A stretch of DNA of 64,000 nucleotides from Pararhodobacter oceanensis. GTDB taxonomy: Bacteria > Pseudomonadota > Alphaproteobacteria > Rhodobacterales > Rhodobacteraceae. Positions 1-64,000 of the stretch are shown one piece after another (positions within the stretch are counted from its first letter, which is position 1; the number at the start of each line of letters is the position of its first letter). A program made the position numbers and the translations under genes. The notes under the pieces were generated by a model that had not been told where the DNA came from, did not search any database, and saw only the letters and a program-made list of their open reading frames with translations. The DNA is taken from contig NZ_QDKM01000012.1 in the NCBI RefSeq assembly GCF_003076755.1, positions 1-64,000 on the forward strand, read 5' to 3'.

Positions 1-471
1 TACAACACCATCAGGCCACACTCATCGCTCGGAAACCAAACGCCAAAGCAAGCGCGGCAGGCGCTTGAGCAATTTGAGGGCTCCGCGCCCACCGCGCTTG
101 CCCAATCCGGAACCCCAAACTATCAAAGCCAAACCTGCAAACTCTCGTTATGAGTGAGGGACCCATGGGGGGCAGGTCACGCTTCAGTCGCTTTGCAGAC
201 ACTGCCGAGCGACGGCATGCGGCAGGAAGCTATCGCGGACTATTGGATGGTCTCGACGACGATCCCATGTCTGATCTCGATCAGCCCCGAGCAGAAAGCC
301 AAAAGGGATCGGGCGGCTTTGATATTGGTGAAGATATTTCTGACGAGGATTCAATGGAGTAAAGCGGCGAACAGCGAGGCGAAATATATCATCTCGCTTG
401 ATCGAAGCAGAAGGTTTTTTCGGGCGACTTGCCGTCATTCCGGTCCTTAGCCTCACTCCTTAGGTCGCTAT
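1..471. other. Left-edge region without a convincing gene
   Basis: No reading frame here has a recognisable product. The + frame at 154-450 carries a stretch (residues about 20-75) that faintly resembles the N-terminal DUF4158 region of Tn3-family transposases: an aliphatic run followed by lysine and aromatic residues. There is no further match and the frame is not supported by a good ribosome binding site. The overlapping + frame at 150-362 is acidic and low in complexity. I treat both as unsupported. Confidence 0.3.
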
Positions 472-1182
472 CTATGCTTGGTTCCGCAAACGCGGGCCGC
501 GGAGCAAAAGCCATAGGGCAAACCCGATCTCGGCCAAAGTGACGATCAACAGCAGCGCTACTTTAATCGCCGTCAGCAGCATCGAGTCCGGCAGAGCGAA
601 CATCTGCACGCTGTCGAACAGATAGCCGGTGCCGCCGAGGATCAGACCGGCGCCGAGGAGGCGGGGATAGAGGCCCGAGCTCATCACCAGCGTGCCGAGC
701 AAGAGAAGATGCAGGCAAAAGAAAATCTGCCAGATCCAGACGCCGCTGTCGTGGATGTAGCGCATAAGACCGGCAAGCTCGATGCGCTGCGCTTCGGTGA
801 AACTGCCCAGCGGGACCGCTCCATCGGCGAGCGCCAGTGATCCGGCGTGGAAAAACAGCATGGCGGCCATCACCGCTACCATCATGAGCCGCGCGTAGGA
901 GGCCGCCAGAGAGAGCGTCGCATTGACGGGGCGGAACATGAAATACAGCATCACCGACAGCAGAACCTCGGCGCAGATCATCACCAGATCGCCGACCAGT
1001 CCGGCGTGGAAAAGCCCGCGTTGACGCGCGATATTGGTGAAGGTTGCCGCCGGATCACCCGGTAGGTTGAGCGCGCTTGGCACATAGAGGATCGCGAAAC
1101 CGCCGGCAAAAGCGATGATCAGATAAAGAGCGCCAGCCAAGCGGGCATAGCCTTGGGACATCGGGTTTTCCAGAACATGCAT
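472..1182 (-). CDS. DUF4386 family membrane protein
   Basis: A 236-aa integral membrane protein with about six hydrophobic segments. The N-terminal pattern (ARLAGALYLIIAFAGGFA, then a short polar loop and further helices) is typical of DUF4386 proteins, which have no established biochemical function. I chose the ATG at 1182 because a GAAAGG ribosome binding site lies about 6 nt upstream; an upstream ATG at 1284 would add a polar, poorly composed extension. The gene is transcribed alone. Family assignment is from pattern recognition; the role is unknown. Confidence 0.75.
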   Translation of the reverse strand: MHVLENPMSQGYARLAGALYLIIAFAGGFAILYVPSALNLPGDPAATFTNIARQRGLFHAGLVGDLVMICAEVLLSVMLYFMFRPVNATLSLAASYARLMMVAVMAAMLFFHAGSLALADGAVPLGSFTEAQRIELAGLMRYIHDSGVWIWQIFFCLHLLLLGTLVMSSGLYPRLLGAGLILGGTGYLFDSVQMFALPDSMLLTAIKVALLLIVTLAEIGFALWLLLRGPRLRNQA

Positions 1183-1339
1183 GGTGATACCTTTCGGATG
1201 GTTGGACGGGGTGGCGTCGGTATACGCCTCTTTGGATGACTTCGAAATTGGCCGGGTTTGCCGATTTGATATGCAAATTTGCATGGATCGCCGCGTCGGT
1301 TCAGCTCGCAGATCGACGCGGCCTCTTCACGTAAAACCG

Positions 1340-2242
1340 TCAAACGACGCGGATCTTGCGCTGCAAACGTGCCAACCGCCCTTTTGTCGTGTCGCTGGGC
1401 TGGTTGGCGCGCTGTCCGGCCCAGATCGAGGCCAGAACGATGGCCGCGCCAAGGAGTTGCAGTGGCGAGAGGGCTTGATCCAGCCACAGCCAACCGAGGA
1501 CAACCGCACTCACCGGACTCATCATGCCGAGGATGGAAACCGCCCCCGGTTCGATCCGCGCCACGCCGCGAAACCATAGCGCATAGGTTGCCGCCGCGCC
1601 GATCAGCCCGAGCCAGAGAAGACCAGCGTAATTGAGCGCGGTGAGCGGCGGCAGCGGCGGCTCGAGGAGCATGGCAAGCAGCCAGAGGATCAAACCGCCG
1701 GCACTCAATTGCCACGCGGTGAAACTGAGCGCCGAGACCGGCGGCTGCCATTTGCGGCTGAGCACCGTGCCTGCCGCCATCGACGCTGCCCCACCAAGAC
1801 CGGCGGCAACGCCAATCGGGTCGAGATCAGCCTTGGGGCCGATGAGCAAGAGCGCGACGCCAAGCACACCCGCTGCCGCGGCCGCCACCGCTCCGGCACG
1901 GATCTTCGTGCCCAGCCAGCCGCGGGCCATAAAGATGACCATCACCGCCTGAAGGGCTCCGAGTGTCGCCGCAACCCCGCCAGGTAGTCGGTAGGCGGCG
2001 ATGAACAGCAGCACCCAGAACAGCGCGAAATTGAAACTGCCCAACAAGAGCACCCTGCCGATCCATGCGCGCGGCGGCAGGCAGCGGGTTATGGCGAGCA
2101 ACAGCAGGCCTGCGGGCAAGGCGCGCAGGGCGGCAAGGGTTATGGGATAGCCGGCAGGAAGGGTTTCGGTAGTGACGAGATAGGTGCTGCCCCAGATCGC
2201 GGGGGCCAGCGCCGTCAAAAGGATATCGGTGCTGCGTGACAT
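1340..2242 (-). CDS. EamA/DMT-family transporter (RhaT-like exporter)
   Basis: A 300-aa protein with about ten transmembrane helices arranged as two EamA repeats. The first begins near residue 8 with the family pattern PAIWGSTYLVTTETLP; the second lies around residues 150-285 and contains FTAWQLSAGG and a glycine-rich penultimate helix. DMT-family EamA proteins usually export small metabolites or amino acids; the substrate cannot be read from the sequence. It is separated from DUF4386 by about 160 nt and runs in the same direction. The C-terminus is basic (KGRLARLQRKIRVV), as expected for a cytoplasmic tail. Confidence 0.85.
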   Translation of the reverse strand: MSRSTDILLTALAPAIWGSTYLVTTETLPAGYPITLAALRALPAGLLLLAITRCLPPRAWIGRVLLLGSFNFALFWVLLFIAAYRLPGGVAATLGALQAVMVIFMARGWLGTKIRAGAVAAAAAGVLGVALLLIGPKADLDPIGVAAGLGGAASMAAGTVLSRKWQPPVSALSFTAWQLSAGGLILWLLAMLLEPPLPPLTALNYAGLLWLGLIGAAATYALWFRGVARIEPGAVSILGMMSPVSAVVLGWLWLDQALSPLQLLGAAIVLASIWAGQRANQPSDTTKGRLARLQRKIRVV

Positions 2243-2263
2243 GTTCAGGTCTCTTATGAGGGC

Positions 2264-2482
2264 TCACCAAAGCGGATGACGCGGCGGGCGCGGGTGGTCG
2301 GAACAGGGCGGCAAACCGAGATCGCGGCGCATGCGGGGCGGCAGATACGTCAGGCGCGACGGCATCTGGCGCTGTGCGCCAACAGGCGAGCGCCACAACG
2401 CGCGGCCAACGGCTTTCAAGCCTTGCGTCATGCGCGCGACCGGCCGCCGCTCGCGCGCGATTGCGGAGGTTGAATCGCGCAT
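2264..2482 (-). CDS. DUF1127-like small basic protein
   Basis: A 72-aa, arginine-rich protein. Its C-terminal half (LTYLPPRMRRDLGLPP) matches the DUF1127 signature in which a leucine-rich turn is followed by R-D-I/L-G-L. Such proteins (YjiS-like) are small, basic and often stress-linked; some bind RNA or regulate phosphate and carbon metabolism in alphaproteobacteria. The ATG at 2482-2480 shares its A with the TGA of wrbA (TGATG), so translation is probably coupled to wrbA. No separate ribosome binding site is obvious beyond the wrbA 3' end. Confidence 0.6.
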   Translation of the reverse strand: MRDSTSAIARERRPVARMTQGLKAVGRALWRSPVGAQRQMPSRLTYLPPRMRRDLGLPPCSDHPRPPRHPLW

Positions 2483-3105
2483 CACGCCGCCTCCTCGAGC
2501 CAATCGGTGCCAGCGAGCCGCGCCGCGATCCGCGCCACATGGGCGCCTTGAAATCTGGCGCCTGCAAGATCGACTTCGCTGGGCTGGCGTGAGCCGTCCG
2601 CGCCGGCAATCGTGCCGGCACCGTAGGGCGCGCCGCCGATAATCGCGTCGCCCGTCGTCTGGCCGCTGAAGCTATAGGGCATGCCGGCGATCAGCATGCC
2701 GAAATGCTGGAGCGGGATCTGCGTGGAAAGCAGTGTCGCCTCATGGCCGCCGTGCTGCGAGCCGGTCGAGGTGAAGACCCCCGCGACCTTGCCGACCAGC
2801 GCGTTGCGCGCCCAAAGGCCGCCGGCCTGATCCAGAAATGACTTCATCTGTCCGGCCATCATGCCAAAGAGGGTCGGCGTGCCAAAGAGGATGGCATCAT
2901 AGGCTTCAAGGTCCGCGGGCGTGGCCTCCGGCGTGTCATCTTTGGCAAAGCCGGCCTTTGTTCGGATCTCCTCGGACAGGGTTTCGGGCACGCGGCGCAG
3001 ATCGACATGGGTGCCGGGGACGGAGCGTGCGCCTTCGGCTTCGGCCTCGGCAAGGCGGCGCAGATGGCCGTAGCTGGAATAATAAAGAACAAGAACGCGG
3101 GTCAT
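2482..3105 (-). CDS. wrbA: NAD(P)H:quinone oxidoreductase WrbA
   Basis: A 207-aa flavodoxin-fold enzyme that reduces quinones by two electrons using NAD(P)H and FMN, limiting redox cycling. The FMN phosphate loop is near the N-terminus ([14 protein letters not shown]). The family motif [19 protein letters not shown] is at about residues 77-95, and the [11 protein letters not shown] segment typical of WrbA follows at about 115. Length equals the family norm. I chose the ATG at 3105, preceded by GAGAGGAAATC; an upstream in-frame start would add 27 residues absent from the family. The stop codon overlaps the start of the DUF1127-like gene. Confidence 0.93.
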
Positions 3106-3213
3106 GATTTCCTCTCGGGCATAGGTGGATTTGATGCTCGAGAGGATCGGCGAAAGAGGGTGCGCGAATAAGCACCCCGCTGTCACTTGATAATTTACGC
3201 TCGTTGAAGAATG

Positions 3214-4101
3214 TCAGCGCCCGAGCGCTTTGCGCAGATGGTCGATAAAGGCCGTCACCTTGGCGTCCATGCCCAAACGCGAGGCGGTCACCGCGTAGAT
3301 TTCGGGCGCCGGAAGTTCCCAGTCGGGCAGCACGCGGACCAAAGTGCCCTCTGCCTCGGCGGCTCGCGAGACGAAATCGGGCAACGTGCCGATGCCGTAA
3401 CCCGCGATCAGCAGGTCGCGCAGCACAAGGCTATTGCCAACCCTTACGGGGGGATCCAGATCAACCTTTGCCGCGCCCGCGGGGCCGTGAAGCTGCCAAG
3501 TGCTGAGATGATCGGCCAGAAAGAACCCCACAATGCGGTGGCTCGGAATGTCCTCGGGCGACGCCGGTGTGCCCGCGCGCTCCAGATAGGCAGGCGCGGC
3601 AAAGATGCGTTGGCGCATAGTGCCGATCTTACGCGCCACCAGCGCCGAATCCGGCATCGCCGATCTTATCCGAATGGACAGATCAAAGCCGCCCTCGACC
3701 ATGTCGATCACCCTGTCGTCAAACGAAAGCGTCAGCCGAAGCTCGGGATAGCTGCTCAGGAACTCCGGTAGCATCGTTGCAATGACGGTCTGTCCAAAGG
3801 AACTCGAGGCGTTGACCTTGAGTTCGCCGCGCACTGCACCGGCCCCCTCGCGGATGCGCGATTCCACCTGCGTGACGGCGTCAAGAATTCCGCTGGCCTC
3901 GTCATAATACAGCCGCCCCGCTTCGGTCAGCGACATCGCGCGGGTGGTGCGGGTCAAAAGCGTGCTGCCGAGGCTTTCCTCCAACAGTTTGATCTCGCGG
4001 CTCAAAAGCGCGGGTGAGACGCCGAGGTCTTCGGCGGCACGCGCAAAGCTGCCGCGCTCCACAATGCGGCGAAAGGCTTGCATGACAGAGAGTTTGTCCA
4101 T
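3214..4101 (-). CDS. LysR-family transcriptional regulator
   Basis: A 295-aa LysR regulator. The winged helix-turn-helix occupies residues 1-60 (AFRRIVERGSFARAAEDLGV, then SREIKLLEESLGSTLLTRTT), and the effector domain begins near residue 90 with RGELKVNASSSFGQ. It belongs to the large DsdC/GcvA-like group that often controls nearby redox or detoxification genes. It lies 109 nt upstream of wrbA on the same strand, so wrbA could be co-transcribed or controlled by it; the sequence does not prove this. The ATG at 4101 was chosen because the HTH starts immediately after it. Confidence 0.85.
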   Translation of the reverse strand: MDKLSVMQAFRRIVERGSFARAAEDLGVSPALLSREIKLLEESLGSTLLTRTTRAMSLTEAGRLYYDEASGILDAVTQVESRIREGAGAVRGELKVNASSSFGQTVIATMLPEFLSSYPELRLTLSFDDRVIDMVEGGFDLSIRIRSAMPDSALVARKIGTMRQRIFAAPAYLERAGTPASPEDIPSHRIVGFFLADHLSTWQLHGPAGAAKVDLDPPVRVGNSLVLRDLLIAGYGIGTLPDFVSRAAEAEGTLVRVLPDWELPAPEIYAVTASRLGMDAKVTAFIDHLRKALGR

Positions 4102-4245
4102 CGGATCGTTTCCCAGGCTACAGCGAGGTTCACGTATATCACAGGCGGAAACGGGTGATCCAATGCTGAGTGAGCCGTCGCATGCTGCGCAGCCGCCGAG
4201 TGCGAGCGGGAGCACTCACTGCGCCTTACACTGCGTGCAGCTTCA

Positions 4246-4800
4246 GTGTCCGAGCTCAGCACGGCCTGTGTTAGAGGGGAAGTGTCGACCCACGTGATCA
4301 ACCGAGTGTCGGCGTTAACCCTGCATGTGCGCGCGGCCATTCAATCCTTGAAGCATTTGATGCAGTCGGATCACGGCGTCGCCTTGACCATCGCCGGGGT
4401 TCCAAGTTTGCGGGATGATATCCTCACTGAACCCTCAGGTGAAACATATCGGCGTTTTCGGGAATTCAATCTGTCCATGATCCGCCGAGGTTCGCGATCG
4501 GCAATTCTTTTCGGCAGCAATTTCGTTAAGTCTGCCGAAAAGCTCGGGGTTAGCGCGCGCGAAGAGGATGAGTTCGCTGAACGCATCTTGTTTGCAGAAC
4601 ACGGGCAGGTCGGGCGTAGTATCGCTCTCGCCAAGGAAATCCTTCGAGACGCAGTGAGCAGAAAGCGTGATGAACTTTCCCTCGCGCATGCCGAACGTGT
4701 GTTCAGAAAAATCAACGGCGATCTCGAGATGACCCCATTCCACTTTGACGATTGGAGCGCGGTCAAGCGGGAATTGGAAGCCATCGGATGGGGGCAGTAA
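4246..4800 (+). pseudogene. tniB: 5'-truncated TniB-like transposition ATPase remnant
   Basis: The encoded 184 residues resemble only the C-terminal part of the TniB/TnsC-type AAA+ ATPases of Tn5053- and Tn7-like elements. A sensor-1 type strand is visible (ALTIAGVPSL), followed by an arginine-rich FREFNLSMIRRG segment and a C-terminal helical lid (LSLAHAERVFRKINGDLEMTPF). The Walker A and Walker B regions expected about 150 residues earlier are missing, and no open frame upstream supplies them. The stop overlaps the tniQ start (TAATG), as in intact tniB-tniQ operons. Codon use is less GC3-rich than in flanking genes, consistent with transferred DNA. Confidence 0.7.
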
Positions 4801-5522
4801 TGACCCTATCACCAAAGTTTCCGCTCGATCCGGAGGAGACGTTGCTGTCCTATACTGATCGGCTTTCTCTGATGCATACTGGTCGCGGGATGGACCGCCT
4901 TCTCGCAGATCGCGGTATTCTTAAGGAGCATTTCATCGCGGGGCGGCCTGAAGCGGTCGCGACGTTGGCAAAGGCAACGGGTTTCACTGTCGGCGACGTG
5001 CAGCGCGTCGCGATCCGGGTGTTTCAGCGTGGCTTTATCTTTCGTGGTGAAGATTTTTCGAGAATGTCGCTCTCCGCGCGGGCGTCTCGCTATTGCCCCG
5101 TTTGCTTTGAGGACGATGGGCCAAAGAAGGGCCACGATCAATAGGTGAAGCGCTGGACACCATCCGCCGGACTTCGCCTGCGATCGCCGTTCAGGCGGGC
5201 CCATTGGCATACTATGGCACGCTGTTTGATTGGCTGGACCGTCGGAGCAATGCGATTGATCCTGGGCCGATCCGGGATGTTTTGCGAGATCATATTGTTC
5301 AGCACACAGCGGTGGAGCGAGGCACCACCGTCCTTGGCGTCGAAATATCCGACCAGAAGTTTTACACGGTTCACAGTCTTTCTGCCGAGGTCGGCATCGA
5401 GCGCCCGCGCCTTACTCGGCTGCTCAAGAAGCATGATCAAATTCCGTCGGACGCAACCGACATCGAAAGCGGCAAGGCCATTTTCGAAGCAGCCAAGATC
5501 GTGCCCTTAATCGATGCCTTCA
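4800..5522 (+). pseudogene. tniQ: TniQ remnant, internally deleted and frameshifted
   Basis: The N-terminal piece (4800-5144) has the TniQ opening: a proline-rich start, PEETLLSYTDRLSLMH, and the first zinc-binding pair in CPVCFEDDGP. It stops at 5144. A second piece in a different frame, from about 5144 to about 5522, begins with EALDTIRRTSPA, includes GTLFDWLDRR and ends in a predicted HTH-like stretch (HSLSAEVGIERPRLTRLLKK) typical of the TniQ C-terminus. The middle of the protein, including the second cysteine pair and CPxH-type residues, is absent. TniQ normally acts as a targeting or co-complex factor with TniA and TniB; this copy cannot be functional. Confidence 0.7.
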
Positions 5523-5523
5523 A

Positions 5524-5709
5524 TACATCCGCGCCGATCTGCCCGCCGCCTGGGCCGGTCTGACCGACGCCGCCCTGGAGGCGGCCAGCGGCGTGAAAGG
5601 CGCGAAGTTCTGCCACAACGGCCGCTTTATCGCGGTGGCGGCGACGCGCGAGGCGGTGTTGCAAATGGCGCAGATCGCGGTGGGAGAGGCCTTGGCCGAG
5701 GCCGGTTAG
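5524..5709 (+). pseudogene. 3' fragment of a MYG1-family (UPF0160) gene
   Basis: The frame ending at the TAG 5707-5709 encodes about 61 residues that match the C-terminal end of MYG1/UPF0160 proteins. The visible pattern is LPAAWAGLTDAALEAASGV, then GAKFCHNGRFIAVAATRE and a helical tail, exactly the order in that family (predicted metal-dependent DHH-like hydrolases/3'-5' exonucleases). The rest of the gene (about 250 residues with the catalytic His and Asp motifs) is missing. The fragment begins where TniQ similarity ends, so the transposon remnant sits at the breakpoint. Confidence 0.6.
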
Positions 5710-5722
5710 CGCTCGCAGACCT

Positions 5723-5743
5723 GCCCTCGTTGAGAGCGAGGGC
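5723..5743 (+). terminator. Hairpin after the MYG1 fragment
   Basis: GCCCTCG and CGAGGGC form a perfect 7-bp stem around a 7-nt loop, 13 nt after the MYG1-fragment stop. No T-run follows on the + strand, so termination strength is doubtful. It also lies downstream of the SRPBCC gene on the minus strand. Confidence 0.35.
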
Positions 5744-5833
5744 GCGGGGGTCAGATCATCCGAGGTGGGAAGGGCAAGCCCGCGCCGCAGCGGTCCGAAA
5801 CCACCGCCAGAGCGCGACCGTTTTCGGCCCCTC

Positions 5834-6295
5834 TCACAGGCTGCGCGCGTAGTCCTCGAGCCAGTCGGCCCAGCGGTCGAGGCCGATCATCACGCGGATC
5901 ATCTCGGCGGCGCCCGGGCCGTGGCGCTCGAACCCGTCGTGGCGCAGGGTGACCCGCGTGCCTTCGCCCTCGGGGGTGAAATCAACGGTGATCAGACTGG
6001 CTTTGGCGGGGTCTGGCTCGGCGCGCCAAGGCTGCACCGTCGCATCCATCTGCCAGCCCAATTCGAGCGTTCGACCGGGGGTAGGGCTGCGCGCGATGCC
6101 CCAACTCTCGATCTTGCCGGCAAGGCTGCGCTCGCCCCAGAACCCCTGGGTGAGGTCGATGAAGATCCGGTCAAGCGCGGCTTCTTGGCAATGGGAATGC
6201 TCGCGCGGCCACCATTGGTTGATCCTGTCGGTAAACCCCTCCCATGCACGGGCAGGGGCGGCAGCGACGACAATCGAGCGTGTGACCTGTTTCAT
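5834..6295 (-). CDS. SRPBCC (AHSA1/START-like) domain protein
   Basis: A 153-aa protein of the SRPBCC superfamily. The N-terminus (VTRSIVVAAAPARAWEGFTDRINQWWP) shows the usual first strand, the P-x-x-A-W helix and the W-W-P motif of AHSA1-type proteins, and the C-terminal helix ends in WADWLEDYARSL. The fold binds hydrophobic ligands; no catalytic role can be assigned. Its ATG at 6295 overlaps the TGA of the sulfatase gene (ATGA), so the two are translationally coupled and this is the last gene of the TRAP-sulfatase operon. Confidence 0.8.
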   Translation of the reverse strand: MKQVTRSIVVAAAPARAWEGFTDRINQWWPREHSHCQEAALDRIFIDLTQGFWGERSLAGKIESWGIARSPTPGRTLELGWQMDATVQPWRAEPDPAKASLITVDFTPEGEGTRVTLRHDGFERHGPGAAEMIRVMIGLDRWADWLEDYARSL

Positions 6296-7863
6296 GCCCG
6301 CGCCGTTGGGCAGAGGGTCAGGTTGCGCAGGCTGATCTGGCGTCGGGCCAGCGCTTCGAGCATCGCCAGCTTGCGGTCCTTGGCTTCGGGGGCGCTCCAT
6401 AGGTTGTGTTCCTCTTCTGGATCTGCGGTCAGGTCATAGAGTTCGCCCCAGTCCGGCGCGTCCTCCAAGAGTGACATACGCCAGCCGTCATCCACAAGCG
6501 TGGTGATGGCGCTGCGCGCGTCGGCATCGGCAAAAACCGCAATGCCGGGGTCTTCGATCAACACCGGCGCGGCGGGCGCATCAGCGGCGAAGACGTCATC
6601 ACCCTGCATGCCGAGTGGAATGCGCAGACCGGCGCGCTGCAGCAGGGTGGGGGCAAAGTCGATGGCGCTGGCCTGACGCGCGCTGACCCCGGCTGTGCGC
6701 CGATCGGCAGTGTCGCGCCAGATGAAGGGCACACGGATAACACTTTGATAATGCAAGCCCATTTTCAGGATCGTGCCGTGGTCGCCCATATAGTCGCCGT
6801 GGTCGGACATGAACACCACCACCGTGTCCTCGTCCAACCCGCGGGCGAGCAGATGCGCCATCACCCGCGCGATTTCCTGATCGACAAAGCTGATCGCACC
6901 GTAGTTGAGCGCGATCACCCGCCGCAGCGCCGCCTCATCAAGGTGGAACGGCCAATGCGAATGGGGATCGGCGTCGCCCATCGCATAGGGGTGGCGCGCC
7001 GCTGCGGGCAGGTCTGCATGGGCGGCAAGCGGGCGTTGAGCGGTGGCGGGGAGCTGGACCTCGGCGGGATCATAGAGATCCGCCCAGCGGCCCGGCGCGG
7101 TGAAGGGATGATGCGGGTCGGGAAAGGACATCAACAACAGGAATGGCGTGTCCTCATCCTGCGCATCGAGAAAGGCGCAAGCCTCATCGGCAACATAGCG
7201 GGTCGGATGCAGCTCTTCGGGCAGAGCCGAGCGCCAGCATTGCGGCACCCGGTCTTCGGGGGCGTCGAGGGCGTTTTCGGGGCCGCGCAGGCTGTCCGGA
7301 TCGGGGTGGCGGTCGTGTAGCCATTGGCTGTAATGGCCCTCGACCTGATCGCCGTGGCCGATGCATAGGCGCACATGATCGAACCCGTAATAGGGCGTCG
7401 GCATTTCCTGTTCATTGCCGCCCGCCCATTTGGCACGGATCTCATTGGCATAGTCGGGACCGCTGCGCTGCTGGCGGGTGCCGCGCCATTCGGCGGGGAT
7501 CTCGCCCTTGCCGCGTGGCTGTCGGGCGGGAGCGGGGATATCGGTGACATTTTGCAAATGCGACTTGCCGATCATCCCCGTGCGCCAGCCCGCGCTGCGC
7601 AGCACATCGGCATAGGTCACGCTGTCGAGCCCCAAGGGAATGCCGTTCTGGCGGCAACCGTTCACCGTCGAGATCTGGCCGGTCATCAGGCAGGCGCGGT
7701 TGGGCTGGCAGATCGGCGTGGTCACATGAAAGGCGTCAAAACGCTGCCCCTCGGCGGCCAAAGCGTCGATGGCGGGGGTTTTGACCACAGGGTTGCCGTA
7801 GCAACCGAGGTGGTCCCAGCGCTGCTGATCGGTCATCACGATCAGGAAATTGGGGCGTTTCAT
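6292..7863 (-). CDS. Sulfatase-like hydrolase (FGly-type arylsulfatase family)
   Basis: A 523-aa alkaline-phosphatase-superfamily enzyme. The N-terminus shows the calcium-binding Asp (D12 in VMTDQQRWDHLG). Cys52 lies in C-Q-P-N-R-A, the C-x-P-x-R motif in which Cys is converted to formylglycine. A further metal region is visible in MSDHGDYMGDHG. No signal peptide precedes these motifs, so the protein is probably cytoplasmic and would need an FGly-generating enzyme encoded elsewhere. The ATG at 7863 follows a GAGGAT site that overlaps the TRAP permease stop. Placement after a TAXI TRAP transporter suggests it desulfates an imported compound; phosphonate or phosphodiester activity is an alternative in this superfamily. 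Confidence 0.88.
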   Translation of the reverse strand: MKRPNFLIVMTDQQRWDHLGCYGNPVVKTPAIDALAAEGQRFDAFHVTTPICQPNRACLMTGQISTVNGCRQNGIPLGLDSVTYADVLRSAGWRTGMIGKSHLQNVTDIPAPARQPRGKGEIPAEWRGTRQQRSGPDYANEIRAKWAGGNEQEMPTPYYGFDHVRLCIGHGDQVEGHYSQWLHDRHPDPDSLRGPENALDAPEDRVPQCWRSALPEELHPTRYVADEACAFLDAQDEDTPFLLLMSFPDPHHPFTAPGRWADLYDPAEVQLPATAQRPLAAHADLPAAARHPYAMGDADPHSHWPFHLDEAALRRVIALNYGAISFVDQEIARVMAHLLARGLDEDTVVVFMSDHGDYMGDHGTILKMGLHYQSVIRVPFIWRDTADRRTAGVSARQASAIDFAPTLLQRAGLRIPLGMQGDDVFAADAPAAPVLIEDPGIAVFADADARSAITTLVDDGWRMSLLEDAPDWGELYDLTADPEEEHNLWSAPEAKDRKLAMLEALARRQISLRNLTLCPTARA

Positions 7864-7874
7864 GGTGACTATCC

Positions 7875-9833
7875 TCAGGTCTTTTGAGCGGCGGGTAACA
7901 GATGCATCCACAGCGCCGCGGCGAGGCCGAGCACAAGGCCGAGGCCGTCGCTTGACAAGCCGCCGACCTGTGCGGGCAGCAGAAGCAGCAGCCCGCCGGC
8001 GCCGAGCAACAGGCGTTGCGCGGCATTGGCGGCGGTGAACAGGTAGCCGACCACCGCCGCCGAGACCAACCAGACCCCGATAAAGGCGGTGGCGAAGGTC
8101 CAGATGATCTCGGTCGGGGTGCCGATCAGCAAGAGCGCGGGCGCGCCGATGAACAGGAAGGGGATCAGATAGGCCGACCAGCCCATGACCATCGCCGTAT
8201 AGCCGGTGCGCATCGACTTCGAGCCCGAGATCGAAGCCGCCGCAAAGGCCGCGATCGCCACCGGCGGGGTGATCATCGACATCATCCCGAAATAGAGCAC
8301 GAAGAGATGCGCGGCGATCGGCTCGACGCCAATCTCAACCAGCGAGGGGGCGATCAGCGTGGCGAGCAGCAGGTAGACGCCCAGCGTCGGCATGCCCATG
8401 CCCAGGATGATACAGGCCAGCGCGGCAATCAGCAGCAACAAGAGCAGGCTGCCGTTGCCCAGTTGCACCAGCACCAGCGTCATCGCAAAGCCCAGTGACG
8501 AGATGTTCATCACCCCGATGATGATCCCCGCTGCGGTGGCGATCATCAGGATATCGGTGACCGACAGACCGGTGTCACGGAGCACGCGGGCAATGGTGCG
8601 CAGGGTTAAACCGGGACCATCTGCGGCGGCGTCGGAGGCCTGCCGCCGCTTGCGCCACTCGAACCAGAAGCCGATGGCAATCACGCTGACCGCCGCCAGA
8701 AAGGCCGCGAATTCGGGGCGTTTGTTCAGCGAAAACAGCGCATAGATCAGCACCACAAAGGGCAAGATGAAGGGCCAGCCGTTGCGCAGCACAAGGGCCA
8801 GCCGCGGCAGCATCTCGCGCGGGGGGCTGCTGAGCCCGTCGCGGGCGGCCAAGAGGTCCACTTGAATAAGCAGCGCCGCGTAATAGAGCACCGCGGGCAG
8901 CAGGGCGGCGGTGGCAATCGAGGCATAGGGCACCTGAATGATCTCGGCCATCAGGAAGGCGGCGGCGCCCATCACCGGCGGCATCAACTGGCCACCGGTC
9001 GAGGCCACGGCCTCGATCGCGCCCGCGTGATGCGGTTTATAGCCGCCGCGTTTCATCAGCGGGATGGTGATCACGCCGGTCGAGACCACATTGGCCACCG
9101 CCGAGCCCGAGACCGAGCCGAACAGCGCCGAGGCGGTCACCGCGACCTTGGCCGCGCCGCCGCGGTAGCGGCCCATCATCGCCATCGAGACATCGGTGAA
9201 AAACCCGCCGCCGCCGCTGTGGTTCAACAGGTTGCCAAAGAACACGAAGGCGACGACCACGGTCGAGGCGATCATCAAGGGCATGCCCAGCACCGCATTG
9301 GTGTCGAGCGCCAGAAAGATCACCAGCCGGTCGTTGGCGACATCGCGGCCCTGCAAGGCGCCGGGGATTAAATGGCCGAGCACCGCAAAGCCGAGCGCCA
9401 CCAGCACCAAGATCACCATCGCCCAGCCGGTGGCGCGGCGCAGCCCCTCGATGCTGAGGACCAGAATGATCACGCCGACAATCAGCGCATCCATGGGGCG
9501 CATCCATAGGCGGGCCAGCAAATCGGGATAATTGATCGCGACATAGCCGCAGGCCAGCAGTCCCAGCAGCGCCGCCACGATATCATACCACGGCAGGGTC
9601 GGGCGGCCCGCGCCGCGCAGGGGGCGCGAGACAAACACGGTGGCCAGCGCCAGACCGAGCATCGCCGCGACATATTGCTCGTTATAGATATTCAGCCCGA
9701 TCTGGCGAAACAGGTCCACCGCCCAAGCCAGCGCCATCAAGGTCACCGATCCGGCGAGGAACGAAATCACCACCGCATGCAACCCCTGCGGTGACGCGGC
9801 GGGTTTCAACAATTCGGGCTCTTGCGTGGTCAT
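7875..9833 (-). CDS. TRAP transporter fused permease (TAXI type, DctQ-DctM fusion)
   Basis: A 652-aa polytopic membrane protein in which the small four-helix (DctQ-like) and large twelve-helix (DctM-like) TRAP subunits are fused, as usual for TAXI-type systems. The large domain contains the family signatures FGSVSGSAVANVVSTG (about residues 240-255), GGQLMPPVMGAAAFLMAE and ILGMGMPTLGVYLLLATL. It uses an ion gradient to import a substrate delivered by the TAXI protein encoded upstream. It is separated from that gene by 119 nt containing a stem-loop. An AGGA site precedes the ATG at 9833. Confidence 0.92.
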   Translation of the reverse strand: MTTQEPELLKPAASPQGLHAVVISFLAGSVTLMALAWAVDLFRQIGLNIYNEQYVAAMLGLALATVFVSRPLRGAGRPTLPWYDIVAALLGLLACGYVAINYPDLLARLWMRPMDALIVGVIILVLSIEGLRRATGWAMVILVLVALGFAVLGHLIPGALQGRDVANDRLVIFLALDTNAVLGMPLMIASTVVVAFVFFGNLLNHSGGGGFFTDVSMAMMGRYRGGAAKVAVTASALFGSVSGSAVANVVSTGVITIPLMKRGGYKPHHAGAIEAVASTGGQLMPPVMGAAAFLMAEIIQVPYASIATAALLPAVLYYAALLIQVDLLAARDGLSSPPREMLPRLALVLRNGWPFILPFVVLIYALFSLNKRPEFAAFLAAVSVIAIGFWFEWRKRRQASDAAADGPGLTLRTIARVLRDTGLSVTDILMIATAAGIIIGVMNISSLGFAMTLVLVQLGNGSLLLLLLIAALACIILGMGMPTLGVYLLLATLIAPSLVEIGVEPIAAHLFVLYFGMMSMITPPVAIAAFAAASISGSKSMRTGYTAMVMGWSAYLIPFLFIGAPALLLIGTPTEIIWTFATAFIGVWLVSAAVVGYLFTAANAAQRLLLGAGGLLLLLPAQVGGLSSDGLGLVLGLAAALWMHLLPAAQKT

Positions 9834-9888
9834 CTCAAAGTCCTCGGTTCCGGTATTCGGCTGGTGATCGGCACTGGCTGGCCAGATG

Positions 9889-9921
9889 GCAGGGGGCAGG
9901 CCCCTGCGATCCGTTTTTTTT
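9889..9921 (+). terminator. Stem-loop with T8 tract between TAXI binding protein and permease genes
   Basis: GCAGGGG (9889-9895) pairs with CCCCTGC (9901-9907) around a 5-nt loop, and a run of eight T follows at 9914-9921. Read on the + strand this is a good intrinsic-terminator shape, guarding against antisense reading. Read on the minus strand, in the direction of the TRAP operon, it is a stem-loop preceded by an A-run just after the abundant binding-protein gene, where such structures often stabilise the upstream mRNA. Confidence 0.5.
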
Positions 9922-9946
9922 GTCTCAGGTCGTTAGTCTCAGGTCG
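9922..9946. repeat. 11-bp tandem direct repeat
   Basis: GTCTCAGGTCG occurs twice, at 9922-9932 and 9936-9946, separated by TTA. It lies directly after the stop codon of the TAXI binding protein gene (minus strand). It may be a slipped-strand duplication or a binding site; nothing else supports a function. Confidence 0.6.
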
Positions 9947-9952
9947 CAGGGA

Positions 9953-10927
9953 TCAGTCGGTCAGGCCCTGCGCGGTGAAATAACTGGCGGCACCCGCATG
10001 CAGCGGCAGGCCCTCGACCGGGCTGGCGATCAGATCATCGCTCATCGCGGCCAGACCGGGGAAAGTGGCGGCCAGCGCATCGCGGTTCTCGTTCAGCGCG
10101 GCGATCACCGCGGCCACCTCAGCGTCGGGCACATCGGCGCTGGCCAGCAAGACAAAGGTGCCGGTCATCATCGCCATCTCACCCTCGATGCCGGGACGGT
10201 TGGGCAGCGGGCGCACATGGGCCATAAAGGCGCCCGGCGTGCGGCTGCGGATGGTGGCATCGGATTCGGGCGTGTCGGGGACGGCCAGAAAGCGGATACC
10301 GCCGAGCGCCACATCAGCCTGTGCCACCGCGCCCGATCCGGGCGAGAAGATCGCCGCATCGACCGCGCCGGTCATCAGATCGTCGATCCCGCGGCTGCCA
10401 TTGGGCGCCGGCACAATGGTCACGTCGTCCAGTGTCAAGCCGACGGTGGCGAGGGTGGTTTCCAGATAGCCCGCCAGCACCCGCTGCTGCGGAAACGCGC
10501 CCGCCAGCCGCTGGCCGCGCAGGTCTTCGAGCGACTGGATATCAGAATCGGCGGCGACAAAAATGCCCGAGTGGAAGGGCATCAGATTGGCGACCAGACG
10601 CAGATTGCCCATCATGCGGCCGTCAAAACTGCCGATCCCGGCGGCGGCTGCGGCGGCGATATCCGAAGAGGCAATGGAGAATTCCAGCTCGCCGGTTTCG
10701 ACCAGCGGGATGGTCACTTCGGGCCCGCCTTGGGGCACGACGCGCACTTGCAGATCGCTGTTTTCGGTGGCCACTCGGGCGAGGGCGGCGGCCACGGTGA
10801 AGGCCAGCGAGCCCTGCGGCAACGAGCCGATCGACAGCGTTTGCGCCTGTGCTGATCCGGTGGCGGACCCAGCGATCAGGGTTGCAAGGGCGAGGCCAAA
10901 GCCAGCGGCGCGAACAGAGAAGGACAT
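9953..10927 (-). CDS. TAXI-family TRAP transporter substrate-binding protein
   Basis: A 324-aa periplasmic binding protein. Residues 1-28 form a Sec signal peptide ending in GSAQAQ, after which the TAXI start LSIGSLPQGSLAFTVAAALARV is seen. Typical later features include a glycine-rich linker and a segment in which 'PNGSRGIDDLMTGAVDAAIF' marks the ligand cleft. The ATG at 10927 follows AGGAGA. It delivers its ligand to the fused permease encoded downstream. Known TAXI ligands include glutamate and other small organic acids; the sulfatase in the same operon suggests a sulfated compound here, which is inference. Confidence 0.9.
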   Translation of the reverse strand: MSFSVRAAGFGLALATLIAGSATGSAQAQTLSIGSLPQGSLAFTVAAALARVATENSDLQVRVVPQGGPEVTIPLVETGELEFSIASSDIAAAAAAGIGSFDGRMMGNLRLVANLMPFHSGIFVAADSDIQSLEDLRGQRLAGAFPQQRVLAGYLETTLATVGLTLDDVTIVPAPNGSRGIDDLMTGAVDAAIFSPGSGAVAQADVALGGIRFLAVPDTPESDATIRSRTPGAFMAHVRPLPNRPGIEGEMAMMTGTFVLLASADVPDAEVAAVIAALNENRDALAATFPGLAAMSDDLIASPVEGLPLHAGAASYFTAQGLTD

Positions 10928-11129
10928 CACGATATCTCCTGTTGGGGGGCGCTCGTCTCGGAATGGACGAGGCTGCATTGCCACCCTAAACGCGGAATCG
11001 CGTGATGAACTATGCGAAGTTCGGGATTATCTATGTGTCTTGAACATATGTTTTCGCACAGCAGTGCCCCGGTGTATTGCCTGTCGGGGGTCTGATTGAT
11101 GTCCGGGGCCGGATGTGGCGCTGTGGGGC

Positions 11130-12086
11130 CTATTTCAGCCCCATCTCCTCGATCGCCAGATGCATCTGTTTGAGGAAATACCGCTCGACCGGTGTTTGTT
11201 GATGGCCACGGCGCCAGAACAGGCCGACGTCATCGTCTGGTTGCTCAAACACCACATCCAGCGCCACCATCAGCCCGCCGTCCTCGTCGCTGCGGTAGGT
11301 ATTGGCGGGCAGGAACATCACCGTGTCCGAGTGCAACAGCAGCGCCCGCGAGATCCCCACCGCCCCCATCTCCATCCGGTCCTCGGGGATGCTCAGCCCG
11401 TCGCGCAGAAACAGCGCGTCGATCATCTGCCGGATCGGGGCTGTCGGCGCGGGCAGAATCCAGCTCAGGTGCATCAAATCGGCCAGCCGCAGCTTTTTCG
11501 CGCCCGCCAAAGGGTGTCCGGCGCGCGCCATCACCCGCCATGACTGGCGAAATAGCCGTTTGGTGGCCAGTGCGTCATCGGGGGAATGCTGGTTCAGGCG
11601 GCCAATGATAAAGTCCAGATCACCGGCGCGCAGGCCCGGCACCAGATGATGATAAAGCCCCTCATAGACCGAAATGCGGATGCCGGGGCGCTCTTGGCGG
11701 ACCTTCATCAACACCCGTGGCAGCGGTCCCGAGGCGCCATTGGGCAGGCTGCCGATGGCCAGTAGGCCGGTGTTGGCACGGTCGAGATCGGTGATCCCCT
11801 GCCAGGCATTGCGCATCTCGTTGAGGATCGCGCGGGCGTGGAGGACGAAAAGCTCGCCTTCGGGGGTCAGCGATACGCCCCGCGCGCGGCGCTCGAAGAG
11901 CTGCACATCGAGCACTTTCTCGACCTCGCGCACCGCCCGCGAGACCGCCGGTTGCGAGATGTTCAAGGCGCGCGCGGCGCCCAGAATATTGCCGTTTTCC
12001 GCAACCTTGTCGACAAAATGCAAATGCCGCAGCGAGAGGCGCGAAATCAGCAGCGGCCAAGCCGGGTCTCCTTTCGCGCGGGTCAT
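11130..12086 (-). CDS. LysR-family regulator of the TRAP-sulfatase operon (probable)
   Basis: A 318-aa LysR protein with the HTH at about residues 17-76 (LRHLHFVDKVAENGNILGAARALNISQPAVSRAVREVE) and an effector domain beginning with GLLAIGSLPNGASGPLP. It resembles the GbpR/PcaQ branch, whose members control sugar or aromatic uptake. It sits 203 nt upstream of the TAXI gene on the same strand, so it may be co-transcribed or may act on the promoter between them. Target and ligand are not visible. Confidence 0.85.
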   Translation of the reverse strand: MTRAKGDPAWPLLISRLSLRHLHFVDKVAENGNILGAARALNISQPAVSRAVREVEKVLDVQLFERRARGVSLTPEGELFVLHARAILNEMRNAWQGITDLDRANTGLLAIGSLPNGASGPLPRVLMKVRQERPGIRISVYEGLYHHLVPGLRAGDLDFIIGRLNQHSPDDALATKRLFRQSWRVMARAGHPLAGAKKLRLADLMHLSWILPAPTAPIRQMIDALFLRDGLSIPEDRMEMGAVGISRALLLHSDTVMFLPANTYRSDEDGGLMVALDVVFEQPDDDVGLFWRRGHQQTPVERYFLKQMHLAIEEMGLK

Positions 12087-12260
12087 CTTATATCCTTAGT
12101 GTTGGCCAATTCATCACCAGTTTCGCCGCTGCCACGGGGATGTCAACGGGCGCTTGCGGGCATGTAGCGGACCCATGACGAGGGTGCCACCGCTGGCTGC
12201 TGCAGGGGCGATACGTCATCCGTTGCCGAAGGGTTAGCTGCCGCGCTGACGGGCACTGGT

Positions 12261-12962
12261 TTACCCCACAGCCCCTGCATTCCGCCGGTATTGCGCTGCA
12301 TAGTCGCGCAGCAGGGGGACGCGGCGGGGGCGGAAGCTGTGGCCGTTCAGGCTGGCCGTTTCAATCCGCGAGACGTAGAAAACGCGCCAGTCCTGCCGCA
12401 GACAGCACCAGACCAGCAGCATCAATTTATGCTCGGAATAGCTCAGGCCCAGCGGCCAGACTTCGCGTTCGGTGGTCTGCCCATTGGCATCGCAATAGCG
12501 CATATCGAGCGCCAGTTCCTCCCAGCAGGCGCGGCGCAGAAGCGCGGTGTCGATGTGGAACGCCTCGAGCACCGGCGGCGGGCGGAAACTGCGCAACACC
12601 GTATGCAGGGCCTGCTGCGCCTGTTGATCGGGCAAAGTGGCGATGATCCGCGCCAGTGCCGCGCGCCCCGCACCCTCGAGCGCCGCATCGCCGGTCTGGC
12701 GCAATTCGCCCACCGCCAGCACCAGCGCCTCGATTTCCAGCCGCGAGAAGCTTTGCGGCGGCAGGGCGGGGTCCTCGGTCAGCCGGTAGCCGACGCCAGC
12801 CTCGCCATCAATCAGGGCGCCACCGGCGCGCAGGGTGGCTATGTCGCGGTAAAGCTGGCGCCGCGAGACCGCGGTTTCCTCGGCCAGCCGCGCGGCGGTG
12901 ACCGGCGCGGGCAGGCGGCGCAGCGCATCCATCAGGCGCATAAGACGGTCGGTTCGGGACAT
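12261..12962 (-). CDS. YafY-type HTH-WYL transcriptional regulator
   Basis: A 233-aa regulator with an N-terminal HTH of the DeoR type (residues 5-55, RLMRLMDALRRLPAPVTAARLAEE, then SRRQLYRDIATLR) and a C-terminal WYL-type domain (about residues 135-215, with the strand motif REVWPLGLSYSEHKLMLLVWC). WYL domains sense small ligands or nucleic acids. The gene is divergent from the glutathione transferase gene, and a 21-bp palindrome overlaps its start codon, so it probably represses both itself and the neighbour. The ATG at 12962 is the first good start before the HTH. Confidence 0.88.
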   Translation of the reverse strand: MSRTDRLMRLMDALRRLPAPVTAARLAEETAVSRRQLYRDIATLRAGGALIDGEAGVGYRLTEDPALPPQSFSRLEIEALVLAVGELRQTGDAALEGAGRAALARIIATLPDQQAQQALHTVLRSFRPPPVLEAFHIDTALLRRACWEELALDMRYCDANGQTTEREVWPLGLSYSEHKLMLLVWCCLRQDWRVFYVSRIETASLNGHSFRPRRVPLLRDYAAQYRRNAGAVG

Positions 12963-12982
12963 GCTGACGTAATCTGTCAGCA
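12962..12982. promoter_or_regulatory. Palindromic operator between WYL regulator and GST genes
   Basis: TGCTGAC and GTCAGCA form perfect 7-bp inverted arms around a 7-nt spacer. The left arm overlaps the first base of the regulator start codon, and the right arm lies 46 nt before the GST start. The position in a divergent intergenic region beside a YafY-type regulator strongly suggests its operator. Confidence 0.6.
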
Positions 12983-13027
12983 GAGCGCGGGTAAAGCAAG
13001 TTACCGAATGCAACCAAGGAGGCCCAG

Positions 13028-13636
13028 ATGCCAACTCTCTATCACGCTCCGCTGTCCCGCTCGACTTCGATCCTTGCGCTTATTGAAGACTTGGGCGTTG
13101 CCGATCTTATTGATGTGGTCGAAGTCAGTGTCGCGCGCGCCGATGGCAGCGGCGGCGCCGATCCGCGCAACCCGCATCCCGAGGGCAAAGTGCCCTATCT
13201 GACCGACGGCCCGCAGCATCTGCGCGAGCGCGGCGCGATCGTCGCCTATCTGACCGACAAATACCCCGACGCGGGGCTTGGACGGCCGGTCGGCCATCCG
13301 CAGCGCGGGGCGTTTCTTAGCTGGCTGTTCTATTACCAAGGGGTGATGGAGCCGGTGCTGGTGCTGGATCTGGCAAAGGTCCAGCACCCGATGGTGCAGG
13401 CGACCTTCCGTGATTTGGAGGCGGTGTTTGCGCGTCTGGCGGAGGCGCTTGCGGGCCAGCCCTATCTGTTGGGCGAGGAATATTCGGCGGTCGATCTGCT
13501 GCTCTCAAGCCCGTTTCAGTGGATGCCCGAAGTCGCACCCGACGATCCCGTGGTGCAGGCATGGATCGCCCGCTGCGCCGAGCGTCCAGCGGTAAAGGCC
13601 CTCGCCGAAAGAGAGCTCGCCGCGCTGTCGGGATAA
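13028..13636 (+). CDS. Glutathione S-transferase family protein
   Basis: A 202-aa GST. The thioredoxin-like domain (residues 1-80) includes the start TLYHAPLSRSTSILALIEDLG, the cis-Pro loop GKVPYLTDG, and the E-R-G-A-I segment corresponding to the E-S-x-A-I motif. The all-helical domain follows and contains YLLGEEYSAVDLLLSSPF, the N-capping box and hydrophobic staple region. It conjugates or reduces electrophiles with glutathione. AAGGAGG lies 6 nt before the ATG. Its divergent WYL regulator suggests induction by an electrophile. Confidence 0.9.
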   Translation: MPTLYHAPLSRSTSILALIEDLGVADLIDVVEVSVARADGSGGADPRNPHPEGKVPYLTDGPQHLRERGAIVAYLTDKYPDAGLGRPVGHPQRGAFLSWLFYYQGVMEPVLVLDLAKVQHPMVQATFRDLEAVFARLAEALAGQPYLLGEEYSAVDLLLSSPFQWMPEVAPDDPVVQAWIARCAERPAVKALAERELAALSG

Positions 13637-13894
13637 GCCGTGTTTGTGAGCATCCTGCGCAGCAGGGGCGGCTAGCGACTCGTTGCTCAGCACTGACCGT
13701 TTGCTACGGTCGGACTATGCGCAACGGAAGCACTTCACCGGATGGCTTCGAGGGCGTCCTTGAAGCCATTCGCAACCGGCTGATCGCGCGGCAAGGGGGC
13801 AGGGGATGAGACCTGCCCCGAACCGCCCGTTTCCAGCACCATTACCAACCCTCACACAACGTATTGTTGCGGTTGACAATGTTTTGCCCATGAC
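13637..13894. other. Intergenic region before the cobalamin riboswitch
   Basis: No gene is supported. It must hold the promoter of the riboswitch-controlled operon; a TTGACA-like box occurs at about 13873, just before the aptamer, without a clear -10 partner. Confidence 0.4.
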
Positions 13895-14088
13895 GTTTTG
13901 TGGCGCCGTCAGCATGGTCGCCATTTCCCGATGGCGCTAAGAGGGAATGAGGTGAGGGCGTTTGCCCGATGCCTCGACTGCCCCCGCAACTGTAAGCGGA
14001 ACGTTGGCGCCGAAGTTACCACTGATCGCTGCGGCGGTTGGGAAGGTTGGCGTTAACCATGTTCCGCGAGTCAGGAGACCTGCCTGCT
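13895..14088 (+). ncRNA. Cobalamin (AdoCbl) riboswitch
   Basis: The conserved cobalamin aptamer elements occur in order. A GGCGCC-containing P3-like arm is followed by AAGAGGGAAT (13939-13948) and GGTG. The B12-box core GACTGCCCCCGCAACTGTAA spans 13976-13995 and leads into GCGGA. CACTG lies at about 14020, GGGAAGG at about 14040, and the closing GCGAGTCAGGAGACCTGCC at 14067-14085. Expression of the downstream genes (small peptide, DUF1636, ABC importer) should fall when adenosylcobalamin is abundant. Boundaries are approximate. Confidence 0.95.
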
Positions 14089-14134
14089 GAGAAATTCAAT
14101 CAGCCAGGCGGGGTGACCTGGCGGGAGTGGACCG

Positions 14135-14251
14135 ATGCGTGACGCCAATCCGGCGACAGATATATTCTGCATCAAGCCGGCCTTCGGGCCGTCGGATCCG
14201 ACCTGCTTTTGCCCGCCGGAAAGGTGGGTATGGCGGGTGATCCCGAGGTAA
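14135..14251 (+). CDS. 38-aa Cys-containing small protein after the riboswitch
   Basis: A short frame beginning with ATG at 14135 and ending with TAA at 14249-14251. It encodes three cysteines in a proline-rich context (IFCIKPAFGP, then PTCFCPPERW). About 30 of 37 codons end in G or C, which matches genuine genes in this window. A GGGAGTGG stretch precedes the start by 4-11 nt. It is the first frame after the riboswitch and overlaps the DUF1636 start by 22 nt. The clustered Cys residues hint at metal binding or a metal-sensing leader. No family is recognised. Confidence 0.45.
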   Translation: MRDANPATDIFCIKPAFGPSDPTCFCPPERWVWRVIPR

Positions 14252-14688
14252 CTCTCTCTATTTGTTTGCGGTGCCGCGACGGGCGCGAGCAGCGTGACAG
14301 CGATCTTGCCCAGCGTGGCGGGCGGCGTCTGGCCAATGCCATTGCCGCCCAGTTCGACGCGAGCGAGGCGGCGCGACTTGGCGTGCGGTTGCGCGGGGTC
14401 AATTGCATGAGCCAATGCAAACGCCCCTGCGTCGTCGCTCTGTCGGGGGCAGGGCGCTTTACCTATCTGTTCGGCGATCTCGATCCCGCAAGCCACCGGC
14501 CCGAGGTGCTGGCGGTTGCTGCCGCCTATGCGCAGGCCGAGGGCGGTTTCCTGCCGCGTTCGGCGCGGCCACGGGTTTTGCAGGCCGGTATCCTTGGCCG
14601 CATCCCGCCTTTCGGTTTTGCCGGCGATCTCGTCGAGCCGCTAGCCACAACATTTTCTACACAGACAGAGGAAACCTGCGACCCATGA
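14230..14688 (+). CDS. DUF1636 family predicted metal-binding protein
   Basis: A 152-aa protein of the DUF1636 family. The N-terminal pair CLRC lies in SICLRCRDGR, and a second cysteine group is in GVNCMSQCKRPCVVALSG; these are the conserved residues of this family and suggest binding of a metal or an iron-sulfur cluster in a thioredoxin-like fold. The ATG at 14230 follows GGAAAGG. The TGA overlaps the next start (ATGA). Its place behind a cobalamin riboswitch and before an ABC importer suggests a role in cobalt or corrinoid handling; this is inference. Confidence 0.85.
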   Translation: MAGDPEVTLSICLRCRDGREQRDSDLAQRGGRRLANAIAAQFDASEAARLGVRLRGVNCMSQCKRPCVVALSGAGRFTYLFGDLDPASHRPEVLAVAAAYAQAEGGFLPRSARPRVLQAGILGRIPPFGFAGDLVEPLATTFSTQTEETCDP

Positions 14689-16172
14689 CCCTATTTCGAT
14701 TGAAACCCCTGCTCGCCGCAACGGCGATTTGCGCAGCACTCGTGACGCCCGTCGCCACCTATGCCGAAGACCTTGTGATCGGCCAAACCTTCCTTGCCTC
14801 GGGGCTTGATCCGGCCGAGGGCTCGAACGGCTGGGCGGTGGTCAGCCATGGCATCGCCGAGCAGCTGTTTCAGGTCTCGCGCGATGGCGAGGTAGTGCCC
14901 AATCTTGCCGCTTCGGCGGTGCAGAATGCCGATAGCAGTTGGCTGGTGGAACTGGCGGCTGATCGCTTCTTTTCCGATGGCACGCCGGTCACGGCCGCCG
15001 CAGTTGCCGAGGCGCTGAACCGCACCGGCGCGGCCAATCCTTCGGCGCGGGCGACGGCGGGGCGCATGGTGTTCAGCGCTGTGGATGAGGATACGCTGAG
15101 GGTAGACACCGAGCAGCCGACGTCGATCCTGCCGTCAATTCTGGCGGAATGGGCGTTTCCGGTCTACCGGCTTGAGGGCGAGGAGATCATCTTTACCGGA
15201 CCCTTCGCGGTCGAGGCCTTCGAGCCGGGCGGCTCTATCGAGATGGTGCCCAACGCGCATTATGCGGGTGCCGCGGATCGACCCAATGTCACCCTGAGAC
15301 GCATTGGCGACGGGCAGTCATTGGCGCTGGCCTTCGCGTCGGGCGAGGTCGATATGGCGTTCCATCTGCCGGTGGAAACGCTGCCGATGTTGGCGGGGAT
15401 CGAGGGCGAGGCGAAATCCTTCCCCGTGGCCTATCAATATATGATGTGGATGAACACGCGGGCGGGGGCCTTGGCGGATGTGCGGGTTCGCCGGGCGATT
15501 GATCTGGTGGTCAACCGTGCGGATCTGGTGACGGCGGTGCAAGCGGGGGTTCCGGCAACCGGCGCGTTTGCCCGCAGCTATCCGTTTGCCGCGACCGAAG
15601 ACCTGCCGCATGACCCCGAGGAGGCCGGCGCGCTGCTGGACGCCGCCGGTTGGCAGCTTGGCGAGGACGGGATGCGGCGCCGCGACGGGGTTGCGCTGGA
15701 ACTGGTCCTCTATGCCTTTCCGCAGCGGCCGGATCTCTTGACCTTCCAGCCGGTCCTGCGCGGGGCTTTGGCCGAGATCGGCATCTCGGTGCGGACACAG
15801 GTCACCGAAAACCCCAATGATGTGGCAACGCGGGGTGCCTTCGACCTGCTGCTTTGGGCGCAACACACGGCTCCGGCGGGGGATCCGGGCCAGTTTCTGT
15901 CGCTGTTCTTTGAAACCGGCGCGGCGCGGAATTACACCGGCTGGTCGAATGCCGACTATGACGCGCTGATCGCCGAACTGCGCGCCGAAAGCGATCCACA
16001 AGCCCGGATCGCCCTTGCGCGTGATGCGCAGGAGATGATCGCGGCGCAGGCGCCGGTGTCGTTTCTGGTGACGCCGGAATGGCATGTCGGCCTATCGCCC
16101 GCTTTGGCCGGCTATGAGCCTTGGGGCTCGGATTACTATGTGATCCGGCCGGACCTGCGTGTGGCCGAGTGA
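14685..16172 (+). CDS. ABC transporter substrate-binding protein, family 5 (dipeptide/nickel type)
   Basis: A 495-aa SBP_bac_5 protein. Residues 1-27 are a Sec signal peptide ([19 protein letters not shown], then E). The mature protein starts DLVIGQTFLASGLDPAEG and has the family segment LAADRFFSDGTPVTAAAVAEAL at about residues 87-108. This family binds peptides, opines, nickel or cobalt complexes. The length is normal. The gene overlaps both neighbours (ATGA upstream, GTGA downstream), so it belongs to one riboswitch-controlled operon, and a cobalt or cobalt-chelate ligand is the most reasonable guess. Confidence 0.88.
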   Translation: MTLFRLKPLLAATAICAALVTPVATYAEDLVIGQTFLASGLDPAEGSNGWAVVSHGIAEQLFQVSRDGEVVPNLAASAVQNADSSWLVELAADRFFSDGTPVTAAAVAEALNRTGAANPSARATAGRMVFSAVDEDTLRVDTEQPTSILPSILAEWAFPVYRLEGEEIIFTGPFAVEAFEPGGSIEMVPNAHYAGAADRPNVTLRRIGDGQSLALAFASGEVDMAFHLPVETLPMLAGIEGEAKSFPVAYQYMMWMNTRAGALADVRVRRAIDLVVNRADLVTAVQAGVPATGAFARSYPFAATEDLPHDPEEAGALLDAAGWQLGEDGMRRRDGVALELVLYAFPQRPDLLTFQPVLRGALAEIGISVRTQVTENPNDVATRGAFDLLLWAQHTAPAGDPGQFLSLFFETGAARNYTGWSNADYDALIAELRAESDPQARIALARDAQEMIAAQAPVSFLVTPEWHVGLSPALAGYEPWGSDYYVIRPDLRVAE

Positions 16173-17095
16173 GCGCGACGCAGACCTTGCAAGATATCGG
16201 ACGGCTGGCCCTATCATGGCTGGCCGTTTGCGCTGCGGCCTTCGTGCTGTTGCGGCTGATGCCGGGCGATCCAGTCGAGGTGTTTCTGGCGCATGTGAAC
16301 ATCCAGTCGGGGCCGGATATCGCCGCCGAATATCGCGCGCAATGGGGGCTTGACCGCTCGATCGGCGCGCAATTCCTGCGCTGGCTGCTGGGTTTTGTCA
16401 CGCTGGATTGGGGCGTTTCATTTGAGACGGGCCGGTCGGTGGCCGCAGAGTTTTCTGCGAGATTGCCCTATTCCATGGCCATCGGTTTCGGCGGGATGGC
16501 GCTGGCGGTGTGTTTGGGCTTTATGCTCGGGTTTTATGCCGCACATCGTCATGGTGGATGGGCGGACCGCGGGTCGCGTCTTTTGGCCGTGGCGGGGCAG
16601 ACCCTGCCGGCCTTTGCCGTGGGGCTGGTGCTGTTATGGGTGCTCGGAGTGCAGCTTCGGTGGATCAACGCTTTCGGCGGTGGCGCTCTGGAGCGGATCT
16701 TGCTGCCTACGCTATTGGTCGCGTTTTTCTCCATCGGCTCGATTGCGCGGCTGACCCGCGCGGGGTTTATGGAGGTCAAGACCAGCCCCTATTACCGCAC
16801 CGCACTGGCCAAGGGACGGTCGGAAATCGCCGCGCTTTGGCATCACGGCTTTGCGGCGGGCGGGCTGACGCTGATCGCCGGACTGGCGCCCGAGCTGGCA
16901 TGGATCGTTGGCGGCACCGCGACGGCGGAAATCGTGTTCGGCGTGCCGGGCCTGTCGGAACGGGTGGTGCAAGCGGTCAACCAGCGTGATTATGCGGTGC
17001 TTCAGCCCTATATCGCCCTGGTCGCGATCTGGATCATGCTGGTGCTCAACGGTGGTCGGATGCTGCGCAAATTCTGGGATCCGAGGCTGGTATGA
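16169..17095 (+). CDS. ABC transporter permease, DppB/NikB type
   Basis: A 308-aa permease with about six transmembrane helices. The N-terminal DppB pattern is present (LRLMPGDPVEVFL at about residues 27-39), and the EAA-like cytoplasmic loop is recognisable near residues 190-215 (ARLTRAGFMEVKTSPYYRTALAKG). The start is the GTG at 16169, whose TG is part of the preceding TGA (GTGA), giving tight coupling. It would pair with the following permease. The C-terminal half contains GLAPELAWIVGGTATAEIVF, typical of the family. Confidence 0.9.
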   Translation: MSATQTLQDIGRLALSWLAVCAAAFVLLRLMPGDPVEVFLAHVNIQSGPDIAAEYRAQWGLDRSIGAQFLRWLLGFVTLDWGVSFETGRSVAAEFSARLPYSMAIGFGGMALAVCLGFMLGFYAAHRHGGWADRGSRLLAVAGQTLPAFAVGLVLLWVLGVQLRWINAFGGGALERILLPTLLVAFFSIGSIARLTRAGFMEVKTSPYYRTALAKGRSEIAALWHHGFAAGGLTLIAGLAPELAWIVGGTATAEIVFGVPGLSERVVQAVNQRDYAVLQPYIALVAIWIMLVLNGGRMLRKFWDPRLV

Positions 17096-17874
17096 AATGG
17101 GGGCTACCCTGCGCGGCTTTGGTCGCGGTTATTGCGCTGATGTTGCTCATCGGATCGGGCCGGATGGGCGACCCGCATGCGATTGATCTGGGCAACCGGC
17201 TGGCGGCGCCCTCGCTGACCCATCTGCTGGGCACCGACCATCTGGGGCGCGATCTTGCCAGCCGGGTGATCTGGGGCGCGGTGCCCTCGGTGATGGCGAT
17301 TGCCATCGTGCTGGCCGCTGGCATCGGCTTTGGTGTCACCGCCGGTGGTGTGATTGCGCTGGGCCCGCGACCGCTGCGGCAAGCGGTGTCATGGCTTGCG
17401 GAAACCGCGCTGGCGGTGCCGACGCTGGTGACGGCGCTGGTCTTGTCGGCGGCTTTCGGCGCGGGCGTCTGGAGCGTTGCGGCGGCATTGGTGGCGACGT
17501 CCTGGGCGCCCTATGCGCTGGCCAGTGCGGCGCTCTTTGATCGCGCGCGCGCCGAGCCCTATTGGCAGGCGAGCCAAGCCCTCGGCGTATCACTTCCGGC
17601 GGCGCTGCGGCGTCATATGCTGCCCAACGCCTGGCCCGCCATCGGCGCGCTGGCAGGGGCGGATGCAGGGCGCGCGGTGGTGCTGGTGGCCTCGCTGGGC
17701 TTTATCGGTTTGTCGGCGGATACCGGACGCCCGGAATGGGGGGCGATGGTGTTTGAATACCGGATGTTCCTGTTCACCGAGCCGCGTCTGGTGCTGGCGC
17801 CGATCCTCGCCTGCGCGTTGACCACGGTCTTTCTGCATGTAGGATTCGACCGGCACAGATTTGGCCCGCGATGA
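17092..17874 (+). CDS. ABC transporter permease, DppC/NikC type
   Basis: A 260-aa permease. The characteristic DppC motif HLLGTDHLGRDLASRVIWGA lies at about residues 43-62, and the EAA-like loop around residues 150-180 (YWQASQALGVSLPAALRRHM). It overlaps the upstream permease by 4 nt. No ABC ATPase gene follows. An ATG overlapping its stop (ATGA at 17871) opens a frame that ends after about 50 codons with no Walker A motif. Either the ATPase genes were lost or the permeases use ATPases encoded elsewhere. Confidence 0.88.
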   Translation: MKWGLPCAALVAVIALMLLIGSGRMGDPHAIDLGNRLAAPSLTHLLGTDHLGRDLASRVIWGAVPSVMAIAIVLAAGIGFGVTAGGVIALGPRPLRQAVSWLAETALAVPTLVTALVLSAAFGAGVWSVAAALVATSWAPYALASAALFDRARAEPYWQASQALGVSLPAALRRHMLPNAWPAIGALAGADAGRAVVLVASLGFIGLSADTGRPEWGAMVFEYRMFLFTEPRLVLAPILACALTTVFLHVGFDRHRFGPR

Positions 17875-17955
17875 TACGCGGCTTCGGGGCTGCTGGGCCA
17901 TTGGCGGTTGGAACGGCCGGCACCGGCATGGCGAGGCTTCATGGGAGCGTCAGGC

Positions 17956-18243
17956 TCAATCTTGCGGGAGTTTATTCACCGTCATCGTCGCGTGGCCGGA
18001 CAAGGTGTTTTGCTTGAAGGCTTGCAAATGCTCAGTGGCAAGATGGTCGCGCCAGTGATCGACGCTTTCCCAGACCTCGTAGATCAGGCTGGCCCTCGCG
18101 TCCTGCTCATGACGGTAAATATCATAGCGCAGGCACCCCGGCTCCTGTCGTGTGGGCGCCGCCAGCCTCTCGATTTCGGCGCGCACATACTCCTCATGGC
18201 CGGGTTTAGCGAGGATCCGGGCGACAACGATGAATTCAGCCAT
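17956..18243 (-). CDS. Antibiotic-biosynthesis-monooxygenase (ABM) domain protein
   Basis: A 95-aa ferredoxin-like alpha+beta protein. The N-terminal strand AEFIVVARILAKPGHEE, the helix, and the central pattern EPGCLRYDIYRHEQDA followed by YEVWESVDHWRDHLATEH are diagnostic of ABM/YgiN/LsrG-type proteins. Members include quinol monooxygenases and LsrG, which processes phosphorylated AI-2. It is the last gene of the sugar/polyol operon; its start overlaps the stop of the GMC oxidoreductase gene by 8 nt. Given the LsrF- and LsrK-like genes in the same operon, an LsrG-like role is possible but unproven. Confidence 0.85.
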   Translation of the reverse strand: MAEFIVVARILAKPGHEEYVRAEIERLAAPTRQEPGCLRYDIYRHEQDARASLIYEVWESVDHWRDHLATEHLQAFKQNTLSGHATMTVNKLPQD

Positions 18244-19867
18244 TAGCTTGCTCCAATATCATATCTGCGGCTTTCTCGGCGATCATCACCACCGGCGAGG
18301 CGGTATTGCCCGAGACAATCCGTGGCATGATCGAAGCGTCAACCACGCGCAAGCCCTGCAACCCGTGCACCCTTAGATCACTACCCACCACCGCGTCCAT
18401 GTCATTGCCCATTTTGCAAGTGCCCACCGGATGAAAGATGGTGGTCGCAATATTGCCGGCCTGTTCCAGCAATGCGGCATCGGTTTGGTGTTCCGGCCCC
18501 GGCAGGATTTCATCAGGGGCATAGGGCGCGAGCGCCGCCGCCGTCATGATCTGGCGGGTCTGTTTGATCGCCGCAACCGCAATGCGTTTGTCGCTTTCCG
18601 TGGACAGGTAATTCAGCCGGATATCTGGCTGATCCGCGCCCTGTCGCGAGGTGGCGTGGCAACTGCCGATGCTTTCCGGGCGCAGATTGCAAACCGAGAC
18701 GGTGATCGCCGGAAACGAATGCAGCGGGTCGCCCAAACGGTCGGTGGAGAGGGGCTGCACATGATATTCCAGATCCGGCGTCGCCAGTGATGGATCGGAT
18801 TTGGTGAACATGCCGAACTGGCTGGGCGCCATCGACATCGGCCCGCTTTGCACCGCCAGATATTGCAACCCGATCCGCGCCTTGCCGAATAGCGAATTGG
18901 CTTGGGTGTTCAGGGTTTTCGCGTTTTTCACCCGATGCACGGTGCGGATTTGCAGGTGGTCTTGCAGGTTTTCACCTACACCGCGCATCTCATGCAGGGG
19001 GGTGATACCCAACCCGGCGATCAGATCGGGCTGGCCGATGCCCGACAGTTCCAGCAGTTTCGGCGAGTTGATCGCGCCCGCAGCCAGCAGCACCTCGGCC
19101 TGCGCTCGGGCGGTGTAAGTCCGGCCCTTGCGGGTGAACTCGACGCCGGTCACGGTTTTGCCCTCCAGCGTCAGACGCTCGGTCAGGGCATGGGTCAAGA
19201 CCCGCAGGTTGGGGCGTTTCAGGGCCGGGCGCAGAAACCCGCTGGCGGTGCTCCAGCGAATGCCATGCCTTTGATTGACCTCGAAAAACCCCGAACCCTC
19301 GTTATTGCCGTCGTTGAAATCATCGCGCGGCTCGATGCCGAATTCTCGGGCGCCCGCCTGCACCGCGCGCAGGATGTCCCAACGCAACCGTTGCTTGGAG
19401 ACCTTCCATTCGCCGCCGGATTTGTGCATCGCGCTGTCGCCCGCGTGATGGTCCTCGGATTTGAGGAAATAGGGCAGCACATCGTCCCAGCCCCAGCCGG
19501 TATTGCCCAACTGCCGCCAGTGGTCATAATCCGCCGCCTGACCGCGCATATATATCATCCCGTTGACCGATGAGCAGCCGCCCAGAACCTTGCCGCGCGG
19601 ATAGGTCAGAGAGCGCCCGTTCAACCCCGGTTCGGCGGCGGTTTTCATCATCCAGTCGGTGCGCGGATTGCCGATGCAATATAGATATCCGACCGGAATC
19701 TTGACCCAGTGATAGGCATCCGAACCCCCGGCCTCGAGCAGCAGGACGCGGGTTTTCGGGTTTTTCGTCAGACGGTTGGCGAGCACACATCCGGCGGTGC
19801 CGGCGCCGATGATGATATAGTCATAGGTTCCGTCCAGTGTCCGGGGTTTCTGCATCGTCGGTTCCAT
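18236..19867 (-). CDS. GMC-family FAD-dependent oxidoreductase (choline-dehydrogenase-like)
   Basis: A 543-aa GMC oxidoreductase. The FAD-binding dinucleotide motif YIIIGAGTAGCVLANRL is at about residues 17-33. GMC signature 1 lies near residues 85-105 (PRGKVLGGCSSVNGMIYMRG) and signature 2 at about residue 265 (GAINSPKLLELSGIG). The catalytic His is in FHPVGTCKMG and the partner Asn in SGNTASP. It oxidises a primary or secondary alcohol, passing electrons to quinone or oxygen. No signal peptide is seen. In this operon it may oxidise the polyol or an aldehyde-derived product. A second start (residue 5) is possible. Confidence 0.9.
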   Translation of the reverse strand: MEPTMQKPRTLDGTYDYIIIGAGTAGCVLANRLTKNPKTRVLLLEAGGSDAYHWVKIPVGYLYCIGNPRTDWMMKTAAEPGLNGRSLTYPRGKVLGGCSSVNGMIYMRGQAADYDHWRQLGNTGWGWDDVLPYFLKSEDHHAGDSAMHKSGGEWKVSKQRLRWDILRAVQAGAREFGIEPRDDFNDGNNEGSGFFEVNQRHGIRWSTASGFLRPALKRPNLRVLTHALTERLTLEGKTVTGVEFTRKGRTYTARAQAEVLLAAGAINSPKLLELSGIGQPDLIAGLGITPLHEMRGVGENLQDHLQIRTVHRVKNAKTLNTQANSLFGKARIGLQYLAVQSGPMSMAPSQFGMFTKSDPSLATPDLEYHVQPLSTDRLGDPLHSFPAITVSVCNLRPESIGSCHATSRQGADQPDIRLNYLSTESDKRIAVAAIKQTRQIMTAAALAPYAPDEILPGPEHQTDAALLEQAGNIATTIFHPVGTCKMGNDMDAVVGSDLRVHGLQGLRVVDASIMPRIVSGNTASPVVMIAEKAADMILEQANG

Positions 19868-19871
19868 GCGT

Positions 19872-21368
19872 TCAGGTCTTGGCCCAGAAACCGCGCATCA
19901 TCTCGGTCAGGGCAAGATAGGTGTGATAGCGGGCGTCGTAATGTGCCTTAGTCGCGGGGTCGGGCAGCAAACGCTGGCTGACACGGGTCATTGCCGCGAT
20001 CCCGGCCTCGTAATCCGCAAAGATCCCGACGCCCACCGCCGCCCCGATTGCCGCGCCCAAGGCGCCGGTCTCGCGGGCTTCGGCGACGGTGATCGGCACA
20101 CCCAGCCCATCGGCGAAGATCTGCGGCCAATGCGGGCTACGTGCGCCACCGCCAGAGAGCGTAGCGCGGTCCATATGCACCCCGGCCTGTGCCAGAACCT
20201 CGATATGGCGGCGATGTTCGAACATCACCCCTTCAAAGATTGCGCGCAGCATATGGCCCTCGGAATGCCAGCCCGCCAGACCATAGAATCCGGCGCGAAA
20301 CTCGGCCCCTTGCCGCGAGCCATAGAGGAAGGGATGAAAGAACGGATCATCCGGCGCCGGATCGACACCGGCGACCAGCGCGTTGCACTGGCCGAAGGGG
20401 TCGTCGTGATGCTGGCCGCGTTCGACAAACTCGCGCACATACCATTCCAGATTGGCCGCCGAGGTGGCGCTGGATTCGATGTTGACGAAGCGCTTCGGCC
20501 CAAAGCCCGAGGCCATGAACACACGCTCATCCGAGACCGGCGCATCCGAGAACACCTGATTGATGCTCCAGCTTCCGACAATGATCGAGGCGTCGCCCTT
20601 GGCGCCCGCGCCCGAGCCCAGCGCAGAGGAGATCACGTCGAAATAACCGGCGATAACCGGCGTGCCCGCGGCCAATCCGGTGCAGGCGCTGGCTTCGGGG
20701 GTGATATGACCCGCAATCGCCGCCGGATCGAGCAGCTTCGGCAACAGCGGCGCCGCGTCGCGCAACCCGTAAAGGGCCAGAAGTTCGTCACTGTAAGTGC
20801 AATCCGGCATCGCCGTCAGGCCACAGCCCGACATATCCGAGATATCGCTGAACCTCTCACCGGTCAGCTTGAAGCCGATGAAATCCTTGCACAATAACGC
20901 GGCGCCGGTGCTTTGGTAGATCTCGGGCCGGTGGCGTTTGATCCATGCCAATAGCACCGGTGTTTGCGAGGGCCAAGGGCGTTGCCGACAGATATCATAA
21001 AGCGCCGCCCCGTGTTCCGCGTCGAGCTCTGCCGCCAGATCCGCGCCGCGCGTATCCAGACTTTGGATGCCGAGCAGCGGCGTGCCGGTCTTGTCGAGCA
21101 AATAGAGCCCGTTGCCATGTCCGGCGCAGCCAATCGCGGCGATCTCTTCGGGCGCGATCCCGGCCTGCGCGATACAGCCGCGGATGGCCGTTTGCGCATT
21201 GGCCCATAGCTCGTTGAGATCGCGCTCCACCTGTCCTGCGGCGGGGGAGGAGGATTGCCCGTCAATCGCATGCAGGGCGATCTGGCGGCCGGTCAGGTCG
21301 AAAAGCACCGCCTTGATCACTGTGTTGCCGGCATCGAGCCCCAGCAGATATTTTTGCGCATCAGCCAC
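19872..21368 (-). CDS. FGGY-family carbohydrate kinase (LyxK/EryA-like)
   Basis: A 498-aa FGGY kinase. The N-terminal phosphate-binding loop GLDAGNTVIKAVLFDLTG is at about residues 8-25. Further matches to L-xylulose kinase LyxK are visible: the segment SATSAANLEWYVREF, and FLYGSRQGAEFRAGFYGL preceding an IFEGV helix. The C-terminal ATP site SGGGARSPHWPQIFAD is present. It phosphorylates a ketose or polyol. I chose the GTG at 21368, which overlaps the aldolase stop by 8 nt; an upstream start at 21407 would intrude further into the aldolase gene. Erythritol kinase EryA and LsrK are family alternatives. Confidence 0.85.
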   Translation of the reverse strand: MADAQKYLLGLDAGNTVIKAVLFDLTGRQIALHAIDGQSSSPAAGQVERDLNELWANAQTAIRGCIAQAGIAPEEIAAIGCAGHGNGLYLLDKTGTPLLGIQSLDTRGADLAAELDAEHGAALYDICRQRPWPSQTPVLLAWIKRHRPEIYQSTGAALLCKDFIGFKLTGERFSDISDMSGCGLTAMPDCTYSDELLALYGLRDAAPLLPKLLDPAAIAGHITPEASACTGLAAGTPVIAGYFDVISSALGSGAGAKGDASIIVGSWSINQVFSDAPVSDERVFMASGFGPKRFVNIESSATSAANLEWYVREFVERGQHHDDPFGQCNALVAGVDPAPDDPFFHPFLYGSRQGAEFRAGFYGLAGWHSEGHMLRAIFEGVMFEHRRHIEVLAQAGVHMDRATLSGGGARSPHWPQIFADGLGVPITVAEARETGALGAAIGAAVGVGIFADYEAGIAAMTRVSQRLLPDPATKAHYDARYHTYLALTEMMRGFWAKT

Positions 21369-22203
21369 GGTTGTAAATGTCCCAAGCCTCTTCGCCGCTG
21401 GCGCCATTGTGGATCAGTGCCATCAGCGCCGCGACCACCGCTTTGGGGTTGTCGTGCTGATAGATATTGCGACCGTAGACCATGCCTTTTGCGCCCTGCG
21501 CGATGATCGCCGCCGATTTCATCAACACCGTCTTGAGGTCCTCCTTGCCGCCGCCGCGCACCAGCACCGGCACGCGGGCGGCCTCGACCACACGGTGGAA
21601 ATCTTCGGGGTTTTCGGTGGGATCGGCCTTGATGATATCGGCGCCCATCTCGCTGGCCAGCCGGGTCAGGGTGACGATCTTTTCGGCGTTGCCATCGACC
21701 TGATAGCCGCCGCGCACATCATTGGGCAGCATCACCAGCGGTTCGATCATCAGCGGCATGCCGTATTTCTGGCAGGCAGCGCGCACACGGCTGATGTTCT
21801 CCACGCATTGACGGAACAGATCCGGCTCATCGGGCAGCATGAACAGATTGACCACCACACAGGCGGCGTCCATTTCCAAGGCGCCGATGATCGGCTCGTC
21901 GGCGTTTTGCAGCAGCGACCACATCACCTTGTGGCGCTGGTCGTTATAGGGATTGCCCATGTCGATGCGCATCACCAAAGCTGGTTTGTCTTTTTCCGGG
22001 CGGCTTTGCAGCAAATCCGCCTGACCATAGGCGCATTGGATCGCATCGGGGCGGGCGGCGATCAATGTGTCCATCACCTTGGGCATATTCTCCAAACCCA
22101 CCATAAAACTGGGCTCGTTGCAGACGCCGTGATCAATCGCCACGTCAAGGCAACCGCCATTGGTGAACATCCGGTTCATCCGGGCTTTGGGGCTTAAGCG
22201 CAT
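21361..22203 (-). CDS. Class I DeoC/LacD/LsrF-type aldolase
   Basis: A 280-aa TIM-barrel aldolase of the DhnA/FbaB/LsrF group. The opening GCLDVAIDHGV at about residues 17-27 is the family's first strand, and the Schiff-base lysine is most likely in GADIIKADPTENPEDF near residue 190. The phosphate-binding loops VLVRGGGKED and AKGMVYGRNIYQH follow. It would cleave or rearrange a phosphorylated sugar, producing DHAP or acetyl units depending on subfamily. Its start overlaps the EryB/GlpD-like gene's stop by 10 nt, so it acts with that dehydrogenase and the kinase. Confidence 0.85.
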   Translation of the reverse strand: MRLSPKARMNRMFTNGGCLDVAIDHGVCNEPSFMVGLENMPKVMDTLIAARPDAIQCAYGQADLLQSRPEKDKPALVMRIDMGNPYNDQRHKVMWSLLQNADEPIIGALEMDAACVVVNLFMLPDEPDLFRQCVENISRVRAACQKYGMPLMIEPLVMLPNDVRGGYQVDGNAEKIVTLTRLASEMGADIIKADPTENPEDFHRVVEAARVPVLVRGGGKEDLKTVLMKSAAIIAQGAKGMVYGRNIYQHDNPKAVVAALMALIHNGASGEEAWDIYNRG

Positions 22204-23924
22204 GTGGGTATCCTCTTGTCGGTTCGCTGTTGCAGCATATCCAAGGATACGCCGTGAAAATCTCGCAAGTCATCCATCAGGGCTTGCTGTTCGGAAAGGG
22301 TGTGTTCTTGCGTCCAGCCGAGTTCTGCCGCCAGCACTGCTGCGATGCGGGTGATCAGCGCCGTCGAGATCTGGCCGGTGATCGCCAGATCGGTGCGCCG
22401 CATCACCAGATCGGCTATCGTGACCACATGCTCGCGGGTGGCGAGAAAAGCGATTTCCGCAGCGGTATAAAGGCAGCCGGAGGCCAGCGGCTGATCGTCA
22501 CCGCGTGCCGCGCAATAGGCCAGAACCGTGCGGGCGTTGCTGCCATAATGGGCGACCAGATGAAGCGCGCGGGTGCTGGTGATGGCGAAGTCTCGACATA
22601 GCTCCTGCTGCAGGTCATCCGCGCCAGAGGTAAATCCGGCACCGCCGCCAATGGCCATATCCCGTGTGCCGGTCTTGCGGCTGTGGCCCAATTCCTTGAG
22701 CACCTCGTCGGCGGTCTGTTCGGCAAAGGCACGAAAGGTCGTCCATTTGCCGCCCACCATGCAAAATTGCGGCACCTGACCCTCCAGCCGCATCGTGTGA
22801 TGCCCGCGCGAAATGCGTCCGGTAAAATCATGGTCACTTTTCGGCAAGGGCCGGATGCCGCTGTAGCTAAAGACAATCTGCTCCGGCGAGACCGCGACGT
22901 CGGGGAAAACCCGGCGCAGCGAGGCCAGAATATAGTCGCGTTCCTCTGGCTCGCAGCGCACCCGCTTTGTCTGTTCAACGCGAATATCGGTGGAGCCGGC
23001 CAGCACATTCCCCAGATAGGGAAAGACAATGCAGATCCGGCCATCGTCATTCTCGAAATAGATCATCTGGCCGTTGAGTGCCTGCAGCAAATCGGCATTA
23101 TCGAGGATCAGATGCGAGCCTTTGGTGCCCGAGACCAACCGGCCCGCGCTGTTCGGGCTCGGGGCCAACTGGCCAATCGTTTCATCCAGCCACGCGCCGG
23201 TGGCATTGACCAGAACCTTGGTGGTGACCGGAAGTATCTCGCCGCTGCGCAGATCGGCAAGCTGATATCCGTTGGCCACTGGCGAAAGCTCGGCATAGTT
23301 GAGCGCCACCGAGGTCGGGCTGGCGAGGGCCGTGTCTTGCACAAGTTCCAGCCCCAGCCTTTCGGGGTGGCTGATCCAGGCGTCGTAATAGGTGGCCGAA
23401 TACCGCAGGTCGTCGGTCAATTGCGGCCAGATCGCCTTGGTCGCTTTGGCGCTGCGAAACTGGTGCCGCGGCAGAAGCCGGCGCTTGCGCGTCACCCAAT
23501 CATAGAGCGACAGGCCCAGCTTGATCGGCAAAGCGCCGCGGCTGGCGGGTTTGCCCGAGCGCCCGATGAATGACATCATCGCATTCAGCGTGCCGGAAAA
23601 CATCGAGGTGACCGGCACCGTGGTGGCGAGTGGCCGGACGAAATGCGGGGCGTTTCTGAGCAGGGCATCACGCTCGGCCAGCGACTCGCGGACCAGATCA
23701 AACTCGCCGTTCTCCAAATAGCGCAACCCGCCGTGGATCATCCGCGATGGGGCCGCACTGCACCCCGAGCAGAAATCACCGCGCTCAACCAAGAGCACCC
23801 GCAGACCTTGCAACGCGAGTTCGCGGTAAACGCCGATACCATTGATACCGCCGCCCACGACGACAACATCAAAGCTGCCGTTTGCGGATAGCGATGCCAG
23901 ACTGGTGTCTCGTGGTGAGGGCAT
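22194..23924 (-). CDS. FAD-dependent glycerol-3-phosphate dehydrogenase family protein (EryB/GlpD-like)
   Basis: A 576-aa DAO-family flavoprotein. The FAD motif VVVGGGINGIGVYRELALQG lies near residues 20-39 and is followed by CSAAPSRMIHGGLRYLENGE at about 55-74. In family terms this sequence is closer to EryB, erythritol-4-phosphate dehydrogenase, than to housekeeping GlpD. The conserved GlpD segment YSGIRPLP is present, and the C-terminal helical domain is retained. It oxidises a polyol phosphate and reduces quinone at the membrane. I chose ATG 23924 because GGAGA lies 7 nt upstream. The adjacent FGGY kinase would make its substrate. Confidence 0.85.
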   Translation of the reverse strand: MPSPRDTSLASLSANGSFDVVVVGGGINGIGVYRELALQGLRVLLVERGDFCSGCSAAPSRMIHGGLRYLENGEFDLVRESLAERDALLRNAPHFVRPLATTVPVTSMFSGTLNAMMSFIGRSGKPASRGALPIKLGLSLYDWVTRKRRLLPRHQFRSAKATKAIWPQLTDDLRYSATYYDAWISHPERLGLELVQDTALASPTSVALNYAELSPVANGYQLADLRSGEILPVTTKVLVNATGAWLDETIGQLAPSPNSAGRLVSGTKGSHLILDNADLLQALNGQMIYFENDDGRICIVFPYLGNVLAGSTDIRVEQTKRVRCEPEERDYILASLRRVFPDVAVSPEQIVFSYSGIRPLPKSDHDFTGRISRGHHTMRLEGQVPQFCMVGGKWTTFRAFAEQTADEVLKELGHSRKTGTRDMAIGGGAGFTSGADDLQQELCRDFAITSTRALHLVAHYGSNARTVLAYCAARGDDQPLASGCLYTAAEIAFLATREHVVTIADLVMRRTDLAITGQISTALITRIAAVLAAELGWTQEHTLSEQQALMDDLRDFHGVSLDMLQQRTDKRIPTCA

Positions 23925-23982
23925 TGGGTCTCCATGCACCAAAGATGGCTTTGGCGTTCATGCGGGCGGATCGGGCGACAGA

Positions 23983-24978
23983 TTATCCGTCGAGGTTTTG
24001 CAGATGCCTTTGGGCAGCGCTGCTGATCGCGGCGATATCTGCGCCAGACAGGCGCAGACGCCCGGCCTTGGCGTTTTCGCGCGCCTGATCGGCATTGCGT
24101 GCGCCGCAGAGTGAAAAGGTGATGCCGGGTTGCTGCACCGTCCAAGCGATGACCAGTTGCGCCAGCGTCGCGTTATGGGATTCGGCAATCGGCGCGATCT
24201 GATCCATCAAGGCTTTGACCTTCTGCCGGTTCGCGGCGGAAAATCTGGGGTTGTCCTTGCGCTGATCGTCGCCGTCGAACGTGCGGCCCGGTGTCATCTT
24301 GCCCGACAGCAGCCCCAGCGCCAGCGATGAATAACTGAGCGCGGAAATCCCCTGTCTGGTGGTCACCGGCAGTAGCGTCGTCTCGATCTCGCGTTTGACC
24401 ATGCTGTATTCTTCTTGAACCGCGTCAAGCTGGCCCGCCGCCACATAGGCTTCAATATCCGCGACACTGGTATTGCTGGCCCCGATTGAGCGGATTTTGC
24501 CTTGCGTCTTCAGGGTCTCCAGCGCCTCCATCGTTTCGTCGATCGAGGTCGTCGGGTCCTGCCAATGGGTGATGTAGTGGTCGATATATTCGGTGCCCAG
24601 CCGTTTGAGGCTCTGCTCAAGCTCGTAGATAATCGCGTCTTTGCCCAGATAGCGATGCACCGGCTTGCCGTCATAATCAAAGAAGTGATTGCCCTTCTGG
24701 CAGTGCCAGACCAGCCCGCATTTGGTCGCCAGAACCACCTGATCGCGCCGCCCCTTGATCGCTTTGCCGACGATCTCCTCGGCGGTGCCCTGACCATAGG
24801 CCGGGGCGGTGTCGATCAGCGTGATACCCTCGTCAATCGAGGTCTGGATCGCGGCAATCGAGCGGCTTTCATCCGTGCCGCCCCACATCCAGCCGCCAAT
24901 TGCCCAAGTGCCCAAACCGATCACCGAGGCCTCGATCCCACTGGCCCCGATTGGGCGTGTTAGCATGTCATGCGTCAT
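23983..24978 (-). CDS. Aldo/keto reductase
   Basis: A 331-aa AKR. Catalytic residues appear in canonical places: Asp and Tyr in TLIDTAPAYGQGTAEEIVG (about residues 48-66), Lys in VLATKCGL, and His in YIDHYITHWQDP. The NADPH-binding tail includes SLCGARNADQ. It reduces an aldehyde or ketone, or oxidises the reverse substrate, within the polyol operon. The ATG at 24978 is preceded by AAAGG and overlaps the SorC regulator gene by 11 nt, so it is coupled. The exact substrate is unknown. Confidence 0.9.
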   Translation of the reverse strand: MTHDMLTRPIGASGIEASVIGLGTWAIGGWMWGGTDESRSIAAIQTSIDEGITLIDTAPAYGQGTAEEIVGKAIKGRRDQVVLATKCGLVWHCQKGNHFFDYDGKPVHRYLGKDAIIYELEQSLKRLGTEYIDHYITHWQDPTTSIDETMEALETLKTQGKIRSIGASNTSVADIEAYVAAGQLDAVQEEYSMVKREIETTLLPVTTRQGISALSYSSLALGLLSGKMTPGRTFDGDDQRKDNPRFSAANRQKVKALMDQIAPIAESHNATLAQLVIAWTVQQPGITFSLCGARNADQARENAKAGRLRLSGADIAAISSAAQRHLQNLDG

Positions 24979-25954
24979 GATCTGACCTTTCTTCACTTCC
25001 CAGCACCGTCAGTGCCGTTTCTTCATCCACCACCAAGGCGTTGAGATAATTGCCATTCAGCACCGCACGGATTGGCTGCGCCTTTTCGATACCGGATGCG
25101 ATGCCGATCACCTGTCCGCAGGCCGCAAGCTCGCTGGGGGCAACCGCCACCAACCGCGTGTTCAGCGCATAATTGGCCACCGCGCCGTCATCACGGATCA
25201 GATGCGCCAGCAATTCGCCGACAACGCCCATGCCGATCAGCATCTTGCGGTCGGCCTCGGGCACCGGATTCAGGTCGTAATAGCTCGATCCGGCAGGTTC
25301 GGTAGAGCCGATGCCGACCAGCGCGATATTGGCCTTGCGCGCCAGATCAAAGACCTCACGCACCGAGCCGACCTGACACAGCATATCGCGCTGCGCGGCG
25401 CTCTCGGCGAATAGCGGCGCGTGGACCAGCATCGCCTTGCCACCCAAGCGGCTGGCGAGTTGCGTGGCCAAATGGTTGACGTCGGTGAAATATTTGCCCT
25501 GCACACCACCGGTCAGCGGCACCACGGTCACGTCAAACCCCTGTTCGGTGGTCAGATTGTCAACAATCGCACTGACCGTCTTGCCGCCGGTGATCGCGAT
25601 CACATCGCCGTCGCGGATGGTTTCCAGCAGCAGATTGGCCGCCGCCCGCCCGACCTGTTGCAGCGTCGTATCGGGATTGTCCGACACCGTCGGCGTGACC
25701 ATCGCCGCCGTCAGCGAGGTGGTTTCGACCAGCTTGGCTTCATAGTCGGTCAGGCGCTGGAACCGGCTTTCGATATCAATCTTGATCATCCCCAGTTTGC
25801 GCCCCTGCGCGATCAGGCGGTTGACCTTCGAGGTGGATAAATTGAGCCGCGTGGCAATCTCGGACTGTTTCAGCCCTTCGATGAAATGCAGCACCAGAAC
25901 CGTGTGGATCTGCCGCACCAGCTCGTAGTTTTCATTGGGATTTGTCATTGGCAC
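24968..25954 (-). CDS. SorC/DeoR-family sugar-binding regulator (EryD/LsrR-like)
   Basis: A 328-aa regulator. An N-terminal HTH is evident (residues 28-50, LKQSEIATRLNLSTSKVNRL) followed by a SorC sugar-phosphate-binding domain: ITGGKTVSAIVDNL, VVPLTGGVQG and a C-terminal AVLNGNYLNALVVDEETA. Such proteins (EryD, LsrR, SorC) usually sense the phosphorylated product of the pathway they control. It lies inside the operon between transporter and catabolic genes. A perfect 16-bp palindrome upstream of the first operon gene (29768-29783) is a candidate site. An alternative start is the ATG at 25948. Confidence 0.9.
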   Translation of the reverse strand: MPMTNPNENYELVRQIHTVLVLHFIEGLKQSEIATRLNLSTSKVNRLIAQGRKLGMIKIDIESRFQRLTDYEAKLVETTSLTAAMVTPTVSDNPDTTLQQVGRAAANLLLETIRDGDVIAITGGKTVSAIVDNLTTEQGFDVTVVPLTGGVQGKYFTDVNHLATQLASRLGGKAMLVHAPLFAESAAQRDMLCQVGSVREVFDLARKANIALVGIGSTEPAGSSYYDLNPVPEADRKMLIGMGVVGELLAHLIRDDGAVANYALNTRLVAVAPSELAACGQVIGIASGIEKAQPIRAVLNGNYLNALVVDEETALTVLGSEERSDHDA

Positions 25955-25966
25955 AGGTCCATGTCG

Positions 25967-26965
25967 TCACCGCCGCCGCTTGTGGAGATAGTGGTCAATA
26001 GAGACCGCCGCCAAGAGGATCGAACCACGAATGATGTCTTGCCAATAGACCGAAACATCCAGCAGCGCGAGCGAGCTTGACACCACCGACAGCAAGACCA
26101 CGCCCAAGATCGCGCCGAAAATCGTGCCGGTGCCGCCGTTCAGGCTGGCGCCACCGATCACCGCGGCGGCAATCACGTTCAGCTCCATGCCCAGCCCGAA
26201 GGTCGGTTGCGCCGAGCCAAAGCGCGCCATGTAGATGATGCCGGCAACACCGCAAAGCGCCGAGCAGAGCGTGGTGGTCAGGAACACCACTTTCTTGGTG
26301 CGGATGCCCGAATAGGCGGCGGCGCGTTCGTTGCTGCCGGTGTAGAACACCTTGCGGAATACCGTGGTCTTGCGCAGCATCAGATCAAACGCCACCACCG
26401 CGACGATAAATATGATGATCACCAGCGGGATCGGGCCAATCGAGCCCTGACCGATGAATTTGAACTCGGGCGGCAAAGTGAACAGCCCCAACGGCCGCCC
26501 GCCGGTGGCCAGCAAACAAATGCCGCGCGCGATCACCATGATCGCCAGTGACACAATGAAATGGTGCAGGCCGACGCGGGTGACGAAATACCCCATGATC
26601 GCGCCGATCCCCGTGCAGGCGGCAATCGCGATGCCCGAGGCGACCCAAGGGTCCACACCGGCCAGAAACAGCCAGCCGGCGACGACCATCGCCAGCGCGG
26701 TGACCGACCCCACCGACAGGTCAATCCCGCCCGAGATCAGCAGGATGGTCATGCCGATCACCACGATCCCCTCGACCGCGAAGGCCATGACCATGGCGCG
26801 CATATTCACCCAGGTCAGGAAGTAGGGCGAAGCGAAGGTCATCACCACGAACAGCACAAAGATGATCGCGATCAGGCCGGTTTCGCGCATATGCAAAAGG
26901 CGGGCCAACAGGCTGGCGGATCCTTGGCCGGAGGCGGCTGGTTGAGTAGAGATGTTCGCTGACAT
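25967..26965 (-). CDS. Sugar ABC transporter permease (RbsC/EryF type)
   Basis: A 332-aa BPD_transp_2 permease with eight to ten helices. The signature GGIDLSVGSVTALAMVVAG is at about residues 80-98 and the EAA-like loop NERAAAYSGIRTKKVVFLT around residues 217-235; GGASLNGGTGTIFGAILG follows, as in RbsC. Length is typical of a single homodimeric permease, so one gene suffices here, whereas Lsr systems carry two. The ATG at 26965 was chosen because the residues upstream are arginine-rich and unrelated. It follows the ATPase gene by 17 nt. Confidence 0.92.
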   Translation of the reverse strand: MSANISTQPAASGQGSASLLARLLHMRETGLIAIIFVLFVVMTFASPYFLTWVNMRAMVMAFAVEGIVVIGMTILLISGGIDLSVGSVTALAMVVAGWLFLAGVDPWVASGIAIAACTGIGAIMGYFVTRVGLHHFIVSLAIMVIARGICLLATGGRPLGLFTLPPEFKFIGQGSIGPIPLVIIIFIVAVVAFDLMLRKTTVFRKVFYTGSNERAAAYSGIRTKKVVFLTTTLCSALCGVAGIIYMARFGSAQPTFGLGMELNVIAAAVIGGASLNGGTGTIFGAILGVVLLSVVSSSLALLDVSVYWQDIIRGSILLAAVSIDHYLHKRRR

Positions 26966-26982
26966 GTGCTCTTTCGTTTCTA

Positions 26983-28509
26983 TCACGCGATGGCGGCGTC
27001 GGTCACAGACGCCAATCGCATTACGTTTTCTTCGGTTATATCGGCGCCGCTGACCTCGCCGCTGATCCGCCCCTCGCGGACCACCATCACCCGGTCGCAT
27101 AGGCCAATCAGTTCCGGCAATTCGGATGAAATCACCACGATGCCGACGCCGCTTTGGGCCAGATCGCGCAGGATCTTATGGATCTCGACCTTGGCGCCGA
27201 CATCGACGCCGCGGGTCGGCTCATCAAGGAAGATCAGCTTGGGGTTGACCGATAGCATCTTGGCAATCGCGACCTTTTGCTGGTTGCCGCCGGACAGCGA
27301 AGACACCGGATCCGAAAGCCGCCCGTATTTCAGGTTCAGCTTCTTGGCCAATGCCGTGGCCTGACCTTCCTCTTTGTCACGGTTGATAACGCCCAGCTTT
27401 GAGGCGACTTGTTCGACTTTGAGGGCGGAAATATTCACCGTGATCGGCATATCGAGAAACACACCATCGCCTTTGCGATCCTCGGAGAGATAGACAACGC
27501 CGGCGTCAATGCTCTGCTGATAATCCTGCGTCGCCAGCTGCTGGCCATTCAGCCAGACCTCTCCCGTCACTGCGCCTTCCAGTCTGCAAATCCCCTTGAC
27601 GATTTCACTACGCCCCGAGCCGATCAACCCGGCAATGCCCAGAATGCAGCCGCGCTCAAGCTGGAATGACACGTCGTGGAACCGGCTGCCGTCGCTCAGG
27701 TTTTTGACCTTCAGCAGCACGTCATCACTGCGATCACCCTCCGCCTGTTTCTCGGGATACAGCGTGCCAAGCACCCGTCCGACCATGGCGTTGACCACAT
27801 CGCCGGGCCCGATCTCGGCGACATTGCGGGTGGTGATATTCTGACCGTCCCGAAACACCGTGACCCGGTCGCAATTGTCGAAAATCTCGACCATCCGGTG
27901 CGAGATATAGATGATCGAAATACCGCGATCCGCCAGTTTGCGCATGATCCCGAACAGGATCTGCGCCTCTTTTTCGGTCAGGGCCGCGGTTGGCTCATCA
28001 AGGATCAGAACCCGGCAATCGAGCGTCAGCGCCTTCGCAATCTCGACCAGTTGCTGGCTCGAAATGGACAGATCACGCACTTTGACCGCGGGATCAATGT
28101 CGCACAGCTGCCCCAGCACATCGGCGGCTTTTTTGTGCAGGGCTTTAAAATCCATGAACAAGGACTTGCTGACATTGGTTGCCGACATAAAGATATTCTC
28201 GGCCACGCTGATGTCGGGGCAGAGGGCGATTTCCTGATGCACAAAGCCGATGCCCAGTTGTTGCGCCCGCGTCGGCGAGGTGATCTTGACCGCAGTCCCA
28301 TCCAACAGGATCTCGCCGCTATCCGGCTGCAAGATGCCGTCGATGATGTTCATCAAGGTGGATTTTCCGGCACCATTCTCACCGGCGAGCGCGTGGATCT
28401 CGCCCTTGCGCAGATCGAAATCGACGGATTTCAACGCATGGATCGGCCCGAAGGATTTGGAAACACCGGATATCTGTAAGATCAGATTGTCGGACATTGT
28501 GCGGGCCAT
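26983..28509 (-). CDS. Sugar ABC transporter ATP-binding protein (RbsA/EryE type, two ABC domains)
   Basis: A 508-aa tandem ATPase. Domain 1 has Walker [10 protein letters not shown] near residue 43 and Walker [12 protein letters not shown]; its signature is degenerate (SISSQQ), as common in the first half of this family. Domain 2 has a diverged Walker A (GLIGSGRSE), a canonical signature (SLSGGNQQK) and Walker [13 protein letters not shown]. This asymmetry is normal for RbsA-type proteins. It energises uptake with the permease and the periplasmic protein of the same operon. The start could be residue 5 (ATG at 28497); neither start has a strong ribosome site. Confidence 0.93.
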
Positions 28510-28592
28510 GGTTTGAGGAAGTTTTGGCGTCGAAGGGGCGGGCGCGCGGGAATTTCTCAGCGCGCCCGCTGATCCGTATGGAGGCGGTGCGA

Positions 28593-29612
28593 TCAGTCGG
28601 TATCGCGGCCTTCCATATAGGTGTTCAGGTCAAAACTATCGGCATTTTCCTGCGTGATGACGGCAAAACCGTTATCCACATAGGGGATCTGCATCGGGTT
28701 GAAGCCCGAACTTTGATAGTCGTTGAACGGGTCAAACACATCGCTATGCGCGGCCATGAACACCGCCAGAAACCCCATAAAGCCCTGCATGCCCTGGTTC
28801 GGGTTCAGCGCCATATGGATGTTGCCAGCGCGGATATGCTCCAAGGTGGCGGGGGTGACATCGGCGTGCATGATCAACACATCGGCCTCGGCCTCGAGAA
28901 TTGCCGCGACCGCACCTTCGGCCGAGCCAGCTTCGGGGATCCAGATCGCGCCCAGATTGGGGTTGGCCTGCACGATCGAGGCGGTGGCGCGATAGGCGGC
29001 GTTAGAGTCCTGGTTGGTGGCCTGCCGACCGACCAACTGCATGTTCGGATAATGCTCTTCCATATAGGAGATCAGCGCCGTGACGCGCAGGTCGTGGTTG
29101 GATTGCCCCGGGTTTTCCAGAACCGCATATTCGGCGCTATCGCCGATCTGCGACACGATCTCTTCGGCGGCAAACCGGGCCTCGGCCAGATTGTCCGAGG
29201 TGATATAGGCGGTGCGGTTCGAGTCCGGCGAATCCGCGGCAAAGGTCACGATCTCTGTGCCGCTTTCGATGGCGCGGTTGATCGGCTCGATGAACGGGTC
29301 GGCCTGCATCGGGTGCAGCAAGACGCCAGCCGGGCTGCGGACCATATCCTGCTCGAATGACGCGATCTGGCGGGTGATGTCATAATCGGGCGTGCCCGAG
29401 AAGATCGTCTCACAGCCAAAGGCGGCGGCGGCCTGACGAAAGCCCTGATACACCGGCACCCAATAGGGGTGGCTCGAGACCATCACGTTCATCACATAGG
29501 TTTCACCGGGCTCGCAGGCCAGCGTTCCTTGTGCGGATGCGGTGGTTGCGGTTGATACTGACGCGGCCATCGCGATGGAAGCGGCAAAGCCTGCAATAGT
29601 TGAGTTCTTCAT
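28593..29612 (-). CDS. Sugar-binding periplasmic protein (RbsB/peripla_BP_4 type)
   Basis: A 339-aa type-I periplasmic binding protein, the first gene of the ten-gene operon. Residues 1-28 are a signal peptide ending in TTASAQG. The mature protein shows the Rossmann-like strands expected of the family ([36 protein letters not shown] and the hinge region [14 protein letters not shown]). It should deliver a sugar or polyol to the permease. GGAGGAAAG lies 3-11 nt before the ATG, giving strong translation as usual for binding proteins. Confidence 0.9.
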
Positions 29613-29712
29613 TTCTTTCCTCCCGAAAGTGGTGGCCCGAAGACCTGAATCCTAACCTGTAGGCATCACGGCTCGCAATTACTCCCATGCACCGAAATTT
29701 GTCCCACGAGCG

Positions 29713-29742
29713 AATAAGGGCGTCGAAACGGGCGCCGGTCAA
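29713..29742 (-). promoter_or_regulatory. Possible promoter of the sugar/polyol operon
   Basis: On the minus strand TTGACC (29742-29737) is followed after 18 nt by CTTATT (29718-29713), about 100 nt upstream of the binding-protein start. The match to sigma-70 boxes is partial. The 16-bp palindrome lies just upstream of the -35 box. Confidence 0.3.
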
Positions 29743-29767
29743 CAGTTTTTGCCAAATTTTCCACGAG

Positions 29768-29783
29768 GTGAAATTAATTTCAC
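29768..29783. promoter_or_regulatory. 16-bp perfect palindrome, candidate SorC-type operator
   Basis: GTGAAATTAATTTCAC is perfectly self-complementary and stands out in an AT-rich patch of this GC-rich window. It is 155 nt upstream of the first gene of the sugar/polyol operon, which encodes its own SorC regulator. Confidence 0.5.
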
Positions 29784-30329
29784 AAATGGGCGGATGGAGA
29801 GTATCTGACAGGCTGCAATGCTCGAGTTGGGGATCGATATTGGCGATGGGATCTGTGTGGTCCAGGTCGGCGCGCGGTTCATCGTCACTGCGCGGCGGCA
29901 GCGAATCGGGGCGGCGAGAGGGGCAGGCGGCAGGCCGGTTTGACCTCCGCCAGTGGTTTTGTGGGCAGGCTGGGGCTCATCCGATCCGTCGCGATGATTG
30001 ATCTGCTGTTGGAGGGATGGTGCGCGCCGCCAAAGCGTGACGCCCTGCATTTTCACCAAAGTTCTGCGTGCGCTGGGCGATCTGGCCAGTGGCAGATTGG
30101 TCGCCGAGATCAGCCCATGCCGAGGATGAAAGACACGGGCGCGGTCAGCAATGGATGGCGGTTAGGCCGGAGCCGCCACTCCTGACGATCAGTGGCTTGG
30201 GTGCGGGGGGATTGGATTGGGCAAGCGAGAGGTCGCACCCATCCAAACCTGACCGCGCGAAATCACCTCCCGTTCGCAATCGTGACGCAAACGGAAGGTG
30301 ATCGGGTCTCCCCGAGATGCAGGCGCGGC
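29784..30329. other. Intergenic region between polyol operon and ALDH gene
   Basis: About 550 nt without a supported gene. A short + frame near 30050 reads IFTKVLRALGDLASGRL, which vaguely recalls the start of EI24-type membrane proteins but ends within 30 codons. No tRNA, IS end or clear terminator was found. Confidence 0.4.
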
Positions 30330-31838
30330 TTAGAAGACCGCGGTGATTGCCTTGGTTTCGAGGTAGCCGTCGAGCGCGGCTTCGCCGTATTCGCGGCCCC
30401 AGCCGGATTGTTTCATCCCGCCGAAGGGCACATTGATATCGACCGCGCCGTGACAGTTGATCGCGACCTGACCCGAGCGGATCAAATGCGCCATGCCGTG
30501 GGCTTTGGACAGATCCTTGGTCCAGACGCTGCCCGACAAGCCATATTGCGTGTCGTTCACGCGGCGGGCGAGGGCCTTGAGGTCGGAGGCGTCGTCAAAC
30601 ACCTGCGCCGAGATCACCGGACCAAAGATTTCCTCTTGCACGATCCGCATATCGGCGCTGGTGTTCGAGAATAGCGTCGGCTCAAAGAAATGCCCCGGAC
30701 CCTGTCGATTGCCGCCGGTGACCAGTTCGGCGCCCTGTTCCACGCCGCTCACCACATAGGAGGCGACGCGGTCTTGCTGCGCTTTGGAGATCAGCGGCCC
30801 AACCATTGTGTCCATCGCGAAAGGATCGCCGAGTTTCAAACCCTTGGCGACCTGCTCGATCCCCGCCATCATCGTCTCGTAGATCGGTTTCTCGATGAAC
30901 AGCCGCGTGCCGGCCATGCAGTTCTGCCCCTGCAACAGAAAGGTGGCCATGGCCGCGCCGGGGATCGCCTGTTCAAGATCGGCATCGGCAAAGACCACGA
31001 CAGGCGACTTGCCGCCCAGTTCCAGAGACACGCGTTTGAGGTTGCCGCGCGCGGCGCCAAGGATCGATTTGCCGACCTCGGTGGAGCCGGTGAAGCTGAT
31101 CTTGTCGACATGCGGATGATTGGCCAGATGCGCGCCGACGATGCTGCCCTCGCCGATAACGACATTGACCACGCCCTCGGGAAATCCCGCCTCGGCGATC
31201 AGACGCGCCAGATGCATCGCGGTGAGGGGGGTGAGTTCGGAGGGTTTGAAGACCACCGTGCAGCCCGCCGCCAGCGCCGGACCAAGTTTGAGGATTGCCA
31301 TGCCGAGCGGGAAGTTCCACGGCGTGATCGCGGCGACCACGCCGACGGCTTCGCGCCGCGTGTAGGTCAGGGTCGGGGCACCGTTCGCGGCACCGGGCGT
31401 GGCCGGAATGGTGCGCCCGTCCAGCTTGGTCGGCCAGCCCGCATAATAGCGCATGATCTCGATCGACAGCGGCAGGGCCATATGGTTCGACAGCACCGTT
31501 GGCATCCCGTTGTCGAGCGTTTCAAGTTCGGCCAGCAGCGCGGCGTCGCGCTCCATCAGATCGGCGAGTTTGAACATCAGCCGCGCGCGCTCGGTGGCGG
31601 GGAGGCCGGGCCATGGGCCATTGTCAAAAGCGTTGCGTGCGGCGGCGACTGCGTCATCCACATCTGCGGTGGTCAGCGGCGCCAGCGTCAGTAGCGCCTC
31701 AAGCGTGGCCGGGTTTTCGACCTTGATCGGGTTGCCTTCGCCGGTCTTGGGCGCGCGGAAATCGTTGTCGATGAACAGCGAACTGGCCGAGGACAAAAGG
31801 CTGCTCGCGGCCTCGGAAAACTTGGTTTGGACATTCAT
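30330..31838 (-). CDS. NAD(P)-dependent aldehyde dehydrogenase
   Basis: A 502-aa ALDH-superfamily enzyme. The cofactor segment TPWNFPLGMAILKLGPALAA lies near residues 170-190, the catalytic Glu is in LELGGKSPVVVF and the catalytic Cys in QGQNCMAGTRL at about residue 305. The conserved EEIFGPV motif is near residue 400. It oxidises an aldehyde to the acid. It follows the GMC oxidoreductase gene by 12 nt, so the pair should convert an alcohol to an acid through an aldehyde. A candidate GntR operator lies upstream of the pair. Substrate unknown. Confidence 0.92.
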   Translation of the reverse strand: MNVQTKFSEAASSLLSSASSLFIDNDFRAPKTGEGNPIKVENPATLEALLTLAPLTTADVDDAVAAARNAFDNGPWPGLPATERARLMFKLADLMERDAALLAELETLDNGMPTVLSNHMALPLSIEIMRYYAGWPTKLDGRTIPATPGAANGAPTLTYTRREAVGVVAAITPWNFPLGMAILKLGPALAAGCTVVFKPSELTPLTAMHLARLIAEAGFPEGVVNVVIGEGSIVGAHLANHPHVDKISFTGSTEVGKSILGAARGNLKRVSLELGGKSPVVVFADADLEQAIPGAAMATFLLQGQNCMAGTRLFIEKPIYETMMAGIEQVAKGLKLGDPFAMDTMVGPLISKAQQDRVASYVVSGVEQGAELVTGGNRQGPGHFFEPTLFSNTSADMRIVQEEIFGPVISAQVFDDASDLKALARRVNDTQYGLSGSVWTKDLSKAHGMAHLIRSGQVAINCHGAVDINVPFGGMKQSGWGREYGEAALDGYLETKAITAVF

Positions 31839-31850
31839 TTCTCTGTCTCC

Positions 31851-33572
31851 TTAACCGTTGATAATCATATCTGCTGCCATCTCGCCGATCAGGATCGAGG
31901 GCACATGCGTATTCGCCGAGGTGGTCGAGGGCATGACCGAGGCATCGGCGACGCGCAGCCCCTCGACACCGTGGACCTTGAGCGTGGCCGGATCGGTGAC
32001 CGCCATCTCGTCGATGCCCATTTTCGCGGTGCCGACGGGGTGGAAATAGGTCGTGACCGAGCGCCGGATGAAGGCTTCTTTCTCGGCGCGTGTGGCAAGG
32101 CTTTCGGGCGGGATCGCCCGCTGCACCGCAAACTCGCGGAAGGCGGGTTCATTGGCCAGTTCCTCGGCCAGCAAGAAGCCCTGATACATGGCTTCGCGGT
32201 CCTCCGGCTCTTGCAGGATATTGGGCTGGATCTCCAACGCGCCATCGTGCTGTGCGGATAGCATCTTCATATAGCCGCGGCTTTTCACCCCCATCAGACC
32301 GGGCGAGATGGTGAAGGGGTTTTGCGGCAACGGGTATTCCGCCGCCAGTCCCGGCATCAGATAGGGGATCTGGATCGACACAAACATCAGATCGGGGGCG
32401 GTCAGCTCCGCGCGGGATTTCCAGAAGAACGTGGAGCCTTCGAGATTATGCGTCGGCGGCGCGATCGGCTCGCGGGCTTCATAGATCATACCGCCCAGCA
32501 GGATATGTTCCTGCAGGTTCTGGCCGACGCCGGGCAGATGACTGTGCGAGGCGATGCCCAGATCGGCCAAATCCTCGGCGTTGCCAATGCCCGAGAGCAT
32601 CAGCAGGCGCGGGGTATCAATAGCGCCGGCGCAGAGCACCACTTCGGCGCCTGCGCGGATCGTGCGCTGTTCGCCATCGACAAGGATATTCACCCCGCGG
32701 CAGGCATTGCCCTCCATCACCAATCCGGTGGTTTTGGCGCGCAGCAAGACCGTCAGGTTCGGATTGTCGAGCGCCGGACGCAGATAGCCGCGCGCGGTGC
32801 TGACGCGGACCCCGTCGCGCATGTTGAAGTTATTGGGCCCGACGCCAAGATTGGACGGGCCATTCATATCCTCGATATAGGGCATGCCCCAGCTTTCGGC
32901 GGCGTCAATGAGGACTTTGGCCACCGGATGCAGACTGTCGAGCGTCGGGGCCATGACCGGGATCGGGCCACCGGCGCCGCGCAGAGCGGTTTCGCCGCCT
33001 TGCCAGTCTTCCATCGCTTTGAGCTTGGGCAGGATCGATTGGAAATCCCAGCCTTCGGCGCCCTGTGCTGCCCAATTGTCATAGTCGCCCGGCACGCCGC
33101 GCACCCAGACCAGCGCATTGGTCGAGGACGAGCCGCCCAGCACCTTGCCGCGCGACAACAGGATCGGGCGGTTGTCGACCTGTTCGGTGGGGGTGTAGAA
33201 ATAGGACCAGTCACGCTCGGAGCCGATGTTGGCGACCCATGCGGCGGGGTTGTCGATTTCCGGCACGCCCTCGTCATTGCCGCCGGCTTCAAGCACAAGG
33301 ATACTGGCGTCGGTTCCATCCGCCAGACGCCGCGCCAGCGCACAGCCCGCCGCACCCGCGCCGACGATGATATAATCGTATTCGCTCTGGATATTGGCGG
33401 CGTTCTGCGATTGCACCAATCCGGCGGCCAGCGCCTGATTGACCGCCGAGGCCGAGACCGCCGCCCCGAGACCGGCAGCGGCAAGTTGGGTGAGTAGGGC
33501 GCGGCGGCTTAGCTTGCCGGTCGCGGCGAGATCGAGAAGCGTCTCGGCGTGTTCTTTGGATGTGTCGGTCAT
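31851..33572 (-). CDS. GMC oxidoreductase with Tat signal peptide
   Basis: A 573-aa GMC flavoenzyme. A twin-arginine signal (KLSRRALLTQLAAAGLGAAV at about residues 20-39, ending in NQALA) implies folded export to the periplasm, unlike the other GMC protein in this window. The FAD motif YIIVGAGAAGCALARRL is near residue 67, signature 1 includes LSRGKVLGGSSSTNALVWVR, and the active-site His and Asn are in YFHPVGTAKMG and SANTHVP. With the following aldehyde dehydrogenase it resembles alcohol/aldehyde pairs for polyols, choline analogues or polyethers. The ATG at 33572 follows AGGAGAGACC. Confidence 0.9.
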   Translation of the reverse strand: MTDTSKEHAETLLDLAATGKLSRRALLTQLAAAGLGAAVSASAVNQALAAGLVQSQNAANIQSEYDYIIVGAGAAGCALARRLADGTDASILVLEAGGNDEGVPEIDNPAAWVANIGSERDWSYFYTPTEQVDNRPILLSRGKVLGGSSSTNALVWVRGVPGDYDNWAAQGAEGWDFQSILPKLKAMEDWQGGETALRGAGGPIPVMAPTLDSLHPVAKVLIDAAESWGMPYIEDMNGPSNLGVGPNNFNMRDGVRVSTARGYLRPALDNPNLTVLLRAKTTGLVMEGNACRGVNILVDGEQRTIRAGAEVVLCAGAIDTPRLLMLSGIGNAEDLADLGIASHSHLPGVGQNLQEHILLGGMIYEAREPIAPPTHNLEGSTFFWKSRAELTAPDLMFVSIQIPYLMPGLAAEYPLPQNPFTISPGLMGVKSRGYMKMLSAQHDGALEIQPNILQEPEDREAMYQGFLLAEELANEPAFREFAVQRAIPPESLATRAEKEAFIRRSVTTYFHPVGTAKMGIDEMAVTDPATLKVHGVEGLRVADASVMPSTTSANTHVPSILIGEMAADMIING

Positions 33573-34082
33573 GGTCTCTCCTGTTGGGTTACACCTGTGA
33601 TGGTGGCGGGATGCTTCTGTCAACGCGGTTGGGCGAATGCAGAAGTTCTGATAATTTCCAATGGGTTGGACGCGCGGCTATGAGGTCACTGCCGCAGGTG
33701 GTGCATAGGTTGAAATCCTCGCTTTGGGGCCATCGGCGCGGCGGTGGCGATCACGCGGTGACCGCTGCGGCACCGCTTTGTTGGTCGATTGATGTGCCTA
33801 GACATCGTATACCGTATACGGTAACTATGGGTCAACTTTGTTCCGGCAATAGGTGAAAATAGTTTCGCTCCCTGCTTGATATTTGCTCAATTCATCTGCG
33901 GATTTCCCCGGCTTTCGCGCAATCTGGCGATGTTTTGAGCAGGCTTCTGGGGCGAGGTCTCATGATCCGGTCGAATGGGGATGACGCGTTTCTGATCCCG
34001 CCGGTCTGAGGTGTGCCCTTTGCCGTGTTCCGGTGCGGGTTGATGGTGGTCGGGTCGGTTTGGATATCTTTCGGAGACGCTG
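33573..34082. other. Divergent intergenic region between GMC and LysR genes
   Basis: About 510 nt with no supported gene. It contains one copy of the GntR-type site (33807-33819) and a CGGAGA ribosome-site candidate for the LysR gene at about 34073. No other structured element was recognised. Confidence 0.5.
33807..33819 (-). promoter_or_regulatory. GntR-type operator, copy 1 (upstream of GMC/ALDH)
   Basis: GTATACCGTATAC on the + strand is the exact reverse complement of the 13-mer found before the ferredoxin reductase and Rieske oxygenase genes. It lies 235 nt upstream of the GMC start and 264 nt upstream of the divergent LysR gene. Confidence 0.6.
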
Positions 34083-34970
34083 ATGGAGCTGCGCAGGATA
34101 AAATATTTTCTCGGGGTCGCTGACGAATTGCACTTCGGGCGGGCGGCGTCGCGGCTTGGCATTGCCCAGCCGCCATTGAGCCGCCAGATCGCCGCGCTTG
34201 AGGCCGATATCGGCGCGCAGCTTTTTGACCGGAGCCGCGGGCAGATACGTCTGACGCAGGCCGGCGAGGTGCTCGAGCGTCACGCGCGGCAGATCGTTGA
34301 CCGGCTCGACTCGGCCTATCGCGAGGCCCATCTTGTTGGCGCGGGCGGGGCCGGGCGGCTGCGGGTGGCGTTTGTCGGATCTGCCTCACACGGGGTATTG
34401 CCCAGCCTGATCAAATCCTACCGCTCGCATTTTCCCAAAGTTGAACTGGCGCTCTCGGCGATGAACAATGCCGCGCTGCATCTGGCGCTGGTCCAGCGCG
34501 AGATTGATATCGCCGTCGCCCGCCCGCATCTGGAGGATGAGGAATTGCGCCGCGAGCCGCTGGAGCGTGAACGCCTGATCCTTGCGGTGCCCGACAATTC
34601 CGAGCTGGCCACGCGCGAGACGATCCGGCTGGCGGAGCTCGGCGATCAGGCCTTTGTTCTCTATCCGCGCCGCCCGCGTCCCAGCTATGCCGATTTTGTT
34701 CTCGACCTGTGCCGGCAGGTGGGTTTCGAACCCGCCACGCTGGAACTGGCGCAGGACTACCAGACGGCGATTGCGCTGGTTTCGGTCGGCGCGGGGATCA
34801 GCGTGGTGCCGGAAAGCGTGTCGCGCACCACCCGTCCGGGGGTGTTTTTTCGCGACTACGAGGGGCCGAATCCGGGCACCGGTTTGACCATCCACGCGCG
34901 GCGCGACAACCAGTCCCGGCAGGTGCTGCAATTTCTCGATATCGCGAAGAAGTTTATGCGCAATCATTGA
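34083..34970 (+). CDS. LysR-family regulator, CatR/CbnR-like
   Basis: A 295-aa LysR protein. The N-terminus MELRRIKYFLGVADELHFGR and the HTH AASRLGIAQPPLSRQIAALE are characteristic of the CatR/BenM/CbnR branch that responds to cis,cis-muconate or chloromuconates. The effector domain starts with GRLRVAFVGSASHGVLPSL. It converges with catB (3-nt gap between stops). Canonical CatR genes are divergent from catB, so this orientation is unusual, but catA/catB remain the likely targets. GMC/ALDH on the other side is an alternative target. Confidence 0.85.
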   Translation: MELRRIKYFLGVADELHFGRAASRLGIAQPPLSRQIAALEADIGAQLFDRSRGQIRLTQAGEVLERHARQIVDRLDSAYREAHLVGAGGAGRLRVAFVGSASHGVLPSLIKSYRSHFPKVELALSAMNNAALHLALVQREIDIAVARPHLEDEELRREPLERERLILAVPDNSELATRETIRLAELGDQAFVLYPRRPRPSYADFVLDLCRQVGFEPATLELAQDYQTAIALVSVGAGISVVPESVSRTTRPGVFFRDYEGPNPGTGLTIHARRDNQSRQVLQFLDIAKKFMRNH

Positions 34971-34973
34971 CGT

Positions 34974-36146
34974 TCAGACCCGGCGCGTCGCGTCATTAAG
35001 CGCGTCGTGATTGATCGTGATGCCAAACCCGTGGCCCACAGGCATATGGATATGGAAATCCTTGAACAGCAATCCCGAGGACATCAGGTCATTTTTGAGG
35101 ATGCGCGGCCCGAAATGTTCGCAGCCCCATTCAAGCTGCGGCAGGGTGGCGAAGACCGCCATATGGGCTGCGGCGCCGATCCCGCTTTCCAGCAAGCACC
35201 CGCCATAGAGTTCCATTCCGAAGGCCGAGGCGATCCCCGCCGCGCGTTTCATCTCGAGCAGGCCGCCGGATTTGACCAGTTTGAGCGAATAGACGCTGCC
35301 CGCGGCGGTCGCGGCGTTCTGCACGATTTCGGGATTGGAGAAGGCGGCTTCGTCCACCATGATTGGGATTGCGCTGCGCGCGGCGATGCGGGCGGTGGCG
35401 GCCAACTGGCCGGGGTGCAGCGGCTGTTCAATCAAGGCGACGCCGAGTTCGGCGAGTTCGGGCAGATAGCGGATCGCGGTGGCTTCGGACCAGCCTTGGT
35501 TGACGTCAACCACCATCTCGGTGTCTTGGGGCATCGCGCCCATGATTTTGCGCAGACGGGCCATATCATCAGCCGGGCTGTGGAACCCCAGTTTGATCTT
35601 GAACCTGCGGTGTTCACGGGCCGAAAGTTTGCCGCGCGCTTCCTCAATCTCCTGATCGGCATCCCCCGAGGCAAGCGCCCAGAGCACCTCGATACGGTCG
35701 CGCACCGGCCCGCCAAGGAAGGCGCTTGCAGGCAGCTCAAGCGTTTTGCCTGCCGCGTCGAAAAGCGCGCTTTCAACCGCCGCGCGCGCGGAACTGTTGC
35801 GGGTCACCGCCTTTTTCATCCGCAGCCCGTTGGCTTCGAAGGCCAGCGCCGGCTGCCCGATCAAAGCGGGGGCGATATAGGTGTCGATATTGGCCTTGAT
35901 CGCCTCGACGCTCTCTTCGGACCAGCGCGGCCCGCCAAGGGTCGAGGCTTCGCCGTAGCCGACCGCGCCCGAGGCCAATTTCGCGGCAACGATCACATAG
36001 GATTGGTGGGTGATTTCCGTATTCGACAGCTTGTGGCGGCGGGTGGTGATGCAATCGACGATGCGGGTCTCGATCTCCGCGATCCTCGTGTCACGCTGCG
36101 CGGCGCCGTCCAATTGCGTGATAACGGCGGTTTGGGGCGTGGGCAT
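34974..36146 (-). CDS. catB: Muconate cycloisomerase CatB
   Basis: A 390-aa enolase-superfamily enzyme converting cis,cis-muconate to muconolactone. The N-terminal capping domain starts IAEIETRIVDCITTRRHKLS. The K-x-K catalytic lysines are in FKIKLGF. Metal ligands are the Asp in VVDVNQGWSE, the Glu in LIEQPL and the Asp in MVDEAAF; the later catalytic Lys is in SLKLVKSGGL. Length is slightly above the usual 370 because of a short N-terminal extension. It lies 97 nt downstream of catA on the same strand. Chloromuconate activity cannot be excluded. Confidence 0.93.
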   Translation of the reverse strand: MPTPQTAVITQLDGAAQRDTRIAEIETRIVDCITTRRHKLSNTEITHQSYVIVAAKLASGAVGYGEASTLGGPRWSEESVEAIKANIDTYIAPALIGQPALAFEANGLRMKKAVTRNSSARAAVESALFDAAGKTLELPASAFLGGPVRDRIEVLWALASGDADQEIEEARGKLSAREHRRFKIKLGFHSPADDMARLRKIMGAMPQDTEMVVDVNQGWSEATAIRYLPELAELGVALIEQPLHPGQLAATARIAARSAIPIMVDEAAFSNPEIVQNAATAAGSVYSLKLVKSGGLLEMKRAAGIASAFGMELYGGCLLESGIGAAAHMAVFATLPQLEWGCEHFGPRILKNDLMSSGLLFKDFHIHMPVGHGFGITINHDALNDATRRV

Positions 36147-36243
36147 ATGCGGTATCCTTTCGCGCGAGCCGTGAGATTGCCCGCTGGGGGCAGGGCAGAA
36201 TATTGGCGCACGCAGGTCGGACCCCGCGTGCGCCCAAGGTTGA

Positions 36244-37113
36244 TTACTCGGCGGCCATGGCCACGGATTCGGCAGCAAGGGTGAAGTCGAAGCGGACATA
36301 AAGCTCGGTGCCCATCGCCTCGGTGGCTTTCGAGAAATCGCCGATCAGGTCTTCTTTGACCGCAAACACCGCGTCATTGTCGAGATGATCCGAAGAGGCG
36401 TCGTAAAGCTGCGAGACCAGCGGGCGAAAGCCCGGCTTATTGATCATCACATGGATATGGCCGGGCCGCATCGTGTGATGACCCATGAAGGAAATCATCT
36501 CGCCAGCGGTCCAGTCCGAGGGGATCGGATAGGGCGCCGGACGAATGGCACGGTAGCAATAATAGCCGTTCTCATCGGTCTCAAAGCGGCCACGCAGGTT
36601 GTAATCAGGCTGTTCGGGATCGTGGTTTTCATACAGCCCGTTGGGCGCGTCCTCCCAGACGTCGAGCACGGCCTGCGCCACCGGATTGCCTTGGGCGTCC
36701 TTGACATAGCCATCGACAAAGACGGTTTCCTCATTGTCGAAATGTTTTTGCACAATCGAGGCGCCATGGGGGAGCACCGGCGCATTCTCGCGAAAGAACG
36801 GGCCCAGCACCGTGCCCGCGGTTTCGCCATTGGGCGTCGGGTTCGACAGCATATCAACCAGCACTTCGACGCCCAGAATATCGGCCAGAAGGATAAACTC
36901 CTGACGTTTGTCCGAACAGACGGCACCGGCGCGGGCGAGGAAATCGCAGGCTTTCATGAATTCATCGCTGCTCAGGTTCACCTCTTTGCAGAATTCATGA
37001 AGATGGCGCACCAAAGCGGTCATGATCTCTTTGTTGCGGGCGGGCACGTCCTGCGATGCGCCAATGGCATCGGTGACGACTTTGGTAACATTGTCTACGG
37101 TAACGTTTCGCAT
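36244..37113 (-). CDS. catA: Catechol 1,2-dioxygenase CatA
   Basis: A 289-aa intradiol dioxygenase. The N-terminal helical dimerisation domain (CatA type) spans about residues 1-100. The catalytic domain contains FVDGYVKDAQGNPVAQAVLD, the iron-ligand Tyr residues in the GLYENHD to GYYCYRAIRP stretch, and both His ligands in GHHTMRPGHIHVMI. The enzyme cleaves catechol between the hydroxyls to cis,cis-muconate. The ATG at 37113 follows GAGGAGG. An 18-bp palindrome lies in the divergent region upstream. Confidence 0.95.
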   Translation of the reverse strand: MRNVTVDNVTKVVTDAIGASQDVPARNKEIMTALVRHLHEFCKEVNLSSDEFMKACDFLARAGAVCSDKRQEFILLADILGVEVLVDMLSNPTPNGETAGTVLGPFFRENAPVLPHGASIVQKHFDNEETVFVDGYVKDAQGNPVAQAVLDVWEDAPNGLYENHDPEQPDYNLRGRFETDENGYYCYRAIRPAPYPIPSDWTAGEMISFMGHHTMRPGHIHVMINKPGFRPLVSQLYDASSDHLDNDAVFAVKEDLIGDFSKATEAMGTELYVRFDFTLAAESVAMAAE

Positions 37114-37221
37114 TGATTTTTCCTCCTCAGGTGGGCGCGGTCCGGGCAGGTATCGCCGCCCGGTCGCTTCTCGATCGGTCAAAGACTGCATTGCCCGAGG
37201 GGTTTCGAACAGAGCTTGCCG

Positions 37222-37239
37222 GGGTATTACGCGATACCC
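37222..37239. promoter_or_regulatory. Palindrome between divergent catA and SCP2/hydrolase operons
   Basis: GGGTAT and ATACCC flank a 6-nt spacer (GGGTATTACGCGATACCC), 109 nt before catA and 94 nt before the SCP2-like gene. GTAT/ATAC dyads are typical of CatM/BenM-type LysR sites, although the spacing here is even rather than the classical T-N11-A. Confidence 0.45.
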
Positions 37240-37332
37240 AGAAGTTTGCCCGCGCATGGCTTGTCGCGCGTTACGCTATCGGTGATCACCAAGACCAAGG
37301 CACCCGCCGCATCAGCATGAGGAGACAGGCAT

Positions 37333-37713
37333 ATGATAGACCGGATGAAGCGCATGCAGGCGGATCTGGAGCATCTGCCGCATCTGCACCGGATGGGAGC
37401 GCTGTTCTCCGAGACGGTGCTGGTGAAAGTGGACGGGCAGGAGTTCTATCTGGTCTTCGACAAGGGCCGGATCGCGCAACTGCTGGAGGGGCCGTCGAAA
37501 AAGACGCCCTACCGTTTCGGCTTGATCACTGATGGCGCGGCGCTGACAGAATTCTGGACCGCGACGCCCAAGCCGGGGTTTCACGACATCTTTGCGATGG
37601 TCAGGATCGGGCGGGCAGAGATCATCGGCGATATGCTGTTGCTGGTCAAAAACCTGAGGTTTCTCAAAGAAGTGCTGGCATTGCCGCGCGCGCGTCACGA
37701 GGTGATAAAATGA
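37333..37713 (+). CDS. SCP2-like sterol-carrier-fold protein
   Basis: A 126-aa protein whose strands match the SCP2 fold: SETVLVKVDGQEFYLVFDKGRIAQ, then a segment like FGLITDGAALTEFW and a C-terminal GRAEIIGDMLLLVKNLRFL. These small hydrophobic-ligand-binding proteins often sit beside catabolic hydrolases. The gene starts with GGAGACAGGCAT before the ATG and overlaps the hydrolase gene by 4 nt. It is divergent from catA, implying shared control. No catalytic residues are expected. Confidence 0.65.
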   Translation: MIDRMKRMQADLEHLPHLHRMGALFSETVLVKVDGQEFYLVFDKGRIAQLLEGPSKKTPYRFGLITDGAALTEFWTATPKPGFHDIFAMVRIGRAEIIGDMLLLVKNLRFLKEVLALPRARHEVIK

Positions 37714-38564
37714 GCATCGAACAGATCACCGGACGCTATCTTTGCGTCGAGGTCGCCGGTCGCCAGCAGCGCATCTATTTTGAAGAGGCGGGACAGGGTC
37801 GGCCGGTTTTATGCCTGCACACCGCCGGTTCGGACACGCGGCAGTGGCGCCATATCCTGAACGATCCCGAGATCACCGCAGAGAACCGGATCATTGCCTT
37901 TGATATGCCGTGGCATGGCAAAAGCCTGCCGCCCGAGGGCTTTATGACGCAAGAATATCTGCTGACCACCGAGGCCTATATGGAGACGGTTCTGGCGGTG
38001 ATCCGCGGGCTGGGGCTGGAGCGACCGGTGCTGGCCGGGGTGTCGATGGGCGGGCGCATTGCCCTGCAACTTGCGGTGCATCACCCCGAGGTGTTCTCGG
38101 GGTTTCTGGCGATCGAGGCGAGCGATTTCCAGCCCGCGTGGTATGATATCGACTGGTTCCACCGGCCCGACGCCCATGGTGGCGAGATGGGTGCCGCGCT
38201 GGTCTCGACCAATATCTCGCCCTATGCGCCCGAGGCCGAGCGCGCCAATACCATGTGGATGTTCATGCAGTCGGGGCCGGGGGTGTTTCGCGGCGATCTG
38301 AGCTTTTACACGCAGGATGACAGCCTTGTCGGCGCGCTTCACCGTATCGACACTGCCAAGACGCCAGTGCATTTCATCGTTGGCGCCTATGATTTCACCT
38401 GCACACCGGATGACGCGCGCCGCACTGCAGCGCAGGTGGCGGGGGCGACCCTTTCGGTGATGGAGGAGGTCGGGCATTTCCCGATGAGCGAGCATCCGGC
38501 AGGTTTCCGCCCGTTCTTTATCGAGGGGCTGGCGCGGATGCCGAAAGCCGAGATCGGGGCGTAA
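37710..38564 (+). CDS. Alpha/beta hydrolase, candidate enol-lactone hydrolase
   Basis: A 284-aa alpha/beta hydrolase. The oxyanion region is in LCLHTAGSDTRQW (about residue 35), the nucleophile elbow is GVSMGG (Ser about 113), the acid is probably the Asp in VGAYDFTCTPDD, and the His is in EEVGHFPMSEHP. Its position divergent from catA makes it a candidate for 3-oxoadipate enol-lactone hydrolase, which the cluster otherwise lacks. It is longer than typical PcaD and not clearly assignable, so a meta-type or ester hydrolase is also possible. Confidence 0.8.
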   Translation: MSIEQITGRYLCVEVAGRQQRIYFEEAGQGRPVLCLHTAGSDTRQWRHILNDPEITAENRIIAFDMPWHGKSLPPEGFMTQEYLLTTEAYMETVLAVIRGLGLERPVLAGVSMGGRIALQLAVHHPEVFSGFLAIEASDFQPAWYDIDWFHRPDAHGGEMGAALVSTNISPYAPEAERANTMWMFMQSGPGVFRGDLSFYTQDDSLVGALHRIDTAKTPVHFIVGAYDFTCTPDDARRTAAQVAGATLSVMEEVGHFPMSEHPAGFRPFFIEGLARMPKAEIGA

Positions 38565-38656
38565 CGCGCTGGGGTGGACCGGATTGGCGTCTTCCCCTTT
38601 CGGCGTGACCGTGTTTGCAAGGCAGATACGCTGACGCCGACAGGAGGCAGTTCAAC

Positions 38657-38687
38657 GCGGCAGGCCCGGAAATCCCCGGCCTGCCGC
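38657..38687. terminator. Bidirectional terminator hairpin between hydrolase and pcaF
   Basis: GCGGCAGGCC and GGCCTGCCGC form a perfect 10-bp stem with an 11-nt loop between convergent genes. There is no long T-run, but the location and stem strength fit a shared terminator. Confidence 0.5.
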
Positions 38688-38692
38688 TGCTG

Positions 38693-39886
38693 TCAGAGGC
38701 GTTCCAGCGCCACGGCGATGCCCTGACCGACGCCGATACACATCGCCGAGAGGCTCTTTTCTCCGGGTTTCAGATCGTGGATCGTGGTGCCGGTGATACG
38801 GGCGCCCGACATGCCCAGCGGGTGGCCCAAGGCAATGGCGCCGCCATTCGGGTTCACCCGCGGGTCATCATCGGCAATGCCGAGATCGCGCAGGGTGGCG
38901 ATACCCTGACTGGCGAAGGCCTCGTTGAGTTCGATACTGGCGAAATCCTCGGTGGTCAGCCCGAGCCGCGCCATCAGTTTTTTGGATGCCGGCGCCGGAC
39001 CCATGCCCATGATGCGCGGCGCCACGCCCGCACTCGCCCCGCCCAAGATGCGCGCCAGCGGTGTCAGCCCATGCGCCTGAACCGCGGCTTTTGAGGCGAT
39101 GATCAAGGCGGCGGCGCCGTCATTGACGCCCGAGGCATTGCCCGCGGTGATCGTGCCCTCCGGTTTGACGATGGACCTAAGGTTGCCGAGTTTCGCCAGC
39201 GTGGTGGCGCGGGGATGCTCGTCACTCTCAACCACGACAGGATCGCCGCGGCGCTGGGCGATGGTCACCGGCGTGATCTCTTGCGCGAGGCGACCGCTGG
39301 CCTGCGCGGCGGCGGCGTTGATCTGCGAGCGCAGGGCAAAGGCATCCTGATCCGCGCGCGAAATCTGGAACTCCTCGGCCACATTCTCGGCCGTCTCGGG
39401 CATCGAATCGACACCGTATCTGGCCTGCATCAGAGGGTTCACAAACCGCCAGCCAATGGTTGTGTCATAGACCGTATTGCTGCGGGAAAAGGCGCTTTCG
39501 GCCTTGGGCATGACAAACGGGGCGCGGCTCATGCTTTCGACGCCGCCCGCGATGGCAAGGTCGATCTCGCCGGCGCGGATGGCTCTTGCCGCGATGATCA
39601 CCGCATCCATGCCCGAGCCGCAAAGCCGGTTGATCGTCGTGCCCGGCACGCTCTCAGGTAGACCGGCCAGAAGTGCTGCCATACGGGTCACATTGCGGTT
39701 GTCCTCACCGGCTTGATTGGCGCAGCCGTAATAGACCTCGTCCAGCGCCGCCCAGTCGATATCATTGCGCGCCATCAGCGCGGTGATCGGCACCGCGGCA
39801 AGGTCGTCAGCGCGCAGGGAGGAGAGGCTGCCGCCAAAACGGCCAATCGGGGTGCGGATATAGTCGCAAATATAGACGTCACTCAT
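38693..39886 (-). CDS. pcaF: 3-Oxoadipyl-CoA thiolase PcaF
   Basis: A 397-aa thiolase. The nucleophilic Cys is in NRLCGSGMDAVIIAARAI (about residue 90), the His in NEAFASQG to GGAIALGHPLGMSGAR, and the second Cys in SAMCIGVGQG. Beta-ketoadipyl-CoA thiolase completes the pathway to succinyl-CoA and acetyl-CoA. The assignment to PcaF rather than acetyl-CoA acetyltransferase rests on CGCANQAGEDNRNV-like residues near 53 and on its 4-nt overlap with pcaJ. It is the last gene of pcaIJF. Confidence 0.93.
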   Translation of the reverse strand: MSDVYICDYIRTPIGRFGGSLSSLRADDLAAVPITALMARNDIDWAALDEVYYGCANQAGEDNRNVTRMAALLAGLPESVPGTTINRLCGSGMDAVIIAARAIRAGEIDLAIAGGVESMSRAPFVMPKAESAFSRSNTVYDTTIGWRFVNPLMQARYGVDSMPETAENVAEEFQISRADQDAFALRSQINAAAAQASGRLAQEITPVTIAQRRGDPVVVESDEHPRATTLAKLGNLRSIVKPEGTITAGNASGVNDGAAALIIASKAAVQAHGLTPLARILGGASAGVAPRIMGMGPAPASKKLMARLGLTTEDFASIELNEAFASQGIATLRDLGIADDDPRVNPNGGAIALGHPLGMSGARITGTTIHDLKPGEKSLSAMCIGVGQGIAVALERL

Positions 39887-40572
39887 GCCAGTTCCTTTGG
39901 GCAGGCCAGTTCTTGCAGCGGCCCGTCCAGATGCAGCGGGGCGCCGGTCAGGGATTGAAGATCGTCGAGCGAGATCGCGGCGATCTTCTCGCGCAGGACG
40001 AAACCCGCCACCTCAATGTCGATCACCGCCAGCGAGCTATAGATGCGGGTGACGCAGCCCACGCCGGTCAGCGGCATGGTGCAGGTATCAACCAGTTTGG
40101 GCGCGCCGGTCTTGGTCACATGATCGGTGATCACCGCGATCCGCTTGGCCGATTGTACAAGATCCATGGCGCCGCCCACGGCGGGAATGCCGCCCTTGCC
40201 GGTGGACCAATTCGCGAGGTCGCCGGTTTGCGCCACCTGATAAGCGCCAAGAATGGCCACATCCAGATGCCCGCCACGCACCATGGCAAAACTGTCGGCA
40301 TGGTGGAAAAACGAGGTTCCGGGGTTGAGCGTGATCGCCTTTTTACCGGCGTTGATCAGATCCCAATCCTCATGGCCCTTGTCGGGGGATTTGCCGAAAT
40401 CCAGAACGCCGTTCTCGGTGTGAAAGATCGCCTGTTTGCCGTGGGGCTGGAACTGCGCGACCATTTCCGGAAAGCCGATGCCGAGGTTCACATAGGCCCC
40501 GTCTTCGATATCCTGCGCTGCCCGCCAAGCGATCTGCGCGTTGGAGAGTTTGATCTCGGTGATGTCGATCAT
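39883..40572 (-). CDS. pcaJ: 3-Oxoadipate CoA-transferase subunit B
   Basis: A 229-aa class-I CoA-transferase beta subunit. The catalytic Glu is in FHTENGVLDFG (about residue 52). Family segments YVNLGIGFPEMV near the N-terminus and GGIPAVGGAMDLVQSAKR are visible. With subunit A it transfers CoA from succinyl-CoA to 3-oxoadipate. It overlaps both neighbours by 4 nt (ATGA), indicating coupled translation. Acetoacetate/succinyl-CoA transferase is a close relative, but the pcaF and pcaR neighbours favour PcaJ. Confidence 0.93.
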   Translation of the reverse strand: MIDITEIKLSNAQIAWRAAQDIEDGAYVNLGIGFPEMVAQFQPHGKQAIFHTENGVLDFGKSPDKGHEDWDLINAGKKAITLNPGTSFFHHADSFAMVRGGHLDVAILGAYQVAQTGDLANWSTGKGGIPAVGGAMDLVQSAKRIAVITDHVTKTGAPKLVDTCTMPLTGVGCVTRIYSSLAVIDIEVAGFVLREKIAAISLDDLQSLTGAPLHLDGPLQELACPKELA

Positions 40573-41276
40573 GGGTAGATGGCCTCCGCCCGGTTGAGGT
40601 CTTCTTCCTGCGCGGGGTTGGGGATTTCAGTGAGCGCGCTCACAAAGATACCCGGTGTCACCACATGTTCGGGGTCGATCCCGCCCAGTGGCACAAGGCG
40701 TGACACCTGCGCGATGGTGGTTGTCGCCGCGCTTGCCATCACCGGATTGAAGTTCCGCGCCGCCATCCGGTAGGTCAGATTGCCATGAGGGTCGCCCAGC
40801 TCGGCCTTAATCAGCGCGTAATCTGCCTTGAGCCAGCGTTCCTGCACATAGGACCGCCCCTCGAAAACCGCGACCGGCTTGCCTTCGGCCACATCCGTGC
40901 CAAACCCCGTCGGGGTGTAGAAGGCGGGGATGCCCGCGCCTGCGGCCCTGATACGCTCGGCCAATGTGCCCTGCGGAACGATCTCCAGCTTGATCTTTCC
41001 GGCCCGATAGGCGGCGACGAATACGCCGGGATCGGCGGAACGCGGGAACGAGCAGATCAGCTTGTCAACGCGCCCCTGTTCGATCAGCGCGGCAAGGCCG
41101 ACATGGCCGTTGCCAGCGTTATTATTCACCACAGTAAGATGTCTGGCACCTTGGTCGATCAGCGCGTGGATCAACTCGATCGGCGCGCCCGAGCCGCCGA
41201 AACCGCCGATCATCACCGTCGCCCCGTCGGGGATCTGCGCCACCGCCTCGGCGGCGGTCTGGATGGTCTTGTCCAT
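40569..41276 (-). CDS. pcaI: 3-Oxoadipate CoA-transferase subunit A
   Basis: A 235-aa CoA-transferase alpha subunit, with GATVMIGGFGGSGAPIELI at about residues 18-36 and the CoA-binding loop NNNAGNGHVGLAALI following. It forms a heteromer with PcaJ. The ATG at 41276 is preceded by AAAGGAGACC. It is the first gene of the pcaIJF operon and is divergent from pcaR, with tandem TTTGTTC repeats between them. Confidence 0.93.
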   Translation of the reverse strand: MDKTIQTAAEAVAQIPDGATVMIGGFGGSGAPIELIHALIDQGARHLTVVNNNAGNGHVGLAALIEQGRVDKLICSFPRSADPGVFVAAYRAGKIKLEIVPQGTLAERIRAAGAGIPAFYTPTGFGTDVAEGKPVAVFEGRSYVQERWLKADYALIKAELGDPHGNLTYRMAARNFNPVMASAATTTIAQVSRLVPLGGIDPEHVVTPGIFVSALTEIPNPAQEEDLNRAEAIYP

Positions 41277-41331
41277 GTCAGGGTCTCCTTTGGCGCCAAC
41301 CTAGGGAGCGGTGATGCGTGGGGCTAGGAGT

Positions 41332-41357
41332 TTTGTTCGCATATTGACCTTTGTTCA
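41332..41357. promoter_or_regulatory. Direct repeats between pcaI and pcaR, candidate PcaR site
   Basis: TTTGTTCG (41332-41339) and TTTGTTCA (41350-41357) are spaced 18 nt start to start in the divergent pcaI-pcaR region. IclR-type PcaR/PobR proteins bind repeated or dyad half-sites of this style. The right copy ends 23 nt before the pcaR start. Confidence 0.45.
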
Positions 41358-41379
41358 AATCGTGTGATTACCTGTGCGC

Positions 41380-42141
41380 ATGATGAACAAACCGACCGAC
41401 TATATCGCCTCTCTGGGCAAGGGGCTGCAGGTGATCGAATGTTTCGGCGCCGAGACCCCGCGCTTGACGATCACCGAAGTCGCCAATCGCACCGGTCTGG
41501 ACCGGGCGACGGCGCGGCGCTGTCTGTTGACGCTATATCAGCTGGGATATGCCGAATTCGACGGCAAGTTTTTCACCGCCACGCCGCGCATTCTGCGGCT
41601 GGGGATGGGCGCCCTCGCGTCCTTGCCGCTGCCGCAACTGGTGCAGCCATGGCTTGACCAATTGTCGGATCAAATCGGCGAGTCGGCCTCGGTGTCGATC
41701 CTCGATGAGACCGAAATCGTCTATCTCGCCCGCGCCGCACAGCGCCGGGTCATGTCGATCGGTCTGATGCCCGGCTCGCGGCTTCCGGCGCATTGCACTT
41801 CGATGGGGCGCGTGCTCTTGGCGGCGCTGCCGGTGGAGGAGGCGCGGGGGCTGGTGGATCGCTCGGATCTGTCGCCGCGCACCGCCCATAGTCTCACCGA
41901 CCCGGACGAGATCATGGGCCGGATCGCCGAGGTCGGGCGTGACGGCTATGCGGTGATTGATCAGGAGGTCGAGATCGGCCTGCGCTCTATCGCCGTGCCG
42001 GTGATGAATATGCGCGGCGAGGTGGTCGCGGCGCTGAACATCGGGCTGGCGGCGACACAGGCCGAGGCGGGGGAGCTTGTGGCGCGATTTCAGGCGCCAC
42101 TCCTTAAGGTGCAGGCAGGGCTACAGCGCGTGTTGGCCTGA
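41380..42141 (+). CDS. pcaR: IclR-family regulator PcaR
   Basis: A 253-aa IclR regulator of the PcaR/PcaU/PobR type. The winged HTH is at residues 10-65 (YIASLGKGLQVIECFG, RLTITEVANRTGLDRATARRCL), and the effector domain begins near 85 with SVSILDETEIVYLARA and has PAHCTSMGRVLLAALP. These proteins sense 3-oxoadipate or protocatechuate and control pca genes. It is divergent from pcaIJF. The start could be 41374 (GTG), 41380 or 41383 (ATG); I use the ATG 41380. Confidence 0.9.
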   Translation: MMNKPTDYIASLGKGLQVIECFGAETPRLTITEVANRTGLDRATARRCLLTLYQLGYAEFDGKFFTATPRILRLGMGALASLPLPQLVQPWLDQLSDQIGESASVSILDETEIVYLARAAQRRVMSIGLMPGSRLPAHCTSMGRVLLAALPVEEARGLVDRSDLSPRTAHSLTDPDEIMGRIAEVGRDGYAVIDQEVEIGLRSIAVPVMNMRGEVVAALNIGLAATQAEAGELVARFQAPLLKVQAGLQRVLA

Positions 42142-42156
42142 GCCGCAAAGGCAAAA

Positions 42157-42182
42157 GCCACCCCGAGAACCCTCGGGGTGGC
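42157..42182 (-). terminator. Terminator between pcaR and dctP-like gene
   Basis: GCCACCCCGAG and CTCGGGGTGGC form a perfect 11-bp stem with a 4-nt loop. On the minus strand the stem is followed by TTTTGCCTTT, so it should terminate the dctP-like transcript; it may also serve pcaR, which ends 15 nt away on the + strand. Confidence 0.75.
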
Positions 42183-42205
42183 CTGATTTCGCGTGGTGAA
42201 CAGCC

Positions 42206-43165
42206 TCAGTTCTGCGGGGCCAGAAGCGGGCGCAGACGGGCGATTTCGGGGCTCAGGCTCTCCAGATCGTCCCAATAGGCCGCGGTCGCCACCTCAAGCA
42301 GATCGGCGCCGGCGTCAAACACGGTCACACCGGCGGCCTCTTGCGCGGCAAGTTCGGTGGCGGTGCGTTCGGCGCTCCATTCGACCATCATCGCCTCGAA
42401 CCATGCGGTGGTTTCATCGACAATGGCTTGCTGTTCTTCGGTCAGGGCATCGTAGGTTACTTCGTTCATCAGCACATTGATGATGACATTGTAGAACCCC
42501 GGATCGACACGCACCGAAGTCATGTCCAGCCAGCCCATATCGCCGATGCCCCAGAGCGCCCAGCCGTACCCATCGACCGTGCCGCGCTCGAGTGCGGTGA
42601 AGATTTCGGGCGCGGGGATCGGCGTATTGATCACCCCCAGTTCTTCGAAGATCAGGTTATAGGTGGTCTGGCCGCGCAGGCGCATACCATCCAGATCATC
42701 GAGACCGGCAATCCCCTCGGTAAGGAAAATATGGAACGGCACGCCATCGCCATAGGTGGTGACATAGGTCACGCCCATACTGTCGCGCGCGATCTCGTCA
42801 AGCGCGGCATAGGCACCCGAGGCGCGCTGCTCGGGCACCGATAGCGAGGTCAGCGAATGCGCGTCGGATTCGACCATCTGCCCCTTGTAATACGAGGGGG
42901 GCAAGGCCGCGAGGTCGAGCACACCATTGGAGACAGCGGTGGCGAGTTCGGTGGCCGGCACCGCCTCGGGACCGCCGACGATGCGGATCTGAAGCACGCC
43001 TTCGCCGATCTCGTTGAGATGGTCGGCATACATCTGGAACGGCACCCCGTAGGTGGTGTGCGGCGGCACAAAGACGCCCGCCCGCAGGGTGAGTTCCTCG
43101 GCCTGCGCCGTGGTTGTGACCGCGATGGCTGCGGCGAGGGCGCCGGAAACTAGCTTCATGTTCAT
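42206..43165 (-). CDS. TRAP transporter solute-binding protein (DctP family)
   Basis: A 319-aa DctP-type periplasmic protein. Residues 1-22 form a signal peptide ending in TTAQAEE. The family helix containing the ligand-contact region is visible in DGMRLRGQTTYNLIFEELG (about residues 159-177), followed by ALERGTVDGYGWALWG. The TRAP permeases that should work with it are encoded 8 kb away on the opposite strand (51522-53343), within the same GntR-controlled region. It follows the ferredoxin reductase gene by 65 nt. Confidence 0.9.
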   Translation of the reverse strand: MNMKLVSGALAAAIAVTTTAQAEELTLRAGVFVPPHTTYGVPFQMYADHLNEIGEGVLQIRIVGGPEAVPATELATAVSNGVLDLAALPPSYYKGQMVESDAHSLTSLSVPEQRASGAYAALDEIARDSMGVTYVTTYGDGVPFHIFLTEGIAGLDDLDGMRLRGQTTYNLIFEELGVINTPIPAPEIFTALERGTVDGYGWALWGIGDMGWLDMTSVRVDPGFYNVIINVLMNEVTYDALTEEQQAIVDETTAWFEAMMVEWSAERTATELAAQEAAGVTVFDAGADLLEVATAAYWDDLESLSPEIARLRPLLAPQN

Positions 43166-43230
43166 CGTTCTTCTCCTGCTGGTGATTTCTGGGCCGTAGT
43201 CTGGCCTCTGTTCAGTTCATTGCGTTCTCT

Positions 43231-44448
43231 TCAGGCAAGTTTCTTGAGCCGGACCTCGGGGTCCGAAAGGGTTTCGTGCGGCACATTGGCCTTGTTTTGC
43301 ACCAGGGCTTCGAGGAACCGGCGGTCGCGTCCGTTGTCGAACAGCACGCCCCCCGCCAGCACCCCGTCCGAGGTCCAATAGAGGCTTGAACCTTTCTCGC
43401 CGGGCACGCCGCGCGCGACTTCTTCGCTGCTGTCGTTCCAGAAGCCGACGACCTGCAGGTTGTGCCCGAGCTGGTCGGTCCACATCCACGGGATCTCGGC
43501 ATGTTCGGCGGGCCTGCCAGCGATGGTGCGCGCGATCGCCTGCGGCTGGCGGTCGGCATTGCGCCAGGTTTCCAGCCGGACATGCGCGCCGAAATGCGGG
43601 TTGTAGCTTTCGGCCACGTCACCGGCAGCATAGAGATTGTCATATCCGGCAATCCGTCCGCTGGTATCCGTAAGGATACCGCCACCGGGGCCAAGCGCGC
43701 CGGCGGGCGCGAGTTCGGTGTTCGGCGTCATGCCGATGGCGGCAAGGACGATATCGGCCTCGAAAAGCCCTTGATCCGTGGTCACGGTGAAATGCCCGCC
43801 GGTGGTCTCGATCCGCTCCACCGTCACGCCGCAACGGATATCGGTGCCATGCGCCCGGTGGCGTTGGGCCAGCCATTGCGAGGCGGTGGGCGGTAAAATC
43901 CGCGCCATGATCCGCGGTCCGGCCTCAAGCACGGTGACCTCGATATCACGCGCCCGCGCCGCATCGGCCACTTCCAGACCGATCACACCGCCACCGATGA
44001 CCACGATGCGTTTTGCCTTATCGAGCCCCTGCGACAGCCGCGCGCAATCATCCATATTGCGCAATCCGGTGCAGAGTTCACCCCCCGGCAGGGGCAGGGC
44101 GCGCGACCTGCCGCCGGTGGCGATGATCATGGCGCCAAAGCCAATGCGCTGGCCCGAGGCGGTGGTCGCGATGCTGCTGTCGTAATCAATCGCGGTGACG
44201 GGATCGCCTAGCCGCACCTCGACATTCGGCGCCGTCAGCACCGCGTCCGAACATAGCGGATCGGCGTTCTCCGGGTCGAAGGCCTTCAGCAAATCCTTGC
44301 TCAGCGGCGGGCGGTCATAGGGCGCGTGGGGCTCGTCTCCGGCAAGGATCACTGGGGTGGTGATGCCCTCGTCGAGCAGCGCGCGAAGGCTGCGGGCTCC
44401 GGCCTGTCCGGCACCGACAATCAAGATCGGGCGCTCTGCGTGGTCCAT
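43231..44448 (-). CDS. FAD-dependent ferredoxin reductase of the Rieske oxygenase system
   Basis: A 405-aa pyridine-nucleotide-disulfide-type oxidoreductase like rhodocoxin or biphenyl-dioxygenase ferredoxin reductases. FAD motif ILIVGAGQAGARSLRALLDEG near residue 8, NADH motif VVIGGGVIGLEVADAARA near residue 148, and LYAAGDVAES near 280 are all present, plus the C-terminal domain typical of these reductases. It should pass electrons from NADH to the Rieske ferredoxin encoded at 50132. The ATG at 44448 is chosen; a 13-bp GntR-type site lies 36 nt upstream, so transcription is probably repressed without inducer. Confidence 0.9.
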   Translation of the reverse strand: MDHAERPILIVGAGQAGARSLRALLDEGITTPVILAGDEPHAPYDRPPLSKDLLKAFDPENADPLCSDAVLTAPNVEVRLGDPVTAIDYDSSIATTASGQRIGFGAMIIATGGRSRALPLPGGELCTGLRNMDDCARLSQGLDKAKRIVVIGGGVIGLEVADAARARDIEVTVLEAGPRIMARILPPTASQWLAQRHRAHGTDIRCGVTVERIETTGGHFTVTTDQGLFEADIVLAAIGMTPNTELAPAGALGPGGGILTDTSGRIAGYDNLYAAGDVAESYNPHFGAHVRLETWRNADRQPQAIARTIAGRPAEHAEIPWMWTDQLGHNLQVVGFWNDSSEEVARGVPGEKGSSLYWTSDGVLAGGVLFDNGRDRRFLEALVQNKANVPHETLSDPEVRLKKLA

Positions 44449-44484
44449 AGGGTGCGGCCTTTGATTCGTTACGCTGTATTTAGC

Positions 44485-44497
44485 GTATACGGTATAC
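44485..44497. promoter_or_regulatory. GntR-type operator, copy 2 (ferredoxin reductase promoter)
   Basis: GTATACGGTATAC, flanked by TTTAGC on the left and ATTAAA on the right. The flanks are nearly those of copy 3. It lies 36 nt upstream of the reductase start. Confidence 0.7.
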
Positions 44498-44625
44498 ATT
44501 AAATCTGTCAACATACCTCTACACCCGCGCAAATCCATTGACATAAAAGGGAATATTCCGATCTGGCGCCTTAAGGATTAGTCGGGGTTTCTGCGCTGCA
44601 GCTTATGCGTGTTCGGCGCGCGTGA

Positions 44626-45279
44626 TCAGGCGTCGGTCTCGCTGAACTCCAGAAATGAGTCCCGCGCTTTGGTCAGCAAGGTCAGTTGAAGCTCGGCGGC
44701 ACGCTGGTCATCTCCGGCCTCGAGCGCATCGGCCAGATCCAGCATCCCGTCGGCTGACATGCGCCGCCACGCGGGGCGGCCAAGGGTGCTGATCCGCACG
44801 AAATGGATGGAATCCTCATACTGCTGGATCGCATCGACCAGCGAGCGGTTTTCGACCTCGCTCAGGATCACCTCGCGCATACGGCCATGCGCGGCGATAT
44901 AGGCATCGCTGTCGCGGCTGGCTTCGACCTCCTTGCGGATCAGCGCCGCGATCTTGGCCCGTTTCGCCGGTTTCGTCTGGCGCACCATCGAGCCGATCGC
45001 ATGCGGTTCCAGCAACAGGCGGATCTCGGTGACATCAATCACCTGCTGGCGCGACATTCGCGGCAGCCGGTAGCCGCGCGCCGCCTGCGACAGTAACCCG
45101 TCCTGCTCGAGCATCGCCAGCGCTTCGCGCACAGGGGTCCGCGAGACGCCGAGTTCATCGGCAAAAGTGCGTTCGTAAAAGCGCGTATTCTCGTCGAATT
45201 CGCCGCTGGTGATGCGCCCCCGAAGATTTTCATAGACCTGCTGGCGCAGATCAACGGCCCGGACAATCGGCTTTGTCAT
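44626..45279 (-). CDS. GntR-family (FadR/FCD type) regulator
   Basis: A 217-aa regulator. The N-terminal winged HTH is visible (ADELGVSRTPVREALAMLEQ at about residues 40-59), and the C-terminal FCD domain starts near 80 (IDVTEIRLLLEPHAIG) with the metal-binding His residues in AAHGRMREVI. FCD proteins usually bind organic acids. It lies between the leftward reductase-dctP unit and the rightward Rieske operon. Perfect 13-mers flank its gene and recur before GMC/ALDH, so I infer it represses all three. GAGAGGAAAT precedes the ATG at 45279. Confidence 0.9.
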   Translation of the reverse strand: MTKPIVRAVDLRQQVYENLRGRITSGEFDENTRFYERTFADELGVSRTPVREALAMLEQDGLLSQAARGYRLPRMSRQQVIDVTEIRLLLEPHAIGSMVRQTKPAKRAKIAALIRKEVEASRDSDAYIAAHGRMREVILSEVENRSLVDAIQQYEDSIHFVRISTLGRPAWRRMSADGMLDLADALEAGDDQRAAELQLTLLTKARDSFLEFSETDA

Positions 45280-45423
45280 AATGCTATTTCCTCTCAAACG
45301 GGTCTGCCGCGCGGCATCATTGTGCCAGCACCGACGGCGCACCGAGCATCGTCCTATTGGTATTAGGCACAGGCGCGCGCAGGTCAACACCTTGAAATTT
45401 TGTGTTGCATGTTCGGATTTAGT

Positions 45424-45436
45424 GTATACGGTATAC
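45424..45436. promoter_or_regulatory. GntR-type operator, copy 3 (Rieske operon promoter)
   Basis: GTATACGGTATAC, flanked by TTTAGT and GTTAAG. It ends only 19 nt before the Rieske oxygenase ATG and 9 nt before its GGAGG site, so a bound repressor would block initiation. It is also 145 nt upstream of the divergent gntR gene. Confidence 0.75.
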
Positions 45437-45455
45437 GTTAAGTAAGGAGGTCAAC

Positions 45456-46751
45456 ATGACAGACAAAGCTAGGCTTCACGATCGTTACCCCGAGTTGGGG
45501 ACGGGCAGTTTGCCCGTCAGTCCCTATATCGACCCGGCCTATTGGGAGGCCGAGAAAAAGCATCTCTTCAAGAAGACATGGCTGCATATCGGCCGCGTCG
45601 AAGAGCTGCCGAAAAAGGGCTCTTACATGGTCCGCGACATTGCCGCGCTCGATGCGTCGATTGTCATTGCCCGTGACCGCTCGGGCGAGATCAACGCCTT
45701 TCACAATGTCTGTTCGCACCGTCTGAACAAGATTGCCTATCAACCTTACGGGACGACACGCAAATTCGCCTGCCGCTTCCACGGCTGGGCCTATGACCTC
45801 GACGGCTCGCTCTCGGGTGTGCCGGATGAGAAATCCTTTATGGAGGGGTTTGATAAGGCCTGCCTTGGCTTGTCCAAAGTCTCTTGCGATGTCTGGCAGG
45901 GCTTTATCTTCATCAATATGGATCCCGAACCGGCGCAGACATTGGCCGCGTTCATGGAGCCGATGTATGGCGGGCTTGACGGCTATCCCTTCGAGAAATT
46001 CACCGCATGTTACGGCTGGTCGACGGTGGTTGATGCCAACTGGAAATTCGCCCTCGATGCGTTTCAGGAAACCTATCACGTCGCCTATCTCCATGGCCGC
46101 TCGATTGCGGATTCCCTTGCCCAGAACGAAGAGGGGATGCTGCATCCGATTGATGGGCTCTGTGGCGATGTGCATCGGCGCCTGTCGATCGCCGGAAATC
46201 CGAACACGGTCTATGGCAACCCGCAGGCGGCAACCAGCGGTCTGACGCAATCCTCTGTCTCGGGCAGCGCCGATATCGGGAACCGGATCGCCGCCAAAGC
46301 GCTGGCCGCCGGAGCCGGGGGCACGAAAATCGACCTGTCGCAGGTGACCCTGCCGGAGGCGTTGAACTGGACCAAACACCCGCATTGGGCCTTTGATATC
46401 AACGTCGTATTCCCCGATTTTTATCTCTCGTGCCGCCCCAATTATTTTCAGGCGTATAATTTCCGCCCGATCTCGCACAATAAAACGCTGTTCGAGGCGC
46501 GGGTCTATTACCCCGAGATGAAGACCGCGGGGGGCCGTTTCTATCAGGAATATATGAAAGTCACCCTGCGCGATGTGTTGCTGGAGGATCTGGCCACGCT
46601 GGAGATGACGCAGGAGGCCGCCGAAACCGGCGCCAAAACCGAAATGGTGATCAACGACTTCGAATTGATGGTGCGCCATCAGGCGGTGGTTGTCGACAGA
46701 ATCGTCGAGGCTGGCCTCGCCGCCGATGCGGCCGCGCTGGCGGCGGAATAA
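45456..46751 (+). CDS. Rieske-type ring-hydroxylating oxygenase alpha subunit
   Basis: A 431-aa oxygenase. The Rieske [2Fe-2S] ligands are C86-x-H88 and C106-x-x-H109 (CSHR and CRFHGW). The mononuclear iron site shows H208 and H213 in ETYHVAYLH, with the bridging acidic residue D201 before them; the third ligand is probably the Asp in LLEDLATLEM. It should insert oxygen into an aromatic or heteroaromatic ring, taking electrons from the Rieske ferredoxin at 50132. GGAGG lies 5 nt before the ATG. It heads a 15-gene operon. The substrate cannot be assigned from the sequence. Confidence 0.92.
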   Translation: MTDKARLHDRYPELGTGSLPVSPYIDPAYWEAEKKHLFKKTWLHIGRVEELPKKGSYMVRDIAALDASIVIARDRSGEINAFHNVCSHRLNKIAYQPYGTTRKFACRFHGWAYDLDGSLSGVPDEKSFMEGFDKACLGLSKVSCDVWQGFIFINMDPEPAQTLAAFMEPMYGGLDGYPFEKFTACYGWSTVVDANWKFALDAFQETYHVAYLHGRSIADSLAQNEEGMLHPIDGLCGDVHRRLSIAGNPNTVYGNPQAATSGLTQSSVSGSADIGNRIAAKALAAGAGGTKIDLSQVTLPEALNWTKHPHWAFDINVVFPDFYLSCRPNYFQAYNFRPISHNKTLFEARVYYPEMKTAGGRFYQEYMKVTLRDVLLEDLATLEMTQEAAETGAKTEMVINDFELMVRHQAVVVDRIVEAGLAADAAALAAE

Positions 46752-46762
46752 GGACCCGGAAT

Positions 46763-47110
46763 ATGACAGAGCTTCCCGTTAAATTCGCAGAGCTTTCGGT
46801 TTGGGGCGCATGGTGCCTTGCCACCGAGACCGAACGCAACGCCCGCCGCGTGGCCAGCAGTTTCGAGGATATCTCGGCCTTCGCCATGGCGCTGGAGCCG
46901 CATATCGAGGCGATCTGCGCGCATATTGACGCGGTTCAGGCCGAGGGTGAACTGGACCCGCCGACGCTGAACCTTTTCTACATGCTGATGTCGCTGGCCG
47001 AGGTCGCCCCCGCGATCGAGAGCTATGATCCCGAGGTCGAGGTGGTTCACGGCTACAACTCCAAGCTGTTTGTCGCCGAGGAGCGCCACCCGCTCCGTCC
47101 GGCGCTGTGA
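46763..47110 (+). CDS. Unknown 115-aa protein in the Rieske operon
   Basis: A mostly helical, acidic protein with no recognised domain. Visible features are a tryptophan-rich start (VWGAWCLATETERNARR), a central helical region (FAMALEPHIEAICAHIDAVQ) and the ending VHGYNSKLFVAEERHPLRPAL. Codon use is strongly GC3, and the gene sits 11 nt after the oxygenase with GGACCCGGAAT before its ATG, so it is real. A small structural or assembly subunit of the oxygenase is a guess only. Confidence 0.75.
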   Translation: MTELPVKFAELSVWGAWCLATETERNARRVASSFEDISAFAMALEPHIEAICAHIDAVQAEGELDPPTLNLFYMLMSLAEVAPAIESYDPEVEVVHGYNSKLFVAEERHPLRPAL

Positions 47111-47118
47111 GGTCCGGC

Positions 47119-47532
47119 ATGGCAAAATGTCAGGTTTTCAGTTTCGACCGCGATCTGCGCGAGGTGGTCGAGGACGGCCTCTATATGCAGGCGGTGGTTG
47201 GCGAGGCGCTGAGCGTGGGCGTGGTCAATTTCCGCTCCGCAAAGGGCAGCGATATCCCCGCCAAATCCCATGCCCATGGCGAAGAGGCGACCTTGCAGCT
47301 GCGCGGCGGGTGCACGGTCAACCTCGGGGCGGATGTTGACGCACCCGAAGGCGCGGTCGAGCTGGAGGAGGGCGTGGTAATGATCATGCCCGCCGACCGC
47401 TATCACTCGGGCATCAACCGCTTTGATGACGGGGGCATGTGTCTGCGTCTCAATGTGGTGACGCCGCCGCGCGCCGAATACGGAAAATCGGGCGAGGCCA
47501 AGGTGTATTACCCGACGGGGGACAAGCCATGA
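47119..47532 (+). CDS. Cupin-domain protein 1
   Basis: A 137-aa protein with a single cupin. The first metal motif shows H51-x-H53 followed by acidic residues (SHAHGEEATLQLRGG), and the second motif has the His of ADRYHSGINRF near residue 96, so a metal site is likely intact. The family includes dioxygenases, isomerases and sensors. The ATG at 47119 was chosen; the GTG at 47107 overlapping the upstream stop is an alternative. It overlaps cupin 2 by 4 nt. Confidence 0.8.
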   Translation: MAKCQVFSFDRDLREVVEDGLYMQAVVGEALSVGVVNFRSAKGSDIPAKSHAHGEEATLQLRGGCTVNLGADVDAPEGAVELEEGVVMIMPADRYHSGINRFDDGGMCLRLNVVTPPRAEYGKSGEAKVYYPTGDKP

Positions 47533-47807
47533 GCGACTGCGAAATCTATCAGACCGATATGGCCGAAACGCCCTTTTCTGTGACCGGCAATGAGCTTAGC
47601 GTCGATATGCGCTGGGTCAGTGATCCGATTGACGCGCATAAATCCGGCGAAGAACTGGTTGCAGTCATCGAAGGGGCTGGGCGGCTGACATGTGACGGCG
47701 AGGTCTACGCGCTATCCAAAGGGCAGGGGGTTTTGATCCCCGCTGCCAGTGAGCGCGCGTGGGAGTTCGAGGCGCCCGCGCTGCTTTACCGGGTGGCGCT
47801 GAAATGA
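47529..47807 (+). CDS. Cupin-domain protein 2
   Basis: A 92-aa small cupin. The core is seen as ELVAVIEGAGRLTCDGEVYALSKG followed by LIPAASERAWEFEA. The first motif lacks the usual H-x-H (AHKSGEE only) and the second lacks a His, so the metal site is degenerate and the protein may bind ligand rather than catalyse. It overlaps both neighbours by 4 nt (ATGA), placing it firmly in the operon. Confidence 0.75.
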   Translation: MSDCEIYQTDMAETPFSVTGNELSVDMRWVSDPIDAHKSGEELVAVIEGAGRLTCDGEVYALSKGQGVLIPAASERAWEFEAPALLYRVALK

Positions 47808-48334
47808 GTGCTGCGGCGGATCTATCCGACCGGATCGCAGCGCTTGAGGATCGCGAAGCCCTTCGCGACCTCATGCAGCGCTATGCGCGGGCGGCGGATG
47901 CCAAATACACCGCGGATCTGCAAGTGCGCGACCCAAAGAGCGTGGCGCAGGCCGCTGCCGAACAGGCCGCTTGTTTCGCCGAAGATGCCGCATGGAGTGC
48001 CGGGCAATTCGGCGGTGAGCTGAGAGGCCGCGCGGCGATTGCGGCGTTTTTCGAGACCAGCCCATGGAGCTATGCGCTTCACCAGTATGTCTGCCCCGAA
48101 ATCACCCTTGACGGCGATACCGCCGACCTGCGCTGGCGCCTGCTCGAACTCGGCTGCCCCCAAGCCGACGCGCGAGTGGTGCTGCTGGCCGGTGTCGTGG
48201 CGCAAACCTGCCGGCGCACCGACGAAGGCTGGCGCATCACCTCGATGCGGTTTGACGTGCTGCAAGAGATCGAACTCTCCGACAATCGCAATGCGGTCAC
48301 CTGCCTCATACCGAAGAAAGGACAAGCAGCATGA
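47804..48334 (+). CDS. SnoaL-like (NTF2-fold) protein, possible oxygenase beta-subunit analogue
   Basis: A 176-aa NTF2/SnoaL-type protein. The N-terminal helix IAALEDREALRDLMQRYARAAD, the acidic CFAEDAAWSAG and the strand RGRAAIAAFFE are typical. This fold is shared by beta subunits of ring-hydroxylating dioxygenases and by small hydratases or cyclases. Its place in the Rieske operon suggests a beta-like structural role, or an enzyme acting on the hydroxylated product. The ATG at 47804 overlaps the cupin 2 stop. Confidence 0.8.
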   Translation: MSAAADLSDRIAALEDREALRDLMQRYARAADAKYTADLQVRDPKSVAQAAAEQAACFAEDAAWSAGQFGGELRGRAAIAAFFETSPWSYALHQYVCPEITLDGDTADLRWRLLELGCPQADARVVLLAGVVAQTCRRTDEGWRITSMRFDVLQEIELSDNRNAVTCLIPKKGQAA

Positions 48335-49176
48335 CTATGACTGCGATGGCCAAGCCGGAGGCGCCCAGCGGCTGCTTTCCGCGCGCAGAAAACCGATGCC
48401 ATGTGGTGTCCAACGCGCCGATGAATTCCGAATACCGGCTCTTGGTGGTGGATGCGCCCGAGACCGGACTTTCCGCCTATGCCGGCCAGTTTTTCCACCT
48501 GCTGTGTCCGGCAACCGCGACCGAACAGCCGTTTTTGCGGCGTCCGATGAGCATCTACCGGATTGACCGCGAGAACGGCCAGCTCGGGTTTTTGTATAAG
48601 GTGACCGGCAAGGGCACCCGTGCGCTCGCCTCGCTGGCACCCGGTGATGAGTTGAACGCGACCGGCCCGCTGGGTGTCGGGTTCAGCCTGCCGGAAGGCA
48701 CCAAACATGTGGCGATGGTGGCGCGCGGTGTCGGGCTGGCCACGCTTGCCCCGCTGGCGCGGATGGCGCGCGCACAGGGCGCGATGGTCACCGCGATCCT
48801 CTCGGCCCGCGCGCCCGAGTTCCTGATGTCGCGCGATGAACTCGAAGCGGCGGGCGCAAGGGTGATCGAGGTCAATGATGTTGCGGGCAATTCAGCGCCG
48901 CAAGAGGTGATCAACCGGCTGCGCGATATCCACGCCGAGACGCCGATCGACTTCATGGCGACATGCGGCTCGAACCGTCTGCTGGGCCTGACCCGCGATC
49001 TGTGTTCCGAATGGCGCATCCCCGGTCAGGTCGCTGTCGAGGCTTTCATGGGCTGCGGGTTGGGCATGTGCTTTGCCTGTGTGGTGCCGGTGCGCGACGC
49101 TCAGGGACACGAAGAGATGAAACGGGTTTGCTATGACGGTCCGGTGTTTGGCGTCGAGGAGGTGACAGCATGGTAG
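48331..49176 (+). CDS. PyrK-like FAD/[2Fe-2S] electron-transfer subunit
   Basis: A 281-aa homologue of dihydroorotate dehydrogenase electron-transfer subunit PyrK. A ferredoxin-reductase-like FAD domain (PFLRRPMSIYRIDRENGQLGF near residues 70-90), an NAD domain (KHVAMVARGVGLATLAPLARM) and the C-terminal iron-sulfur cysteines (FMGCGLGMCFACVVP, then RVCYDGPVF) are present. The canonical GGGxGxAPL motif is replaced by ARGVGLATL. It overlaps the PyrD-like gene by 7 nt and should form a complex with it, exchanging electrons with NAD(H). Confidence 0.88.
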   Translation: MTMTAMAKPEAPSGCFPRAENRCHVVSNAPMNSEYRLLVVDAPETGLSAYAGQFFHLLCPATATEQPFLRRPMSIYRIDRENGQLGFLYKVTGKGTRALASLAPGDELNATGPLGVGFSLPEGTKHVAMVARGVGLATLAPLARMARAQGAMVTAILSARAPEFLMSRDELEAAGARVIEVNDVAGNSAPQEVINRLRDIHAETPIDFMATCGSNRLLGLTRDLCSEWRIPGQVAVEAFMGCGLGMCFACVVPVRDAQGHEEMKRVCYDGPVFGVEEVTAW

Positions 49177-50114
49177 ATCTCTTTGTCACCATCGGCGGTG
49201 TGCATATGGCCAACCCGATCATGCCCGCCTCGGGCTCTATTGCCGAGGGTATGGCCGATCTGGTCGATCTGGGTAAACTCGGGGCGATTGTGCTCAAGAC
49301 CATCACGCCGGACATCCGGCAGGGCGTGAAACCGCCGCGTGTGGTCGAATATACCGATGCGACGCTGTTCTCGATTGGCATCCCCAGCAAGGGGCCCGAT
49401 TACCTGCTCAACCATACCGTGCCGTTTTTCGCCCGTTTCGGCCCGCCGGTGATCGCGAGTATCTCGGCCGATACCGCCGAGGATTTCGGCACGCTGGCCG
49501 GATATATCACCGATCCACGTATCGCCGCGATCGAGGCCAATATCTCTTGCCCGAACCTGCGCGCCCATGGCCGTGCCTTCGGGATGGATCCGGTTGCCGC
49601 CGCCGAGGTGATCCGCGCGATGAAGGCCAATACCGATCTGCCGATCTGGGCCAAACTCACCCCGAATGTGGGCGATATCGCCGAGATTGCCCGTGCGGTC
49701 GAAGATGCGGGCGCCGATGCCGTGGTCACCGCGAATGCGATCCTCGGCATGGGGATCAACGCCGAAACCATGACCCCGCGGCTTGGCAATGTGGTCGGTG
49801 GCCTCACTGGCCCGGCGGTGAAGCCGGTGATCCTGCGCATGGTCAACCAATGCGCCGAGGCGGTGAAAATTCCGGTCATCGGTTGCGGCGGCATCGCGAC
49901 CGGCGAGGATGTGGTCGAATATATGCTGGCCGGTGCCTCGGCAGTGCAGATCGGCACGATGAATTTCGTCCACACCGCCGCGATGGAGCAAAGCATCGCC
50001 TGGGTCACGGACTATTGCACACGCAAGAACATCGCCCGCGTGGCAGAGCTGACCGGGGCGCTGAAACTGCCCGTCGATCAGAACTCTGAACAGCGCGGCG
50101 CGGTGGCTTTGTGA
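49170..50114 (+). CDS. PyrD-like flavoprotein (class 1B dihydroorotate dehydrogenase homologue) with altered substrate pocket
   Basis: A 314-aa FMN TIM-barrel enzyme. The active-site Cys127 is kept in NISCPN, as are N189 and the class-1B GGLTGPAVKP loop. However, the orotate-contacting motif L-N-x-x-G-L-x-N is replaced by L-F-S-I-G-I-P-S (residues 66-73), so both Asn are lost, and the Asn-Thr pair is Asn-Ala (189-190). I infer it does not act on dihydroorotate but reduces or dehydrogenates another ring or C=C bond, paired with the PyrK-like subunit. Its operon context is catabolic, not pyrimidine synthesis. Confidence 0.88.
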   Translation: MVDLFVTIGGVHMANPIMPASGSIAEGMADLVDLGKLGAIVLKTITPDIRQGVKPPRVVEYTDATLFSIGIPSKGPDYLLNHTVPFFARFGPPVIASISADTAEDFGTLAGYITDPRIAAIEANISCPNLRAHGRAFGMDPVAAAEVIRAMKANTDLPIWAKLTPNVGDIAEIARAVEDAGADAVVTANAILGMGINAETMTPRLGNVVGGLTGPAVKPVILRMVNQCAEAVKIPVIGCGGIATGEDVVEYMLAGASAVQIGTMNFVHTAAMEQSIAWVTDYCTRKNIARVAELTGALKLPVDQNSEQRGAVAL

Positions 50115-50131
50115 AGATGAAGGATGAACTG

Positions 50132-50449
50132 ATGAGCACAAGCTGGTCGACGCTCTGCGCTGCAGGGGATCTGCCCGATGGCGAGGCCCGCGCGTTCGAA
50201 ATCGAGGGCGCGCGCCTCTGTCTGGTCAATGATGCGGGCTCTTATTTCTGCGTCGATGACCTCTGCACCCATGGTAAGGCGTATCTCTCCGAGGGCTATT
50301 GCGACACCGAAGACTGCGTTTTGGAATGCCCGCTCCACGGCGGTCTGTTTGACTACCGCAACGGCGAGGCCTGCGGCGAGCCCGCCGAGAAACCGGTGAA
50401 AAGCTATGCGGTGCGCGTCGCCGACGGGCATGTGCAGGTGCAGCTATGA
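50132..50449 (+). CDS. Rieske-type ferredoxin
   Basis: A 105-aa soluble Rieske protein. Ligands are in CTHGKAYLSEG (C-x-H) and CPLHGGLFDYRNG (C-x-x-H). The sequence from CDTEDCVLECPLHGG is typical of ferredoxins of three-component dioxygenases. It should carry electrons from the FAD reductase (43231-44448) to the oxygenase. The ATG at 50132 has AGGA 7 nt before it; a GTG at 50111 overlapping the previous stop is possible but less likely. It overlaps the asparaginase-like gene by 4 nt. Confidence 0.92.
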   Translation: MSTSWSTLCAAGDLPDGEARAFEIEGARLCLVNDAGSYFCVDDLCTHGKAYLSEGYCDTEDCVLECPLHGGLFDYRNGEACGEPAEKPVKSYAVRVADGHVQVQL

Positions 50450-51447
50450 GCGCCGCGGCCCGCCGCGTGGCCATTGTCGGCGCGGGCGGCACCATCGCCA
50501 TGGAGGGGGCGCATCCTTTCGATTGGGTCGATTACGGCGATAGCGGGCGGATCAATCCGGTCGAGAAAATCGTTGCGGGGATGGACCGCGGGCTTGATGA
50601 TATCGCGCTGGAACTGGTGCCGTTTCGGATGCTGCCCTCGACCGGCATCACGGTTGAGGACTGGATCGAACTGGCCGCTCTGGTGAAGGCACTGGACGCA
50701 AGACCCGGGATCGCGGGGATCGTCATCACCCATGGCACCGCGACGCTGGAAGAGACCGCGTTTTTCATCGAAGCGACCTGCGCGGTGACCAAACCGGTCA
50801 TTCTGTCCGGCGCGCAACGCCCGCCCAATACCGCGGCAAGCGACGCGATGGTCAACCTGCGCGCGGCGGTCTCGGCCGCGACACAGGCGCCTGCGGGTGT
50901 CTACGCCTGTATGAATGGCCAGCTATTCGCCGCCGCGGATGTGAGCAAAACGTCGAATTTCGCGCTTGATGCCTTTGAGGCGCCCGAGTTCGGCCCGTTG
51001 GGACGCATTGATGCCGACGGCAGCCTGTTCATCGCCCGCGCCCCGATCCCCGCGCCCAGAGTGCTGGATCTGCCCGAGGGCACGGTGCCGCGGGTGGATA
51101 TTGCCCTGTCTTATGCCGGTTCGGATGGCACCGCGATCCGCGCCCTGACCGCCGCCGGAGCGCAGGCGATCATCGTCGCCGGCATGCCGCCGGGCCGCGC
51201 CGCCCCCGGTGACCGCGCCGCCATGTGCGAGGCCGTCGCCGCCGGTGTGGTTGTTGTTCAATCCAGCCGTGCCCTGCGCGGCAGCGTGCCGGTTCAGCCC
51301 TATAACCGGGCAGAGGGCATTCTGGGTGGCGGCGGATTAAGCGTTCAGAAAGCGCGCATCCTCGTTTTACTGGCACTGTCTTCGAATTTAGACATCGAAG
51401 GAATAGAAGAGCTACTCCAGACCTGGGGGCGCTCGCCGCCCACCTAG
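50446..51447 (+). CDS. Asparaginase-family amidohydrolase lacking the canonical catalytic Asp
   Basis: A 333-aa type-I/II asparaginase-fold protein. The nucleophilic Thr16 is in VGAGGTIAM, and the second motif is H-G-T98-A99-T-L-E-E-T where canonical enzymes have H-G-T-D-T; the Asp of the second triad is therefore Ala. K168 is kept in DVSKTSN. No signal peptide. The change suggests a different amide or a modified mechanism. In the operon it may release ammonia from a ring-cleavage amide. GSGGLSVQKARI-type residues close the C-terminal domain. Confidence 0.88.
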   Translation: MSAAARRVAIVGAGGTIAMEGAHPFDWVDYGDSGRINPVEKIVAGMDRGLDDIALELVPFRMLPSTGITVEDWIELAALVKALDARPGIAGIVITHGTATLEETAFFIEATCAVTKPVILSGAQRPPNTAASDAMVNLRAAVSAATQAPAGVYACMNGQLFAAADVSKTSNFALDAFEAPEFGPLGRIDADGSLFIARAPIPAPRVLDLPEGTVPRVDIALSYAGSDGTAIRALTAAGAQAIIVAGMPPGRAAPGDRAAMCEAVAAGVVVVQSSRALRGSVPVQPYNRAEGILGGGGLSVQKARILVLLALSSNLDIEGIEELLQTWGRSPPT

Positions 51448-51521
51448 GCCAAAACTGACCGAAGGTTCCGCAAGAGAACCCGGTCCCAAATGACCCAACA
51501 CGGAGGTTCGCCAAGGCGCCC

Positions 51522-52034
51522 ATGGGACGAATTTACAGAGGTATTTTGCTGAGTCTTGCGATTGTGGCCGGTCTATTGCTGGTCTTTCTCGTCGTCGTGA
51601 TCGGCGCCGAAGCGATACTCCGCCTGTTCGATTTCGGATCGATTCGCGGCAGCGTGCAATTCTCGGAATACGCGATCTTTAGTCTGGCGATGCTCGCTGC
51701 ACCCTGGCTGTTGTATCACGATGGCCATCTGCGGGTGACGATTGTGCTGGATGCGCTGAGCGAACGCACGCGGGCAAGGGTATTGATTTTGACCGATATC
51801 ATCGGGCTTGCGGCCTCGGCCGTCGCCCTGCGCTATGCCTTTGGCGTTCTGCTGCAGTCCTACCAGCGCGGGCGCTTCCTTTTTGACGATGTGGTGGTGC
51901 GCGAATGGTTGCTGCAATGGCAGGTGCCGCTGGCGCTGGCCTTGCTGGTGATCGAATTCATCCGCCGGATCTGGCTGGCCCTCGGCCTGCCGGTCGGCCG
52001 TGCCACCCTGACAGGAGCCCAAGACAATGCCTGA
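51522..52034 (+). CDS. TRAP transporter small permease (DctQ type)
   Basis: A 170-aa protein with four hydrophobic helices (residues about 8-30, 47-66, 85-106 and 135-152). The loop RGSVQFSEYAIFSLAMLAAPW and the segment HDGHLRVTIVLDALSERTRA match the DctQ family. It assists the large permease whose gene overlaps by 8 nt. A 74-nt gap with a weak GGTTC/GAACC dyad (51464-51480) separates it from the asparaginase-like gene. The matching DctP is probably the protein encoded at 42206. Confidence 0.9.
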   Translation: MGRIYRGILLSLAIVAGLLLVFLVVVIGAEAILRLFDFGSIRGSVQFSEYAIFSLAMLAAPWLLYHDGHLRVTIVLDALSERTRARVLILTDIIGLAASAVALRYAFGVLLQSYQRGRFLFDDVVVREWLLQWQVPLALALLVIEFIRRIWLALGLPVGRATLTGAQDNA

Positions 52035-53343
52035 GTGGATTTTCGCAATATCGCTGATGTTCGGCAGTGTTCTGGTCCTGCTCATGCTGGGCGTGCCGGT
52101 GGTGTTTTCCTTTCTCGCGGTGAATATCGTCGGCGCGCTGATTTTTCTCGGCGGTGATATGGGGCTGACCCAGATGGTGCGCAGTATGCGCTCGACCGCA
52201 GGGCAATATTCGCTGGTGCCGATTCCGCTTTTTGTGCTGATGGGCGAGATCATGTTGCAGACCGGCATGGCGCAGAAATCCATCGACGCGATTGACCGGC
52301 TGATCAGCAAAGTGCCCGGTCGCCTGTCGATTGTCGCGGTTCTGGGCGGCACGGTGTTCTCGTCGCTGTCGGGCTCGACGCTGGCCAATGCGGCGGTGCT
52401 AGGGCGGACGCTGTTTCCGCAGATGAAAGACCGCGGTTATTCATCGAGCATCTCGATCGGCCCGATCCTTGCGGTCGGCGGTATCGCCATGCTGATCCCG
52501 CCCTCGGGGCTGGGCGTTCTGTTGGGCTCGCTGGCGCGAATATCGATCAATGACCTGTTGATTGCCGCGATTGTGCCCGGCGTGCTGATGGCGGTGCTGT
52601 TTCTGGGCTATATCGTCCTGCGCTGCCTGATCGACCCCGAGATCGCGCCCCGCTATGACGGACCGGTCCTCACCCTCAGCGAGCGTATCCTGCCGATCTT
52701 CACCCATGTGGTGCCGCTCTTGGGTGTGTTTGTTGTCGTCGTCGGGTCGATGTTCATGGGCATCGCGACTCCCACCGAAAGCGCGGCGCTGGGCGTATTG
52801 GCGACCTTGGTGGCGGCGGCGGCCTACCGCGTGTTGTCGATCAAGGCGATGATCCTCTCGGTCAGCGAGACCCTCAAGTTCAGCGCGATGATCCTGCTGA
52901 TTATCTGCACCTCGGGCACGTTTTCGCAGATCCTCGCCTTTTCCGGCGCGACGCAGGAAATGTCGTCAATCGTGACCAGCGCCGATGTGTCCAGCACGAT
53001 GCTGGTGATCCTGATGCTGGCGATCCTGATCTTTCTGGGCTGCTTTATGGATCAGGTGTCGATGATGATGCTGACCCTGCCGATCTTTATGCCGATTGTG
53101 ATCACCGTTGGCGTTGATCCGATCTGGTTCGGTGTGCTGATGCTCATCGCGCTGGAGATCAGCCTGACCACGCCGCCCTTCGGTCTGCTGCTGTTCCTGA
53201 TGCAGAGCGTGGCCGACAGGCCGCTGGCGATGAAGACGATCTATTGGGCGGTGACGCCGTTCCTGCTGCTGGAATTTGCCGTGCTCGGGCTGATCCTCTT
53301 CCAGCCGGGCACGGTGAGCTGGCTGCCCGATCTGATCCGCTAA
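52027..53343 (+). CDS. TRAP transporter large permease (DctM type)
   Basis: A 438-aa DctM protein with about twelve helices. Typical elements are LLMLGVPVVFSFLAVNI near the start, VLGGTVFSSLSGSTLANAAVLG near residues 102-123, the IPPSGLGVLLGSLA loop and GIATPTESAALGVL. It is the ion-coupled import channel. It belongs to the Rieske operon and precedes the molybdenum hydroxylase genes by 12 nt, so it should import the substrate that these enzymes attack. Confidence 0.93.
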   Translation: MPEWIFAISLMFGSVLVLLMLGVPVVFSFLAVNIVGALIFLGGDMGLTQMVRSMRSTAGQYSLVPIPLFVLMGEIMLQTGMAQKSIDAIDRLISKVPGRLSIVAVLGGTVFSSLSGSTLANAAVLGRTLFPQMKDRGYSSSISIGPILAVGGIAMLIPPSGLGVLLGSLARISINDLLIAAIVPGVLMAVLFLGYIVLRCLIDPEIAPRYDGPVLTLSERILPIFTHVVPLLGVFVVVVGSMFMGIATPTESAALGVLATLVAAAAYRVLSIKAMILSVSETLKFSAMILLIICTSGTFSQILAFSGATQEMSSIVTSADVSSTMLVILMLAILIFLGCFMDQVSMMMLTLPIFMPIVITVGVDPIWFGVLMLIALEISLTTPPFGLLLFLMQSVADRPLAMKTIYWAVTPFLLLEFAVLGLILFQPGTVSWLPDLIR

Positions 53344-53355
53344 TGAGGTAAGCTG

Positions 53356-54219
53356 ATGAAAAGCCACGATTTCGCCTATCTTAGGGCTACGTCGCTCGAT
53401 CAGGCGCTGAACGCACTTGCCGAGACCGAGGATGCCATTGTTCTTGCCGGCGGGCAAAGCCTTGTTGCGGCGCTGAATTTGCGCCTGCAGATGCCGGAGC
53501 TGGTGGTCGATATCAATCACCTCCCCGGTCTCGACCAGATCGAGAATGACGGCGGCGAGCTGCGTATCGGCGCATTGGTGCGCCATGCGCAACTGATGGA
53601 AAGCGCGGCGGCGGCCAAGGCGCTGCCGCTGATTGGCATGGCGCTGCCGCATGTCGCGCATCCGGCGATCCGCAACCGCGGCACCACCTGCGGCAGCCTC
53701 GCCTACGGTGATCCCGCGGCAGAGATGCCGGCCTGTGCCGTGGCGCTGGGCGCGACATTGGTTCTGGCCAGCAAAGAGGGCACCCGCGAGGTGCCGGCGC
53801 GCCGGTTTTACCGCGGTCTTTATGAGACCAGCCGCGCGCCGCATGAGTTGCTGATCGCCGCGCGCTTTCCCGTCGCGCCCGAGGGGGCGCGGCCAATCTT
53901 TGCCGAAGTCGCCACGCGGCGGGGCGATTTCGCCACGCTCGGCCTTGCCGGTCAGATCCATGTCGAGGGCGGCATGATCGCCGCCTTTGATCTTGTCGCC
54001 TTCGGCTCGGAGCCTGCGCCGCTGTTGCTGGAAAACACCGCCGCAAAAGCGCTGGGCAGGGTGCCGGACGCGGGTCTCATCGCCGAATTGGCGCAGGCGG
54101 TCGCGGAGGAGGTTGATCCGATGGAAAGCCCGCTTGCCACCGTTGAGATGCGCCGCCGCCAATACCGCGCGCTGGCCGAACGCGGCCTAAGCGTTGCCAT
54201 GGAGTTTGCCGATGTCTGA
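53356..54219 (+). CDS. Molybdenum hydroxylase FAD subunit (CoxM/XdhB-like)
   Basis: A 287-aa FAD-binding domain protein of the xanthine dehydrogenase family. FAD loops are in VLAGGQSLVAALNLRL (about residue 34) and HPAIRNRGTTCGSLAYGDPAAEMPA (split over residues 100-122), and the C-terminal CO_deh_flav_C domain ends with ATVEMRRRQYRALAERG. It accepts electrons from the iron-sulfur subunit. It overlaps the CoxS-like gene by 8 nt, in the order medium-small-large typical of Cox-type enzymes. Confidence 0.9.
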   Translation: MKSHDFAYLRATSLDQALNALAETEDAIVLAGGQSLVAALNLRLQMPELVVDINHLPGLDQIENDGGELRIGALVRHAQLMESAAAAKALPLIGMALPHVAHPAIRNRGTTCGSLAYGDPAAEMPACAVALGATLVLASKEGTREVPARRFYRGLYETSRAPHELLIAARFPVAPEGARPIFAEVATRRGDFATLGLAGQIHVEGGMIAAFDLVAFGSEPAPLLLENTAAKALGRVPDAGLIAELAQAVAEEVDPMESPLATVEMRRRQYRALAERGLSVAMEFADV

Positions 54220-54697
54220 CGAGAAAATCCGTTTCACCCTCAACGGGCGCGAGGTTGCGGTTCCTGCCGCGACACGGGGCCATCTGGGCGATCTCTTGCG
54301 TCACGGGTTTGGCGAAACCGGCACCCATATCGGCTGCGAGCACGGGGTTTGCGGCGCTTGCAATGTGGTGATGGACGGGGTCGTGGTGCGCTCGTGCCTG
54401 ACCCTTGCGGTGCAGGTCGCAGGGGCGGAGATCGAAACCATCGAGCATCTGGGCAATGACCGCAATGTCGCCGCGCTTCAGGATGCTTTCGTCGCCCGCA
54501 ACGCCTTTCAATGCGGCTATTGCACGCCCGGAATGATCATGACCGCGCGCGAATTGCTGGCCGGCAATGCCACCCCGCGGCGTGACGAAATCCGCGATGC
54601 GATCTCGGGCAATCTGTGCCGCTGCACCGGCTATCAATCCATCGTCGAGGCGATTGCGGATGCCGCCGAGACACTGCGGGAGACGGCCGGTGACTAA
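54212..54697 (+). CDS. Molybdenum hydroxylase [2Fe-2S] subunit (CoxS/XdhA-like)
   Basis: A 161-aa two-cluster ferredoxin subunit. The plant-type cluster ligands are in [15 protein letters not shown] with a further Cys in SCLTLAVQ. The second cluster is bound by [10 protein letters not shown] and [14 protein letters not shown]. Both clusters are complete. It links the molybdenum site to FAD. The ATG at 54212 overlaps the previous stop by 8 nt. It is followed by the large subunit with another 8-nt overlap if the GTG start is used. Confidence 0.93.
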
Positions 54698-57059
54698 GAT
54701 GATTACCAAGGGGATCGGTGCGCCGATGCCACGTGAGCGCGCACGCCCTCTAGTCGAGGGCCGCGGGAATTACGTCGATGATATCACGCTGCCGGGGATG
54801 CTTCATATCGCCTTTCTGCGCGCCCCTTTCGCGCATGGGCGCATATTGGATATCGACCGCACCGATGCCTTGGAACTGCCCGGCGTTGTCGCGGTGCTCG
54901 ACGGTAAGGATCTGGCCGAGGTCTGCGCGCCTTTTGACACCAATCCGCCCGGCGTGCCGCATCACGCCTCGCCGCCGCAGCCACCATTGGTGATCGAAGA
55001 AAGCTGTTTTCAGGGCGAGGCGGTGATCGCCGTGGTCGCCGAAAGCCGCGCCATTGCCGAGGACGCGGCGGAACTGGTGTTTGTCGATTGGGAGGAACTG
55101 CCGGCCGCTTGCTCGATTACTGAGGCGCAATCCGAGGGCGCCGCGCCGGTTCACAGCAGCTTCGAGGATAACCTCTCGCTGCATCACCGCTTCGGGGCCG
55201 AGGATGTCTCGAAGGCCTTCGAGAGCGCCGCCCATGTGGTCGAGGCGGATTTCGCCTTTGGCCGCCAGACCGGTGTCACCCTCGAGCCGCGCGGGATCGT
55301 CGCCCATTGGGATCCGCGCCGCGAGGAACTCGAAGTCTGGCAATCGCATCAGGTGCCATGGCAAATGCGCGAGATTTATGCCCGACAATTGCGCCTGCCG
55401 CCGCAATCCGTCCGCGTCACCGCGCCCGATGTGGGCGGGGCCTTCGGGCTAAAACTCCATGCCTATGCCGATGAACTGGCGGCGGTGGCGGTGTCAAAGC
55501 GCTTGGGCCGACCGGTGAAATATATCGTTGACCGGCTGGAAAGTTTCACCGCCGACGCCCATGCGCGCGAGGCCAAGGCGACTTGCCGTATGGCGGTGGA
55601 TGCCGCGGGGCATATCCTCGGGATAGACGCTTTGGTCGACTCGGGCTTCGGCGCCTATGCGATCCATCCGCGGGGCAGTTTCGGCGAATCCATGCAGGCC
55701 GCGCAGATGATCGGCGCCCCTTATAAAACCGGGGCGTTTCGCGCCGAGGTGCGCGGATGGCGGCAGAACAAACCGCCGAGCGGGGCGCTTCGCGGCGTCG
55801 GCCAGCCGATTGCCTGCGCGATCACCGAAGAGATGATGGATCTCGCCGCGCGCGCGGTCGGGATTGATCCCGCCGAGATGCGCCGGATCAATTACCGCAG
55901 CAGGCTGGACGCAGGAGAGCGCGCGACGCAATCCGGTCTGGTGATCGAGGAATTGTCTCTCGATGCCTGTCTGGCAAAGCTGCTGGAGGCGATGGATTAC
56001 ACCGCGCTCAGGGCTGAACAGGCGGCGCTCAGAGAGAAGGGCATCTACCGCGGCATCGGCTTGGCCAGTTTCGTCGAAATCACCGGCGTTGGTTCGGGGC
56101 TTTACGGGCCGCTCGGGCTGCCGCTTGCGGCCAACGAATCCTGTCGCCTGACCCTGCAACCCGATGGCAGCCTGACCTGCGCGACCAGCGTGACGGATCA
56201 GGGGCAGGGCACGCTCTCTGCGCTGGGCCAGTTGATCGCCGGTGAATTCGATATCGCCCCCGGCATGGTCAAGATGATCGCGGGCGATACCGCGCGCACC
56301 CCTTACGGCGGCGGCGCCTGGGCGTCGCGGGGCATGGCGCTGGGCGGCGAAGCGGCGCGGCGCGCCTGCCTGCGGATGCGCGACGGGCTGTTCGAGGTCG
56401 CGGCGTCAATCCTGCAATGCGAGCCCGGCGCGCTGCGGTTCGAGAATGGCGAGGTTATCGGCCCGCAAGGCCCCTCGGGGCTGACGCTCGCGGATATCGG
56501 GGCGCTTTGCCACTACCGGCCCTATGATATTCCGACCGGACAGGTGCCGTCGATGACGGTCGAGGAGAGCTTTCTGCCCGAAAACCTGCCCTATATCGCC
56601 AGCAACGGCGTGCATGCGGTGCATCTCGAGGTCGATACCGAACTCGGCACCGTTGAGTTGCTGGAGTATTGGGTGGTGGATGATTGCGGGACGGTGGTGA
56701 ACCCGCTGCTGGTTGACGAGCAACTGCGCGGCGGCATCGTGCAGGGCATCGGGGCGGCGCTCTATGAGGAATGCCTGTATTCCGAGGACGGCCAGTTCAC
56801 CAATGGCACGCTGGCGGATTACGTGGTGCCGATGGCGGGCGAAATGCCCGATATCCATGTCGGCCATATCACCACGCCAACCCGCGCCTCGGGTCTTGGC
56901 GCCAAAGGTGTGGGCGAGGCCGGAACGGTCGGCGCCCCCGCCGCCCTGCGCAGTGCGATCAGTGACGCGCTGTCGCCGCTGGCCACACGGCTGGTGAAAC
57001 AACCCTTCACCACCCGCCGCATTCTCGAGGCCGTCATCGCCGCAGAAACCGCCACATAA
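54690..57059 (+). CDS. Molybdenum hydroxylase large subunit (xanthine dehydrogenase family, CoxL-like)
   Basis: A 789-aa molybdopterin-cytosine-dinucleotide enzyme. The ald_xan_dh_C domain starts near residue 12, and the Mo-binding part has GGAFGLKLHAYADE. The active-site loop reads PPSGALRGVGQP where CO dehydrogenases have a Cys-containing AYRCSFR motif, so it is not a CO dehydrogenase. The catalytic Glu is in GVGEAGTVGAP near the C-terminus. Such enzymes hydroxylate N-heterocycles or aldehydes using water. The start is GTG 54690 (8-nt overlap, GGGAG upstream) or ATG 54699. Confidence 0.92.
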   Translation: MTKMITKGIGAPMPRERARPLVEGRGNYVDDITLPGMLHIAFLRAPFAHGRILDIDRTDALELPGVVAVLDGKDLAEVCAPFDTNPPGVPHHASPPQPPLVIEESCFQGEAVIAVVAESRAIAEDAAELVFVDWEELPAACSITEAQSEGAAPVHSSFEDNLSLHHRFGAEDVSKAFESAAHVVEADFAFGRQTGVTLEPRGIVAHWDPRREELEVWQSHQVPWQMREIYARQLRLPPQSVRVTAPDVGGAFGLKLHAYADELAAVAVSKRLGRPVKYIVDRLESFTADAHAREAKATCRMAVDAAGHILGIDALVDSGFGAYAIHPRGSFGESMQAAQMIGAPYKTGAFRAEVRGWRQNKPPSGALRGVGQPIACAITEEMMDLAARAVGIDPAEMRRINYRSRLDAGERATQSGLVIEELSLDACLAKLLEAMDYTALRAEQAALREKGIYRGIGLASFVEITGVGSGLYGPLGLPLAANESCRLTLQPDGSLTCATSVTDQGQGTLSALGQLIAGEFDIAPGMVKMIAGDTARTPYGGGAWASRGMALGGEAARRACLRMRDGLFEVAASILQCEPGALRFENGEVIGPQGPSGLTLADIGALCHYRPYDIPTGQVPSMTVEESFLPENLPYIASNGVHAVHLEVDTELGTVELLEYWVVDDCGTVVNPLLVDEQLRGGIVQGIGAALYEECLYSEDGQFTNGTLADYVVPMAGEMPDIHVGHITTPTRASGLGAKGVGEAGTVGAPAALRSAISDALSPLATRLVKQPFTTRRILEAVIAAETAT

Positions 57060-57083
57060 GCAACGAAGCACAGGAATTCACTC

Positions 57084-57536
57084 ATGGAAATGCAAGACCG
57101 TCAAATCATCGCTGCCCCGCGGCTCACCGTCTTCGAGGCGATCCTGACGCCGGAGATGCTCAAGGCCTGTATTCCGGGGGCCGAAGAGGTGACCGGCTCG
57201 CCGGACGAGGGGTTCGAGGCTGTCGTGGTGCAGAAAGTCGGGCCGGTGAAAGCCAAGTTCAAAGGCGCGGTCACCATGGAAGACGTGGTTCCGGGCAGCT
57301 CGCTGCGCCTGATTGGCGAGGGCAAAGGGGGCGCCGCCGGATTTGCCAAGGGAACCGCGGTGATCACGCTGGCCGATCATCCCGATGGCTGCGAATTGGT
57401 CTATACGGTCGAGGCAAAGATCGGCGGGAAGATCGCCCAGCTCGGCTCGCGCATTATCGACGGATTCGCCAAGAAAATGGCCGACCAGTTCTTCGAGCGG
57501 TTCAAGGGCGAATTGGAAGGCGTCGCGCAAAGCTGA
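57084..57536 (+). CDS. coxG: CoxG-family SRPBCC protein
   Basis: A 150-aa SRPBCC protein of the CoxG family. Recognisable parts are IAAPRLTVFEAILTPEMLKACIPG near the N-terminus, KVGPVKAKFKGAV in the middle, and a helix ending KKMADQFFERFKGE. In CO oxidisers CoxG anchors the dehydrogenase to the membrane; relatives accompany many molybdenum hydroxylases. It is the last gene of the rightward operon. There is no obvious terminator directly after it. Confidence 0.9.
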   Translation: MEMQDRQIIAAPRLTVFEAILTPEMLKACIPGAEEVTGSPDEGFEAVVVQKVGPVKAKFKGAVTMEDVVPGSSLRLIGEGKGGAAGFAKGTAVITLADHPDGCELVYTVEAKIGGKIAQLGSRIIDGFAKKMADQFFERFKGELEGVAQS

Positions 57537-57923
57537 GCGCGTAGCAGTCTGGCGGCAGCGGGGGCGCAGCTTTAGGGGGCTGGCATTGCAGCACGCGCGC
57601 CAGTCGTATGACCTGCGGGATGGGTGGCTAGGAGCGCATCGGCGGTATGCGCCTAAGCGGTGAAGGGCTTCCGAGATTGGGCGTTTGATGCGGCCAGAAA
57701 ACTCAAGCCGTTTCTCGGGCGGGGCGGGTTTCTTGGTTTCCGGCTGTCGGTGTGCACTGCCCATCCAAACGAGGTTCCATCTTGGTGAAGGGCCGCAGAA
57801 GCGGGCTGTAAACCGGCCCGTAGGGGCGGGCGAAGGATGTGTTTGCATCAGAGGCAGAACAACCTTCGCAAGCACCGGCTCTTTCAGCACCCGCAAACCT
57901 CCACCCCGCACCTCCAACAGCAA
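57537..57923. other. Intergenic region after coxG
   Basis: About 390 nt between convergent coxG and phoX. No gene is supported. Short overlapping frames read as proline/arginine-rich shadows. A strong hairpin lies at its right end. Confidence 0.4.
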
Positions 57924-57950
57924 ACGGGCCGCCAGATAGTGGCGGCCCGT
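57924..57950. terminator. Hairpin terminator after phoX
   Basis: ACGGGCCGCCA and TGGCGGCCCGT form a perfect 11-bp stem with a 5-nt loop, 20 nt past the phoX stop on the minus strand; TTTGCTGTT follows on that strand. It could also stop read-through from coxG. Confidence 0.7.
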
Positions 57951-57969
57951 GCCTTGGTATGTCGGGGGA

Positions 57970-59871
57970 TTATCCCAGAATACCGTTGTCGTCGCGTTTG
58001 ACCACGATCACCGACGAGCGCGGCAGCCCGTCGCCATCGGGCCAGCTACCACCCGGGTGCTGGATGCCGACAAACATCGAGCGGCGGTCGGCGGACCAAG
58101 TCAGACCGGTCACCTCCGCGCCTTTCGGGCCGGTCAGGAAGCGGGCAATCTCGCCGGTTACCGGATCGCCAACCAGCATCTGGTTGTTGCCCATCCCCTC
58201 GAAGTCGCCCTCGTTGCTGTCATCGCCATCGGTCTGGATCCAGACCAGCCCGTTGTCGTCAAACATCATCCCGTCGGGCGAGTTGAACATATTGCCCGGG
58301 GTGATGTTGGACGAGCCGCCATAGACATTGTTGTAGACGGTCGGGTTGCCGGCCATCACATAGAGATCCCAATCGAAACCATCGGCGGCATGGTCGTCGT
58401 TAAAGGGCCGCCAGCGCACGATCTGGCCATAGTGGTTGGTCTCGCGCGGGTTGGGGCCGCCGACCGGGGTTTCGTCGCCACCGGCATTCGGTTCGACACC
58501 CCGGTTCTTGTTGTTGGTCAGGCAGCAATAGGCCTCGACCGCATGCGGGTTGGCGGCGATCCACTCGGGGCGATCCATCGTGGTGGCACCCACAGCCGAG
58601 CCGGCGATACGCGAGAATACCGCGATCTCGGCGGGGGTCATGCCGGTGGATTCGGGGGTCAGGGCCAGCCATTCGCCGGTCTGGTCATCGTTGAACTTGG
58701 CAACATAGAGGGTGCCGTCGTTCAGCAGGCCGTCGGTCGGGCCGCCGGTCCGGTAGGTGCCGTTGGAGACGAAGCGGTAGAGGAATTCGCCGCGCTCGTC
58801 GTCGCCCATATAGACCACAACGCGGCCATCGGGTGCCAGCACCACTTCGGCATTCTCGTGTTTGAAACGCCCAAGGCCGGTGTGTTTGATCGGCGTGCTT
58901 GTCGGATCGGTGGGGTCGATCTCGACCACCCAGCCGGCGCGATGCGGCTCATTGGGGTTCACCGCGGTGTCGAAACGCGCATCCCATTTGTGATAGTCAT
59001 AGCCCCAGCCCTCGGTGCCGATTCCGTAGCGGCTATAGCCTTCTGCCACCAGCGCCGCGTGTGGGCCCTCGGGGGCGTCATTGGCGCCGAAATAGCCGTT
59101 GAAGTTTTCTTCGCAGGTCAGATAGGTGCCCCAGGGCGTGCGACCCGAGCCACAGTTGTTGAAGGTGCCCAGACAGCGGGTGCCGGTCGGATCGGCGTCG
59201 GTTTTCAGCAGTTCATCGCCGGCGGCAGGGCCGGCAATGGTCATCGGCGTGTTGTGGTGGATGCGGCGGTTGAAGGGGCTGTCGGTGACGACGCGCCATC
59301 CGCTGTCGGTTTCGCGAATTTCCATGACCGCGACGCCTTGCAGGTTTTGCAGTTTGAGCACGTCTGCGGCATTGGCCGGGGTGCCTTCCTGTGCGGCGGG
59401 CAGGTTGGTGCCGCGGTTGGTGTATTCATGGTTGATCGCAATCAGTTCGTGGCCTTGGTAGGCGAAGAGTTCCATACCGTCGGTGTTCTCGCCGAAGACC
59501 ATATCCGAGCCTTCGACCGGCCCGCCTTCGGTGATGTCATAGCCCTCGGCGGCGGGCATCAGCGCGTCGCCCCAGCGCACCAGCACCTTCCAGCTATAGC
59601 CTTGCGGCACATGCACGTCGAAATCGGTCTGGATGTCGATCGGCGAGAAGGCAAAACGACTGGCCGCCTCTTGCGCCTTGGCCGAGGTCGAGCCCAGCAG
59701 GCCGGTGCCCATCACCGCAGCGCCCGAGCCAAAGGCCAGCACGCCGCTCAAGAACCCGCGCCGCGAGATCGCGCGCTCGACGACATTGTCGAAGTCATTG
59801 CTATTGGGGCGGGGGAAATTCTGTTCGTCCCAGTCATCGGCGGACAGGTTGACAGTGCCTAAATCTTTCAT
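57970..59871 (-). CDS. phoX: PhoX-family alkaline phosphatase
   Basis: A 633-aa PhoX protein. The Tat signal is visible at residues 35-60 (ISRRGFLSGVLAFGSGAAVM), consistent with Tat export of a calcium-dependent phosphatase. The family contacts are in FNNCGSGRTPWGTYLTCEENFNG, split across about residues 215-240, and CGSG/TCEEN are the diagnostic motifs. Later segments HENAEVVLAPDGRVVVYMGDD and NSPDGMMFDDNGLVWIQTDGD are typical. It releases phosphate from organophosphates in the periplasm. AGGAGATACC precedes the ATG at 59871. A Pho-box-like site lies upstream. Confidence 0.92.
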   Translation of the reverse strand: MKDLGTVNLSADDWDEQNFPRPNSNDFDNVVERAISRRGFLSGVLAFGSGAAVMGTGLLGSTSAKAQEAASRFAFSPIDIQTDFDVHVPQGYSWKVLVRWGDALMPAAEGYDITEGGPVEGSDMVFGENTDGMELFAYQGHELIAINHEYTNRGTNLPAAQEGTPANAADVLKLQNLQGVAVMEIRETDSGWRVVTDSPFNRRIHHNTPMTIAGPAAGDELLKTDADPTGTRCLGTFNNCGSGRTPWGTYLTCEENFNGYFGANDAPEGPHAALVAEGYSRYGIGTEGWGYDYHKWDARFDTAVNPNEPHRAGWVVEIDPTDPTSTPIKHTGLGRFKHENAEVVLAPDGRVVVYMGDDERGEFLYRFVSNGTYRTGGPTDGLLNDGTLYVAKFNDDQTGEWLALTPESTGMTPAEIAVFSRIAGSAVGATTMDRPEWIAANPHAVEAYCCLTNNKNRGVEPNAGGDETPVGGPNPRETNHYGQIVRWRPFNDDHAADGFDWDLYVMAGNPTVYNNVYGGSSNITPGNMFNSPDGMMFDDNGLVWIQTDGDDSNEGDFEGMGNNQMLVGDPVTGEIARFLTGPKGAEVTGLTWSADRRSMFVGIQHPGGSWPDGDGLPRSSVIVVKRDDNGILG

Positions 59872-59949
59872 CGGTATCTCCTGAAAGCAGTGGTCGGATG
59901 GTTCCACGGGCTGGATAGGCACGCTGTGCTTCAGGAGTGCGACGGGAAT

Positions 59950-59967
59950 GTTACAGGTTGATGAAAC
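59950..59967 (-). promoter_or_regulatory. Pho-box-like site upstream of phoX
   Basis: On the minus strand GTTTCAT-CAAC-CTGTAAC resembles the alphaproteobacterial Pho box (CTGTCAT-N4-CTGTCAT/C). The second half matches at 6 of 7 positions and the first at the TCAT core. A weaker third repeat, CCGTCGC, follows 11 nt later. It lies 79-96 nt upstream of the phoX start. Confidence 0.45.
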
Positions 59968-60442
59968 GGGCAGGGGGCTGATGCGGGGACTGTCGTTGCG
60001 CGGGGCGGGGCAATAGGCGGGCCAGCGCGATACGGGCGGCCTCTGCCGCGCCGCGCGGTGAACCTGCGAAACCGGTTGAAACCATGCGCCGCGCGGTGGC
60101 GTTCGGAGGAGGGCGACCTTTAGATCGACTGCGGCGGTTTTTGTTTGATCTGCGGCAAGGCGGCAGATGAAGCGGCGCAGAGAACCCGCTTCATCGCCCG
60201 CGACGGTCATCGCTTGGATGGCATCTTATAGGCCCGCGAAGACACCACGCGCTGGCGAATACTTACCGCACTGTCCAGCCGAAGACGGGCATCGGTGGTG
60301 AGCCAGCTATCCGCTCCGGTTCACCCTGTTTGCAAAGGGGTCAAGCGGTTCCTGTTGCGCATCGGTCGGGGCGGTTGAGCGAGGTTGCTTCGGTGGTCGA
60401 TCTTGAACCAGATAGCCGTTCGCCCCCAATCGCAGACCGCAA
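59968..60442. other. Intergenic region between Hint and phoX genes
   Basis: About 475 nt with no supported gene, only out-of-frame arginine-rich shadows. It presumably holds the distal phoX promoter and the terminator of the Hint gene, neither of which could be defined. Confidence 0.4.
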
Positions 60443-61915
60443 TTAGCGCATCGGAAAACTGGCGCTGAGCAAGGCCTGGGCCTCTGGCGCGGTCAGAACC
60501 GGGCGCGCGGCGGGCTGCGAGAACTGCGAGAGTTGGGAGAGCTGGGGGAACAGCGCCAGCAGTTCGGCGCGGGTCTGCGCGTCACACTCATCAAGCACCG
60601 CATCCGAGGGCTGGAAACTCTCGCTCCACGCCCCGTTGGCGCGCAGGATTTGATGGCGCGCGCACATCACATGAACATAGGTCACCGGCCCCTCAAAGAT
60701 CCGATCAACCAAGGGCAAGGCCAGTAAATCCTCGGTGGTAACCAGCACCTGCCGCGCGCCGAACATCAGATCGGCAGACGCCCCCTCGATCAGCATCCGG
60801 TGGCGGGGCGAGACGGTGAGATCCTGCACGGGGGTATCCGGCCCCAAAGACCCGGCGCGAAACCGCACCGGTGCGGCCTGCGGGTTCTGCGCCAGATCGG
60901 CGGCACTGAGCGCACGCGCGCCGGTCCAGACCAGCGGTTGATAGCCCTCATCGCGGGTCAGCACATGGTCGCCGACCTGCAGCGCCTCGACCGGCTTGGG
61001 GCCCTGATCGGTGTCGATCAAACTGCCAGCGGCAAAGCAGATGATATGCTCGAACTGGTAGAATTTGAGCACCGAGCCATCGCCAAAACTGAGCGTGCCC
61101 GACTTGCCGGAACCTCCGCTGAGGGTGAGTTCGTATTGCGTTGCGGGATCGCCCTCGACGGGGTCGGGCAGCACCAATGTATCCTTTCCGCCGCCACCAA
61201 CGATCGTCATCGTCGCGCCCGCCTCGACCACCACGCGGTCGTCGCCACCGCCCAGTTCCACACGCTCGATCTCGTGAAACGCGACGCTGCGCCCGTTGTA
61301 TTCCAGAACCCCCTGTTCATCACCGGTGATGGTTAACAGCGAGTTCATCGGCGCCGCGCCGCTGGGGTCCGTGGCGATGATCAGTCGATCCTCGGAGTCA
61401 GGAGACCCCGGCGCACCATCCTCGCCGCCGTATACATGCTGGTCGCCCGAGATCGGCTGCGGCGTGCCGCCGTAGTGGTGGTCGATAAGGAAATCATCAT
61501 GCCCGCCGCCGCCTATGGCGGTAATATCGCCGTCAAGCAGCTTGAAGTCATCATCCCCGCCGGGGCCGGTATCTAGGTCGGGGTCATCCCCGAACAACAG
61601 ATCCGCGCCGCCCGAGCCGATCAGATAATCATCCCCCGCGCCGCCGATCAGCGTGTCGTCGCCATTCACCGCCCCGTCATAGGACAGGCGCGAGTACAGA
61701 CTGTCGTCGCCACCGCCGCCCCAAAGCTGATCATCGCCAGCGCCGTCATAAATATGGTCATCCCCGTCATCGCCCCAGACCAGCACGCCGTCATCGCTTA
61801 GCCTGTCGCCCTGCGCATCGACATAATCATTGTCGATCGAATCCGCGCCCGCGGTGCCATCGACAACGCCGGGGCCCGAGGGGCGGGTGAGTGTGGGGAT
61901 CACGGGGGGAGGCAT
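60443..61915 (-). CDS. RTX calcium-binding protein with C-terminal Hint domain
   Basis: A 490-aa protein. Residues about 30-110 contain several glycine-aspartate repeats of the RTX type (GDDGDDHIYDGAGDDQLWGG, then GDDTLIGGAGDDYLIGSGG). At about residue 290 a Hint_2/hedgehog-intein domain starts with CFAAGSLIDTDQG and has VGDHVLTRDEGYQPLVWTG and the TVSPRHRML motif with its His. There is no Sec signal; RTX proteins usually use type I secretion, but no secretion genes are nearby. Hint domains can cleave autocatalytically at the Cys. AGGAGCATGTT precedes the ATG. Confidence 0.88.
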   Translation of the reverse strand: MPPPVIPTLTRPSGPGVVDGTAGADSIDNDYVDAQGDRLSDDGVLVWGDDGDDHIYDGAGDDQLWGGGGDDSLYSRLSYDGAVNGDDTLIGGAGDDYLIGSGGADLLFGDDPDLDTGPGGDDDFKLLDGDITAIGGGGHDDFLIDHHYGGTPQPISGDQHVYGGEDGAPGSPDSEDRLIIATDPSGAAPMNSLLTITGDEQGVLEYNGRSVAFHEIERVELGGGDDRVVVEAGATMTIVGGGGKDTLVLPDPVEGDPATQYELTLSGGSGKSGTLSFGDGSVLKFYQFEHIICFAAGSLIDTDQGPKPVEALQVGDHVLTRDEGYQPLVWTGARALSAADLAQNPQAAPVRFRAGSLGPDTPVQDLTVSPRHRMLIEGASADLMFGARQVLVTTEDLLALPLVDRIFEGPVTYVHVMCARHQILRANGAWSESFQPSDAVLDECDAQTRAELLALFPQLSQLSQFSQPAARPVLTAPEAQALLSASFPMR

Positions 61916-62295
61916 AACATGCTCCTGACTACGGGTTACAGACTCGCGCCAAACGCGAGTCGAGAGTAGCACCGGATGCCTCTATCGCAAGCGTTTCCTG
62001 CGGTGGATCAGGTGGATAGGGCGAAGGCGCCTCTGTCGGGGTGAGCAAAACCGGCCTGCCTGCGGCGGGGTTAAACGCGCGTCGCGTGTGTTGGCGGTGG
62101 TGCCATGCCCTGTCGGGGTAGGGCGGTGATAGCGGGATTGATCACGCGGGGGCGCAATTCAACGGCGCAGGCGGGGGCCGCTGCTGCCGGTCGTCAGCCA
62201 GAGCATCAGCCCCAGAAATCCAGCGTTACGCAGATCGGCAGGCGGCATCTGCCAGAGCGCCGGATATGGCTTTCACCCGACCGCCTTGGCCACGG
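61916..62295. other. Intergenic region between Hint and adaptor genes
   Basis: About 380 nt. A minus-strand frame at 62248-62159 could encode a 29-residue hydrophobic peptide (GFLGLMLWLTTGSSG at its centre), but it has no clear ribosome site. No terminator for the adaptor gene was found. Confidence 0.35.
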
Positions 62296-63528
62296 TCAAT
62301 TGATCACCCGTTCCGCAACCCGCATGCCTTCAGAGAGCCCCGAGGAGGGGTAGAGGATCACGCGCTCGCCCTGAGACAAGCCGCTCACCACCTCGGCTTC
62401 AATGCCATTGTTCACCCCGATGGTGACGCGGCGAAGCTCTGCCACGCCATCCGCGACGACGAAGACCGCCCAGCTATCGCGGCTGCGAAACAGGGCGCTG
62501 GCGGGAACAATCAGTGCCTCTTCGGCCTGCCAGACGATGATCCGCGCCTCGACCCTATAACCATGGCCTAGCCCGGAATACGCCTCGGCGGGGCTGGCAA
62601 AGGCGATCACCGCATCGACCCGCTGTTCCTCGACGCCGAGCGCGGAAAACTGGGTGATGCCAAAGGGATCGACCCGCGTCACCTCGCCGGCAAGCTCCGC
62701 CGCGCCGCCCCAATCGGCGATGATCACCGGATCGCCCACCGAGACCTGCACCGCATCGGTCGATAGCAGCCTGACCACCACCTCGAGATCACTGGCGATA
62801 TTACCGATTTCCATGATCGGCGCACCGGCGGGCAGGGAGGTCTCGCTTTGCTGGATCACCCGCAGAATGCGACCATCCGCAGGCGCATAGAGCGGGATAT
62901 CGTCAGAGGTCGGCTCTACCGCAACGGCAAGGCCGCGATCATCGAACCCGATCAGTTGCGACTGGGCATTCTGGATTTCGGCCTCGCGCATGGCGATCGC
63001 CGCCTCGGCGGTATCGACACTGGCCTGCATCACCCGCGCAGTCTGCCGCGCCCGCTCGAGCGCGGCATCGCTGGCAATACCGCGTTCGACCAGTTGCTCG
63101 GTCCGCGCCAGCTCGCTTTGCGCCAGATCACGGTTGGCGATACTGGCGTTCAGATCCGCACGGGCAACGCGCAGCGCGGCGCGGGCCGCGGCCACCGCCG
63201 CCAGTGCCTGCTCGCGGGTGCGCACATCCAGCGCGGCGGGGTTGGTCGGGCGCATATGGGCAACCACGGTCTCGCCACGCACCACCGGATCGCCCGGCTG
63301 CACGCCGACACGTTGCAACTGTCCGGCGACCGGTGTCGAGACGATATAGGCGTCGCGCACGCGGGTGCGGCCCTCTTCGTCGATGGTCAACTGCATGGTG
63401 CCACGGGACACCGCGCCGATATCGACCAGCGTCGGTTTCGGCCAGAAGGCGGCGGTCAGCGCACCCGCAACCAAGAGCACCGTGACCGTGGTCAGGATCA
63501 GCCGCGAGCGCTTTTTTGCTTTGGCCAT
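62296..63528 (-). CDS. HlyD/MacA-type periplasmic adaptor protein
   Basis: A 410-aa membrane-fusion protein. One N-terminal membrane anchor (LILTTVTVLLVAGALTAAFW, residues 10-29) is followed by the lipoyl half-motif VAGQLQRVGVQPGDPVVRGE near 67, a long coiled coil at about residues 100-195, the second lipoyl half (LYAPADGRILRVIQQSET) and the beta-barrel. It lies 5 nt downstream of an FtsX-type permease gene, so it belongs to an ABC-type (MacAB/DevBCA-like) efflux system rather than an RND pump. Substrate unknown. Confidence 0.88.
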   Translation of the reverse strand: MAKAKKRSRLILTTVTVLLVAGALTAAFWPKPTLVDIGAVSRGTMQLTIDEEGRTRVRDAYIVSTPVAGQLQRVGVQPGDPVVRGETVVAHMRPTNPAALDVRTREQALAAVAAARAALRVARADLNASIANRDLAQSELARTEQLVERGIASDAALERARQTARVMQASVDTAEAAIAMREAEIQNAQSQLIGFDDRGLAVAVEPTSDDIPLYAPADGRILRVIQQSETSLPAGAPIMEIGNIASDLEVVVRLLSTDAVQVSVGDPVIIADWGGAAELAGEVTRVDPFGITQFSALGVEEQRVDAVIAFASPAEAYSGLGHGYRVEARIIVWQAEEALIVPASALFRSRDSWAVFVVADGVAELRRVTIGVNNGIEAEVVSGLSQGERVILYPSSGLSEGMRVAERVIN

Positions 63529-63533
63529 GGCGG

Positions 63534-64000
63534 TTACTCCCTTGTTTTCAATGCCGAGATCAGTTCGGCGCGGTCGATATCACGTTTCACCAGCCAGCCC
63601 GAAGCAATCGCCGCCCCGATCACCACCATCGCCGCGAACCCGTAGCTGGCCGGATCAAAGATCGCAGGGATCTGGTAAAGCTCGCTGGAAAACCCCGCCG
63701 CGATGCCGAAGGACAGGTAATAGCCCATCACCGCGCCCAGCGGCAGCGCAACAAGGATCACCACCGCCAATTCACCGAGCAGGACAAAGGCCACTTCGCC
63801 CTTGGTAAAGCCGATGACCCGCAGGCTAGCGAGATCGCGCGACCGCTCGGCATAGGCGATACGGGCGGAATTATAGACGATGCCAAAGGTGATCACGAAG
63901 GCAATCGCCCCCATCACATAGCGAATGGCGCCAGCGCCGGTGTCCATCAGGGTTTGAAACGAGACCTGCGCATCGGATTTCAGGCTGACGCCGGCGATGG
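63534..64000 (-). CDS. FtsX/MacB-type ABC permease, C-terminal part (runs off the window)
   Basis: The open frame continues to the right edge of the window, so only the C-terminal 155 or so residues are present. The FtsX domain is recognisable: a helix IRYVMGAIAFVITFGIVYNSARIAYAERSRD (split over two segments) then LASLRVIGFTKGEVAFVLLGE, which is the typical coupling region, and two more helices. It is transcribed before the adaptor gene and is its probable partner. The internal ATG at 63947 is not the start. Confidence 0.85.
   Translation of the reverse strand, partial: IAGVSLKSDAQVSFQTLMDTGAGAIRYVMGAIAFVITFGIVYNSARIAYAERSRDLASLRVIGFTKGEVAFVLLGELAVVILVALPLGAVMGYYLSFGIAAGFSSELYQIPAIFDPASYGFAAMVVIGAAIASGWLVKRDIDRAELISALKTRE

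Follow-up and report, generated by a model that had tools for sequence, protein, structure and literature searches.

A conserved, modular Rieske oxygenase gene set in Pararhodobacter oceanensis and its possible role in the degradation of an indole-derived aromatic acid

Which compound is degraded by a run of rightward genes that joins a Rieske oxygenase to relatives of dihydroorotate dehydrogenase and asparaginase? The genes are part of the window, i.e. the whole stretch of 64,000 nt from P. oceanensis that was analysed. All 15 open reading frames between 45456 and 57536 are present on the + strand, and the spacings at the 14 junctions, after refinement of the starts, are +11, +8, -4, -4, -4, -7, -4, -4, +74, -8, +12, -8, +1 and +24 nt, so that overlaps of 4-8 nt occur at 8 of the 14. 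This layout agrees with the fifteen-gene operon described in an earlier note on this DNA, but a single unit of 15 genes is not supported, as those for the molybdenum hydroxylase and the TRAP permeases are accessory. The genes for a ferredoxin reductase, a TRAP binding protein and a GntR regulator are on the - strand, beyond the span 45456-57536 of that note (Table 1). The analysis supports the view that this is a catabolic operon, with an N-containing aromatic acid as its probable substrate. A short-chain dehydrogenase is absent from the Pfam domains of the 15 genes, as had been claimed. In contrast, the amidohydrolase listed among them was not recovered: no protein of that superfamily was found, and the sole amide hydrolase is the asparaginase-like protein.

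Table 1. Features of the operon and its surroundings in the window
Feature	Coordinates	Strand	Basis
Catechol ortho-cleavage set: cycloisomerase, intradiol dioxygenase, alpha/beta hydrolase, thiolase, CoA-transferase subunits, IclR regulator	34974..42141	.	Pfam
TRAP substrate-binding protein DctP	42206..43165	-	PF03480; NF037995 over cut-off
HcaD/AndAa-type ferredoxin reductase	43231..44544	-	PF07992, PF14759; NCBIfam HcaD 301 bits, cut-off 450
GntR/FCD regulator, divergent	44626..45390	-	PF00392, PF07729
Rieske oxygenase alpha subunit	45456..46751	+	PF00355, PF00848 over cut-off
p115, helical companion of alpha	46763..47110	+	No Pfam/NCBIfam match; adjacency to alpha
Cupin A	47119..47532	+	PF07883 below its cut-off
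Cupin B	47529..47807	+	PF07883 over its cut-off
SnoaL_4 / NTF2-fold protein	47804..48334	+	PF13577
PyrK-like flavin/2Fe-2S electron-transfer protein	48331..49176	+	PF10418, PF00970
PyrD-like FMN protein	49170..50114	+	PF01180
Rieske-type ferredoxin, nearest AndAb/HcaC	50111..50449	+	PF00355; NCBIfam AndAb 95.5 bits, cut-off 150
Asparaginase-like amide hydrolase	50446..51447	+	PF00710, PF17763
TRAP small permease DctQ (accessory)	51522..52034	+	PF04290; 5/33 core loci
TRAP large permease DctM (accessory)	52027..53343	+	PF06808; 5/33 core loci
Molybdenum hydroxylase FAD subunit (accessory)	53356..54219	+	PF00941
Molybdenum hydroxylase 2Fe-2S subunit (accessory)	54212..54697	+	PF01799, PF00111
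Molybdenum hydroxylase catalytic subunit (accessory)	54699..57059	+	PF20256, PF02738, PF01315; homologues in core genomes
CoxG-family protein	57084..57536	+	PF06240

We examined 76 loci and found a common core at 33 of them, in alpha- and betaproteobacteria (L012, L013, L015-L040, L042-L044, L046 and L052). The core consists of the Rieske alpha subunit, p115, two cupins, the SnoaL protein, the Rieske ferredoxin, the asparaginase-like hydrolase, the ferredoxin reductase and, usually, PyrK and PyrD. L027 and L046 share one assembly, and L029 is interrupted by the end of its contig. L017 and L008/G010 represent a single contig, which was counted once, as L017; alignments A3 and A8 include both L008 and L017. 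Because the core recurs at 33 loci in two proteobacterial classes, the gene set is beyond chance. The co-occurrence of the Rieske alpha subunit, the 115-aa protein and the PyrD-like protein, which had been proposed as a check, was found: the three are co-conserved, with pyrD at 28 and pyrK at 29 of the 33 core loci. The set is rare yet strongly conserved: among 60 genomes, 2, the own one included, have an alpha match at E <= 1e-40, and among 398 sampled from the phylum, 1, again the own one, has a match at E <= 1e-100.

The gene set is modular, i.e. a conserved core is combined with accessory molybdenum hydroxylase and TRAP genes. The molybdenum hydroxylase belongs to the xanthine oxidase family, its three subunits carrying Mo, FAD and 2Fe-2S domains in Pfam, and it reaches no NCBIfam substrate-level cut-off. 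It was found at at least 10 of the 33 core loci; for 14 of the other 23 the search covered the fetched flank alone. That the set matches no described one, as the earlier note had stated, holds in so far as no description of it was found: literature searches for a set of Rieske, asparaginase and dihydroorotate dehydrogenase genes and for dipicolinate clusters returned nothing relevant, and the text of PMC11630574 does not contain asparaginase, cupin, dihydroorotate, Herbaspirillum or Rieske. However, a published skatole-induced cluster of Acinetobacter has the same plan around the oxygenase (see below).

The alpha subunit has the domains of a Rieske oxygenase, i.e. a Rieske domain with CxH and CxxH and a catalytic domain with two His. 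C86, H88, C106, H109, E205, H208 and H213 are invariant in 4 of 4 aligned sequences, and we take them to be the Rieske Cys/His ligands, the two Fe-ligand His and, at the bridging position, Glu205. The protein scores below every NCBIfam equivalog cut-off for curated Rieske oxygenases, the best values being 123 bits versus 670 for GbcA and 111 versus 830 for HcaE. Its companion is p115, which adjoins alpha in 33 of 33 core matches, in 15 of 18 more distant ones and in none of 36 still more distant ones. The bridging Glu was rejected as a mark of this clade, being present also in 9 of 13 alpha matches at 100-150 bits, all without p115. The predicted model of p115 (pLDDT 84) consists of four helices; a search for similar folds in the PDB gave 66 matches with E values up to 10, none of which reached E <= 0.001. 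PF00866, the NTF2-fold beta subunit of alpha-beta Rieske dioxygenases, has no match in the operon. A homologue of the ferredoxin reductase is present at all 33 core loci, and the HcaD/AndAa-type enzyme of the window probably serves the oxygenase.

H51, H53, E55, E56 and H96 of cupin A are invariant in 17 of 17 aligned sequences, and the resulting motif, HxHGEE ... H, is likely a metal site; for cupin B, with no invariant His in 15 aligned sequences, such a site is doubtful. Neither cupin has a step in the pathway proposed below. In the SnoaL protein D32 and H93 are invariant in 33 aligned rows. Its predicted model (pLDDT 92) has an NTF2 fold with dehydratase and LinA types as the nearest PDB entries, and one of the top PDB matches is titled putative aromatic ring hydroxylase. 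The protein is probably dehydratase- or lyase-like, with Asp32 and His93.

The asparaginase-like hydrolase is encoded at 32 core loci and in the window. It shares the two-domain fold, the threonine motifs and the lysine of L-asparaginase and scores below the NCBIfam cut-offs. In L-asparaginase the Asp of HGTDT contacts the alpha-amino group of the substrate. The operon hydrolase differs in having Ala at this position, in 31 of 31 aligned sequences, and the pattern HGTAT was found in 28 of 32 profile matches; in the window, moreover, the Gln that follows the substrate Ser is replaced by Thr. Nevertheless, the hydrolase may be a plain asparaginase, because the genome contains no second asparaginase-family gene.

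A comparable change was found in PyrD. Like the class 1B dihydroorotate dehydrogenases, the pair has a two-protein architecture and a catalytic Cys (alignment to 1ep1), and PyrD exceeds two NCBIfam cut-offs for this enzyme (NF005574, 313.7 versus 269; TIGR01037, 273.7 versus 270), the best score of the PyrK-like protein being 130.5 bits versus a cut-off of 314. In the class 1B enzymes the Asn of the NxxGLxN loop binds orotate. The operon PyrD, in contrast, has Phe instead of this Asn in 24 of 24 aligned sequences (the gene is present at 28 core loci and in the window), and LFSIGIPSKG was found in 27 of 28 profile matches. The Asn is kept in L010, a relative with 51% identity in a pyrimidine-gene context.

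For comparison, we turned to known systems of indole degradation. Some of the distant alpha-p115 pairs are found next to a monooxygenase of the indole type, a SnoaL protein, an amidase or catechol genes. Among them are Acinetobacter plasmids that originate from pig manure and faeces, in which homologues of alpha, p115, the SnoaL protein and the ferredoxin lie with a styrene/indole monooxygenase, an SDR and an acetamidase. Profile matches identified the four homologues, i.e. the alpha-p115-SnoaL-ferredoxin set of the skatole type, in L089 and L090, and tblastn agreed. The alpha subunit of the skatole/indole cluster (L089, L110) is 35% identical to that of the window, and an amidase is again present. 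In L089 alpha and p115 are adjacent and SnoaL is next, and in L110 catechol genes adjoin. The order of the skatole-induced genes 1684, 1687, 1688 and 1690 of A. piscicola p38, taken from excerpts of PMC11434297 and compared by gene order alone, is that of the Acinetobacter plasmids. The clusters differ in that Acinetobacter has a styrene/indole monooxygenase, a flavin reductase, an SDR and an acetamidase/formamidase, whereas the window has cupins, PyrKD, the asparaginase-like enzyme, the molybdenum hydroxylase and another type of reductase; Pfam domains of an indole/styrene-type monooxygenase, a flavin reductase or an SDR are absent from the 15 genes. In L041, L045 and L090, too, the distant genes for alpha and p115 adjoin an amidase, but one of another family. 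The clade is not uniform, since eight loci (L014, L047, L049, L050, L053, L091, L092 and L093) show no amidase or monooxygenase neighbour. Taken together, the adjacency of p115 and alpha and the indole-type neighbourhoods of the distant pairs indicate the chemistry of the operon.

Two auxin pathways offer further parallels. The iac pathway leads from IAA via Ox-IAA and DOAA to catechol and, by its description in excerpts of PMC7225977 and PMC8383072, resembles the operon in its end product, nearby cat genes, a SnoaL-fold protein (IacI), an oxygenase and oxindole-acid substrates. Its first enzymes, however, are IacA, a flavin enzyme, and IacE, an SDR, according to the same excerpts, and neither is among the 15 genes, in which Pfam identified no acyl-CoA-dehydrogenase-like (IacA-type) or SDR domain. 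The iad pathway of Variovorax also uses a Rieske oxygenase on an indole acid, but excerpts of PMC12633357 give anthranilate as its end point and IadDE as an alpha3beta3 enzyme with its own reductase. IadD (entry 9o71) matches alpha weakly (E 2.7e-17, residues 25-216) and ranks below 25 other PDB sequences; an IadD-type alpha with a beta subunit IadE was not found in the operon. In auxin catabolism, the conversion of 3-hydroxy-2-oxindole-3-acetate to catechol has been described as a gap still to be filled (PMC7225977), and in skatole degradation the steps past 3-hydroxy-3-methyloxindole have been said to call for more research (PMC13101512).

Our leading reading, which we hold tentatively, is that the substrate of the operon is an indole-derived aromatic acid, which is degraded via a 2-oxindole (lactam) stage to catechol and a C4 monoamide, with 2-oxindole-3-acetate as the foremost candidate. 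Gene content, conservation, the link of p115 to alpha, the residue changes and the neighbourhoods are what we observed; substrate, individual reactions and their order are what we infer. The acid could be made from indole-3-acetate or imported as such; import would fall to the TRAP genes, and the molybdenum hydroxylase, where present, would oxygenate the indole C2 to the lactam. The oxygenase of alpha and p115 would receive electrons from the Rieske ferredoxin and the HcaD-type reductase and oxidise the N-bearing aromatic ring, and its product would break up into catechol and the primary amide of a C4 acid of the succinamate or malamate type. Having lost the alpha-amino contact, the asparaginase-like enzyme would hydrolyse this amide to ammonia and the C4 acid. 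PyrDK would oxidise or reduce the C4 amide unit at the C-C bond that lies between its amide carbonyl and its carboxylate, the kind of bond altered in dihydroorotate, and the SnoaL protein may add water to this unit or remove it. Catechol would enter the neighbouring ortho-cleavage pathway. Such a hand-over, as the earlier note had suggested, is probable, because intradiol dioxygenase genes adjoin the core at six loci too (L012, L015, L016, L033, L035 and L036); the intradiol dioxygenase of the window scores far below the NCBIfam catechol cut-offs. In favour of an aromatic acid, an MFS transporter was nearest to the aromatic-acid family, with a score below the cut-off of that family. A point against the oxindole reading is that the formation of unsubstituted catechol from oxindole requires breakage of both a C-C and a C-N bond. 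Further points against it are the 23 core loci with no molybdenum hydroxylase assigned to the cluster, the three core genomes or records in which PyrKD was not found, the dihydroorotate dehydrogenase cut-offs exceeded by PyrD, the non-uniform clade and the two cupins, which have no role in it.

A more far-reaching version is possible, but we regard it as doubtful. In this case p115 would be an obligate helical small subunit that replaces the NTF2-fold beta subunit in an unrecognised Rieske architecture, the class would perform the step from (hydroxy)oxindole to catechol, and the operon would be a third route for auxin/oxIAA, with the molybdenum hydroxylase first and with relatives of dihydroorotate dehydrogenase and asparaginase retuned to handle the C4 side chain. 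If the alpha-p115 oxygenase were the gap enzyme, one family would link the skatole, auxin-product and related pathways. The amidase type beside alpha-p115 would then predict the side chain, two families of central metabolism, dihydroorotate dehydrogenase and asparaginase, would have been re-used in catabolism, and bacteria that clear auxin products from the surroundings of plants and algae could be recognised by a marker.

A different N-heterocyclic acid, e.g. a quinolone or quinoline carboxylate, kynurenate or a pyridine acid, is an unlikely substrate. Its degradation would involve formation of the lactam by the molybdenum hydroxylase, reduction of the hetero-ring by PyrDK, ring opening by a cupin or the Rieske enzyme and removal of a maleamate-like amide by the hydrolase. 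Quinolone, quinoline and pyridine-type rings are substrates of molybdenum hydroxylases, and PyrD-type enzymes work on a six-membered N-ring; the metal-type His motif of cupin A would also fit, as would a racemase/decarboxylase-family protein (EutA/arylmalonate decarboxylase-like, below cut-offs) that adjoins 14 core loci. However, catechol genes adjoin in three lineages, and the relatives of the oxygenase are located in indole-type clusters.

The adjoining catechol genes would suit an N-acyl or N-substituted aromatic acid (N-acylanthranilate, N-aryl succinamate), a substrate that does without indole and that we regard as rather improbable. The N-bearing carbon would be attacked as by anthranilate dioxygenase, with catechol, CO2 and a primary amide as the products, the last of which the asparaginase-like enzyme would hydrolyse. 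The closest types of ferredoxin and reductase are those of anthranilate and phenylpropionate dioxygenases, and the altered asparaginase suits a released C4 amide, but the molybdenum hydroxylase and the skatole-type relatives would be left unexplained.

That PyrDK replaces a cis-diol dehydrogenase and rearomatises a cis-dihydrodiol from the Rieske enzyme, as the earlier note had proposed, would fit the 15 genes without a short-chain dehydrogenase and the frequency of pyrK and pyrD (29 and 28 of 33 loci), but it is very improbable, because the oxygenase core persists in the L031 and L036 genomes and the L012 record, in which PyrKD, including a pyrD of the operon's family, was not found, and because the retained Cys base suits C-C dehydrogenation beside a carbonyl, as in dihydroorotate dehydrogenase, and not alcohol oxidation.

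Homarine/trigonelline, suggested by the marine-type look of the alphaproteobacterial host, was also considered as the substrate and rejected: no homarine gene set was found in the open literature, and the neighbouring genes of the catechol and skatole types favour another substrate.

An alignment of the Rieske oxygenase alpha subunit, scanned against 84,980 species genomes, yielded 74 loci; together with two plasmid loci, 76 loci (L-numbers) were examined. In 33 of these, alpha is accompanied by a core, i.e. the 115-aa protein p115, cupins A and B, a SnoaL protein, a Rieske ferredoxin, an asparaginase-like hydrolase, a ferredoxin reductase, and usually PyrK and PyrD. The genes for p115, cupin A, SnoaL, and the reductase are found in all 33 core loci, and those for cupin B, ferredoxin, and the hydrolase in 32 each (L029 ends at a contig border). 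pyrK is present in 29 and pyrD in 28, so that the co-occurrence of alpha, p115, and the PyrD-like protein, for which the earlier note had proposed a search, is indeed widespread among the core loci.

The gene order is nearly constant, with the reductase gene lying inside the row in betaproteobacterial and sphingomonad loci. pyrKD is several kilobases away from the remaining core in L022 and L033, and absent from the loci L031, L035, and L036. The L035 genome has a pyrD of the operon's family elsewhere; none was found in the L031 and L036 genomes, nor in the L012 (Azospirillum ramasamyi) plasmid record beyond a 75-residue remnant (64% identity) between SnoaL and ferredoxin, the remains of a pyrKD pair that was lost. 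The loci L041, L045, and L053 (alpha identity 37-41%) contain p115 and lack the other eight core genes. The distribution of the gene set is patchy: alpha was found at E <= 1e-40 in one of 59 relatives besides its own genome and at E <= 1e-100 in none of 397 other genomes sampled from the phylum. A Pararhodobacter aggregans contig (L017) carries the cluster too.

In the host assembly (4.08 Mb, 32 contigs; the window is on contig 12), the ORFs confirmed that all 15 genes are real and run rightward, as the earlier note had claimed, and overlaps of 4-8 nt, claimed for most junctions, were seen at 8 of 14. The widest intergenic gap, 74 nt, separates DctQ from the asparaginase-like gene. Genes for a GntR/FCD regulator, an HcaD/AndAa-type ferredoxin reductase, and a TRAP binding protein diverge from the operon on the - strand. 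Scans for promoters (1 site, shuffle mean 3.5) and terminators (20 sites, shuffle mean 11.3, sd 3.5) were not used for any inference.

Coordinates of the operon, its surroundings, and features of related loci
Feature	Location	Strand
Operon	window 45456-57536	+
Rieske oxygenase alpha	window 45456-46751	+
p115	window 46763-47110	+
Mo hydroxylase (CoxM/S/L)	window 53356-57059	+
Sugar/polyol-type region: two GMC oxidoreductases, aldehyde dehydrogenase, FGGY kinase, glycerophosphate-oxidase-like protein, aldo/keto reductase, sugar ABC transporter genes	window 18236-33623	
LysR gene	window 34083-34970	
122-aa ORF without Pfam match	window 37345-37713	
PhoX-family alkaline phosphatase and Hint_2/RTX-repeat protein, after the operon	window 57970-61972	-
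pyrD fragment	L012 19029-19253	
51% PyrKD pair with orotate phosphoribosyltransferase (pyrE)-like, dihydroorotase-like, M20-like, and TRAP genes (names by eye)	L010 10688-18719	
HGTAT asparaginase-like gene adjoining 3-oxoacid CoA-transferase and pcaF (3-oxoadipate genes); no oxygenase in the stretch shown	Roseomonas marmotae L109 6233-9960	
Arylmalonate decarboxylase/EutA-like protein (under NCBIfam cut-offs), beside the core in 14 loci	example, L034 6746-7519	
Protein of ~240-260 aa without Pfam/NCBIfam match, beside the core in 17 loci	example, L038 17621-18400	

Two core enzymes appear to be retuned. Compared with solved asparaginases, HGTDT is replaced by HGTAT in the asparaginase-like protein and Ser-Gln by Ser-Thr; all 31 of 31 aligned relatives share the Ala, the lysine, and the substrate-side Ser. 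In asparaginases, the alpha-amino group of asparagine is contacted by the Asp and Gln, and its carboxylate by the Ser. Because the amino-contacting residues are replaced and the carboxylate-contacting Ser is kept, a C4 monoamide lacking the amino group would fit as substrate. The role of an ordinary asparaginase retains some low probability, since the genome has no other asparaginase-family gene. In the PyrD-like protein, the catalytic Cys is kept, and Phe and Ser replace the two Asn of the orotate loop (both invariant in 24 of 24 aligned). Against this reading, two NCBIfam dihydroorotate dehydrogenase cut-offs are passed, one of them barely. Two further DHO_dh genes are present in the genome. 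The 51% PyrD relative of L010 retains the first Asn, and its gene set perhaps serves uptake and use of orotate or dihydropyrimidines.

The SnoaL model adopts the NTF2 fold, with LinA, scytalone dehydratase, bile-acid dehydratase, and LdpA as structural neighbours, and Asp32 and His93 are invariant, so that the protein looks more like an enzyme than a structural beta subunit. This view is tentative, as beta subunits have the fold too and the best structure match (3b8l) is titled 'putative aromatic ring hydroxylase'.

Beyond the - strand genes, the window has a catechol ortho-cleavage set (cycloisomerase, intradiol dioxygenase, alpha/beta hydrolase, thiolase, CoA-transferase subunits, IclR regulator), in which no muconolactone isomerase was recognised. 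The intradiol dioxygenases of the window and Azospirillum score far under the NCBIfam catechol models (best 158 and 174 bits, cut-offs 359-404), and that of Cupriavidus L036 is near its cut-off (365 of 392 bits). Such genes adjoin the core in L012, L015, L016, L033, L035, and L036, representing three separate lineages; the flanks of the other 27 have none.

Gene content, residues, and neighbourhoods make it rather probable that the operon converts an N-containing aromatic acid to catechol and an amide. The narrower reading, degradation of an oxindole acid, is on the same grounds tentative, with not quite an even chance. Dihydroorotate, asparagine, and 2-oxindole-3-acetate (Ox-IAA) all have an amide carbonyl and, two carbons from it, a carboxylate, so that an oxindole acid would suit both retuned enzymes. 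PyrDK would act at the C-C bond between the amide carbonyl and carboxylate carbons, the oxygenase would break the aryl-N bond, turning the ring into putative catechol and freeing a C4 amide, and the asparaginase-like hydrolase would act on the latter. In the iac route of auxin degradation, the oxygen gained from Ox-IAA to 3-hydroxy-2-oxindole-3-acetate (DOAA) is reported to come from water (PMC7225977); dehydrogenation by PyrDK and hydration by SnoaL would likewise give a water-derived oxygen. The Mo hydroxylase, where present, could make the lactam from indole-3-acetate, and at loci without it the pathway may begin with the lactam.

The Mo hydroxylase and the import genes are accessory. In six of the 33 core loci (L013, L015-L018, L046), the fetched flank includes the complete set of three Mo hydroxylase genes. 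In Herbaspirillum L021, L024, L043, and L044, a catalytic-subunit homologue (51-52%) lies, judging by coordinates, ~14 kb downstream of alpha; in one of these loci, asparaginase-like, CoxG, and ABC transporter genes are followed by the three Mo hydroxylase genes in succession (names partly by eye). At least 10 of the 33 core loci thus have the enzyme with the cluster. In nine further core genomes, the best catalytic-subunit match is 34-36% identical (six) or there is none at E <= 1e-120 (three); the remaining 14 loci were viewed within their flanks. TRAP import genes are present in five of the 33 loci and an MFS protein in 20, a representative being nearest to the aromatic acid/H+ symport family, below cut-off (298 of 418.55 bits). 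Herbaspirillum loci have Liv-type ABC genes, and another ABC set adjoins the Azospirillum core. These types suit import of an organic or aromatic acid.

p115 has no match in Pfam, NCBIfam, or a PDB-fold search (E <= 0.001), and its predicted model comprises four helices and a poorly predicted tail. Adjacency to alpha (within 120 nt) was counted over 87 alpha hits. It holds for 33 of 33 hits above 500 bits, for 14 of 18 at 230-500 bits (a fifteenth is at 127 nt), and for none of the 36 below 230 bits. Of the other three hits at 230-500 bits, p115 is 2.9 kb away in L041 and 2.4 kb from the first alpha of L047; L051 ends at a contig border. Glu occupies the alpha bridging position in the window and in six distant members; as a clade marker it was ruled out, because alphas without p115 also carry Glu.

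No description of the gene combination was found in an open library of 5.39 million papers, which includes a minority of subscription papers, and we file the cluster as a variant, previously undescribed there, of Rieske-based indole-type catabolism; p115 may raise it above a mere variant.

Two near-identical Acinetobacter plasmid regions (L089 and L110), from pig manure and pig faeces, contain alpha-p115 pairs (alpha ~35% identical to the window's) in the order acetamidase/formamidase, alpha, p115, SnoaL, styrene/indole monooxygenase, flavin reductase, SDR, ferredoxin, 2Fe-2S reductase; the fetched stretch of one also has catA, catC, and a cycloisomerase. In A. piscicola p38, skatole is reported to be degraded by gene1687 with the flavin reductase gene1688, and skatole-raised genes include gene1684 (ring-hydroxylating alpha, listed for indole too), gene1687, and gene1690 (ferredoxin) (PMC11434297). 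L089 and L110 show these same offsets (0, +3, +4, +6), a likeness in gene order. Styrene-monooxygenase-type proteins neighbour the pair in L048, acetamidase/formamidase that in L090 and L045, and in L041 p115 and alpha are separated by an amidase-signature enzyme. The occurrence of unrelated amidase families beside one oxygenase family suggests an amide as a product or substrate at these loci. The neighbourhoods of the clade are not uniform: neither an amidase nor a styrene/indole-type monooxygenase was seen (partly by eye) near the pairs of L014, L047, L049, L050, L053, L091, L092, and L093.
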